Part shown: piece by piece, positions 1 to 64,000 of the stretch
Layout: every line of letters starts with the position of its first letter
How positions within the stretch are numbered: position 1 is the first letter of the stretch
NCBI GenBank assembly: GCA_027186245.1
Contig: CP114490.1
Location: forward strand, 5,843,001-5,907,000
From: Coriaria nepalensis
Taxonomy: Eukaryota > Streptophyta > Magnoliopsida > Cucurbitales > Coriariaceae
Length of the DNA: 64,000 bases
Reading direction: 5' to 3'
The notes under the pieces: generated by a model
What the model saw: only the letters and a program-made list of their open reading frames with translations
Databases searched by the model: none
What the model was told of the DNA's origin: nothing
Position numbers and translations under genes: made by a program

Positions 1-10
1 ACATAAGGAC

Positions 11-151
11 AGTTATGTCTTTGTTTCACCTGAAAATCATTTCAATGAGTCTTCTAAAGCCATTAAATCATTCGAATGAGATTCGAATGAATTCTAATTT
101 CGCATTTCAAACACAAGTTTCGTGCATAACATTCTAATGATATTTCAAGCA
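11..151 (+). repeat. Representative monomer A (141 bp)
   Basis: First complete A-type monomer. It starts 'agttatgtctttg' (more often 'agttgtgtctttg'), has the diagnostic 'cacctgaaaatcatttcaa' and 'cttctaaagccattaaatc' (variant: 'ctcaagctactaaatc'), then the dyad at 69-89, the EcoRI site GAATTC at 89-94, and ends 'cataacattctaatgatat' plus 'ttcaagca'. Variants across the window include CGG in place of CGA inside the dyad, 'cattctaatgag', and 'gtgtttttgtttgac'. Monomer borders are my choice, because a tandem repeat has no natural start. Confidence 0.93.
69..89. other. Dyad symmetry element of monomer A
   Basis: Perfect inverted repeat with arms CATTCGAAT and ATTCGAATG around a 3-bp GAG spacer, directly followed by GAATTC. 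It recurs at the same place in many A monomers; copies with CGG, 'cattctaatg' or an 11-bp loss weaken it. Short dyads of this kind are known from several centromeric satellites, where cruciform formation has been proposed. Whether it folds here is unknown. Confidence 0.85.
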
Positions 152-296
152 AACGTGTGCTTTTGTTTCACATGAAACTCAATTCTGTGGGTCTACTCAA
201 CCCACTAAATAATATGAATAAGGTTCGAACGAATTATATATATTCGCATTTTAAACAGAAGTTTGGTGCATAAGATACTTATGGTCTTCGAAGGAC
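152..296 (+). repeat. Representative monomer B (usually about 142 bp, here 145)
   Basis: First complete B-type monomer. It starts 'aacgtgtgcttttg' and has 'cacatgaaactcaattctg', 'gggtct(c/a)ctcaaccc', 'aatatgaataaggttcgaa' and ends 'catactaatggtctt' plus a variable tail before 'aaggac'. It aligns with A and C over its length but lacks the left dyad arm and instead carries the 8-bp palindrome GTTCGAAC. This copy has extra bases in 'attatatatattcg', which explains its length. Frequent variants are 'gaattatatttt' (EcoRI site lost), 'gaattctctttt', and 'ggttggaacg'. Confidence 0.92.
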
Positions 297-439
297 ATGT
301 GTACCTGTTTTTCACCTTAGAGTCATCTGAATGTGTCTTTTCAAGACACTAAACCATTTGAATGATGTTCAAATGAATTCTATTTTCACACATCAAACCC
401 AAATTCTGTGCATAAACTTGCTAGTGATCATATAAGGAC
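297..439 (+). repeat. Representative monomer C (143 bp)
   Basis: First complete C-type monomer. It starts 'atgtgtacctgtttttcac', has 'cttaga(c/g)tcatttgaatg', 'tcttcaagacactaaacc', the dyad at 355-375, 'cacacatcaaacccaaatt' and ends 'cataaacttgctagtgatc' followed by 'atataaggac'. C is the only type with the doubled hairpin-like 'gtgtctcttcaagacac' stretch, itself an imperfect inverted repeat. Variants: 'catcaaacacaaattccg', 'cagcttacactc', and the A-tract form described separately. Confidence 0.92.
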
Positions 440-3299
440 AGTTGTGTCTTTGTTTCACCTGAAAATCATTTTAATGAGTGTTCTAAAGCCATTAAATCAT
501 TTGAATGAGATTCGAATGAATTCTAATTTCGCACTTCAAACACAAGTTTCGTGCATAAGATTCTAATGATATTTCAAGCAAACGTGTGCTTTTGTTTCAC
601 ATGAAACTCAATTCTGTGGGTCTCCTCAATCCACTAAATAATATGAATAAGGTTCGAACAAATTCTATTTTCGCATTTCAAACAGAAGTTTCGTGCATAA
701 CATACTAATGGTCTTCGAAGGACATGTGTACCTGTTTTTCACCTTAGACTCATTTGAATGTGACTCTTCAAGACACTAAACCATTTGAATGATGTTCAAA
801 TGAATTCTATTTTTACACATCAAACCTAAATTCTGTGCATAAACTTGCTAGTGATCGTATAAGGACAGTTGTGTCTTTGTTTCACCTGAAAATCATTTCA
901 ATGAGTCTTCTAAAGCCATTAAATCATTCGAATGAGATTCGAATGAATTCTATTTTCGCACTTCAAACACAAGTTTCGTGCATAACATTCTAATGATATT
1001 TCAAGAAAACGTGTGCTTTAGTTTCACATGAAACTCAATTCTGTGGGTCTCCTTAACCCACTAAATAATATGAATAAGGTTCGAATGTATTCTATTTTCG
1101 CATTTCAAACAGTAGTCTCGTGCATAACATACTAATGGTCTTCGAAGGACATGTCTGCCTGTTTTTCACCTTAGAGTTATTTGAATGTGTCTCTTCAAGA
1201 CACTAAACCATTTAAATGATATTCAAATGAATTCTATTTTCACACATCAAACACAAATTTGGTGCATAACTTGCTAGTGATCACAAAAGGACAGTTGTGT
1301 CTTTGTTTCACCTGAAAATCATTTCAATGAGTCTTCTCAAGCTACAAAATCATTCTAATGAGATTCAAATGAATTCTATTTTGGTACTTCAAACACAAGT
1401 TTCGTGCATAACATTCTAATGATATTTCAAGCAAACATGTGCTTTTGTTACACATGAAACTCAATTCTGTGGGTCTCCTCAACCCATTAAATTATATGAA
1501 TAAGGTTCGAACGAATTATATTTTCGCATTTCGAACAAAAGTTTCATGCATAACATACTAATGGTCTTTGATGGACATGTGTGCCTGTTTTTCACCTTAG
1601 ACTCATTTGAATGTGTCTCTTCAAGACACAAAACCATTTGAATGATGTTCAAATGAATTCTATTTTCCCACATCAAACACAAATTCTGTGCATAAACTTG
1701 CTAGTGATCACATAAGGACAGTTGTGTCTTTGTTTCACCTGAAAATCATTTCAATGAGTTTTCTCAAGCTAATAAATCATTCCAATGAGATTCAAATGAA
1801 TTCTATTTTCGCATTTCAAACACAAGTTTCGTGCATAACATTCTAATGATATTTCAAGCAAACGTGTGCATTTATTTCACATGAAACTCAATTATGTGGG
1901 TCTGCTCAACCCACTAAATAATATGAATAAGGCTCGAACGACTTCTATTTTCGCATTTCAAACAGAAGTTTCGTGCATCACATATTAATGGTCTTTGAAG
2001 GACATGTGTGCCTGTTTTTCACCTTAGACTCATTTGAATGTGTCTCTTCAAGACACGAAACCATTTGAATGATGTTCAAATGAATTCTATTTTCACACAT
2101 CACACCCAAATTCTGTGCATAAACTTGCTAGTGATCATATAAGGACAGTTGTGTTTTTGTTTCACCTGAAAATCATTTCAATGAGTCTTCTAAAGCCGTT
2201 AAATCATTCGAATGAGATTCGAATGAATTCTATTTTCGCACTTCAAACACAAGTTTCGTGCATAACATTCTAATGATATTTCAAGCAAACGTGTGCTTTT
2301 GTTTCACATCAAACTCAATTCTGTGGGTCTCCTCAACCCACTAAATAATATGAATAAGGTTCGAACGAATTCTATTTTCGCATTTCAAACAGAAGTTTCG
2401 TGCATAACATACTAATGGTCTTCGAAGGACATGTGTACCTGTTTTTTACCTTAGAGTCATTTGAATGTGTCTGTTCAAGACACACAAAAAATTGAATGAT
2501 GTTCAAATGAATTCTATTTTCACACATCAAACCCAAATTCTGTGCATAAACTTGCTAGTGATCATATAAGGACAGTTGTGTCTTTGTTTCACCTGAAAAT
2601 CATTTCAATGAGTCTTCTAAAGCCATTAAATCATTCGAATGAGATTCGGATGAATTCTAATTTCGCACTTTAAACACAAGTTTTGTGCATAAAATTCTAA
2701 TGATATTTCAAGCAAACATGTGCTTTTGTTTCACATGAAACTCAATTCTGTGGGTCTCCTCAACCCACTAAATATTATGAATAATGTTCGAACGAATTAT
2801 ATTTTCGCATTTCGAACACAAGTTTCGTGCGTAACATACTAATGGTCTTGGAAGGACATGTGTACCTGTTTTTCAGCTTTGACTCATTTGAATGTGTCTC
2901 TTCAAAACACTACACCATTTGAATGATGTTCAAATGAATTATATTTTCACACATCAAACACAAATTCCGTGCATAACTTGCTAGTGATCACATAAGGACA
3001 GTTGTGTCTTTGTTTCACCTGAAAATCATTTTAATGAGTCTTCTCAAGCTACTAAATCATTCTAATGAGATTCGAATGAATTTTAATTTCGCATTTCAAA
3101 CACAAGTTTCGTGCATAACATTCTAATGATATTTCAAGCAAATATGTGCTTTTGTTTCACATGAAACTCAATTCTGTGGGTGTGCTCAACCAACTAAATA
3201 ATATGAATAAGGTTGGAACGAATTCTATTTTTGCAATTCAAACAGGAGTTTCGTGCATAACATACTAATGGTCTTTGAAGGACATGTGTGCCTGTTTTT

Positions 3300-6200
3300 C
3301 ACCTTAGACTCATTTGAATGTGTCTCTTCAAGACACGAAACCATTTGAATGATGTTCAATGAATTCTATCTTCACACATCAAACCCAAATTCGGTGCATA
3401 AACTTGCTAGTGATCATATAAGGACAGTTGTGTCTTTGTTTCACCTGAAAATCATTTCAATGAGTCTTCTAAAGCCGTTAAATCATTCGAATGAGATTCG
3501 AAAGAATTCTATTTTCGCACTTCAAACACAAGTTTCGTGCATAACATTCTAATGATATTTCAAGCAAACGTGTGCTTTTGTTTCACATGAAACTCAATTC
3601 TGTGGGTCTCCTCAACCCACTAAATAATATGAATAAGGTTCGAACGAATTATATTTTCGCATTTCAAACAGAAGTTTCGTGCATAAGATACTTATGGTCT
3701 TCGAAGGACATGTGTACCTGTTTTTCACCTTAGAGTCATTTGAATGTGTCTTTTCAAGACACTAAACCATTTGAATGATGTTCAAATGAATTCTATTTTC
3801 ACACATCAAACCCAAATTCTGTGCATAAACTTGCTAGTGATCATATAAGGACAGTTGTGTCTTTGTTTCACCTGACAATCATTTCAATGAGTCTTCTAAA
3901 GCCATTACATCATTGGAATGAGAGTCGAATGAATTCCAATTTCGCACTTCAAACACAAGTTTCGTGCATAAAATTCTAATGATATTTCAAGCAAACGTGT
4001 GCTTTTGTTTCACATGAAACTCAATTCTGTGAGTCTCCTCAACCCACTAAATAATATGAATAAGGCTCGAACGAATTCTATTTTCGCATTTCAAACAGAA
4101 GTTTCGTGCATCACATATTAATCGTCTTTGAAGGACATGTGTGCCTGTTTTTCACCTTAGACTCATTTGAATGTGTCTCTTCAAGACACAAAACGATTTG
4201 AATGATGTTCAAATGAATTCTGTTTTCCCACATCAAACACAAATTCAGTGCATAAACTTGCTAGTGATCACATAAGGACAGTTGTGTCTTTGTTTCACCT
4301 GAAAATCATTTCAATGAGTCTTCTCAAGCTACTAAATCATTCTAATGAGATTCAAATGAATCCTAATTTCGCATTTCAAACACAAGTTTCGTGCATAACA
4401 TTCTAATGTTATTTCAAGCAAACATGTGCTTTTGTATCACATGAAACTCAATTCTGTGAGTCTACTCAACCTACTAAATCATATGAATAAGGTTCGAACG
4501 AATTCCCTTTTTGCATTTCAAACAGAAGTTTCAAGCATAACATACTAATGGTCTTTGAATGACATGTGTGCCTGTTTGTCACCTTAGAGTCATTTGAATG
4601 TGTCTCTTCAAGAAACTAAACCATTTAAATGATATTCAAATGAATTCTATTTTCACATATCAAACACAAATTTGGTGCATAACTTGCTAGTGATCACATA
4701 AGGACAGTTGTGTCTTTGTTTCACCTGAAAATCATTTCAATTAGTCTTCTCAAGCTACTAAATCATTCTAATGAGATTCAAATGAATTCTATTTTGGTAC
4801 TTCAAACACAAGTTTCGTGCATAACATTCTAATGATATTTCAAGCAAACATGTGCTTTTGTTACACATGAAACTCAACTCTGTGGGTCTCCTCAACCCAC
4901 TAAATTATATGAATAAGGTTCGAACGAATTATATTTTCGCATTTCGAACAAAAGTTTCGTGCATAACATACTAATGGTCTTTGAAGGACATGTGTGCCTG
5001 TTTTTCAACTTAGACTCATTTGAATGTGTCTCTTCAAGACACGAAACCATTTGAATGATGTTCAATGAATTCTATCTTCACACATCAAACCCAAATTCGG
5101 TGCATAAACTTGCTAGTGATCATATAAGGACAGTTGTGTCTTTGTTTCACCTGAAAATCATTTCAATGAGTCTTCTAAAGCCGTTAAATCATTCGAATGA
5201 GATTCGAATGAATTCTATTTTCGCACTTCAAACACAAGTTTCGTGCATAACATTCTAATGATATTTCAAGCAAACGTGTGCTTTTGTTTCACATGAAACT
5301 CAATTCTGTGAGTCTCCTCAACCCACTAAATAATATGAATAAGGTTCGAACGAATTATATTTTCGCATTTCAAATAGAAGTTTCGTGCATAAGATACTTA
5401 TGGTCTTCGAAGGACATGTGTACCTGTTTTTCACCTTAGAGTCATTTGAATGTGTCTTTTCAAGACACTAAACCATTTGAATGACGTTCAAATGAATTCT
5501 ATTTTCACACATCAAACCCAAATTCTGTGCATAAACTTGCTAGTGATCATATAAGGACAGTTGTGTCTTTGTTTCATCTGAAAATCATTTCAATGAGTCT
5601 TCTAAAGCCATTACATCATTCGAATGAGAGTCGAATGAATTCTAATTTCGCACTTCAAACACAAGTTTCGTGCATAAAATTCTAATAATATTTCAAGCAA
5701 ACGTGTGCTTTTGTTTCACATGAAACTCAATTCCGTGGGTCTCCTCAACCCACTAAATAATATGAATAAGGCTCGAACGAATTCTATTTTCGCATTTCAA
5801 ACAGAAGTTTCGTGCATCACATATTAATCGTCTTTGAAGGACATGTGTGCCTGTTTTTCACCTTAGACTCATTTGAATGTGTCTCTTCAAGACACGAAAC
5901 CATTTGAATGATGTTCAAATGAATTCTATTTTCACACATCAAACACAAATTCCGTGCATAACCTTGCTAGTGATCATATAAGGACAGTTGTGTCTTTGTT
6001 TCACCTTAAAATCATTTCAATGAGTTTTCTCAAGCAACTAAATCATTCTAATGAGATTCGAATGAATTCTATTTTCGCACTTCAAACACAATTTGGTGCA
6101 TAACATTCTAATGATATTTCAAGCAAACATGTGCTTTTGTATCACATGAAACTCAATTCTGTGAGTCTACTCAACCTACTAAATCATATGAATAAGGTTC

Positions 6201-6700
6201 GAACGAATTCCCTTTTTGCATTTCAAACAGAAGTTTCAAGCATAACATACTAATGGTCTTTGAATGACATGTGTGCTTGTTTGTCACCTTAGAGTCATTT
6301 GAATGTGTCTCTTCAAGAAACTAAACCCTTTAAATGATATTCAAATGAATTCTATTTTCACATATCAAACACAAATTTGGTGCATAACTTGCTAGTGATC
6401 ATATAAGGACAGTTGTGTCTTTGTTTCACCTGAAAATCATTTCAATGAGTCTTCTCAAGCTACTAAATCATTCGAATGAGATTCGAATGAATTCTAATTT
6501 CGCATTTCAAACACAAGTTTTGTGCATAACATTCTAATGATATTTCAAACAAACATGTGCTTTTGTTACACATGAAACTCAACTCTGTGGGTCTCCTCAA
6601 CCCACTAAATTATATGAATAAGGTTCGAACGAATTATATTTTCGCATTTCGAACAAAAGTTTCGTGCATAACATACTAATGGTCTTTGAAGGACATGTGT
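3300..6700 (+). repeat. 4-trimer (1706 bp) duplicated block, mosaic
   Basis: Bases about 3300-4180 match 5006-5886, and about 4330-4990 match 6036-6700, both at an offset of 1706 bp. Shared rare marks include 'gttcaatgaattctatctt' (3355/5061), 'aagatacttatgg' (3687/5393), 'catcacatattaatcg', 'gtatcacatgaaactc' and 'gttacacatg'. Between the two matching stretches (4180-4330 against 5886-6036) the copies differ clearly, as in 'ttttcccacatc' against 'ttttcacacatc'. This looks like an old 4-trimer duplication later patched by conversion. Confidence 0.8.
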
Positions 6701-8459
6701 GCCTGTTTTTCACCTTAGAGTCATTTGAATGTGTCTCTTCAAGACACAAAACGATTTGAATGATGTTCAAATGAATTCTATTTTCCCACATCAAACACAA
6801 ATTCAGTGCATAAACTTGCTAGTGATCACATAAGGACAGTTGTGTCTTTGTTTCACCTGAAAATCATTTCAATGAGTCTTCCCAAGCTACTAAATCATTC
6901 TAATGAGATTCAAATGAATTCTATTTCTGCATTTCAAACACAAGTTTCGCGCATAACATTCTAATGATATTTCAAGCAAACGTGTGCATTTATTTCACAC
7001 GAAACTCAATTCTGTGGGTCTCCTCAACCCACTAAATAATATGAATAAGGCTCTAACGAATTCTATTTTTGCATTTCAAATAGGAGTTTCGTGCATAACA
7101 TAGTAATGGTCTTTGAAGGACATGTGTCCTAGTTTTTCACCTTAGACTCATTTGAATGTGTCTCTTCAAGACACGAAACCATTTGAATGATGTTGAAATG
7201 AATTCTATTTTCACACATCAAACACAAATTCCGTGCATAACCTTGCTAGTGATCATATAAGGACAGTTGTGTCTTTGTTTCACCTTAAAATCATTTCAAT
7301 GAGTTTTCTCAAGCCACTAAATCATTCCAATGAGATTCGAATGAATTCTATTTTCGCACTTGAAACACAAGTTTCTTGCATAACATTCTAATGATATTTC
7401 AAGCAAACATGTGCTTTTGTATCACATGAAACTCAATTCTGTGAGTCTACTCAACCTACTAAATCATATGAATAAGGTTCGAACGAATTCTCTTTTTGCA
7501 TTTCAAACAGGAGTTTCGTGCATAACATACTAATGGTCTTCGAAAGACATGTGTGCCTGTTTTTCACCTTAGACTCATTTGAATGTGTCTCTTCAAGACA
7601 CGAAACCATTTGAATGATGTTCAAATGAATTCTATTTTCACACATCAAACCCAAATTCTGTGCATAAACTTGCTTGTGATCATATAACGACAGTTGTGTC
7701 TTTGTTTCACCTGAAAATCATTTCAATGAGTCTTCTCAAGCTACTAAATCATTCGAATGAGATTCGAATGAATTCTAATTTCGCATTTCAAACACAAGTT
7801 TCGTGCATTACATTCTAATGATATTTCAAGCAAACGTGTGCTTTTGTTTCACATGAAAGTCAATTACGTGGGTCTCCTCAACCCACTAAATAATATGAAT
7901 AAGGTTGGAACGAATTATATTTTCGCATTTCGAACAGGAGTTTCGTGCATAACATACTAATGGTCTTGGAAGGACATGTGTGCCTGTTTTTCAGCTTTGA
8001 CTCATTTGAATGTGTCTCTTCAAAACACTACACCATTTGAATGATGTTCAAATGAATTCTATTTTCACACATCAAACACAAATTCCGTGCATAACTTGCC
8101 AGTGATCATATAAGGACAGTTGTGTCTTTGTTTCACCTGAAAATCATTTCAATGAGTCTTCTAAAGCCATTACATCATTCGAATGAGATTCGAATGAATT
8201 CTAATTTCGCACTTTAAACACAACTTTGGTGCATAAAATTCTAATGATATTTCAAGCAAACGTGTGCTTTTGTTTGACATGAAACTCAATTCTGTGGGTC
8301 TCCTCAACCCACTAAATAATATGAATAAGGTTCGAACGAATTCTATTTTCGCATTTCAAACAGAAATTTCGTGCATAACATACTAATGGTCTTTGAAAGA
8401 CATGTGTGCCTATTTTTCAGCTTAGACTCATTTGAATGTGTCTCTTCAAGACACTAAAC

Positions 8460-8480
8460 CATTTGAATGATATTCAAATG
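8460..8480. other. Dyad symmetry element of monomer C
   Basis: Perfect inverted repeat with arms CATTTGAAT and ATTCAAATG around a GAT spacer, followed by GAATTC, at the position equivalent to the A dyad. In C copies with 'gatgttcaaatg' one pair is lost. The arm sequence differs from A by C/T at one site in each arm, yet the pairing is kept. Confidence 0.85.
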
Positions 8481-8706
8481 AATTCTATTTTCACACATCA
8501 AACACAAATTCCGTGCATAACTTGCTAGTGATCACATAAGGACAGTTGTGTCTTTGTTTCACCTGAAAATCATTTCAATGAGTCTTCTAAAGCCGTTAAA
8601 TCATTCGAATGAGATTCGAATGAATTCTATTTTCGCACTTCAAACACAATTTTCGTGCATAACATTCTAATGATATTTCAAGCAAACATGTGCTTTTGTT
8701 TCACAT

Positions 8707-8719
8707 GAAAATCATTTCA
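8707..8719 (+). other. A-like patch inside a B monomer
   Basis: The B monomer reads 'gaaaatcatttcagtggg' where ordinary B reads 'gaaactcaattctgtggg'. All three changed bases are the ones found in A ('gaaaatcatttcaatgag'). The same B form occurs near 9558, 21017, 22288, 29966, 31247, 33810, 37656, 39787, 41068, 47323, 49456, 54001, 56133 and 60680. Confidence 0.8.
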
Positions 8720-11700
8720 GTGGGTCTCCTCAACCCACTAAATCATATGAATAAGGTTCGAACGAATTATATTTTCGCATTTCAAACAAAAGTTTCGTGC
8801 ATAACATACTAATGGTCCTGGAAGGACATGTGTACCTGTTTTTCACCTTAGACTCATTTGAATGTGTCTCTTCAAGACACTAAACCATTTGAATGATATT
8901 CAAATGAATTCTATTTTCACACATCAAACCCAAATTCTGTGCATAAACTTGCTAGTGATCATATAAGGACAGTTGTGTTTTCGTTTCACCTGAAAATCAT
9001 TTCAATGAGTCTTTTAAAGCCGTTAAATCATTCGAATGAGATTCGAATGAATTCTATTTTCGCATTTCAAACACATGTTTCGTGCATAACATTCTAATGA
9101 TATTTCAACCAAACGTGTGCTTTTGTTTCACATGAAACTCAATTCTGTGGGTCTCCTCAACCCACTAAATAATATGAATAAGGTTGGAACGAATTCTATT
9201 TTCGCATTTCAAACAGAAGTTTCGTGCATAACATACTAATGGTCTTGGAAGGACATGTGTACCTGTTTTTCACCATAGACTCATTTGAATGTGTCTCTTC
9301 AAAATACTACACCATTTGAATGATGTTCAAATGAATTCTATTTTCACACATCAAACACAAATTCCGTGCATAACTTGCTAGTGATCACATAAGGACAGTT
9401 GTGTCTTTGTTTCACCTGAAAATCATTTCAATGAGTCTTCTCAAGCTACTAAATCATTCTAATGAGATTCCAATGAATACTTTTTTCGCACTTCAAACAC
9501 AAGTTTCGTGCATAACATTCTAATGATATTTCAAGCAAACGTGTGCTTTTGTTTCACATGAAAATCATTTCAGTGGGTCTCCTCAACCCACTAAATCTTA
9601 TGAATAAGGTTCGAACGAATTATATTTTCGCATTTCGAACACAAGTTTCGTGCATAACATACTAATGGTCTTGGAAGGACATGTGTACCTGTTTTTCACC
9701 TTAGACTCATTTGAATGTGTCTCTTCAAGACACTAAACCATTTGAATGATGTTCAAATGAATTCTATTTTAACACATCAAACCCAAATTCTGTGCATAAA
9801 CTTGCTAGTGATCATATAAGGACAGTTGTGTCTTTGTTTCACTTGAAAATCATTTCAATGAGTCTTCTAAAGCCATTAAATCATTCTAATGAGATTCGAA
9901 TGAATTCTATTTTCGCACTTCAAACACAAGTTTCGTGCATAACATTCTAATGATATTTCAAGCAAACATGTGCTTTTGTTTCACATGAAACTCAATTCTG
10001 TGGGTCTCCTCAACCCACTAAATCATATGAATAAGGTTCGAACGAATTCTCTTTTCGCCTTTCAAACTGAAGTTTCATGCATAACATACTAATGGTCTTT
10101 GAAAGACATGTGTGTCTGTTTTTCAGCTTAGACTCATTTGAATGTGTCTCTTCAAGACACTAAACCATTTGAATGATATTCAAATGAATTCTATTTTCAC
10201 ACATCAAACACAAATTCCGTGCGTAACTTGCTAGTGATCACATAAGGACAGTTGTGTCTTTGTTTCACCTGACAAAATCATTTCAATGAGTCTTCTCAAG
10301 CTACTAAATCATTCTAATGAGATTCAAATGAATCCTAATTTCGCATTTCAAACACAAGTTTCGTGCATAACATTCTAATGATATTTCAAGCAAACGTGTG
10401 CTCTTGTTTCACATGAAACTCAATTCTGTGGCTCTCCTCAACCCACTAAATAATATGAATAAGGTTCGAACGAATTCTATTTTCGCATTTCAAACACAAG
10501 TTTCGTGCATAACATACTAACGGTCATGGAAGGACATGTGTACCTGTTTTTCACCTTAGACTCATTTGAATGTGTCTCTTCAAGACACGAAACCATTTGA
10601 ATGATGTTCAAATGAATTCTATTTTCACACATCAAACCCAAATTCTGTGCATAAACTTGCTAGTGATCATATAAGGACAGTTGTGCCTTTGTTTCACCTG
10701 AAAATCATTTCAATGAGTCTTCTAAAGCCATTACATCATTTGAATGAGAGTCGAATGAATTCTAATTTCGCACTTCAAATACAAGTTTCGTGCATAAAAT
10801 TCTAATGATATTTCAAGCAAACGTGTGCTTTTGTTTCACATGAAACTCAATTCTGTGGGTCTCCTCAACCCACTAAATAATATGAATAAGGTTCGAACGA
10901 ATTCTATTTTCGCATTTCAAACAGAAGTTTCGTGCATAACATACTAATGGTCTTGGAAGGACATGTGTGCCTGTTTTTCAGCTTAGACTCATTTGAATGT
11001 GTCTCTTCAAAACACTACACCATTTGAATGATGTTCAAATGAATTCTATTTTCACACATCAAACACAAATTCCGTGCATAACTTGCTAGTGATCACATAA
11101 GGACAGTTGTGTCTTTGTTTCACCTGAAAATCATTTCAATGAGTCTTCTCAAGCTACTAAATCATTCTAATGAGATTCGAATGAAATTTAATTTCGCATT
11201 TCAAACACAAGTTTCGTGCGTAACATTCTATTGATATTTCAGGCAAACATGTGCTTTTGTTTCACATGAAACTCAATTCAGTGGGTCTCCTCAACCCACT
11301 AAATAATATGAATAAGGTTCGAACGAATTCTCTTTTCGCATTTGAAACAGAAGTTTCATGCATAACATACTAATGGTCTTTGAAAGACATGTGTGCCTGT
11401 TTTTCAGCTAAGACTCATTTGAATGTGTCTCTTCAAGACACTAAACCGTTTGAATGATATTCAAATGAATTCTATTTTCACACATCAAACACAAATTCCG
11501 TGCATAACTTGCTAGTGATCACATAAGGACAGTTATGTCTTTGTTTCACCTGAAAATCATTTCAATGAGTCTTCTAAAGCCATTAAATCATTCGAATGAG
11601 ATTCGAATGAATTCTCATTTCGCATTTCAAACACAAGTTTCGTGCATAACATTCTAATGATATTTCAAGCAAACGTGTGCTTTTGTTTCACATGAAACTC

Positions 11701-11888
11701 AATTCTGTGGGTCTCCTCAATCCACTAAATAATATGAATAAGGTTCGAACGAATTCTCTTTTCGCATTTCAAACAGAAGTTTCATGCATAACATACTAAT
11801 GGTCTTTGAAAGACATGTGTGCCTGTTTTTCAGCATAGACTCATTTGAATGTGTCTCTTCAAGACACTAAACCATTTGAATGATATTC

Positions 11889-14854
11889 AAATGAATTCTA
11901 TTTTCACACATCAAACACAAATTCCGTGCATAACTTGCTAGTGATCACATAAGGACAGTTATGTCTTTGTTTCACCTGAAAATCATTTCAATGAGTCTTC
12001 TAAAGCCATTAAATCATTCGAATGAATTCTAATTTCGCATTTCAAACACAAGTTTCGTGCATAACATTCTAATGATATTTCAAGCAAACGTGTGCTTTTG
12101 TTTCACATGAAACTCAATTCTGTGGGTCTCCTCAACCCACTAAATAATATGAATAAGGTTGGAACGAATTATATTTTCGCATTTCGAACAGGAGTTTCGT
12201 GCATAACATACTAATGGTCTTGGAAGGACATGTGTGCCTGTTTTTCAGCTTTGACTCATTTGAATGTGTCTCTTCAAGACACGAAACCATTTGAATGATG
12301 TTCAAATGAATTCTATTTTCACACATCAAACCCAAATTCGGTGCATAAACTTGCTAGTGATCATATAAGGACAGTTGTGTCTTTGTTTCACCTTAAAATC
12401 ATTTCAATGAGTCTTCTAAAGCCATTACATCATTCGAATGAATTCTAATTTCGCACCTTAAACACAAGTTTCGTGCATAAAATTCTAATGATATTTCAAG
12501 CAAACGTGTGCTTTTGTTTCACATGAAACTCAATTCTTTGGGTCTCCTCAACCCACTAAATAATATGAATAAGGTTCGAACGAATTCTATTTTCGCATTT
12601 CAAACACAAGTTTCGTGCATAACATACTAATGGTCTTGGAGGGACATGTGTATCTGTTTTTCACCTTAGACTCATTTGAATGTGTCTCTTCAAGACACTA
12701 AACCATTTGAATGATGTTCAAATGAATTCTATTTTCACACATCAAACACAAATTCCGTGCATAACCTTGCTAGTGATCATATAAGGACAGTTGTGTCTTT
12801 GTTTCACCTTAAAATCATTTCAATGAGTCTTCTAAAGCCATTACATCATTCGAACGAGATTCGAATGAATTCTAATTTCGCATTTCAAACACATGTTTCG
12901 TGCATAAAATTCTAATGATATTTCAAGCAAACGTGTGCTTTTGTTTCACATGAAACTCAATTCTTTGGGTCTCCTCAACCCACTAAATAATATGAATAAG
13001 GCTCGAACGAATTCTATTTTCGCATTTCAAACAGAAGTTTCGTGCATCACATATTAATCGTCTTTGAAGGACATGTGTGCCTGTTTTTCACCTTAGACTC
13101 ATTTGAATGTGTCTCTTCAAGACACGAAACCATTTGAATGATGTTCAAATGAATTCTATTTTCACACATCAAACACAAATTCCGTGCATAACCTTGCTAG
13201 TGATCATATAAGGACAGTTGTGTTTTTGTTTGACCTGAAAATCATTTCAAGGAGTCTTCTAAAGCCGTTAAATCATTCGAATGAGTTTCGAATGAATTCT
13301 ATTTTCGCACTTCAAACACAAGTTTCTTGCATAACATTCTAATGATATTTCAAGCAAACGTGTGCTTTTGTTTCACATGAAACTCAATTATGTGGGTCTG
13401 CTCAACCCACTAAATAATATGAATAAGGTTCGAACGAATTATATTTTCGCATTTCAAACAGAAGTTTCGTGCATCACATATTAATGGTCTTTGAAGGACA
13501 TGTGTGCCTGTTTTTCACCTTAGACTCATTTGAATGTGTCTCTTCAAGACACGAAACTATTTAAATGATGTTCAAATGAATTCTATTTTCACACATCAAA
13601 CCCAAATTCGGTGCATAAACTTGCTAGTGATCATATAAGGACAGTTGTGTCTTTGTTTCACCTTAAAATCATTTCAATGAGTCTTCTAAAGCCATTACAT
13701 CATTCGAATGAGATTCGAATGAATTCTAATTTCGCACTTTAAACACAAGTTTCGTGCATAAAATTCTAATGATATTTCAAGCAAACGTGTGCTTTTGTTT
13801 CACATGAAACTCAATTCTGTGGGTCTCCTCAACCCACTAAATAATATGAATAAGGTTCGAACGAATTCTATTTTCGCATTTCAAACAGAAGTTTCGTGCA
13901 TAACATACTAATGGTCTTGGAAGGACATGTGTACCTGTTTTTCACCATAGACTCATTTGAATGTGTCTCTTCGAGACACTAAACCATTTGAATGATGTTC
14001 AAATGAATTCTATTTTCACACATCAAACCCAAATTCTGTGCATAAACTTGCTAGTGATCATATAAGGACAGTTGTGTTTTTGTTTCACCTGAAAATCATT
14101 TCAATGAGTCTTCTAAAGCCGTTAAATCATTCGAATGAGATTCGAATGAATTCTATTTTCGCACTTCAAACACAAGTTTCGTGCATAACATTCTAATGAT
14201 ATTTCAAGCAAACGTGTGCTTTTGTTTCACATGAAACTCAATTCTGTGGGTCTCCTCAACCCACTAAATAATATGAATAAGGTTCGAACGAATTCTATTT
14301 TCGCATTTCAAACAGAAGTTTCGTGCATAACATACTAATGGTCTTTGAAGGACATGTGTGCCTGTTTTTCACCTTAGACTCATTTGAATGTGTCTCTTCA
14401 AGACACGAAACCATTTGAATGATGTTCAAATGAATTCTATTTTCACACATTAAACCCAAATTCGGTGCATAAACTTGCTAGTGATCATATAAGGACAGTT
14501 GTGTCTTTGTTTCACCTTAAAATCATTTCAATGAGTCTTCTAAAGCCATTACATCATTCGAATGAGATTCGAATGAATTCTAATTTCGTACTTTAAACAC
14601 AAGTTTCGTGCATAAAATTCTAATGATATTTCAAGCAAACGTGTGCTTTTGTTTCACATGAAACTCAATTCTGTGGGTCTCCTCAACCCACTAAATAATA
14701 TGAATAAGGTTGGAACGAATTCTATTTTCGCATTTCAAACAGAAGTTTCGTGCATAACATACTAATGGTCTTGGAAGGACATGTGTACCTGTTTTTCACC
14801 ATAGACTCATTTGAATGTGTCTCTTCAAAATACTACACCATTTGAATGATGTTC
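11889..14854 (+). repeat. 2966-bp higher-order repeat, copy 1 (7 trimers)
   Basis: Seven consecutive trimers that recur at +2966 and +5078. Marks in order: trimer 1 with the 11-bp dyad loss and B 'ggttggaacg' plus 'cagctttgactc'; trimer 2 with the same loss and 'gcaccttaaac'; trimer 3 with 'cattcgaacgag'; trimer 4 with 'gtttgacctg', 'aaggagtc', 'tttcttgc' and 'atgtgggtctgctc'; trimer 5 with 'cttcgagacac'; trimer 6 with 'gccgttaaatc'; trimer 7 with 'gtactttaaac' and 'aaaatactacacc'. I found no difference from copy 3 in the stretches I compared. Confidence 0.92.
12015..12029 (+). other. 11-bp deletion collapsing the A dyad
   Basis: Here the A monomer reads 'cattcgaatgaattc' instead of having two 'attcgaatga' copies, so one arm of the dyad and 11 bp are gone. 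The same loss is in the next trimer (12431) and in both matching trimers of copies 2 and 3 (about 14981, 15397, 17093, 17509). Slippage between the two direct 'attcgaatga' copies explains it. Confidence 0.85.
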
Positions 14855-16966
14855 AAATGAATTCTATTTTCACACATCAAACACAAATTCCGTGCATAAC
14901 TTGCTAGTGATCACATAAGGACAGTTATGTCTTTGTTTCACCTGAAAATCATTTCAATGAGTCTTCTAAAGCCATTAAATCATTCGAATGAATTCTAATT
15001 TCGCATTTCAAACACAAGTTTCGTGCATAACATTCTAATGATATTTCAAGCAAACGTGTGCTTTTGTTTCACATGAAACTCAATTCTGTGGGTCTCCTCA
15101 ACCCACTAAATAATATGAATAAGGTTGGAACGAATTATATTTTCGCATTTCGAACAGGAGTTTCGTGCATAACATACTAATGGTCTTGGAAGGACATGTG
15201 TGCCTGTTTTTCAGCTTTGACTCATTTGAATGTGTCTCTTCAAGACACGAAACCATTTGAATGATGTTCAAATGAATTCTATTTTCACACATCAAACCCA
15301 AATTCGGTGCATAAACTTGCTAGTGATCATATAAGGACAGTTGTGTCTTTGTTTCACCTTAAAATCATTTCAATGAGTCTTCTAAAGCCATTACATCATT
15401 CGAATGAATTCTAATTTCGCACCTTAAACACAAGTTTCGTGCATAAAATTCTAATGATATTTCAAGCAAACGTGTGCTTTTGTTTCACATGAAACTCAAT
15501 TCTTTGGGTCTCCTCAACCCACTAAATAATATGAATAAGGTTCGAACGAATTCTATTTTCGCATTTCAAACACAAGTTTCGTGCATAACATACTAATGGT
15601 CTTGGAGGGACATGTGTATCTGTTTTTCACCTTAGACTCATTTGAATGTGTCTCTTCAAGACACTAAACCATTTGAATGATGTTCAAATGAATTCTATTT
15701 TCACACATCAAACACAAATTCCGTGCATAACCTTGCTAGTGATCATATAAGGACAGTTGTGTCTTTGTTTCACCTTAAAATCATTTCAATGAGTCTTCTA
15801 AAGCCATTACATCATTCGAACGAGATTCGAATGAATTCTAATTTCGCATTTCAAACACATGTTTCGTGCATAAAATTCTAATGATATTTCAAGCAAACGT
15901 GTGCTTTTGTTTCACATGAAACTCAATTCTTTGGGTCTCCTCAACCCACTAAATAATATGAATAAGGCTCGAACGAATTCTATTTTCGCATTTCAAACAG
16001 AAGTTTCGTGCATCACATATTAATCGTCTTTGAAGGACATGTGTGCCTGTTTTTCACCTTAGACTCATTTGAATGTGTCTCTTCAAGACACGAAACCATT
16101 TGAATGATGTTCAAATGAATTCTATTTTCACACATCAAACACAAATTCCGTGCATAACCTTGCTAGTGATCATATAAGGACAGTTGTGTTTTTGTTTGAC
16201 CTGAAAATCATTTCAAGGAGTCTTCTAAAGCCGTTAAATCATTCGAATGAGTTTCGAATGAATTCTATTTTCGCACTTCAAACACAAGTTTCTTGCATAA
16301 CATTCTAATGATATTTCAAGCAAACGTGTGCTTTTGTTTCACATGAAACTCAATTCTGTGGGTCTCCTCAACCCACTAAATAATATGAATAAGGTTCGAA
16401 CGAATTCTATTTTCGCATTTCAAACAGAAGTTTCGTGCATAACATACTAATGGTCTTTGAAGGACATGTGTGCCTGTTTTTCACCTTAGACTCATTTGAA
16501 TGTGTCTCTTCAAGACACGAAACCATTTGAATGATGTTCAAATGAATTCTATTTTCACACATTAAACCCAAATTCGGTGCATAAACTTGCTAGTGATCAT
16601 ATAAGGACAGTTGTGTCTTTGTTTCACCTTAAAATCATTTCAATGAGTCTTCTAAAGCCATTACATCATTCGAATGAGATTCGAATGAATTCTAATTTCG
16701 TACTTTAAACACAAGTTTCGTGCATAAAATTCTAATGATATTTCAAGCAAACGTGTGCTTTTGTTTCACATGAAACTCAATTCTGTGGGTCTCCTCAACC
16801 CACTAAATAATATGAATAAGGTTGGAACGAATTCTATTTTCGCATTTCAAACAGAAGTTTCGTGCATAACATACTAATGGTCTTGGAAGGACATGTGTAC
16901 CTGTTTTTCACCATAGACTCATTTGAATGTGTCTCTTCAAAATACTACACCATTTGAATGATGTTC
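14855..16966 (+). repeat. 2966-bp unit, copy 2, shortened to 2112 bp (5 trimers)
   Basis: Starts like copies 1 and 3 through trimers 1-3 and the A monomer of trimer 4 ('gtttgacctg', 'aaggagtc', 'tttcttgc' at 16293), then continues as trimer 6 ('caattctgtgggtctcctc' from 16351) and trimer 7. The missing 854 bp equal exactly two trimers. The switch lies between 16293 and 16356, where trimers 4 and 6 are identical. It is a clean unequal-recombination deletion that preserves the A-B-C order. Confidence 0.92.
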
Positions 16967-19932
16967 AAATGAATTCTATTTTCACACATCAAACACAAAT
17001 TCCGTGCATAACTTGCTAGTGATCACATAAGGACAGTTATGTCTTTGTTTCACCTGAAAATCATTTCAATGAGTCTTCTAAAGCCATTAAATCATTCGAA
17101 TGAATTCTAATTTCGCATTTCAAACACAAGTTTCGTGCATAACATTCTAATGATATTTCAAGCAAACGTGTGCTTTTGTTTCACATGAAACTCAATTCTG
17201 TGGGTCTCCTCAACCCACTAAATAATATGAATAAGGTTGGAACGAATTATATTTTCGCATTTCGAACAGGAGTTTCGTGCATAACATACTAATGGTCTTG
17301 GAAGGACATGTGTGCCTGTTTTTCAGCTTTGACTCATTTGAATGTGTCTCTTCAAGACACGAAACCATTTGAATGATGTTCAAATGAATTCTATTTTCAC
17401 ACATCAAACCCAAATTCGGTGCATAAACTTGCTAGTGATCATATAAGGACAGTTGTGTCTTTGTTTCACCTTAAAATCATTTCAATGAGTCTTCTAAAGC
17501 CATTACATCATTCGAATGAATTCTAATTTCGCACCTTAAACACAAGTTTCGTGCATAAAATTCTAATGATATTTCAAGCAAACGTGTGCTTTTGTTTCAC
17601 ATGAAACTCAATTCTTTGGGTCTCCTCAACCCACTAAATAATATGAATAAGGTTCGAACGAATTCTATTTTCGCATTTCAAACACAAGTTTCGTGCATAA
17701 CATACTAATGGTCTTGGAGGGACATGTGTATCTGTTTTTCACCTTAGACTCATTTGAATGTGTCTCTTCAAGACACTAAACCATTTGAATGATGTTCAAA
17801 TGAATTCTATTTTCACACATCAAACACAAATTCCGTGCATAACCTTGCTAGTGATCATATAAGGACAGTTGTGTCTTTGTTTCACCTTAAAATCATTTCA
17901 ATGAGTCTTCTAAAGCCATTACATCATTCGAACGAGATTCGAATGAATTCTAATTTCGCATTTCAAACACATGTTTCGTGCATAAAATTCTAATGATATT
18001 TCAAGCAAACGTGTGCTTTTGTTTCACATGAAACTCAATTCTTTGGGTCTCCTCAACCCACTAAATAATATGAATAAGGCTCGAACGAATTCTATTTTCG
18101 CATTTCAAACAGAAGTTTCGTGCATCACATATTAATCGTCTTTGAAGGACATGTGTGCCTGTTTTTCACCTTAGACTCATTTGAATGTGTCTCTTCAAGA
18201 CACGAAACCATTTGAATGATGTTCAAATGAATTCTATTTTCACACATCAAACACAAATTCCGTGCATAACCTTGCTAGTGATCATATAAGGACAGTTGTG
18301 TTTTTGTTTGACCTGAAAATCATTTCAAGGAGTCTTCTAAAGCCGTTAAATCATTCGAATGAGTTTCGAATGAATTCTATTTTCGCACTTCAAACACAAG
18401 TTTCTTGCATAACATTCTAATGATATTTCAAGCAAACGTGTGCTTTTGTTTCACATGAAACTCAATTATGTGGGTCTGCTCAACCCACTAAATAATATGA
18501 ATAAGGTTCGAACGAATTATATTTTCGCATTTCAAACAGAAGTTTCGTGCATCACATATTAATGGTCTTTGAAGGACATGTGTGCCTGTTTTTCACCTTA
18601 GACTCATTTGAATGTGTCTCTTCAAGACACGAAACTATTTAAATGATGTTCAAATGAATTCTATTTTCACACATCAAACCCAAATTCGGTGCATAAACTT
18701 GCTAGTGATCATATAAGGACAGTTGTGTCTTTGTTTCACCTTAAAATCATTTCAATGAGTCTTCTAAAGCCATTACATCATTCGAATGAGATTCGAATGA
18801 ATTCTAATTTCGCACTTTAAACACAAGTTTCGTGCATAAAATTCTAATGATATTTCAAGCAAACGTGTGCTTTTGTTTCACATGAAACTCAATTCTGTGG
18901 GTCTCCTCAACCCACTAAATAATATGAATAAGGTTCGAACGAATTCTATTTTCGCATTTCAAACAGAAGTTTCGTGCATAACATACTAATGGTCTTGGAA
19001 GGACATGTGTACCTGTTTTTCACCATAGACTCATTTGAATGTGTCTCTTCGAGACACTAAACCATTTGAATGATGTTCAAATGAATTCTATTTTCACACA
19101 TCAAACCCAAATTCTGTGCATAAACTTGCTAGTGATCATATAAGGACAGTTGTGTTTTTGTTTCACCTGAAAATCATTTCAATGAGTCTTCTAAAGCCGT
19201 TAAATCATTCGAATGAGATTCGAATGAATTCTATTTTCGCACTTCAAACACAAGTTTCGTGCATAACATTCTAATGATATTTCAAGCAAACGTGTGCTTT
19301 TGTTTCACATGAAACTCAATTCTGTGGGTCTCCTCAACCCACTAAATAATATGAATAAGGTTCGAACGAATTCTATTTTCGCATTTCAAACAGAAGTTTC
19401 GTGCATAACATACTAATGGTCTTTGAAGGACATGTGTGCCTGTTTTTCACCTTAGACTCATTTGAATGTGTCTCTTCAAGACACGAAACCATTTGAATGA
19501 TGTTCAAATGAATTCTATTTTCACACATTAAACCCAAATTCGGTGCATAAACTTGCTAGTGATCATATAAGGACAGTTGTGTCTTTGTTTCACCTTAAAA
19601 TCATTTCAATGAGTCTTCTAAAGCCATTACATCATTCGAATGAGATTCGAATGAATTCTAATTTCGTACTTTAAACACAAGTTTCGTGCATAAAATTCTA
19701 ATGATATTTCAAGCAAACGTGTGCTTTTGTTTCACATGAAACTCAATTCTGTGGGTCTCCTCAACCCACTAAATAATATGAATAAGGTTGGAACGAATTC
19801 TATTTTCGCATTTCAAACAGAAGTTTCGTGCATAACATACTAATGGTCTTGGAAGGACATGTGTACCTGTTTTTCACCATAGACTCATTTGAATGTGTCT
19901 CTTCAAAATACTACACCATTTGAATGATGTTC
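16967..19932 (+). repeat. 2966-bp higher-order repeat, copy 3 (7 trimers)
   Basis: Carries all seven marked trimers of copy 1, including the full trimer 4 ('caattatgtgggtctgctc' near 18463) and trimer 5 ('cttcgagacac' near 19045). Similarity to the start of the other copies continues to about 20002, then 'agttatg' becomes 'agttgtg' and the next trimers belong to another group. Confidence 0.92.
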
Positions 19933-20002
19933 AAATGAATTCTATTTTCACACATCAAACACAAATTCCGTGCATAACTTGCTAGTGATCACATAAGGAC
20001 AG

Positions 20003-20925
20003 TTGTGTCTTTGTTTCACCTGAAAATCATTTCAATGAGTCTTCTCAAGCTACTAAGACATTCGAATGAGATTCAAATGATTCTAATTTCGCATTTCGAA
20101 CACAAGTTTCGTGCGTAACATTCTAATGATATTTCAAGCAAACGTGTGCTTTTGTTTCACATGAAACTCAATTCTGTGGGTCTCCTCAACCCACTAAATG
20201 ATATGAATAAGGTTCGAACGAATTCTATTTTCGTATTTCAAACACAAGTTTCGTGCATAACATATTAATGGTCTTGGAAGGACATGTGTACCTGTTTGTC
20301 ACTTTAGAGTCATTTGAATGTGTCTCTTCAAGACACTAAACCATTTGACTGATGTTCAAATGAATTCTATTTTCACACATCAAACCCAAATTCTGTGCAT
20401 AAACTTGCTAGTGTGCATATAAGGACAGTTGTGTTTTTGTTTGACTTGAAAATCATTTCAATGAGTCTTCTAAAGCCGTTAAATCATTCGAATGAGATTC
20501 GAATGAATTCTATTTTCGCACTTCAAACACAAGTTTCGTGCATAACATTCAAATGATATTTCAAGCAAACGTGTGCTTTTGTTTCACATCAAACTCAATT
20601 CTGTGGGTCTCCTCAACCCACTAAATCATATGAATAAGGTTCGAACGAATTCTCTTTTCGCATTTCAAACAGAAGTTTCGTGCATAACATACTAATGGTC
20701 TTTGAAAGACATGTTTGCCTGTTTTTCAGCTTACACTCATTTGAATGTGCCTCTTCAAGACACTAAACCATTTGAATGATATTCAAATGAATTCTATTTT
20801 CACACATCAAACACAAATTCCGTGCATAACTTGCTAGTGATCACATAAGGACAGTTGTGTCTTTGTTTCACCTGAAAATCATTTCAATGAGTCTTCTCAA
20901 GCTACTAAATCATTCTAATGAGATT
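20003..20925 (+). repeat. Left copy of 1279-bp-offset duplication (3 trimers)
   Basis: Matches 21282-22204 at +1279 bp. Shared rare marks: 'actaagacattcg' (20052/21331), 'caaatgattctaatttcg', 'ctagtgtgcatataagg', 'gtttttgtttgacttg' and 'cattcaaatgatat'. It ends where 'gagattccaatgaatac' here meets 'gagattcggatgaattc' in the other copy. Confidence 0.85.
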
Positions 20926-21281
20926 CCAATGAATACTTTTTTCGCACTTCAAACACAAGTTTCGTGCATAACATTCTAATGATATTTCACGCAAACGTGT
21001 GCTTTTGTTTCACATGAAAATCATTTCAGTGGGTCTCCTCAACGCACTAAATCATATGAATAAGGTTCGAACGAATTATATTTTCACATTTCGAACACAA
21101 GTTTCGTGCATAACATACTAATGGTCTTCGAAGGACATGTGTGCCTGTTTGTCACCTTAGAGTCATTTGAATGTGTCTCTTCAAGACACTAAACCATTTG
21201 AATGATATTCAAATGAATTCTATTTTCACACATCAAACCCAAATTCTGTGCATAAACTTGCTAGTGATCATATAAGGAGAG

Positions 21282-22204
21282 TTGTGTCTTTGTTTCACCT
21301 GAAAATCATTTCAATTAGTCTTCTCAAGCTACTAAGACATTCGAATGAGATTCAAATGATTCTAATTTCGCATTTCAAACACAAGTTTCGTGCGTAACAT
21401 TCTAATGATATTTCAAGCAAACGTGTGCTTTTGTTTCACATGAAACTCAATTCTGTGGGTCTCCTCAACCCACTAAATGATATGAATAAGGTTCGAACGA
21501 ATTCTATTTTCGTATTTCAAACACAAGTTTCGTGCATGACATATTAATGGTCTTGGAAGGACATGTGTACCTGTTTGTCACTTTAGAGTCATTTGAATGT
21601 GTCTCTTCAAGACACTAAACCATTTGACTGATGTTCAAATGAATTCTATTTTCACACATCAAACCCAAATTCTGTGCATAAACTTGCTAGTGTGCATATA
21701 AGGACAGTTGTGTTTTTGTTTGACTTGAAAATCATTTCAATGAGTCTTCTAAAGCCGTTAAATCATTCGAATGAGATTCGAATGAATTCTATTTTCGCAC
21801 TTCAAACACAAGTTTCGTGCATAACATTCAAATGATATTTCAAGCAAACGTGTGCTTTTGTTTCACATCAAACTCAATTCTGTGGGTCTCCTCAACCCAC
21901 TAAATCATATGAATAAGGTTCGAACGAATTCTCTTTTCGCATTTCAAACAGAAGTTTCGTGCATAACATACTAATGGTCTTTGAAAGACATGTGTGCCTG
22001 TTTTTCAGCTTACACTCATTTGAATGTGTCTCTTCAAGACACTAAACCATTTGAATGATATTCAAATGAATTCTATTTTCACACATCAAACACAAATTCC
22101 GTGCATAACTTGCTAGTGATCACATAAGGACAGTTGTGTCTTTGTTTCACCTGAAAATCATTTCAATGAGTCTTCTCAAGCTACTAAATCATTCTAATGA
22201 GATT
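21282..22204 (+). repeat. Right copy of 1279-bp-offset duplication
   Basis: Second copy of 20003-20925 with a few substitutions (for example 'tgtgtgcctg' where the left copy has 'tgtttgcctg' near 20711). Confidence 0.85.
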
Positions 22205-24270
22205 CGGATGAATTCTAATTTCGCACTTCAAACACAAATTTCGTGCATAACATTCTAATGATATTTCAAGCAAACGTGTGCTTTTGTTTCACATGAAAAT
22301 CATTTCAGTGGGTCTCCTCAACCCACTAAATCATATGAATAAGGTTCGAACGATTCTATTTTCGCATTTCGAACACAAGTTTCGTGGATAACATACTAAT
22401 GGTCTTTGAAGGACATGTGTGCCTGTGTGTCACTTTAGAGTCATTTGAATGTGTCTCTTCAAGACACTAAACCATTTGAATGATATTCAAATTAATTCTA
22501 TTTTCACACATCAAACACAAATTCCGTGCATAAACTTGCTAGTGATCATATGAGGACAGTTGTGTCTTTGTTTCACATGAAAATCATTTCAATGAGTCTT
22601 CTCAAGATACTAAGTTATTCGAATGAGATTCAAATGAATTCTAATTTCGCATTTCAAACACATGTTTCGTGCGTAACATTCTAATGATATTTCAAGCAAA
22701 CGTGTGCTTTTGTTTCACATGAAAATCATTTCTGTGGGTCTCCTCAACCCACTAAATGATATGAATAAGGTTCGAACGAATTCTATTTTCGTATTTCGAA
22801 CACAAGTTTCGTGCATAACATACTAATGGTCTTTGAAAGACATGTGTGCCTGTTTTTCAGCTTACACTCATTTGAATATGTCTCTTCAAGACACTAAACC
22901 ATTTGACTGATATTCAAATGAATTCTATTTTCACACATCAAACCCAAATTCTGTGCATAAACTTGCTAGTGATCATATAAGGACAGTTGTGTCTTTGTTT
23001 CACCTGAAAATCATTTCAATGAGTCTTCTAAAGCCGTTAAATCATTCGAATGAGATTCGGATGAATTCTAATTTCGCACTTCAAACACAAGTTTCGTGCA
23101 TAAAATTCTAATGATATTTCAAGAAAACGTGTGCTTTTGTTTCACATGAAACTCAATTATGTGGGTCTCCTCAACCCACTAAATAATATGAATAAGGTTC
23201 GAACGAATTCTCTTTTCGCATTTCAAACAGAAGTTTCGTGCATAACATACTAATGGTCTTCGAAGGACATGTGTACCTGTTTTTCACCTTAGAGTCATTC
23301 GAATGTGTCTCTTCAAGACACTACACAAATTGAATGATGTTCAAATGAATTCTATTTTCACACATCAAACCCAAATTCTGTGCATAAACTTGCTAGTGAT
23401 CATATAAGGACAGTTGTGTCTTTGTTTCACCTGAAAATCATTTCAATGAGTCTTCTAAAGCCATTAAATCATTCGAATGAGATTCGAATGAATTCTATTT
23501 TCGCATTTCAAACACAAATTTCGTGCATAAAATTCTAATGATATTTCAAGCAAACGTGTGCTTTTGTTTCACATGAAACTCAATTCTGTGGGTCTCCTCA
23601 ACCCACTAAATAATATGAATAAGGTTCGAACGAATTCTATTTTCGCATTTCAAACAGAAGTTTCGTGCATAACATACTAATGGTCTTGGAAGGACATGTG
23701 TACCTGTTTTTCAGCTTAGACTCATTTGAATGTGTCTCTTCAAAACACTAAACCATTTGAATGATATTCAAATGAATTCTATTTTCACACATCAAACACA
23801 AATTCCGTGCATAACTTGCTAGTGATCACATAAGGACAGTTGTGTCTTTGTTTCACCTGAAAATCATTTCAATGAGTCTTCTCAAGCCATTAAATCATTC
23901 GAATGAGATTCGGATGAATTCTATTTTCGCACTTCAAACACAAGTTTCGTGCATAATATTCTAGTTATATTTCAATCGAACATGTGCTTTTGTTTCACAT
24001 GAAACTCAATTATGTGGGTCTCCTCAACCCACTAAATCATATGAATAAGGTTCGAACGAATTCTCTTTTCGCATTTCAAACAGAAGTTTCATGCATAACA
24101 TACTAATGGTCTTTGAAAGACATGTGTACCTGTTTTTCACCTTAGAGTCATTCGAATGTGTCTCTTCAAGACACTAAACCATTTGAATGATATTCAAATG
24201 AATTCTATTTTCACACATCAAACCCAAATTCTGTGCATAAACTTGCTAGTGATCATATAAGGACAGTTGT
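22205..24270 (+). repeat. Mixed trimers between two higher-order blocks
   Basis: About five trimers without a clear longer period. Includes a B monomer near 22720 with 'gaaaatcatttctgtggg', half-way between the normal and the A-like B form, and a C monomer near 23325 with 'ctacacaaattgaatg'. From about 23850 the trimers resemble the 1706-bp units that follow. Confidence 0.8.
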
Positions 24271-25976
24271 GTCTTTTTTTCACCTGAAAATCATTTCAAT
24301 GAGTCTTCTAAAGCCATTAAATCATTCGAATGAGATTCGAATGAATTCTATTTTCGCATTTCAAACACAAGTTTCGTGCGTAACATTCTAATGATATTTC
24401 AAGCAAACGTGTGCTTTTGTTTCACATGAAACTCAATTCTGTGGGTCTCCTCAACCCACTAAATAATATGAATAAGGTTCGAACGAATTCTATTTTCGCA
24501 TTTCAAACAGAAGTTTCGTGCATAACATACTAATGGTCTTGGAAGGACATGTGTACCTGTTTTTCAGCTTACACTCATTTGAATGTGTCTCTTCAAGACA
24601 CTAAACCATTTGAATGATATTCAAATGAATTCTATTTTCACACATCAAACACAAATTCCGTGCATAACTTGCTAGTGATCACATAAGGACAGTTGTGTCT
24701 TTGTTTCACCTGAAAATCATTTCAATTAGTCTTCTCAAGCCATTAAATCATTCGAATGAGATTCGGATGAATTCAATTTTCGCACTTCAAACACAAGTTT
24801 CGTGCATAATATTCTAGTGATATTTCAATCGAACATGTGCTTTTGTTTCACATGAAACTCAATTATGTGGGTCTCCTCAACCCACTAAATCATATGAATA
24901 AGGTTCGAACGAATTCTCTTTTTGCATTTCAAACAGAAGTTTCATGCATAACATACTAATGGTCTTTGAAAGACATGTGTACCTGTTTTTCACCTTAGAG
25001 TCATTCGAATGTGTCTCTTCAAGACACTAAACCATTTGAATGATATTCAAATGAATTCTATTTTCACACATCAAACCCAAATTCTGTGCATAAACTTGCT
25101 AGTGATCATATAAGGACAGTTGTGTCTTTGTTTCACCTGAAAATCATTTCAATGAGTCTTCTAAAGCCGTTAAATCATTCGAATGAGATTCGAATGAATT
25201 CTATTTTCGCACTTCAAACACAAGTTTCGTGCATAACATTCTAATGATATTTCAAGCAAACGTGTGCTTTTGTTTCACATGAAACTCAATTCTGTGGGTC
25301 TCCTCAACCCACTAAATAATATGAATAAGGTTCGAACGAATTATATTTTCGTATTTCGAACACAAGTTTCGTGCATAACATATTAATGGTCTTGGAGGGA
25401 CATGTGTACCTGTTTTTCACCTTAGAGTCATTCGAATGTGTCTCTTCAAGAAACTAAACCATTTGAATGATATTCAAATGAATTCTATTTTCACACATCA
25501 AACACAAATTCCGTGCATAACTTGCTAGTGATCACATAAGGACAGTTGTGTCTTTGTTTCACCTGAAAATCATTTCAATGAGTCTTCTAAAGCCATTAAA
25601 TCATTCGAATGAGATTCGGATGAATTCTATTTTCGCACTTCAAACACAAGTTTCGTGCATAATATTCTAGTGATATTTCAAGCAAACGTGTGCTTTTGTT
25701 TCACATGAAACTCAATTATGTGGGTCTCCTCAACCCACTAAATCATATGAATAAGGTTCGAACGAATTCTCTTTTCGCATTTCAAACAGAAGTTTCATGC
25801 ATAACATACTAATGGTCTTTGAAAGACATGTGTACCTGTTTTTCACCTTAGAGTCATTCGAATGTGTCTCTTCAAGACACTAAACCATTTGAATGATATT
25901 CAAATGAATTCTATTTTCACACATCAAACCCAAATTCTGTGCATAAACTTGCTAGTGATCATATAAGGACAGTTGT
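24271..25976 (+). repeat. 1706-bp higher-order repeat, copy 1 (4 trimers)
   Basis: Begins at the T-rich mark 'gtctttttttcacc', which returns at 25977 and 27682. Contains trimers with 'gtgcgtaacattc', with 'cataatattctagtg' plus 'caatcgaacatg', with 'gccgttaaatc', and with 'cttcaagaaac'. Compared with copy 2 it has scattered private changes such as 'caattagtcttctcaagcc' (24723), 'gattcggatgaattcaatt' (24763) and 'ggagggacatg' (about 25392). Confidence 0.87.
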
Positions 25977-27681
25977 GTCTTTTTTTCACCTGAAAATCAT
26001 TTCAATGAGTCTTCTAAAGCCATTAAATCATTCGAATGAGATTCGAATGAATTCTATTTTCGCATTTCAAACACAAGTTTCGTGCGTAACATTCTAATGA
26101 TATTTCAAGCAAACGTGTGCTTTTGTTTCACATGAAACTCAATTCTGTGGGTCTCCTCAACCCACTAAATAATATGAATAAGGTTCGAACGAATTCTATT
26201 TTCGCATTTCAAACAGAAGTTTCGTGCATAACATACTAATGGTCTTGGAAGGACATGTGTACCTGTTTTTCAGCTTACACTCATTTGAATGTGTCTCTTC
26301 AAGACACTAAACAATTTGAATGATATTCAAATGAATTCTATTTTCACACATCAAACACAAATTCCGTGCATAACTTGCTAGTGATCACATAAGGACAGTT
26401 GTGTCTTTGTTTCACCTGAAAATCATTTCAATGAGTCTTCTAAAGCCATTAAATCATTCGAATGAGATTCGGATGAATTCTATTTTCGCACTTCAAACAC
26501 AAGTTTCGTGCATAATATTCTAGTGATATTTCAATCGAACATGTGCTTTTGTTTCACATGAAACTCAATTATGTGGGTCTCCTCAACCCACTAAATCATA
26601 TGAATAAGGTTCGAACGAATTCTCTTTTCGCATTTCAAACAGAAGTTTCATGCATAACATACTAATGGTCTTTGAAAGACATGTGTACCTGTTTTTCACC
26701 TTAGAGTCATTCGAATGTGTCTCTTCAAGACACTAAACCATTTGAATGATATTCAAATGAATTCTATTTTCACACATCAAACCCAAATTCTGTGCATAAA
26801 CTTGCTAATGATCATATAAGGACAGTTGTGTCTTTGTTTCACCTGAAAATCATTTCAATGAGTCTTCTAAAGCCGTTAAATCATTCGAATGAGATTCGAA
26901 TGAATTCTATTTTCGCACTTCAAACACAAGTTTCGTGCATAACATTCTAATGATATTTCAAGCAAACGTGTGCTTTTGTTTCACATGAAACTCAATTCTG
27001 TGGGTCTCCTCAACCCACTAAATAATATGAATAAGGTTCGAACGAATTATATTTTCGTATTTCGAACACAAGTTTCGTGCATAACATATTAATGGTCTTG
27101 GAAGGACATGTGTACCTGTTTTTCACCTTAGAGTCATTCGAATGTGTCTCTTCAAGAAACTAAACCATTTGAATGATATTCAAATGAATTCTATTTTCAC
27201 ACATCAAACACAAATTCCGTGCATAACTTGCTAGTGATCACATAAGGACAGTTGTGTCTTTGTTTCACCTGAAAATCATTTCAATGAGTCTTCTAAAGCC
27301 ATTAAATCATTCGAATGAGATTCGGATGAATTCTATTTTCGCACTTCAAACACAAGTTTCGTGCATATATTCTAGTGATATTTCAAGCAAACGTGTGCTT
27401 TTGTTTCACATGAAACTCAATTATGTGGGTCTCCTCAACCCACTAAATCATATGAATAAGGTTCGAACGAATTCTCTTTTCGCATTTCAAACAGAAGTTT
27501 CATGCATAACATACTAATGGTCTTTGAAAGACATGTGTACCTGTTTTTCACCTTAGAGTCATTCGAATGTGTCTCTTCAAGACACTAAACCATTTGAATG
27601 ATATTCAAATGAATTCTATTTTCACACATCAAACCCAAATTCTGTGCATAAACTTGCTAGTGATCATATAAGGACAGTTGT
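25977..27681 (+). repeat. 1706-bp higher-order repeat, copy 2 (1705 bp)
   Basis: Follows copy 1 trimer by trimer. One base is missing near 27363 ('gtgcatatattctag' instead of 'gtgcataatattctag'), which accounts for the 1705-bp length. The frame of 87 codons seen across 27254-27517 exists only because of this single-base loss and is not a gene. Confidence 0.87.
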
Positions 27682-28108
27682 GTCTTTTTTTCACCTGAAA
27701 ATCATTTCAATGAGTCTTCTAAAGCCATTAAATCATTCGAATGAGATTCGGATGAATTCTATTTTCGCACTTCAAACACAAGTTTCGTGCATAATATTCT
27801 AGTGATATTTCAATCGAACATGTGCTTTTGTTTCACATGAAACTCAATTATGTGGGTCTCCTCAACCCACTAAATCATATGAATAAGGTTCGAACGAATT
27901 CTCTTTTCGCATTTCAAACAGAAGTTTCATGCATAACATACTAATGGTCTTTGAAAGACATGTGTACCTGTTTTTCACCTTAGAGTCATTCGAATGTGTC
28001 TCTTCAAGACACTAAACCATTTGAATGATATTCAAATGAATTCTATTTTCACACATCAAACCCAAATTCTGTGCATAAACTTGCTAGTGATCATATAAGG
28101 ACAGTTGT
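27682..28108 (+). repeat. Extra single trimer between 1706-bp units
   Basis: One 427-bp trimer framed by two copies of the 'gtctttttttcacc' mark (27682 and 28109). Its A and B parts ('cataatattctagtg', 'caatcgaacatg') match the second trimer of the 1706-bp unit, so it looks like a one-trimer duplication or the trace of an out-of-register exchange. Confidence 0.8.
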
Positions 28109-28340
28109 GTCTTTTTTTCACCTGAAAATCATTTCAATGAGTCTTCTAAAGCCATTAAATCATTCGAATGAGATTCGAATGAATTCTATTTTCGCATTTC
28201 AAACACAAGTTTCGTGCGTAACATTCTAATGATATTTCAAGCAAACGTGTGCTTTTGTTTCACATGAAACTCAATTCTGTGGGTCTCCTCAACCCACTAA
28301 ATAATATGAATAAGGTTCGAACGAATTCTATTTTCGCATT
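28109..28340 (+). repeat. Truncated third start of the 1706-bp unit
   Basis: Repeats the opening of copies 1 and 2 ('gtctttttttcacc', 'gtgcgtaacattc', normal B) for about 230 bp, then passes inside the B monomer into a different type ('caaacagaagtttcatgc', 'gaaagacatgtgtgcctg'). The change-over lies in sequence common to both. Confidence 0.78.
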
Positions 28341-28930
28341 TCAAACAGAAGTTTCATGCATAACATACTAATGGTCTTTGAAAGACATGTGTGCCTGTTT
28401 TTCAGCTTACACTCATTTGAATGTGTCTCTTCAAGACACTAAACCATTTGAATGATATTCAAATGAATTCTTATTTCACACATCAAACACAAATTCCGTG
28501 CATAACTTGCTAGTGATCACATAAGGACTTTTGTGTCTTTGTTTCACCTGAAAATCATTTCAATGAGTCTTCTCAAGCTACTAAATCATTTTAATGAGAT
28601 TCAAATGAATACTATATTCACACTTCAAACACAAGTTTCGTGCACAACATTCTAATGATATTTCAAGCAAACGTGTGCTTTTGTTTAACATTAAATCATT
28701 TCAGTGGGTCTCCTCAACCCACTAAATCATATGAATAAGGTTCGAACGAATTATATTTTCGCATTTCGAACACCAGTTTCGTGCATAACATACTAATGGT
28801 CTTGGAAGGACATGTGTGCCTGTTTGTCACTTTAGAGTCATTTGAATGTGTCTCTTCAAGACACTAAACCATTTGAATGATATTCAAATTAATTTTATTT
28901 TCACACATCAAACCCAAATTCTGTGCATAA
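28340..28930 (+). repeat. Left copy of a second 1279-bp-offset duplication
   Basis: Matches 29619-30209. Marks: 'cagcttacactc', 'gaattcttatttcacac', 'aaggacttttgtgtc' (28523/29802), 'cattttaatgag', A-like B monomer and 'gaacaccagtttcg'. This copy differs in several bases, including 'aatactatattcacac' and the decayed 'taacattaaatcatttcag'. Confidence 0.8.
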
Positions 28931-29609
28931 ACTTGCTAGTGATCATATAAGGACAGTTGTGTCTTTGTTTCACCTGAAAATCATTTCAATGAGTCTTCTC
29001 AAGCTACTAAATCATTCGAATGAGATTCGAATGAATTCTTATTTCGCATTTCAAACACAAGTTTCGTGCATAACATTCTAATGATATTTCAAGCAAACGT
29101 GTGCTTTTGTTTCACATGAAACTCAATTCTGTGGGCCTCCTCAACCCACTAAATAATATGAATAAGGTTCGAACGAATTCTATTTTCGCATTTCAAACAC
29201 AAGTTTCGTGCATAACGTACTAATGGTCTTGGAAGGACATGTGTACCTGTTTTTCACCTTAGACTCATTTGAATGTGTCTCTTCAAGACACTAAACCATT
29301 TGAATGATGTTCAAATGAATTCTATTTTCACACATCAAAACCAAATTCTGTGCATAAACTTGCTAGTGATCATATAAGGACAGTTGTGTCTTTGTTTCAC
29401 CTGAAAATCATTTCAATGAGTCTTCTAAAGCCATTAAATCATTCGAATGAGATTCGGATGAATTCTATTTTCGCACTTCAAACACAAGTTTCGTGCATAA
29501 CATTCTAGTGATATTTCAATCGAACATGTGCTTTTGTTTCACATGAAACTCAATTATGTGGGTCTCCTCAACCCACTAAATCATATGAATAAAGTTCGAA
29601 CGAATTCTC

Positions 29610-31985
29610 TTTTCGCATTTCAAACAGAAGTTTCATGCATAACATACTAATGGTCTTTGAAAGACATGTGTGCCTGTTTTTCAGCTTACACTCATTTGAA
29701 TGTGTCTCTTCAAGACACTAAACCATTTGAATGATATTCAAATGAATTCTTATTTCACACATCAAACACAAATTCCGTGCATAACTTGCTAGTGATCACA
29801 TAAGGACTTTTGTGTCTTTGTTTCACCTGAAAATCATTTCAATGAGTCTTCTCAAGCTACTAAATCATTTTAATGAGATTCAAATGAATACTATTTTCAC
29901 ACTTCAAACACAAGTTTCGTGCATAACATTCTAATGATATTTCAAGCAAACGTGTGCTTTTGTTTCACATGAAAATCATTTCAGTGGGCTCCTCAACCCA
30001 CTAAATCATATGAATAAGGTTCGAACTAATTATATTTTCGCATTTTGAACACCAGTTTCGTGCATAACATACTAATGGTCTTGGAAGGACATGTGTGCCT
30101 GTTTGTCACTTTAGAGTCATTTGAATGTGTCTCTTCAAGACACTAAACCATTTGAATGATATTCAAATTAATTCTATTTTCACACATCAAACCCAAATTC
30201 TGTGCATAAACTTGTAGTGATCATATAAGGAGAGTTGTGTCTTTGTTTCACCTGAAAATCATTTCAATTAGTCTTCTCAAGCAACTAAGTCATTCGAATG
30301 AGATTCAAATGAATTCTAATTTCGCATTTCAAACACAAGTTTCGTGCGTAGCATTCTAATGATATTTCAAGCAAACGTGTGCTTTTGTTTCACATGAAAC
30401 TCAATTCTGTGGGTCTCCTCAACCCACTAAATAATTTGAATAAGGTTCGGACGAATTCTATTTTCGCATTTCAAACAGAAGTTTCGTGCATAACATACTA
30501 ATGGTCTTCGAAGGACATGTGTACCCATTTTTCACCTTAGAGTCATTTGAATGTGTCTTTTCAAGACACTAAACCATTTGAATAATGTTCAAATGAATTC
30601 TATTTTCACACATCAAACCCAAATTCTGTGCATAAACTTGCTAGTGATCATATAAGGACAGTTGTGTCTTTGTTTCACCTGAAAATCATTTCAATGAGTC
30701 TTCTAAAGCCATTAAATCATTCGAATGAGATTCGGATGAATTCTATTTTCGCACTTCAAAGACAAGTTTCATGCATAACATTCTAATGATATTTCAATCG
30801 AACATGTGCTTTTGTTTCACATGAAACTCAATTCTGTGGGCCTCCTCAACCCACTAAATAATATGAATAAGGTTCGAACGAATTCTATTTTCGCATTTCA
30901 AACAGAAGTTTCGTGCATAACATACTAATGGTCTTCGAAGGACATGTGTACCTGTTTTTTACCTTAGGCTGATTTGAATGTGTCTGTTCAAGACACAAAA
31001 AAAATTGAATGATGTTCAAATGAATTCTATTTTCACACATCAAACCCAAATTCTGTGCATAAACTTGCTAGTGATCATATAAGGACAGTTGTGTCTTTGT
31101 TTCACCTGAAAATCATTTCAATGAGTCTTCTCAAGCTACTAAATCATTCTAATGAGATTCCAATGAATACTATTTTCGCACTTCAAACACAAGTTTCGTG
31201 CATAACATTCTAATGATATTTCAAGCAAACGTGTGCTTTTGTTTCACATGAAAATCATTTCAGTGGGTCTCCTCAACCCACTAAATCATATGAATAAGGT
31301 TCGAACGAATTATATTTTCGCATTTCGAACACAAGTTTCGTGCATAACATACTAATGGTCTTGGAAGGACATGTGTGCCTGTTTGTCACCTTAGAGTCAT
31401 TTGAATGTGTCTCTTCAAGACACTAAACCATTTGAATGATATTCAAATGAATTTTATTTTCACACATCAAACCCAAATTCTGTGCATAAACTTGCTAGTG
31501 ATCATATAAGGACAGTTGTGTCTTTGTTTCACCTGAAAATCATTTCAATGAGTCTTCTCAAGCTACTAAATCATTCGAATGAGATTCGAATGAATTCTTA
31601 TTTCGCATTTCAAACACAAGTTTCGTGCATAACATTCTAATGATATTTCAAGCAAACGTGTGCTTTTGTTTCACATGAAACTCAATTCTGTGGGTCTCCT
31701 CAACCCACTAAATAATATGAATAAGGTTCGAACGAATTATATTTTCGTATTTCGAACACAAGTTTCGTGCATAACATATTAATGGTCTTGGAAGGACATG
31801 TGTACCTGTTTTTCACCTTAGAGTCATTCGAATGTGTCTCTTCAAGACACTAAACCATTTGAATGATATTCAAATGTATTCTATTTTCACACATCAAACC
31901 CAAATTCTGTGCATAAACTTGCTAGTGATCATATAAGGACAGTTGTGTCTTTGTTTCACCTGAAAATCATTTCAATGAGTCTTCT
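29610..31985 (+). repeat. Duplicated segment, left copy (offset 9818 bp)
   Basis: Matches 39428-41803, 23 trimers away. Shared rare marks include 'aaggacttttgtgtc' (29802/39620), the 2-bp loss 'cttgtagtgatc' (30211/40029), 'gtgcgtagcattc', 'aataatttgaataagg', 'tgtacccattttt' and the A8 C monomer (30997/40815). Small differences exist ('gggctcctc' against 'gggcccctc'; 'gaattttatttt' against 'gaattctatttt' near 31450). Confidence 0.85.
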
Positions 31986-32442
31986 AAAGCCATTAAATCA
32001 TTCGAATGAGATTCGAACGAATTCTAATTTCGCACTTCCAACACAAGTTTCGTGCATAAAATTCTAATGATATTTCAAGCAAACGTGTGCTTTTGTTTCA
32101 CATGAAACTCAATTCTGTGGGTGTCCTCAACCCACTAAATTATATGAATAAGGTTGGAACGAATTCTATTTTTGCATTTCAAATAGGAGTTTGGTGCATA
32201 ACATACTAATGGTCTTTGAAGGACATGTGTACCTGTTTTTCACCTTAGACTCATTTGAATGTGTTTCTTCAAGACACGAAACCATTTGAATGATGTTCAA
32301 ATGAATTCTATTTTCACACATCAAACCCAAATTCTGTGCATAAACTTGCTAGTGATCATATAAGGAAAGTTGTGTCTTTGTTTCACCTGAAAATCATTTC
32401 AATGAGTCTTTTAAAGCCATTAAATCATTCGAATGAGATTCG
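30619..32442 (+). repeat. Duplicated segment, left copy (offset 2562 bp)
   Basis: Matches 33181-35004, 6 trimers away, with the same marks: 'tcaaagacaagtttcatgc', A8 tract, 'ttaggctgatttg', 'gattccaatgaatac', 'caaatgtattc', 'cacttccaacac', 'gagtttggtgc', 'aaggaaagttg'. It overlaps the 9818-bp duplication, so the same trimers took part in more than one event. Confidence 0.86.
30997..31004 (+). other. A8 tract in a C monomer (marker of a sub-line)
   Basis: In this C monomer 'ctaaaccatttg' is replaced by a run of eight A before 'ttgaatg', so the left dyad arm is lost. The run recurs at 33559, 36121, 37402, 40815, 47068, 53747 and 60426. A likely precursor with fewer A residues lies near 2485. 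Confidence 0.88.
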
Positions 32443-35400
32443 GATGAATTCTATTTTCGCACTTCAAACACAAGTTTCGTGCATAACATTCTAGTGATAT
32501 TTCAATCGAACATGTGCTTTTGTTTCACATGAAACTCAATTATGTGGGTCTCCTCAACCCACTAAATCATATGAATAAGGTTCGAACGAATTCTCTTTTC
32601 GCATTTCAAACAGAAGTTTCATGCATAACATACTAATGGTCTTTGAAAGACATGTGTACCTGTTTTTCACCTTAGAGTCATTCGAATGTGTCTCTTCAAG
32701 ACACTAAACCATTTGAATGATATTCAAATGAATTCTATTTTCACACATCAAACCCAAATTCTGTGCATAAACTTGCTAGTGATCATATAAGGACAGTTGT
32801 GTCTTTGTTTCACCTGAAAATCATTTCAATGAGTCTTCTAAAGCCGTTAAATCATTCGAATGAGATTCGAATGAATTCTAATTTCGCATTTCAAACACGA
32901 GTTTCGTGCATAACATTCTAATGATATTTCAAGCAAACGTGTGCTTTTGTTTCACATGAAACTCAATTCTGTGGGCCTCCTCAACCCACTAAATAATATG
33001 AATAAGGTTCGAACGAATTCTATTTTCGCATTTCAAACACAAGTTTCGTGCATAACATACTAATGGTCTTGGAAGGACATGTGTACCTGTTTTTCACCTT
33101 AGACTCATTTGAATGTGTCTCTTCAAGACACTTAACCATTTGAATGATGTTCAAATGAATTCTATTTTCACACATCAAAACCAAATTCTGTGCATAAACT
33201 TGCTAGTGATCATATAAGGACAGTTGTGTCTTTGTTTCACCTGAAAATCATTTCAATGAGTCTTCTAAAGCCATTAAATCATTCGAATGAGATTCGGATG
33301 AATTCTATTTTCGCACTTCAAAGACAAGTTTCATGCATAACATTCTAATGATATTTCAATCGAACATGTGCTTTTGTTTCACATGAAACTCAATTCTGTG
33401 GGCCTCCTCAACCCACTAAATAATATGAATAAGGTTCGAACGAATTCTATTTTCGCATTTCAAACAGAAGTTTCGTGCATAACATACTAATGGTCTTCGA
33501 AGGACATGTGTACCTGTTTTTTACCTTAGGCTGATTTGAATGTGTCTGTTCAAGACACAAAAAAAATTGAATGATGTTCAAATGAATTCTATTTTCACAC
33601 ATCAAACCCAAATTCTGTGCATAAACTTGCTAGTGATCATATAAGGACAGTTGTGTCTTTGTTTCACCTGAAAATCATTTCAATGAGTCTTCTCAAGCTA
33701 CTAAATCATTCTAATGAGATTCCAATGAATACTATTTTCGCACTTCAAACACAAGTTTCGTGCATAACATTCTAATGATATTTCAAGCAAACGTGTGCTT
33801 TTGTTTCACATGAAAATCATTTCAGTGGGTCTCCTCAACCCACTAAATCATATGAATAAGGTTCGAACGAATTATATTTTCGCATTTCGAACACAAGTTT
33901 CGTGCATAACATACTAATGGTCTTGGAAGGACATGTGTGCCTGTTTGTCACCTTAGAGTCATTTGAATGTGTCTCTTCAAGACACTAAACCATTTGAATG
34001 ATATTCAAATGAATTCTATTTTCACACATCAAACCCAAATTCTGTGCATAAACTTGCTAGTGATCATATAAGGACAGTTGTGTCTTTGTTTCACCTGAAA
34101 ATCATTTCAATGAGTCTTCTCAAGCTACTAAATCATTCGAATGAGATTCGAATGAATTCTAATTTCGCATTTCAAACACAAGTTTCGTGCATAACATTCT
34201 AATGATATTTCAAGCAAACGTGTGCTTTTGTTTCACATGAAACTCAATTCTGTGGGTCTCCTCAACCCACTAAATAATATGAATAAGGTTCGAACGAATT
34301 ATATTTTCGTATTTCGAACACAAGTTTCGTGCATAACATATTAATGGTCTTGGAAGGACATGTGTACCTGTTTTTCACCTTAGAGTCATTCGAATGTGTC
34401 TCTTCAAGACACTAAACCATTTGAATGATATTCAAATGTATTCTATTTTCACACATCAAACCCAAATTCTGTGCATAAACTTGCTAGTGATCATATAAGG
34501 ACAGTTGTGTCTTTGTTTCACCTGAAAATCATTTCAATTAGTCTTCTAAAGCCATTAAATCATTCGAATGAGATTCGAACGAATTCTAATTTCGCACTTC
34601 CAACACAAGTTTCGTGCATAAAATTCTAATGATATTTCAAGCAAACGTGTGCTTTTGTTTCACATGAAACTCAATTCTGTGGGTGTCCTCAACCCACTAA
34701 ATTATATGAATAAGGTTGGAACGAATTCTATTTTTGCATTTCAAATAGGAGTTTGGTGCATAACATACTAATGGTCTTTGAAGGACATGTGTACCTGTTT
34801 TTCACCTTAGACTCATTTGAATGTGTTTCTTCAAGACACGAAACCATTTGAATGATGTTCAAATGAATTCTATTTTCACACATCAAACCCAAATTCTGTG
34901 CATAAACTTGCTAGTGATCATATAAGGAAAGTTGTGTCTTTGTTTCACCTGAAAATCATTTCAATGAGTCTTTTAAAGCCATTAAATCATTCGAATGAGA
35001 TTCGAATGAATTCTAATTTCGCACTTCAAACACAAGTTTCGTGCATAAAATTCTAATGATATTTCAAGCAAACGTGTGCTTTTGTTTCACATGAAACTCA
35101 ACTCTGTGGGTCTCCTCAACCCACTAAATAATATGAATAATGTTCGAACGAATTATATTTTCGCATTTCGAACACCAGTTTCGTGCATAACATACTAATG
35201 GTCTTGGAACGACATGTGTGCCTGTTTGTCACTTTAGAGTCATTTGAATGTGTCTCTTCAAGACACTAAACCATTTGAATGATATTCAAATTAATTCTAT
35301 TTTCACTCATCAAACCCAAATTCTGTGCATAAACTTGCTAGTGATCATATAAGGACAGTTGTGTCTTTGTTTCATCTGAAAATCATTTCAATGAGTCTTC

Positions 35401-35601
35401 TAAAGCCAGTAAATCATTCGAATGAGATTCGAATGAATTCTAATTTCGCATTTGAAACACAAGTTTCGTGCGTAACATTCTAATGATATTTCAAGCAAAC
35501 GTGTGCTTTTGTTTTACATAAAACTCAATTCTGTGGGTCTCCTCAACCCACTAAATAATATGAAAAAGGTTCGAACGAATTCTATTTTCGCATTTCAAAC
35601 A
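32412..35601 (+). repeat. 9-trimer unit (3843 bp spacing), first copy
   Basis: Matches 36255-39444 at +3843 bp over about 3190 bp. Borders are visible as single-base switches: 't' at 32411 against 'c' at 36254 on the left, 'c' at 35602 against 'g' at 39445 on the right. Inner marks such as 'ggaacgacatg', 'ttcactcatc' and 'atgaaaaaggttcg' are kept; 'gttttacataaaac' against 'gttttacatgaaac' is one of few differences. Confidence 0.87.
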
Positions 35602-36254
35602 CAAGTTTCGTGCATAACATACTAATGGTCTTGGAAGGACATGTGTACCTGTTTTTCACCTTAGACTCATTTGAATGTGTCTCTTCAAGACACTAAACCA
35701 TTTGAATGATGTTCAAATGAATTCTATTTTCACACATCAAAACCAAATTCTGTGCATAAACTTGCTAGTGATCATATAAGGACAGTTGTGTCTTTGTTTC
35801 ACCTGAAAATCATTTCAATGAGTCTTCTAAAGCCATTAAATCATTCGAATGAGATTCGGATGAATTCTATTTTCGCACTTCAAAGACAAGTTTCATGCAT
35901 AACATTCTAATGATATTTCAATCGAACATGTGCTTTTGTTTCACATGAAACTCAATTCTGTGGGCCTCCTCAACCCACTAAATAATATGAATAAGGTTCG
36001 AACGAATTCTATTTTCGCATTTCAAACAGAAGTTTCGTGCATAACATACTAATGGTCTTCGAAGGACATGTGTACCTGTTTTTTACCTTAGACTCATTTG
36101 AATGTGTCTGTTCAAGACACAAAAAAAACTGAATGATGTTCAAATGAATTCTATTTTCACACATCAAACCCAAATTCTGTGCATAAACTTGCTAGTGATC
36201 ATATAAGGACAGTTGTGTCTTTGTTTCACCTGAAAATCATTTCAATGAGTCTTC
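35602..36254 (+). repeat. Trimers joining the two 9-trimer copies
   Basis: About 1.5 trimers that complete the 3843-bp spacing. Includes a further A8-type C monomer (run at 36121-36128), here followed by 'ctgaatg' instead of 'ttgaatg' and preceded by 'ttagactcatttg' rather than 'ttaggctgatttg', so it belongs to a distinct sub-line that is the one present in the 6679-bp repeats. Confidence 0.78.
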
Positions 36255-39200
36255 TAAAGCCATTAAATCATTCGAATGAGATTCGGATGAATTCTATTTT
36301 CGCACTTCAAACACAAGTTTCGTGCATAACATTCTAGTGATATTTCAATCGAACATGTGCTTTTGTTTCACATGAAACTCAATTATGTGGGTCTCCTCAA
36401 CCCACTAAATCATATGAATAAGGTTCGAACGAATTCTCTTTTCGCATTTCAAACAGAAGTTTCATGCATAACATACTAATGGTCTTTGAAAGACATGTGT
36501 ACCTGTTTTTCACCTTAGAGTCATTCGAATGTGTCTCTTCAAGACACTAAACCATTTGAATGATATTCAAATGAATTCTATTTTCACACATCAAACCCAA
36601 ATTCTGTGCATAAACTTGCTAGTGATCATATAAGGACAGTTGTGTCTTTGTTTCACCTGAAAATCATTTCAATGAGTCTTCTAAAGCCGTTAAATCATTC
36701 GAATGAGATTCGAATGAATTCTAATTTCGCATTTCAAACACGAGTTTCGTGCATAACATTCTAATGATATTTCAAGCAAACGTGTGCTTTTGTTTCACAT
36801 GAAACTCAATTCTGTGGGCCTCCTCAACCCACTAAATAATATGAATAAGGTTCGAACGAATTCTATTTTCGCATTTCAAACACAAGTTTCGTGCATAACA
36901 TACTAATGGTCTTGGAAGGACATGTGTACCTGTTTTTCACCTTAGACTCATTTGAATGTGTCTCTTCAAGACACTTAACCATTTGAATGATGTTCAAATG
37001 AATTCTATTTTCACACATCAAAACCAAATTCTGTGCATAAACTTGCTAGTGATCATATAAGGACAGTTGTGTCTTTGTTTCACCTGAAAATCATTTCAAT
37101 GAGTCTTCTAAAGCCATTAAATCATTCGAATGAGATTCGGATGAATTCTATTTTCGCACTTCAAAGACAAGTTTCATGCATAACATTCTAATGATATTTC
37201 AATCGAACATGTGCTTTTGTTTCACATGAAACTCAATTCTGTGGGCCTCCTCAACCCACTAAATAATATGAATAAGGTTCGAACGAATTCTATTTTCGCA
37301 TTTCAAACAGAAGTTTCGTGCATAACATACTAATGGTCTTCGAAGGACATGTGTACCTGTTTTTTACCTTAGGCTGATTTGAATGTGTCTGTTCAAGACA
37401 CAAAAAAAATTGAATGATGTTCAAATGAATTCTATTTTCACACATCAAACCCAAATTCTGTGCATAAACCTGCTAGTGATCATATAAGGACAGTTGTGTC
37501 TTTGTTTCACCTGAAAATCATTTCAATGAGTCTTCTCAAGCTACTAAATCATTCTAATGAGATTCCAATGAATACTATTTTCGCACTTCAAACACAAGTT
37601 TCGTGCATAACATTCTAATGATATTTCAAGCAAACGTGTGCTTTTGTTTCACATGAAAATCATTTCAGTGGGTCTCCTCAACCCACTAAATCATATGAAT
37701 AAGGTTCGAACGAATTATATTTTCGCATTTCGAACACAAGTTTCGTGCATAACATACTAATGGTCTTGGAAGGACATGTGTGCCTGTTTGTCACCTTAGA
37801 GTCATTTGAATGTGTCTCTTCAAGACACTAAACCATTTGAATGATATTCAAATGAATTCTATTTTCACACATCAAACCCAAATTCTGTGCATAAACTTGC
37901 TAGTGATCATATAAGGACAGTTGTGTCTTTGTTTCACCTGAAAATCATTTCAATGAGTCTTCTCAAGCTACTAAATCATTCGAATGAGATTCGAATGAAT
38001 TCTAATTTCGCATTTCAAACACAAGTTTCGTGCATAACATTCTAATGATATTTCAAGCAAACGTGTGCTTTTGTTTCACATGAAACTCAATTCTGTGGGT
38101 CTCCTCAACCCACTAAATAATATGAATAAGGTTCGAACGAATTATATTTTCGTATTTCGAACACAAGTTTCGTGCATAACATATTAATGGTCTTGGAAGG
38201 ACATGTGTACCTGTTTTTCACCTTAGAGTCATTCGAATGTGTCTCTTCAAGACACTAAACCATTTGAATGATATTCAAATGTATTCTATTTTCACACATC
38301 AAACCCAAATTCTGTGCATAAACTTGCTAGTGATCATATAAGGACAGTTGTGTCTTTGTTTCACCTGAAAATCATTTCAATGAGTCTTCTAAAGCCATTA
38401 AATCATTCGAATGAGATTCGAACGAATTCTAATTTCGCACTTCCAACACAAGTTTCGTGCATAAAATTCTAATGATATTTCAAGCAAACGTGTGCTTTTG
38501 TTTCACATGAAACTCAATTCTGTGGGTGTCCTCAACCCACTAAATTATATGAATAAGGTTGGAACGAATTCTATTTTTGCATTTCAAATAGGAGTTTGGT
38601 GCATAACATACTAATGGTCTTTGAAGGACATGTGTACCTGTTTTTCACCTTAGACTCATTTGAATGTGTTTCTTCAAGACACGAAACCATTTGAATGATG
38701 TTCAAATGAATTCTATTTTCACACATCAAACCCAAATTCTGTGCATAAACTTGCTAGTGATCATATAAGGAAAGTTGTGTCTTTGTTTCACCTGAAAATC
38801 ATTTCAATGAGTCTTTTAAAGCCATTAAATCATTCGAATGAGATTCGAATGAATTCTAATTTCGCACTTCAAACACAAGTTTCGTGCATAAAATTCTAAT
38901 GATATTTCAAGCAAACGTGTGCTTTTGTTTCACATGAAACTCAACTCTGTGGGTCTCCTCAACCCACTAAATAATATGAATAATGTTCGAACGAATTATA
39001 TTTTCGCATTTCGAACACCAGTTTCGTGCATAACATACTAATGGTCTTGGAACGACATGTGTGCCTGTTTGTCACTTTAGAGTCATTTGAATGTGTCTCT
39101 TCAAGACACTAAACCATTTGAATGATATTCAAATTAATTCTATTTTCACTCATCAAACCCAAATTCTGTGCATAAACTTGCTAGTGATCATATAAGGACA

Positions 39201-39444
39201 GTTGTGTCTTTGTTTCATCTGAAAATCATTTCAATGAGTCTTCTAAAGCCAGTAAATCATTCGAATGAGATTCGAATGAATTCTAATTTCGCATTTGAAA
39301 CACAAGTTTCGTGCGTAACATTCTAATGATATTTCAAGCAAACGTGTGCTTTTGTTTTACATGAAACTCAATTCTGTGGGTCTCCTCAACCCACTAAATA
39401 ATATGAAAAAGGTTCGAACGAATTCTATTTTCGCATTTCAAACA
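36255..39444 (+). repeat. 9-trimer unit, second copy
   Basis: Second copy of 32412-35601. At about 39444 it stops inside a B monomer and the sequence continues as the copy of 29610 onward, with about 20 bp common to both at the join ('ttttcgcatttcaaacag'). Confidence 0.87.
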
Positions 39445-41803
39445 GAAGTTTCATGCATAACATACTAATGGTCTTTGAAAGACATGTGTGCCTGTTTTTC
39501 AGCTTACACTCATTTGAATGTGTCTCTTCAAGACACTAAACCATTTGAATGATATTCAAATGAATTCTTATTTCACACATCAAACACAAATTCCGTGCAT
39601 AACTTGCTAGTGATCACATAAGGACTTTTGTGTCTTTGTTTCACCTGAAAATCATTTCAATGAGTCTTCTCAAGCTACTAAATCATTTTAATGAGATTCA
39701 AATGAATACTATTTTCACACTTCAAACACAAGTTTCGTGCATAACATTCTAATGATATTTCAAGCAAACGTGTGCTTTTGTTTCACATGAAAATCATTTC
39801 AGTGGGCCCCTCAACCCACTAAATCATATGAATAAGGTTCGAACGAATTATATTTTCACATTTTGAACACCAGTTTCGTGCATAACATACTAATGGTCTT
39901 GGAAGGACATGTGTGCCTGTTTGTCACTTTAGAGTCATTTGAATGTGTCTCTTCAAGACACTAAACCATTTGAATGATATTCAAATTAATTCTATTTTCA
40001 CACATCAAACCCAAATTCTGTGCATAAACTTGTAGTGATCATATAAGGAGAGTTGTGTCTTTGTTTCACCTGAAAATCATTTCAATTAGTCTTCTCAAGC
40101 AACTAAGTCATTCGAATGAGATTCAAATGAATTCTAATTTCGCATTTCAAACACAAGTTTCGTGCGTAGCATTCTAATGATATTTCAAGCAAACGTGTGC
40201 TTTTGTTTCACATGAAACTCAATTCTGTGGGTCTCCTCAACCCACTAAATAATTTGAATAAGGTTCGGACGAATTCTATTTTCGCATTTCAAACAGAAGT
40301 TTCGTGCATAACATACTAATGGTCTTCGAAGGACATGTGTACCCATTTTTCACCTTAGAGTCATTTGAATGTGTCTTTTCAAGACACTAAACCATTTGAA
40401 TAATGTTCAAATGAATTCTATTTTCACACATCAAACCCAAATTCTGTGCATAAACTTGCTAGTGATCATATAAGGACAGTTGTGTCTTTGTTTCACCTGA
40501 AAATCATTTCAATGAGTCTTCTAAAGCCATTAAATCATTCGAATGAGATTCGGATGAATTCTATTTTCGCACTTCAAAGACAAGTTTCATGCATAACATT
40601 CTAATGATATTTCAATCGAACATGTGCTTTTGTTTCACATGAAACTCAATTCTGTGGGCCTCCTCAACCCACTAAATAATATGAATAAGGTTCGAACGAA
40701 TTCTATTTTCGCATTTCAAACAGAAGTTTCGTGCATAACATACTAATGGTCTTCGAAGGACATGTGTACCTGTTTTTTACCTTAGGCTGATTTGAATGTG
40801 TCTGTTCAAGACACAAAAAAAATTGAATGATGTTCAAATGAATTCTATTTTCACACATCAAACCCAAATTCTGTGCATAAACTTGCTAGTGATAATATAA
40901 GGACAGTTGTGTCTTTGTTTCACCTGAAAATCATTTCAATGAGTCTTCTCAAGCTACTAAATCATTCTAATGAGATTCCAATGAATACTATTTTCGCACT
41001 TCAAACACAAGTTTCGTGCATAACATTCTAATGATATTTCAAGCAAACGTGTGCTTTTGTTTCACATGAAAATCATTTCAGTGGGTCTCCTCAACCCACT
41101 AAATCATATGAATAAGGTTCGAACGAATTATATTTTCGCATTTCGAACACAAGTTTCGTGCATAACATACTAATGGTCTTGGAAGGACATGTGTGCCTGT
41201 TTGTCACCTTAGAGTCATTTGAATGTGTCTCTTCAAGACACTAAACCATTTGAATGATATTCAAATGAATTCTATTTTCACACATCAAACCCAAATTCTG
41301 TGCATAAACTTGCTAGTGATCATATAAGGACAGTTGTGTCTTTGTTTCACCTGAAAATCATTTCAATGAGTCTTCTCAAGCTACTAAATCATTCGAATGA
41401 GATTCGAATGAATTCTAATTTCGCATTTCAAACACAAGTTTCGTGCATAACATTCTAATGATATTTCAAGCAAACGTGTGCTTTTGTTTCACATGAAACT
41501 CAATTCTGTGGGTCTCCTCAACCCACTAAATAATATGAATAAGGTTCGAACGAATTATATTTTCGTATTTCGAACACAAGTTTCGTGCATAACATATTAA
41601 TGGTCTTGGAAGGACATGTGTACCTGTTTTTCACCTTAGAGTCATTCGAATGTGTCTCTTCAAGACACTAAACCATTTGAATGATATTCAAATGTATTCT
41701 ATTTTCACACATCAAACCCAAATTCTGTGCATAAACTTGCTAGTGATCATATAAGGACAGTTGTGTCTTTGTTTCACCTGAAAATCATTTCAATGAGTCT
41801 TCT
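39428..41803 (+). repeat. Duplicated segment, right copy (offset 9818 bp)
   Basis: Second copy of 29610-31985. Ends where 'gagtcttctcaagctac' here replaces 'gagtcttctaaagccat' of the left copy. Confidence 0.85.
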
Positions 41804-42850
41804 CAAGCTACTAAATCATTCGAATGAGATTCAAATGAATACTATTTTCGCACTTCAAACACAAGTTTCGTGCATAACATTCTAATGATATTTCAAGCAA
41901 ACGTGTGCATTTGTTTCACATGAAATCATTTCAGTGGGTCTCCTCAACCCACTAAATCATATGAATAAGGTTCGAACGAATTATATTTTCGCATTTCGAA
42001 CACCAGTTTCGTGCATAACATACTAATGGTCTTGGAAGGACATGTGTGCCTGTTTGTCACTTTAGAGTCATTTGAATGTGTCTCTTCAAGACACTAAATC
42101 ATTTGAATGATATTCAAATTAATTCTATTTTCACACATCAAACCCAAATTCTGTGCATAAACTTGTAGTGATCATATAAGGAGAGTTGTGTCTTTGTTTC
42201 ACCTGAAAATCATTTCAATGAGTCTTCTAAAGCCATTAAATCATTCGAATGAGATTCGAACGAATTCTAATTTCGCACTTCCAACACAAGTTTCGTGCAT
42301 AAAATTCTAATGATATTTCAAGCAAACGTGTGCTTTTGTTTCACATGAAACTCAATTCTGTGGGTGTCCTCAACCCACTAAATTATATGAATAAGGTTGG
42401 AACGAATTCTATTTTTGCATTTCAAATAGGAGTTTGGTGCATAACATACTAATGGTCTTTGAAGGACATGTGTACCTGTTTTTCACCTTAGACTCATTTG
42501 AATGTGTTTCTTCAAGACACGAAACCATTTGAATGATGTTCAAATGAATTCTATTTTCACACATCAAACCCAAATTCTGTGCATAAACTTGCTAGTGATC
42601 ATATAAGGAAAGTTGTGTCTTTGTTTCACCTGAAAATCATTTCAATGAGTCTTTTAAAGCCATTAAATCATTCGAATGAGATTCGAATGAATTCTAATTT
42701 CGCACTTCAAACACAAGTTTCGTGCATAAAATTCTAATGATATTTCAAGCAAACGTGTGCTTTTGTTTCACATGAAACTCAATTCTGTGGGTCTCCTCAA
42801 CCCACTAAATAATATGAATAATGTTCGAACGAATTATATTTTCGCATTTC
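41804..42850 (+). repeat. Junction zone before the 6679-bp repeats
   Basis: Composite of two sources. 41804-42184 resembles the trimer at about 39650-40040 (A-like B monomer with one base less, 'gaacaccag', 'cttgtagtgatc', 'ataaggagagttg'). From 42185 it follows 38347 onward at an offset of 3838 ('gattcgaacgaattc', 'cacttccaac', 'gagtttggtgc', 'aaggaaagttg', 'gaataatgttcg'). At 42851 it joins the repeating 6679-bp structure inside the B monomer. Confidence 0.8.
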
Positions 42851-44172
42851 GAACACCAGTTTCGTGCATAACATACTAATGGTCTTGGAAGGACATGTGT
42901 GCCTGTTTGTCACTTTAGAGTCATTTGAATGTGTCTCTTCAAGACACTAAACCATTTGAATGATATTCAAATGAATTCTATTTTCACACATCAAACCCAA
43001 ATTCTGTGCATAAACTTGCTAGTGATCATATAAGGACAGTTGTGTCTTTGTTTCATCTGAAAATCATTTCAATGAGTCTTCTAAAGCCAGTAAATCATTC
43101 GAATGAGATTCGACTGAATTCTAATTTCGCATTTGAAACACAAGTTTCGTGCATAACATTCTAATGATATTTCAAGCAAACGTGTGCTTTTGTTTCACAT
43201 GAAACTCAATTCTGTGGGCCTCCTCAACCCACTAAATAATATGAATAAGGTTCGAACGAATTCTATTTTCGCATTTCAAACACAAGTTTCGTGCATAACA
43301 TACTAATGGTCTTGGAAGGACATGTGTACCTGTTTTTCACCTTAGACTCATTTGAATGTGTCTCTTCAAGACACTTAACCATTTGAATGATGTTCAAATG
43401 AATTCTATTTTCACACATCAAAACCAAATTCTGTGCATAAACTTGCTAGTGATCATATAAGGACAGTTGTGTCTTTGTTTCACCTGAAAATCATTTCAAT
43501 GAGTCTTCTAAAGCCATTAAATCATTCGAATGAGATTCGGATGAATTCTAATTTCGCACTTTAAACACAAGTTTCGTGCATAACATTCTAATGATATTTC
43601 AAACAAACATGTGCTTTTGTTTCACATGAAACTCAATTCTGTGGGTCTCCTCAACCCACTAAATAATATGAATAAGGTTCGAACGAATTCTATTTTCGCA
43701 TTTCAAACAGAAGTTTCGTGCATAACATACTAATGGTCTTGGAAGGACATGTGTACCTGTTTTTCAGCTTACACTCATTTGAATGTGTCTCTTCAAGACA
43801 CTAAACCATTTGAATGATATTCAAATGAATTCTATTTTCACACATCAAACACAAATTCCGTGCATAACTTGCTAGTGATCACATAAGGACAGTTGTGTCT
43901 TTGTTTCACCTGAAAATCATTTCAATGAGTCTTCTAAAGCCATTAAATCATTCGAATGAGATTCGGATGAATTCTATTTTCGCACTTCAAACACAAGTTT
44001 CGTGCATAACATTCTAGTGATATTTCAATCGAACATGTGCTTTTGTTTCACATGAAACTCAATTATGTGGGTCTCCTCAACACTAAATCATATGAATAAG
44101 GTTCGAACGAATTCTCTTTTCGCATTTCAAACAGAAGTTTCATGCATAACATACTAATGGTCTTTGAAAGAC

Positions 44173-44313
44173 ATGTGTACCTGTTTTTCACCTTAGAGTC
44201 ATTCGAATGTGTCTCTTCAAGACACTAAACCATTTGAATGATATTCAAATGAATTCTATTTTCACACATCAAACCCAAGTTTCGTGCATAACATTCTAAT
44301 GATATTTCAAGCA
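44173..44313 (+). repeat. C/A fusion monomer (copy 1)
   Basis: Starts as C ('atgtgtacctg', 'cacacatcaaaccc') and ends as A ('aagtttcgtgcataacattc', 'ttcaagca'), 141 bp long, and is followed directly by B. The switch is inside 'caaaccc/aag', where C and A share 'caaac'. One monomer's worth of sequence was removed, breaking the A-B-C order to C/A-B-C. Confidence 0.92.
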
Positions 44314-45265
44314 AACGTGTGCATTTGTTTCACATGAAACTCAATTCTGTGGGCCTCCTCAACCCACTAAATAATATGAATAAGGTTCGAACGAATTCTA
44401 TTTTCGCATTTCAAACAGAAGTTTCGTGCATAACATACTAATGGTCTTGGAAGGACATGTGTACCTGTTTTTTACCTTAGGCTGATTTGAATGTGTCTCT
44501 TCAAGACACTAAATCATTTGAATGATATTCAAATTAATTCTATTTTCACACATCAAACCCAAATTCTGTGCATAAACTTGTAGTGATCATATAAGGAGAG
44601 TTGTGTCTTTGTTTCACCTGAAAATCATTTCAATGAGTCTTCTAAAGCCATTAAATCATTCGAATGAGATTCGAACGAATTCTAATTTCGCACTTCCAAC
44701 ACAAGTTTCGTGCATAAAATTCTAATGATATTTCAAGCAAACGTGTGCTTTTGTTTCACATGAAACTCAATTCTGTGGGTGTCCTCAACCCACTAAATTA
44801 TATGAATAAGGTTGGAACGAATTCTATTTTTGCATTTCGAATAGGAGTTTGGTGCATAACATACTAATGGTCTTTGAAGGACATGTGTACCTGTTTTTCA
44901 CCTTAGACTCATTTGAATGTGTTTCTTCAAGACACGAAACCATTTGAATGATGTTCAAATGAATTCTATTTTCACACATCAAACCCAAATTCTGTGCATA
45001 AACTTGCTAGTGATCATATAAGGAAAGTTGTGTCTTTGTTTCACCTGAAAATTATTTCAATGAGTCTTTTAAAGCCATTAAATCATTCGAATGAGATTCG
45101 AATGAATTCTAATTTCGCACTTCAAACACAAGTTTCGTGCATAAAATTCTAATGATATTTCAAGCAAACGTGTGCTTTTGTTTCACATGAAACTCAATTC
45201 TGTGGGTCTCCTCAACCCACTAAATAATATGAATAATGTTCGAACGAATTATATTTTCGCATTTC

Positions 45266-46690
45266 GAACACCAGTTTCGTGCATAACATACTAATGGTCT
45301 TGGAAGGACATGTGTGCCTGTTTGTCACTTTAGAGTCATTTGAATGTGTCTCTTCAAGACACTAAACCATTTGAATGATATTCAAATTAATTCTATTTTC
45401 ACTCATCAAACCCAAATTCTGTGCATAAACTTGCTAGTGATCATATAAGGACAGTTGTGTCTTTGTTTCATCTGAAAATCATTTCAATGAGTCTTCTAAA
45501 GCCAGTAAATCATTCGAATGAGATTCGACTGAATTCTAATTTCGCATTTGAAACACAAGTTTCGTGCATAACATTCTAATGATATTTCAAGCAAACGTGT
45601 GCTTTTGTTTCACATGAAACTCAATTCTGTGGGCCTCCTCAACCCACTAAATAATATGAATAAGGTTCGAACGAATTCTATTTTCGCATTTCAAACACAA
45701 GTTTCGTGCATAACGTACTAATGGTCTTGGAAGGACATGTGTACCTGTTTTTCACCTTAGACTCATTTGAATGTGTCTCTTCAAGACACTTAACCATTTG
45801 AATGATGTTCAAATGAATTCTATTTTCACACATCAAAACCAAATTCTGTGCATAAACTTGCTAGTGATCATATAAGGACAGTTGTGTCTTTGTTTCACCT
45901 GAAAATCATTTCAATGAGTCTTCTAAAGCCATTAAATCATTCGAATGAGATTCGGATGAATTCTAATTTCGCACTTTAAACACAAGTTTCGTGCATAACA
46001 TTCTAATGATATTTCAAACAAACATGTGCTTTTGTTTCACATGAAACTCAATTCTGTGGGTCTCCTCAACCCACTAAATAATATGAATAAGGTTCGAACG
46101 AATTCTATTTTCGCATTTCAAACAGAAGTTTCGTGCATAACATACTAATGGTCTTGGAAGGACATGTGTACCTGTTTTTCAGCTTACACTCATTTGAATG
46201 TGTCTCTTCAAGACACTAAACCATTTGAATGATATTCAAATGAATTCTATTTTCACACATCAAACACAAATTCCGTGCATAACTTGCTAGTGATCACATA
46301 AGGACAGTTGTGTCTTTGTTTCACCTGAAAATCATTTCAATGAGTCTTCTAAAGCCATTAAATCATTCGAATGAGATTCGGATGAATTCTATTTTCGCAC
46401 TTCAAACACAAGTTTCGTGCATAACATTCTAGTGATATTTCAATCGAACATGTGCTTTTGTTTCACATGAAACTCAATTATGTGGGTCTCCTCAACACTA
46501 AATCATATGAATAAGGTTCGAACGAATTCTCTTTTCGCATTTCAAACAGAAGTTTCATGCATAACATACTAATGGTCTTTGAAAGACATGTGTACCTGTT
46601 TTTCACCTTAGAGTCATTCGAATGTGTCTCTTCAAGACACTAAACCATTTGAATGATATTCAAATGAATTCTATTTTCACACATCAAACC
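45266..46690 (+). repeat. Internal duplicate within the 6679-bp repeat (offset 2415 bp)
   Basis: Matches 42851-44275 at +2415 bp, which is 17 monomers. The similarity also reaches back to about 42096/44511, before the first 6679-bp copy. Both carry 'gattcgactg', 'cacttaacc', 'caaacaaacatg' and the 3-bp loss 'cctcaacactaaatc' (44076/46491). The left partner then enters the C/A fusion while this one continues as normal C. It recurs in the later copies at +6679. Confidence 0.85.
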
Positions 46691-49529
46691 CAAATTCTGT
46701 GCATAAACTTGCTAGTGATCATATAAGGACAGTTGTGTCTTTGTTTCATCTGAAAATCATTTCAATGAGTCTTCTAAAGCCATTAAATCATTCGAATGAG
46801 ATTCGGATGAATTCTATTTTCGCACTTCAAAGACAAGTTTCATGCATAACATTCTAATGATATTTCAATCGAACATGTGCTTTTGTTTCACATGAAACTC
46901 AATTCTGTGGGCCTCCTCAACCCACTAAATAATATGAATAAGGTTCGAACGAATTCTATTTTCGCATTTCAAACAGAAGTTTCGTGCATAACATACTAAT
47001 GGTCTTCGAAGGACATGTGTACCTGTTTTTTACCTTAGACTCATTTGAATGTGTCTGTTCAAGACACAAAAAAAATTGAATGATGTTCAAATGAATTCTA
47101 TTTTCACACATCAAACCCAAATTCTGTGCATAAACTTGCTAGTGATCATATAAGGACAGTTGTGTCTTTGTTTCACCTGAAAATCATTTCAATGAGTCTT
47201 CTAAAGCCATTAAATCATTCGAATGAGATTCGGATGAATACTATTTTCGCACTTCAAACACAAGTTTCGTGCATAACATTCTAATGATATTTCAAGCAAA
47301 CGTGTGCTTTTGTTTCACATGAAAATCATTTCAGTGGGTCTCCTCAACCCACTAAATCATATGAATAAGGTTCGAACGAATTATATTTTCGCATTTCGAA
47401 CACAAGTTTCGTGCATAACATACTAATGGTCTTGGAAGGACATGTGTGCCTGTTTGTCACCTTAGAGTCATTTGAATGTGTCTCTTCAAGACACTAAACC
47501 ATTTGAATGATATTCAAATGAATTCTATTTTCACACATCAAACACAAATTCCGTGCATAACTTGCTAGTGATCACATAAGGACAGTTGTGTCTTTGTTTC
47601 ACCTGAAAATCATTTCAATGAGTCTTCTAAAGCCATTAAATCATTCGAATGAGATTCGGATGAATTCTATTTTCGCACTTCAAACACAAGTTTCGTGCAT
47701 AACATTCTAGTGATATTTCAATCGAACATGTGCTTTTGTTTCACATGAAACTCAATTATGTGGGTCTCCTCAACCCACTAAATCATATGAATAAGGTTCG
47801 AACGAATTTTCTTTTCGCATTTCAAACAGAAGTTTCATGCATAACATACTAATGGTCTTTGAAAGACATGTGTACCTGTTTTTCACCTTAGAGTCATTCG
47901 AATGTGTCTCTTCAAGACACTAAACCATTTGAATGATATTCAAATGAATTCTATTTTCACACATCAAACCCAAATTCTGTGCATAAACTTGCTAGTGATC
48001 ATATAAGGACAGTTGTGTCTTTGTTTCACCTGAAAATCATTTCAATGAGTCTTCTAAAGCCGTTAAATCATTCGAATGAGATTCGAATGAATTCTATTTT
48101 CGCACTTCAAACACAAGTTTCGTGCATAACATTCTAATGATATTTCAAGCAAACGTGTGCTTTTGTTTCACATGAAACTCAATTCTGTGGGTCTCCTCAA
48201 CCCACTAAATAATATGAATAAGGTTCGAACGAATTATATTTTCGTATTTCGAACACAAGTTTCGTGCATAACATATTAATGGTCTTGGAAGGACATGTGT
48301 ACCTGTTTTTCACCTTAGAGTCATTCGAATGTGTCTCTTCAAGACACTAAACCATTTGAATGATATTCAAATGAATTCTATTTTCACACATCAAACCCAA
48401 ATTCTGTGCATAAACTTGCTAGTGATCATATAAGGACAGTTGTGTCTTTGTTTCACCTGAAAATCATTTCAATGAGTCTTCTCAAGCTACTAAATCATTC
48501 GAATGAGATTCGAATGAATTCTTATTTCGCATTTCAAACACAAGTTTCGTGCATAACATTCTAATGATATTTCAAGCAAACGTGTGCTTTTGTTTCACAT
48601 GAAACTCAATTCTGTGGGCCTCCTCAACCCACTAAATAATATGAATAAGGTTCGAACGAATTCTATTTTCGCATTTCAAACACAAGTTTCGTGCATAACA
48701 TACTAATGGTCTTGGAAGGACATGTGTACCTGTTTTTCACCTTAGACTCATTTGAATGTGTCTCTTCAAGACACTAAACCATTTGAATGATGTTCAAATG
48801 AATTCTATTTTCACACATCAAAACCAAATTCTGTGCATAAACTTGCTAGTGATCATATAAGGACAGTTGTGTCTTTGTTTCACCTGAAAATCATTTCAAT
48901 GAGTCTTCTAAAGCCATTAAATCATTCGAATGAGATTCGGATGAATTCTATTTTCGCACTTCAAACACAAGTTTCGGGCATAACATTCTAGTGATATTTC
49001 AATCGAACATGTGCTTTTGTTTCACATGAAACTCAATTATGTGGGTCTCCTCAACCCACTAAATCATATGAATAAAGTTCGAACGAATTCTCTTTTCGCA
49101 TTTCAAACAGAAGTTTCATGCATAACATACTAATGGTCTTTGAAAGACATGTGTGCCTGTTTTTCAGCTTACACTCATTTGAATGTGTCTCTTCAAGACA
49201 CTAAACCATTTGAATGATATTCAAATGAATTCTTATTTCACACATCAAACACAAATTCCGTGCATAACTTGCTAGTGATCACATAAGGACTTTTGTGTCT
49301 TTGTTTCACCTGAAAATCATTTCAATGAGTCTTCTCAAGCTACTAAATCATTTTAATGAGATTCAAATGAATACTATTTTCACACTTCAAACACAAGTTT
49401 CGTGCATAACATTCTAATGATATTTCAAGCAAACGTGTGCTTTTGTTTCACATGAAAATCATTTCAGTGGGCTCCTCAACCCACTAAATCATATGAATAA
49501 GGTTCGAACGAATTATATTTTCGCATTTT

Positions 49530-52500
49530 GAACACCAGTTTCGTGCATAACATACTAATGGTCTTGGAAGGACATGTGTGCCTGTTTGTCACTTTAGAGT
49601 CATTTGAATGTGTCTCTTCAAGACACTAAACCATTTGAATGATATTCAAATGAATTCTATTTTCACACATCAAACCCAAATTCTGTGCATAAACTTGCTA
49701 GTGATCATATAAGGACAGTTGTGTCTTTGTTTCATCTGAAAATCATTTCAATGAGTCTTCTAAAGCCAGTAAATCATTCGAATGAGATTCGACTGAATTC
49801 TAATTTCGCATTTGAAACACAAGTTTCGTGCATAACATTCTAATGATATTTCAAGCAAACGTGTGCTTTTGTTTCACATGAAACTCAATTCTGTGGGCCT
49901 CCTCAACCCACTAAATAATATGAATAAGGTTCGAACGAATTCTATTTTCGCATTTCAAACACAAGTTTCGTGCATAACATACTAATGGTCTTGGAAGGAC
50001 ATGTGTACCTGTTTTTCACCTTAGACTCATTTGAATGTGTCTCTTCAAGACACTTAACCATTTGAATGATGTTCAAATGAATTCTATTTTCACACATCAA
50101 AACCAAATTCTGTGCATAAACTTGCTAGTGATCATATAAGGACAGTTGTGTCTTTGTTTCACCTGAAAATCATTTCAATGAGTCTTCTAAAGCCATTAAA
50201 TCATTCGAATGAGATTCGGATGAATTCTAATTTCGCACTTTAAACACAAGTTTCGTGCATAACATTCTAATGATATTTCAAACAAACATGTGCTTTTGTT
50301 TCACATGAAACTCAATTCTGTGGGTCTCCTCAACCCACTAAATAATATGAATAAGGTTCGAACGAATTCTATTTTCGCATTTCAAACAGAAGTTTCGTGC
50401 ATAACATACTAATGGTCTTGGAAGGACATGTGTACCTGTTTTTCAGCTTACACTCATTTGAATGTGTCTCTTCAAGACACTAAACCATTTGAATGATATT
50501 CAAATGAATTCTATTTTCACACATCAAACACAAATTCCGTGCATAACTTGCTAGTGATCACATAAGGACAGTTGTGTCTTTGTTTCACCTGAAAATCATT
50601 TCAATGAGTCTTCTAAAGCCATTAAATCATTCGAACGAGATTCGGATGAATTCTATTTTCGCACTTCAAACACAAGTTTCGTGCATAACATTCTAGTGAT
50701 ATTTCAATCGAACATGTGCTTTTGTTTCACATGAAACTCAATTATGTGGGTCTCCTCAACACTAAATCATATGAATAAGGTTCGAACGAATTCTCTTTTC
50801 GCATTTCAAACAGAAGTTTCATGCATAACATACTAATGGTCTTTGAAAGACATGTGTACCTGTTTTTCACCTTAGAGTCATTCGAATGTGTCTCTTCAAG
50901 ACACTAAACCATTTGAATGATATTCAAATGAATTCTATTTTCACACATCAAACCCAAGTTTCGTGCATAACATTCTAATGATATTTCAAGCAAACGTGTG
51001 CATTTGTTTCACATGAAACTCAATTCTGTGGGCCTCCTCAACCCACTAAATAATATGAATAAGGTTCGAACGAATTCTATTTTCGCATTTCAAACAGAAG
51101 TTTCGTGCATAACATACTAATGGTCTTGGAAGGACATGTGTACCTGTTTTTTACCTTAGGCTGATTTGAATGTGTCTCTTCAAGACACTAAATCATTTGA
51201 ATGATATTCAAATTAATTCTATTTTCACACATCAAACCCAAATTCTGTGCATAAACTTGTAGTGATCATATAAGGAGAGTTGTGTCTTTGTTTCACCTGA
51301 AAATCATTTCAATGAGTCTTCTAAAGCCATTAAATCATTCGAATGAGATTCGAACGAATTCTAATTTCGCACTTCCAACACAAGTTTCGTGCATAAAATT
51401 CTAATGATATTTCAAGCAAACGTGTGCTTTTGTTTCACATGAAACTCAATTCTGTGGGTGTCCTCAACCCACTAAATTATATGAATAAGGTTGGAACGAA
51501 TTCTATTTTTGCATTTCGAATAGGAGTTTGGTGCATAACATACTAATGGTCTTTGAAGGACATGTGTACCTGTTTTTCACCTTAGACTCATTTGAATGTG
51601 TTTCTTCAAGACACGAAACCATTTGAATGATGTTCAAATGAATTCTATTTTCACACATCAAACCCAAATTCTGTGCATAAACTTGCTAGTGATCATATAA
51701 GGAAAGTTGTGTCTTTGTTTCACCTGAAAATCATTTCAATGAGTCTTTTAAAGCCATTAAATCATTCGAATGAGATTCGAATGAATTCTAATTTCGCACT
51801 TCAAACACAAGTTTCGTGCATAAAATTCTAATGATATTTCAAGCAAACGTGTGCTTTTGTTTCACATGAAACTCAATTCTGTGGGTCTCCTCAACCCACT
51901 AAATAATATGAATAATGTTCGAACGAATTATATTTTCGCATTTCGAACACCAGTTTCGTGCATAACATACTAATGGTCTTGGAAGGACATGTGTGCCTGT
52001 TTGTCACTTTAGAGTCATTTGAATGTGTCTCTTCAAGACACTAAACCATTTGAATGATATTCAAATTAATTCTATTTTCACTCATCAAACCCAAATTCTG
52101 TGCATAAACTTGCTAGTGATCATATAAGGACAGTTGTGTCTTTGTTTCATCTGAAAATCATTTCAATGAGTCTTCTAAAGCCAGTAAATCATTCGAATGA
52201 GATTCGACTGAATTCTAATTTCGCATTTGAAACACAAGTTTCGTGCATAACATTCTAATGATATTTCAAGCAAACGTGTGCTTTTGTTTCACATGAAACT
52301 CAATTCTGTGGGCCTCCTCAACCCACTAAATAATATGAATAAGGTTCGAACGAATTCTATTTTCGCATTTCAAACACAAGTTTCGTGCATAACGTACTAA
52401 TGGTCTTGGAAGGACATGTGTACCTGTTTTTCACCTTAGACTCATTTGAATGTGTCTCTTCAAGACACTTAACCATTTGAATGATGTTCAAATGAATTCT

Positions 52501-55500
52501 ATTTTCACACATCAAAACCAAATTCTGTGCATAAACTTGCTAGTGATCATATAAGGACAGTTGTGTCTTTGTTTCACCTGAAAATCATTTCAATGAGTCT
52601 TCTAAAGCCATTAAATCATTCGAATGAGATTCGGATGAATTCTAATTTCGCACTTTAAACACAAGTTTCGTGCATAACATTCTAATGATATTTCAAACAA
52701 ACATGTGCTTTTGTTTCACATGAAACTCAATTCTGTGGGTCTCCTCAACCCACTAAATAATATGAATAAGGTTCGAACGAATTCTATTTTCGCATTTCAA
52801 ACAGAAGTTTCGTGCATAACATACTAATGGTCTTGGAAGGACATGTGTACCTGTTTTTCAGCTTACACTCATTTGAATGTGTCTCTTCAAGACACTAAAC
52901 CATTTGAATGATATTCAAATGAATTCTATTTTCACACATCAAACACAAATTCCGTGCATAACTTGCTAGTGATCACATAAGGACAGTTGTGTCTTTGTTT
53001 CACCTGAAAATCATTTCAATGAGTCTTCTAAAGCCATTAAATCATTCGAATGAGATTCGGATGAATTCTATTTTCGCACTTCAAACACAAGTTTCGTGCA
53101 TAACATTCTAGTGATATTTCAATCGAACATGTGCTTTTGTTTCACATGAAACTCAATTATGTGGGTCTCCTCAACACTAAATCATATGAATAAGGTTCGA
53201 ACGAATTCTCTTTTCGCATTTCAAACAGAAGTTTCATGCATAACATACTAATGGTCTTTGAAAGACATGTGTACCTGTTTTTCACCTTAGAGTCATTCGA
53301 ATGTGTCTCTTCAAGACACTAAACCATTTGAATGATATTCAAATGAATTCTATTTTCACACATCAAACCCAAATTCTGTGCATAAACTTGCTAGTGATCA
53401 TATAAGGACAGTTGTGTCTTTGTTTCATCTGAAAATCATTTCAATGAGTCTTCTAAAGCCATTAAATCATTCGAATGAGATTCGGATGAATTCTATTTTC
53501 GCACTTCAAAGACAAGTTTCATGCATAACATTCTAATGATATTTCAATCGAACATGTGCTTTTGTTTCACATGAAACTCAATTCTGTGGGCCTCCTCAAC
53601 CCACTAAATAATATGAATAAGGTTCGAACGAATTCTATTTTCGCATTTCAAACAGAAGTTTCGTGCATAACATACTAATGGTCTTCGAAGGACATGTGTA
53701 CCTGTTTTTTACCTTAGACTCATTTGAATGTGTCTGTTCAAGACACAAAAAAAATTGAATGATGTTCAAATGAATTCTATTTTCACACATCAAACCCAAA
53801 TTCTGTGCATAAACTTGCTAGTGATCATATAAGGACAGTTGTGTCTTTGTTTCACCTGAAAATCATTTCAATGAGTCTTCTAAAGCCATTAAATCATTCG
53901 AATGAGATTCGGATGAATACTATTTTCGCACTTCAAACACAAGTTTCGTGCATAACATTCTAATGATATTTCAAGCAAACGTGTGCTTTTGTTTCACATG
54001 AAAATCATTTCAGTGGGTCTCCTCAACCCACTAAATCATATGAATAAGGTTCGAACGAATTATATTTTCGCATTTCGAACACAAGTTTCGTGCATAACAT
54101 ACTAATGGTCTTGGAAGGACATGTGTGCCTGTTTGTCACCTTAGAGTCATTTGAATGTGTCTCTTCAAGACACTAAACCATTTGAATGATATTCAAATGA
54201 ATTCTATTTTCACACATCAAACACAAATTCCGTGCATAACTTGCTAGTGATCACATAAGGACAGTTGTGTCTTTGTTTCACCTGAAAATCATTTCAATGA
54301 GTCTTCTAAAGCCATTAAATCATTCGAATGAGATTCGGATGAATTCTATTTTCGCACTTCAAACACAAGTTTCGTGCATAACATTCTAGTGATATTTCAA
54401 TCGAACATGTGCTTTTGTTTCACATGAAACTCAATTATGTGGGTCTCCTCAACCCACTAAATCATATGAATAAGGTTCGAACGAATTTTCTTTTCGCATT
54501 TCAAACAGAAGTTTCATGCATAACATACTAATGGTCTTTGAAAGACATGTGTACCTGTTTTTCACCTTAGAGTCATTCGAATGTGTCTCTTCAAGACACT
54601 AAACCATTTGAATGATATTCAAATGAATTCTATTTTCACACATCAAACCCAAATTCTGTGCATAAACTTGCTAGTGATCATATAAGGACAGTTGTGTCTT
54701 TGTTTCACCTGAAAATCATTTCAATGAGTCTTCTAAAGCCGTTAAATCATTCGAATGAGATTCGAATGAATTCTATTTTCGCACTTCAAACACAAGTTTC
54801 GTGCATAACATTCTAATGATATTTCAAGCAAACGTGTGCTTTTGTTTCACATGAAACTCAATTCTGTGGGTCTCCTCAACCCACTAAATAATATGAATAA
54901 GGTTCGAACGAATTATATTTTCGTATTTCGAACACAAGTTTCGTGCATAACATATTAATGGTCTTGGAAGGACATGTGTACCTGTTTTTCACCTTAGAGT
55001 CATTCGAATGTGTCTCTTCAAGACACTAAACCATTTGAATGATATTCAAATGAATTCTATTTTCACACATCAAACCCAAATTCTGTGCATAAACTTGCTA
55101 GTGATCATATAAGGACAGTTGTGTCTTTGTTTCACCTGAAAATCATTTCAATGAGTCTTCTCAAGCTACTAAATCATTCGAATGAGATTCGAATGAATTC
55201 TTATTTCGCATTTCAAACACAAGTTTCGTGCATAACATTCTAATGATATTTCAAGCAAACGTGTGCTTTTGTTTCACATGAAACTCAATTCTGTGGGCCT
55301 CCTCAACCCACTAAATAATATGAATAAGGTTCGAACGAATTCTATTTTCGCATTTCAAACACAAGTTTCGTGCATAACATACTAATGGTCTTGGAAGGAC
55401 ATGTGTACCTGTTTTTCACCTTAGACTCATTTGAATGTGTCTCTTCAAGACACTAAACCATTTGAATGATGTTCAAATGAATTCTATTTTCACACATCAA

Positions 55501-56208
55501 AACCAAATTCTGTGCATAAACTTGCTAGTGATCATATAAGGACAGTTGTGTCTTTGTTTCACCTGAAAATCATTTCAATGAGTCTTCTAAAGCCATTAAA
55601 TCATTCGAATGAGATTCGGATGAATTCTATTTTCGCACTTCAAACACAAGTTTCGGGCATAACATTCTAGTGATATTTCAATCGAACATGTGCTTTTGTT
55701 TCACATGAAACTCAATTATGTGGGTCTCCTCAACCCACTAAATCATATGAATAAAGTTCGAACGAATTCTCTTTTCGCATTTCAAACAGAAGTTTCATGC
55801 ATAACATACTAATGGTCTTTGAAAGACATGTGTGCCTGTTTTTCAGCTTACACTCATTTGAATGTGTCTCTTCAAGACACTAAACCATTTGAATGATATT
55901 CAAATGAATTCTTATTTCACACATCAAACACAAATTCCGTGCATAACTTGCTAGTGATCACATAAGGACTTTTGTGTCTTTGTTTCACCTGAAAATCATT
56001 TCAATGAGTCTTCTCAAGCTACTAAATCATTTTAATGAGATTCAAATGAATACTATTTTCACACTTCAAACACAAGTTTCGTGCATAACATTCTAATGAT
56101 ATTTCAAGCAAACGTGTGCTTTTGTTTCACATGAAAATCATTTCAGTGGGCTCCTCAACCCACTAAATCATATGAATAAGGTTCGAACGAATTATATTTT
56201 CGCATTTT
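49530..56208 (+). repeat. 6679-bp higher-order repeat, copy 2
   Basis: Second full copy. All landmark positions shift by exactly 6679: fusion monomer 50852, A8 tract 53747, 'gggctcctc' near 56149, 'aaggacttttg' 55964. A private change is 'cattcgaacgagattcgg' near 50634, where the others have 'cgaatgag'. Confidence 0.94.
50852..50992 (+). repeat. C/A fusion monomer (copy 2)
   Basis: Identical fusion, 6679 bp after the first, with the switch just after 50950. Followed by B with 'gtgtgcatttg'. Confidence 0.92.
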
Positions 56209-59200
56209 GAACACCAGTTTCGTGCATAACATACTAATGGTCTTGGAAGGACATGTGTGCCTGTTTGTCACTTTAGAGTCATTTGAATGTGTCTCTTCAA
56301 GACACTAAACCATTTGAATGATATTCAAATGAATTCTATTTTCACACATCAAACCCAAATTCTGTGCATAAACTTGCTAGTGATCATATAAGGACAGTTG
56401 TGTCTTTGTTTCATCTGAAAATCATTTCAATGAGTCTTCTAAAGCCAGTAAATCATTCGAATGAGATTCGACTGAATTCTAATTTCGCATTTGAAACACA
56501 AGTTTCGTGCATAACATTCTAATGATATTTCAAGCAAACGTGTGCTTTTGTTTCACATGAAACTCAATTCTGTGGGCCTCCTCAACCCACTAAATAATAT
56601 GAATAAGGTTCGAACGAATTCTATTTTCGCATTTCAAACACAAGTTTCGTGCATAACATACTAATGGTCTTGGAAGGACATGTGTACCTGTTTTTCACCT
56701 TAGACTCATTTGAATGTGTCTCTTCAAGACACTTAACCATTTGAATGATGTTCAAATGAATTCTATTTTCACACATCAAAACCAAATTCTGTGCATAAAC
56801 TTGCTAGTGATCATATAAGGACAGTTGTGTCTTTGTTTCACCTGAAAATCATTTCAATGAGTCTTCTAAAGCCATTAAATCATTCGAATGAGATTCGGAT
56901 GAATTCTAATTTCGCACTTTAAACACAAGTTTCGTGCATAACATTCTAATGATATTTCAAACAAACATGTGCTTTTGTTTCACATGAAACTCAATTCTGT
57001 GGGTCTCCTCAACCCACTAAATAATATGAATAAGGTTCGAACGAATTCTATTTTCGCATTTCAAACAGAAGTTTCGTGCATAACATACTAATGGTCTTGG
57101 AAGGACATGTGTACCTGTTTTTCAGCTTACACTCATTTGAATGTGTCTCTTCAAGACACTAAACCATTTGAATGATATTCAAATGAATTCTATTTTCACA
57201 CATCAAACACAAATTCCGTGCATAACTTGCTAGTGATCACATAAGGACAGTTGTGTCTTTGTTTCACCTGAAAATCATTTCAATGAGTCTTCTAAAGCCA
57301 TTAAATCATTCGAATGAGATTCGGATGAATTCTATTTTCGCACTTCAAACACAAGTTTCGTGCATAACATTCTAGTGATATTTCAATCGAACATGTGCTT
57401 TTGTTTCACATGAAACTCAATTATGTGGGTCTCCTCAACACTAAATCATATGAATAAGGTTCGAACGAATTCTCTTTTCGCATTTCAAACAGAAGTTTCA
57501 TGCATAACATACTAATGGTCTTTGAAAGACATGTGTACCTGTTTTTCACCTTAGAGTCATTCGAATGTGTCTCTTCAAGACACTAAACCATTTGAATGAT
57601 ATTCAAATGAATTCTATTTTCACACATCAAACCCAAGTTTCGTGCATAACATTCTAATGATATTTCAAGCAAACGTGTGCATTTGTTTCACATGAAACTC
57701 AATTCTGTGGGCCTCCTCAACCCACTAAATAATATGAATAAGGTTCGAACGAATTCTATTTTCGCATTTCAAACAGAAGTTTCGTGCATAACATACTAAT
57801 GGTCTTGGAAGGACATGTGTACCTGTTTTTTACCTTAGGCTGATTTGAATGTGTCTCTTCAAGACACTAAATCATTTGAATGATATTCAAATTAATTCTA
57901 TTTTCACACATCAAACCCAAATTCTGTGCATAAACTTGTAGTGATCATATAAGGAGAGTTGTGTCTTTGTTTCACCTGAAAATCATTTCAATGAGTCTTC
58001 TAAAGCCATTAAATCATTCGAATGAGATTCGAACGAATTCTAATTTCGCACTTCCAACACAAGTTTCGTGCATAAAATTCTAATGATATTTCAAGCAAAC
58101 GTGTGCTTTTGTTTCACATGAAACTCAATTCTGTGGGTGTCCTCAACCCACTAAATTATATGAATAAGGTTGGAACGAATTCTATTTTTGCATTTCGAAT
58201 AGGAGTTTGGTGCATAACATACTAATGGTCTTTGAAGGACATGTGTACCTGTTTTTCACCTTAGACTCATTTGAATGTGTTTCTTCAAGACACGAAACCA
58301 TTTGAATGATGTTCAAATGAATTCTATTTTCACACATCAAACCCAAATTCTGTGCATAAACTTGCTAGTGATCATATAAGGAAAGTTGTGTCTTTGTTTC
58401 ACCTGAAAATCATTTCAATGAGTCTTTTAAAGCCATTAAATCATTCGAATGAGATTCGAATGAATTCTAATTTCGCACTTCAAACACAAGTTTCGTGCAT
58501 AAAATTCTAATGATATTTCAAGCAAACGTGTGCTTTTGTTTCACATGAAACTCAATTCTGTGGGTCTCCTCAACCCACTAAATAATATGAATAATGTTCG
58601 AACGAATTATATTTTCGCATTTCGAACACCAGTTTCGTGCATAACATACTAATGGTCTTGGAAGGACATGTGTGCCTGTTTGTCACTTTAGAGTCATTTG
58701 AATGTGTCTCTTCAAGACACTAAACCATTTGAATGATATTCAAATTAATTCTATTTTCACTCATCAAACCCAAATTCTGTGCATAAACTTGCTAGTGATC
58801 ATATAAGGACAGTTGTGTCTTTGTTTCATCTGAAAATCATTTCAATGAGTCTTCTAAAGCCAGTAAATCATTCGAATGAGATTCGACTGAATTCTAATTT
58901 CGCATTTGAAACACAAGTTTCGTGCATAACATTCTAATGATATTTCAAGCAAACGTGTGCTTTTGTTTCACATGAAACTCAATTCTGTGGGCCTCCTCAA
59001 CCCACTAAATAATATGAATAAGGTTCGAACGAATTCTATTTTCGCATTTCAAACACAAGTTTCGTGCATAACGTACTAATGGTCTTGGAAGGACATGTGT
59101 ACCTGTTTTTCACCTTAGACTCATTTGAATGTGTCTCTTCAAGACACTTAACCATTTGAATGATGTTCAAATGAATTCTATTTTCACACATCAAAACCAA

Positions 59201-62200
59201 ATTCTGTGCATAAACTTGCTAGTGATCATATAAGGACAGTTGTGTCTTTGTTTCACCTGAAAATCATTTCAATGAGTCTTCTAAAGCCATTAAATCATTC
59301 GAATGAGATTCGGATGAATTCTAATTTCGCACTTTAAACACAAGTTTCGTGCATAACATTCTAATGATATTTCAAACAAACATGTGCTTTTGTTTCACAT
59401 GAAACTCAATTCTGTGGGTCTCCTCAACCCACTAAATAATATGAATAAGGTTCGAACGAATTCTATTTTCGCATTTCAAACAGAAGTTTCGTGCATAACA
59501 TACTAATGGTCTTGGAAGGACATGTGTACCTGTTTTTCAGCTTACACTCATTTGAATGTGTCTCTTCAAGACACTAAACCATTTGAATGATATTCAAATG
59601 AATTCTATTTTCACACATCAAACACAAATTCCGTGCATAACTTGCTAGTGATCACATAAGGACAGTTGTGTCTTTGTTTCACCTGAAAATCATTTCAATG
59701 AGTCTTCTAAAGCCATTAAATCATTCGAATGAGATTCGGATGAATTCTATTTTCGCACTTCAAACACAAGTTTCGTGCATAACATTCTAGTGATATTTCA
59801 ATCGAACATGTGCTTTTGTTTCACATGAAACTCAATTATGTGGGTCTCCTCAACACTAAATCATATGAATAAGGTTCGAACGAATTCTCTTTTCGCATTT
59901 CAAACAGAAGTTTCATGCATAACATACTAATGGTCTTTGAAAGACATGTGTACCTGTTTTTCACCTTAGAGTCATTCGAATGTGTCTCTTCAAGACACTA
60001 AACCATTTGAATGATATTCAAATGAATTCTATTTTCACACATCAAACCCAAATTCTGTGCATAAACTTGCTAGTGATCATATAAGGACAGTTGTGTCTTT
60101 GTTTCATCTGAAAATCATTTCAATGAGTCTTCTAAAGCCATTAAATCATTCGAATGAGATTCGGATGAATTCTATTTTCGCACTTCAAAGACAAGTTTCA
60201 TGCATAACATTCTAATGATATTTCAATCGAACATGTGCTTTTGTTTCACATGAAACTCAATTCTGTGGGCCTCCTCAACCCACTAAATAATATGAATAAG
60301 GTTCGAACGAATTCTATTTTCGCATTTCAAACAGAAGTTTCGTGCATAACATACTAATGGTCTTCGAAGGACATGTGTACCTGTTTTTTACCTTAGACTC
60401 ATTTGAATGTGTCTGTTCAAGACACAAAAAAAATTGAATGATGTTCAAATGAATTCTATTTTCACACATCAAACCCAAATTCTGTGCATAAACTTGCTAG
60501 TGATCATATAAGGACAGTTGTGTCTTTGTTTCACCTGAAAATCATTTCAATGAGTCTTCTAAAGCCATTAAATCATTCGAATGAGATTCGGATGAATACT
60601 ATTTTCGCACTTCAAACACAAGTTTCGTGCATAACATTCTAATGATATTTCAAGCAAACGTGTGCTTTTGTTTCACATGAAAATCATTTCAGTGGGTCTC
60701 CTCAACCCACTAAATCATATGAATAAGGTTCGAACGAATTATATTTTCGCATTTCGAACACAAGTTTCGTGCATAACATACTAATGGTCTTGGAAGGACA
60801 TGTGTGCCTGTTTGTCACCTTAGAGTCATTTGAATGTGTCTCTTCAAGACACTAAACCATTTGAATGATATTCAAATGAATTCTATTTTCACACATCAAA
60901 CACAAATTCCGTGCATAACTTGCTAGTGATCACATAAGGACAGTTGTGTCTTTGTTTCACCTGAAAATCATTTCAATGAGTCTTCTAAAGCCATTAAATC
61001 ATTCGAATGAGATTCGGATGAATTCTATTTTCGCACTTCAAACACAAGTTTCGTGCATAACATTCTAGTGATATTTCAATCGAACATGTGCTTTTGTTTC
61101 ACATGAAACTCAATTATGTGGGTCTCCTCAACCCACTAAATCATATGAATAAGGTTCGAACGAATTTTCTTTTCGCATTTCAAACAGAAGTTTCATGCAT
61201 AACATACTAATGGTCTTTGAAAGACATGTGTACCTGTTTTTCACCTTAGAGTCATTCGAATGTGTCTCTTCAAGACACTAAACCATTTGAATGATATTCA
61301 AATGAATTCTATTTTCACACATCAAACCCAAATTCTGTGCATAAACTTGCTAGTGATCATATAAGGACAGTTGTGTCTTTGTTTCACCTGAAAATCATTT
61401 CAATGAGTCTTCTAAAGCCGTTAAATCATTCGAATGAGATTCGAATGAATTCTATTTTCGCACTTCAAACACAAGTTTCGTGCATAACATTCTAATGATA
61501 TTTCAAGCAAACGTGTGCTTTTGTTTCACATGAAACTCAATTCTGTGGGTCTCCTCAACCCACTAAATAATATGAATAAGGTTCGAACGAATTATATTTT
61601 CGTATTTCGAACACAAGTTTCGTGCATAACATATTAATGGTCTTGGAAGGACATGTGTACCTGTTTTTCACCTTAGAGTCATTCGAATGTGTCTCTTCAA
61701 GACACTAAACCATTTGAATGATATTCAAATGAATTCTATTTTCACACATCAAACCCAAATTCTGTGCATAAACTTGCTAGTGATCATATAAGGACAGTTG
61801 TGTCTTTGTTTCACCTGAAAATCATTTCAATGAGTCTTCTCAAGCTACTAAATCATTCGAATGAGATTCGAATGAATTCTTATTTCGCATTTCAAACACA
61901 AGTTTCGTGCATAACATTCTAATGATATTTCAAGCAAACGTGTGCTTTTGTTTCACATGAAACTCAATTCTGTGGGCCTCCTCAACCCACTAAATAATAT
62001 GAATAAGGTTCGAACGAATTCTATTTTCGCATTTCAAACACAAGTTTCGTGCATAACATACTAATGGTCTTGGAAGGACATGTGTACCTGTTTTTCACCT
62101 TAGACTCATTTGAATGTGTCTCTTCAAGACACTAAACCATTTGAATGATGTTCAAATGAATTCTATTTTCACACATCAAAACCAAATTCTGTGCATAAAC

Positions 62201-62887
62201 TTGCTAGTGATCATATAAGGACAGTTGTGTCTTTGTTTCACCTGAAAATCATTTCAATGAGTCTTCTAAAGCCATTAAATCATTCGAATGAGATTCGGAT
62301 GAATTCTATTTTCGCACTTCAAACACAAGTTTCGGGCATAACATTCTAGTGATATTTCAATCGAACATGTGCTTTTGTTTCACATGAAACTCAATTATGT
62401 GGGTCTCCTCAACCCACTAAATCATATGAATAAAGTTCGAACGAATTCTCTTTTCGCATTTCAAACAGAAGTTTCATGCATAACATACTAATGGTCTTTG
62501 AAAGACATGTGTGCCTGTTTTTCAGCTTACACTCATTTGAATGTGTCTCTTCAAGACACTAAACCATTTGAATGATATTCAAATGAATTCTTATTTCACA
62601 CATCAAACACAAATTCCGTGCATAACTTGCTAGTGATCACATAAGGACTTTTGTGTCTTTGTTTCACCTGAAAATCATTTCAATGAGTCTTCTCAAGCTA
62701 CTAAATCATTTTAATGAGATTCAAATGAATACTATTTTCACACTTCAAACACAAGTTTCGTGCATAACATTCTAATGATATTTCAAGCAAACGTGTGCTT
62801 TTGTTTCACATGAAAATCATTTCAGTGGGCTCCTCAACCCACTAAATCATATGAATAAGGTTCGAACGAATTATATTTTCGCATTTT
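56209..62887 (+). repeat. 6679-bp higher-order repeat, copy 3
   Basis: Third full copy, with the fusion monomer at 57531 and the A8 tract at 60426. I saw no length change relative to copies 1 and 2. Confidence 0.94.
57531..57671 (+). repeat. C/A fusion monomer (copy 3)
   Basis: Identical fusion, 6679 bp after the second, with the switch just after 57629. Confidence 0.92.
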
Positions 62888-64000
62888 GAACACCAGTTTC
62901 GTGCATAACATACTAATGGTCTTGGAAGGACATGTGTGCCTGTTTGTCACTTTAGAGTCATTTGAATGTGTCTCTTCAAGACACTAAACCATTTGAATGA
63001 TATTCAAATGAATTCTATTTTCACACATCAAACCCAAATTCTGTGCATAAACTTGCTAGTGATCATATAAGGACAGTTGTGTCTTTGTTTCATCTGAAAA
63101 TCATTTCAATGAGTCTTCTAAAGCCAGTAAATCATTCGAATGAGATTCGACTGAATTCTAATTTCGCATTTGAAACACAAGTTTCGTGCATAACATTCTA
63201 ATGATATTTCAAGCAAACGTGTGCTTTTGTTTCACATGAAACTCAATTCTGTGGGCCTCCTCAACCCACTAAATAATATGAATAAGGTTCGCACGAATTC
63301 TATTTTCGCATTTCAAACACAAGTTTCGTGCATAACATACTAATGGTCTTGGAAGGACATGTGTACCTGTTTTTCACCTTAGACTCATTTGAATGTGTCT
63401 CTTCAAGACACTTAACCATTTGAATGATGTTCAAATGAATTCTATTTTCACACATCAAAACCAAATTCTGTGCATAAACTTGCTAGTGATCATATAAGGA
63501 CAGTTGTGTCTTTGTTTCACCTGAAAATCATTTCAATGAGTCTTCTAAAGCCATTAAATCATTCGAATGAGATTCGGATGAATTCTAATTTCGCACTTTA
63601 AACACAAGTTTCGTGCATAACATTCTAATGATATTTCAAACAAACATGTGCTTTTGTTTCACATGAAACTCAATTCTGTGGGTCTCCTCAACCCACTAAA
63701 TAATATGAATAAGGTTCGAACGAATTCTATTTTCGCATTTCAAACAGAAGTTTCGTGCATAACATACTAATGGTCTTGGAAGGACATGTGTACCTGTTTT
63801 TCAGCTTACACTCATTTGAATGTGTCTCTTCAAGACACTAAACCATTTGAATGATATTCAAATGAATTCTATTTTCACACATCAAACACAAATTCCGTGC
63901 ATAACTTGCTAGTGATCACATAAGGACAGTTGTGTCTTTGTTTCACCTGAAAATCATTTCAATGAGTCTTCTAAAGCCATTAAATCATTCGAATGAGATT
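62888..64000 (+). repeat. 6679-bp higher-order repeat, copy 4 (cut by window end)
   Basis: First 1113 bp of a further copy. A private change is 'ggttcgcacgaattc' near 63289, where other copies have 'ggttcgaacg'. The array evidently continues past the window. Confidence 0.92.

Follow-up and report, generated by a model that had tools for sequence, protein, structure and literature searches.

A probable young local amplification of a 6,679-bp block in a centromere-type satellite array of Coriaria nepalensis

A stretch of 64,000 nucleotides of the Coriaria nepalensis assembly, hereafter the window, ends in a block of 6,679 bp that recurs with hardly any change. The question raised by this locus is how a block of 47 satellite monomers, which does not fit the three-monomer frame of the array around it, came to be repeated. 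The window was placed at C10:5,843,001-5,907,000 in an assembly of 316 Mb in 20 contigs; positions given below are window coordinates on the + strand unless stated otherwise, and they run on into the flanks. The reading that we favour, and consider likely, is a young local amplification in a centromere-type array, in which an out-of-register duplication of 2,415 bp was followed by an in-register duplication of 6,679 bp.

The whole window (1..64000) is one tandem array, with TRF periods of 142 and 427 bp. Cutting it gave 449 monomers, which clustered into three types (A, B and C) arranged in the order C-B-A, and divergence was 26-30% between types and 6-6.5% within a type. This order is strict, exceptions in the window being confined to the 6,679-bp tract; the trimer measures 427 bp, and the window trimers diverge by 6.2% on average (all pairs, recent copies included). 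Satellite was found throughout the window and its flanks (364 kb) with no uncovered gap of at least 40 bp, barring one stretch reading N, and it sits about 52% of the way along the 11.3-Mb contig. From its size, this near-middle position and its type, we infer that the array is centromeric; poplar and willow also have higher-order repeats (HORs) in arrays that are not centromeric (PMC12046899). In exact scans of the assembly, which give minimum counts for repeats and cover the sequence outside stretches of N, all 88 matches of a B-specific 25-mer lay on C10 at 5.73-6.00 Mb, 86 of them inside the window and the flanking sequence examined. Judged by these exact matches, the trimer form looks specific to this one chromosome. 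No Rfam match reached gathering scores, one 7-kb query had no match in the plasmid collection, and one exact 26-mer had none in viral contigs. Nine ORFs reach 60 aa (eight with 67 aa, one with 87 aa); they are taken as chance.

Compared at a lag of 6,679, positions 42,851-57,321 showed 4 mismatches among 14,471, and at lags of 6,678 and 6,680 the identity was only ~28%. The copies therefore contain no indels relative to one another, as the preliminary description had claimed, and chance is not in question as a source of this exact periodicity. The tract occupies 42851..64000 within the window and continues beyond it. An alignment into the right flank, which that description had proposed, was run and placed the tract end near 69,734; the three full copies and partial fourth reported earlier are correct for the window, and the right flank completes the fourth, giving a tract of 4.03 copies (~26.9 kb) that is not open-ended. 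Copy 1 lies at 42851..49529, copy 2 at 49530..56208 and copy 3 at 56209..62887, and the first 1,113 bp of copy 4 lie at 62888..64000. At the same lag, the 58 bp to the left of the tract (42,793-42,850) show 3 differences.

The mismatches in the window reduce to three private substitutions, a T at 45,053 in copy 1, a C at 50,636 in copy 2 and a C at 63,292 in copy 4, and copy 3 is without a private base. All three had been noticed before and are real, although the positions first given (45051, 50634 and 63289) were 2-3 bases off. A fourth difference, at 68,751 in the flanking part of copy 4, gives no unique 31-mer within 304 kb, and this variant may have been copied from another monomer by conversion rather than produced by mutation. 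Copy pairs differ by 2, 1, 3, 1, 3 and 2 bases per 6,679 (12 differences over six pairs, mean 0.03%), and no variant is common to two copies against the other two, all four differences being private. With 1-3 differences per copy pair against 6.2% among the window trimers, the early impression of a very recent amplification holds. Each of the four copies contains the 47 monomers of ~142 bp originally counted (16 C, 16 B and 15 A), so that 6,679 bp corresponds to 15 trimers and one C-B pair; the unit is indeed not a multiple of the trimer, the length of which had been put at 426 rather than 427 bp. The block behaves as an HOR, with copies 0.03% apart against 26-30% between monomer types and 6-6.5% within a type, and with monomers identical in number and order in every copy.

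The monomer number of the unit is not divisible by three because one A monomer is lost at a hybrid near 44,278, and this one absent A per copy is the sole cause of register loss in the window. At 44143..44283, a B monomer with A-type last bases is followed directly by C, and the same arrangement is repeated at 50,822 and 57,501 and, in the flank, at 64,180. Two types are thus fused with the monomer length kept, as in a hybrid-monomer structural variant (140 bp matched, a gap of 1 and a next monomer of 142 bp), and the kept monomer phase indicates that homology guided the joining. A 39-mer across the junction had 4 exact matches in the 316-Mb assembly, all on C10 with a spacing of 6,679 bp and in agreement with the window and flank sequence; the same exact scan gave no match on the reverse strand and none for a reversed control pattern. 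Judged by exact matches in the readable sequence, the unit is confined to one place. Within 267 kb of + array, the left-hand 400 bp at the junction are identical to 46,294-46,693, and for the right-hand 400 bp the only matches are the other junctions, as might be expected at a recombination joint.

An older duplication probably made this junction. Positions 42,070-44,278 differ from 44,485-46,693 at 5 of 2,209 sites (0.23%, outside a 144-bp patch), and this match, together with a rare variant, points to a tandem duplication of 2,415 bp (17 monomers) with putative halves at 41864..44278 and 44279..46693 and the hybrid as their joint. The variant, carried by C monomers, occurs at 7 of the 473 sites that can be compared across 364 kb; four of these are the junctions, and the others are at 41,905, 75,388 and 125,363. 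Position 41,905 is where the source should lie if 2,415 bp were duplicated in tandem and joined at 44,278, and a 64-bp stretch around the variant is identical at the junction and at 41,905, although an equally good source of the right side of the junction at 75,346 counts against this origin. The patch (44341..44484) does not follow the duplication model, differing from 41,926-42,069 at 15 of 144 positions and from 30,828, 33,390, 37,233 and 40,646 by one difference, and it is probably the product of conversion or of a template switch. Such a patch would not be predicted by one clean duplication and may be held against the simple model; it also leaves room for the alternative that the fusion is a simple deletion following an in-register 18-mer duplication. 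We do not prefer a simple deletion, since the segment to the right of the junction has the rare variant seen at the predicted start of the 2,415-bp duplication.

According to the preferred model of a 2,415-bp duplication, a strand would have paired one monomer out of the trimer register and 17 monomers would have been duplicated. The 3' ends of a B monomer and of an A monomer would have been joined at corresponding positions within the monomer, with the loss of one A and the formation of the hybrid, and the 144-bp patch would have been added by conversion after or along with this duplication. In a later step, an in-register exchange between stretches identical for 122 bp would have brought the 6,679-bp block to four copies. 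The likely exchange interval is 42851..42972, the 122 bp at the unit start that are identical to the DNA right of copy 4 (69,567 on), and, if one mismatch is allowed, the in-register match reaches 168 bp. What follows copy 4 on the right differs from 29,293-31,449 at 5 of 2,157 positions; since the right flank thus carries the older haplotype seen there, it can be regarded as the ancestral continuation, and the inner joints between copies as new. Unequal sister exchange and break-induced replication, both of which figure in models of satellite HOR growth (PMC8997354), could each have served as the route, and the sequence cannot decide between them. Stepwise doubling and one multi-copy event would likewise be indistinguishable from four unshared private differences.

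Divergence in the array falls on three levels, 6.2% for the trimers, 0.23% for the 2,415-bp duplication and 0.03% for the 6,679-bp copies. At a plant mutation rate of 7e-9 per site and generation, the copies would date back ~21,000 generations (95% 5,800-55,000, with all four private differences counted) and the 2,415-bp duplication ~160,000 generations (52,000-377,000), both ages being orders of magnitude that conversion would turn into underestimates. Gene conversion is also central to a different account, in which an old 47-mer array was homogenised and the low divergence dates the last homogenisation, not the amplification. The patch beside the junction and the non-unique variant at 68,751 do look conversion-like; however, incomplete conversion would leave variants that some copies share, and no such variant is seen among the four. 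The tract edges are also sharp, and by exact scan the junction occurs nowhere else in the assembly. We therefore consider an old, homogenised array unlikely.

A second concern is the assembly itself, in which a shorter or longer tandem might have been expanded or collapsed, so that the number of four copies would be wrong. Within 42.5-70.2 kb, 31-mers unique within 304 kb are present at only three places (around 45,053, 50,636 and 63,292), and short or noisy reads would be unable to settle the copy number. These unique 31-mers leave inner gaps of up to 12,596 bp, and the outer gaps pass both scanned ends, so that the flanks are tied in through differences that are not unique. Reads of 13-20 kb could nevertheless cross the longest inner gap, copies 1, 2 and 4 have private bases at differing unit positions, and similar tracts of 2-3 copies are found along the array, among which the 6,679-bp tract is not out of character. 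An artefact of this kind is in our judgement quite unlikely, and we retain the reading of a young amplification in the genome.

How ordinary such growth is in this array can be seen from a scan of 267 kb of + trimer array for units of 0.8-9 kb with at most 0.8% mismatch in a sliding window. It gave 21 tandem tracts after merging of nested ones, some overlapping, and 67% of the 267 kb lies inside at least one tract. Among them, the 6,679-bp tract ranks first in both length and copy number, and close behind come units of 5,537 bp (3.07 copies) and 5,206 bp (3.24 copies); shorter units with more copies, 1,281 bp (5.1 copies) and 854 bp (4.1 copies), are hidden by the merging. Tracts of this kind are common here, and the 6,679-bp one is at the upper end of their size range. 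That the 47-mer was selected as a better centromere, through drive or CENH3 affinity, would fit the rank of its tract as the longest listed but is highly improbable, because neutral turnover would be enough in a 267-kb trimer array of which two thirds lies in tandem tracts and because the unit is made of the same three monomer types only. Nothing was found to suggest that the 6,679-bp block has a separate role; it illustrates array turnover.

A second young amplification, with a 5,537-bp unit in ~3 copies, lies at 77,319-94,332, and its core shows 1 difference in 11,037. At 101,225-118,117, the 5,206-bp unit is present in ~3.2 copies; here C follows directly after C, with the B-A pair absent, at three places one unit apart, and this is the sole other whole-monomer register break in the 267 kb. 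A 1,281-bp unit (three trimers) is repeated ~5.1 times between -37,538 and -30,971 with 0 differences in 5,287. Inside the window, 11,886-20,004 holds nested near-identical blocks with lags of 2,112, 2,966 and 5,078, marked by 131/132-bp monomers and without a single difference over up to 3,041 bp. Three sites that had looked like register breaks (-3.7 kb, 73.3 kb and 76.3 kb) were dropped, two being partial intra-monomer deletions and the third a small inner duplication. Within the 267 kb of + array, both independent whole-monomer register breaks (those of the 6,679-bp and 5,206-bp units) lie inside blocks of more than three copies. It could be imagined that blocks are predisposed to multiplication once an out-of-register exchange near a conserved box has broken the trimer frame and produced a hybrid or misjoined monomer; we think this very unlikely and treat it as a lead, not a result, since two events are few and 67% of the 267 kb lies in tandem tracts anyway.

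The box in question, (C)AAGTTTCGTGCATAACA, is 17-18 bases long and is found at 44,277-44,293 and at most boundaries preceding C or B monomers, and the hybrid junction is located at it. Within 304 kb, the 17-mer has 497 exact copies on the + strand and 0 on the other. A further observation concerns DNA farther right on C10, at C10:6,027,001-6,107,000 and in an adjoining stretch, where the same satellite family lies in the opposite orientation as a strict dimer of types D (C-like, 83%) and E (A-like, 84%), which alternate in 593 of 593 neighbouring monomers, one truncated monomer being left out. One array on C10 thus contains HORs of two forms, the trimer and, in inverted orientation, the dimer, separated by a stretch reading N. 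For Tribolium madens, macro-dyad satellite arrays have been reported (PMC13081366).

The value of the locus lies in the order of events, which is unusually readable, since three layers are seen together, the old trimer frame, the out-of-register duplication of intermediate age and the very recent fourfold copying. The block is a clear, datable case of ordinary array growth and not a new type of element, and it leaves the known picture of centromeric array evolution unchanged. Its single-locus junction could serve as a chromosome marker and for tracking changes in copy number across individuals or generations.

In titles and abstract openings of the literature on 142-bp centromeric satellites with HORs, no description of this array was recognised. 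The beetle satellites that have or may have a 142-bp unit, PRAT of Palorus (PMC2220036) and possibly one of Tenebrio molitor (PMC13192020), are likened to it by unit length only. In the available text on Amaranthus tricolor, Atriplex, rhubarb, Salicaceae and four Amaranthus species, the unit lengths are other ones or a 142-bp unit does not appear. The box (C)AAGTTTCGTGCATAACA is common to the array and the 169-bp centromeric repeat of Amaranthus hypochondriacus, AmC4 (PMC5577786, PMC11678860), and either shared ancestry or a conserved protein-binding site could account for it. The best local alignment with this repeat covers 23 bases with a score of 19, reached by 1 of 500 shuffles, although the match came from a search of many papers and chance is therefore larger than the shuffles suggest. 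The amaranth monomer is 169 bp long as against 142 bp, with no similarity past the ~23 aligned bases, and membership in that family was rejected since the monomer is not alignable along its whole length.

The centromeric satellite of Arabidopsis contains multi-monomer HOR blocks and local duplications of widely varying size. As described for CentBd/CentBs of Brachypodium (PMC10910784), tandem monomers there likewise form duplicated multi-monomer blocks with widely varying sizes. Relative to what is described for these two systems, the present array differs in its strict trimer frame throughout and in one 47-mer block present four times with almost no divergence. In soybean CentGm-4, the HOR type (monomer, dimer, trimer or tetramer) varies by chromosome and two structures can share one chromosome (PMC11447526). 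C10 is similar in carrying both trimers and dimers, with a trimer form that looks chromosome-specific; the soybean units of ~413/417 bp, against 427 bp here, are likened by description, and a young 47-mer over-structure is not part of that description as available (PMC11447526).

The likeness to human alpha satellite extends to the confinement to one chromosome, the junction 39-mer (4 of 4) and the B-specific 25-mer (88 of 88) having all their exact matches, which are lower bounds, on C10. Very many copies are expected of a homogeneous HOR array of the human alpha type, and here there are 4.03. Whole-monomer losses, length-keeping hybrid monomers and chromosome-specific HORs are shared with the published descriptions of alpha satellite, in which homogeneous HORs of ~4-40 monomers form large arrays, as against 47 monomers in four copies here (PMC9549924, PMC8997354). 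Exact matches put all four copies at a single locus of the assembly, and the 6,679-bp block is, as far as such matches can tell, a local tandem amplification and not a large homogeneous array of the human alpha type.
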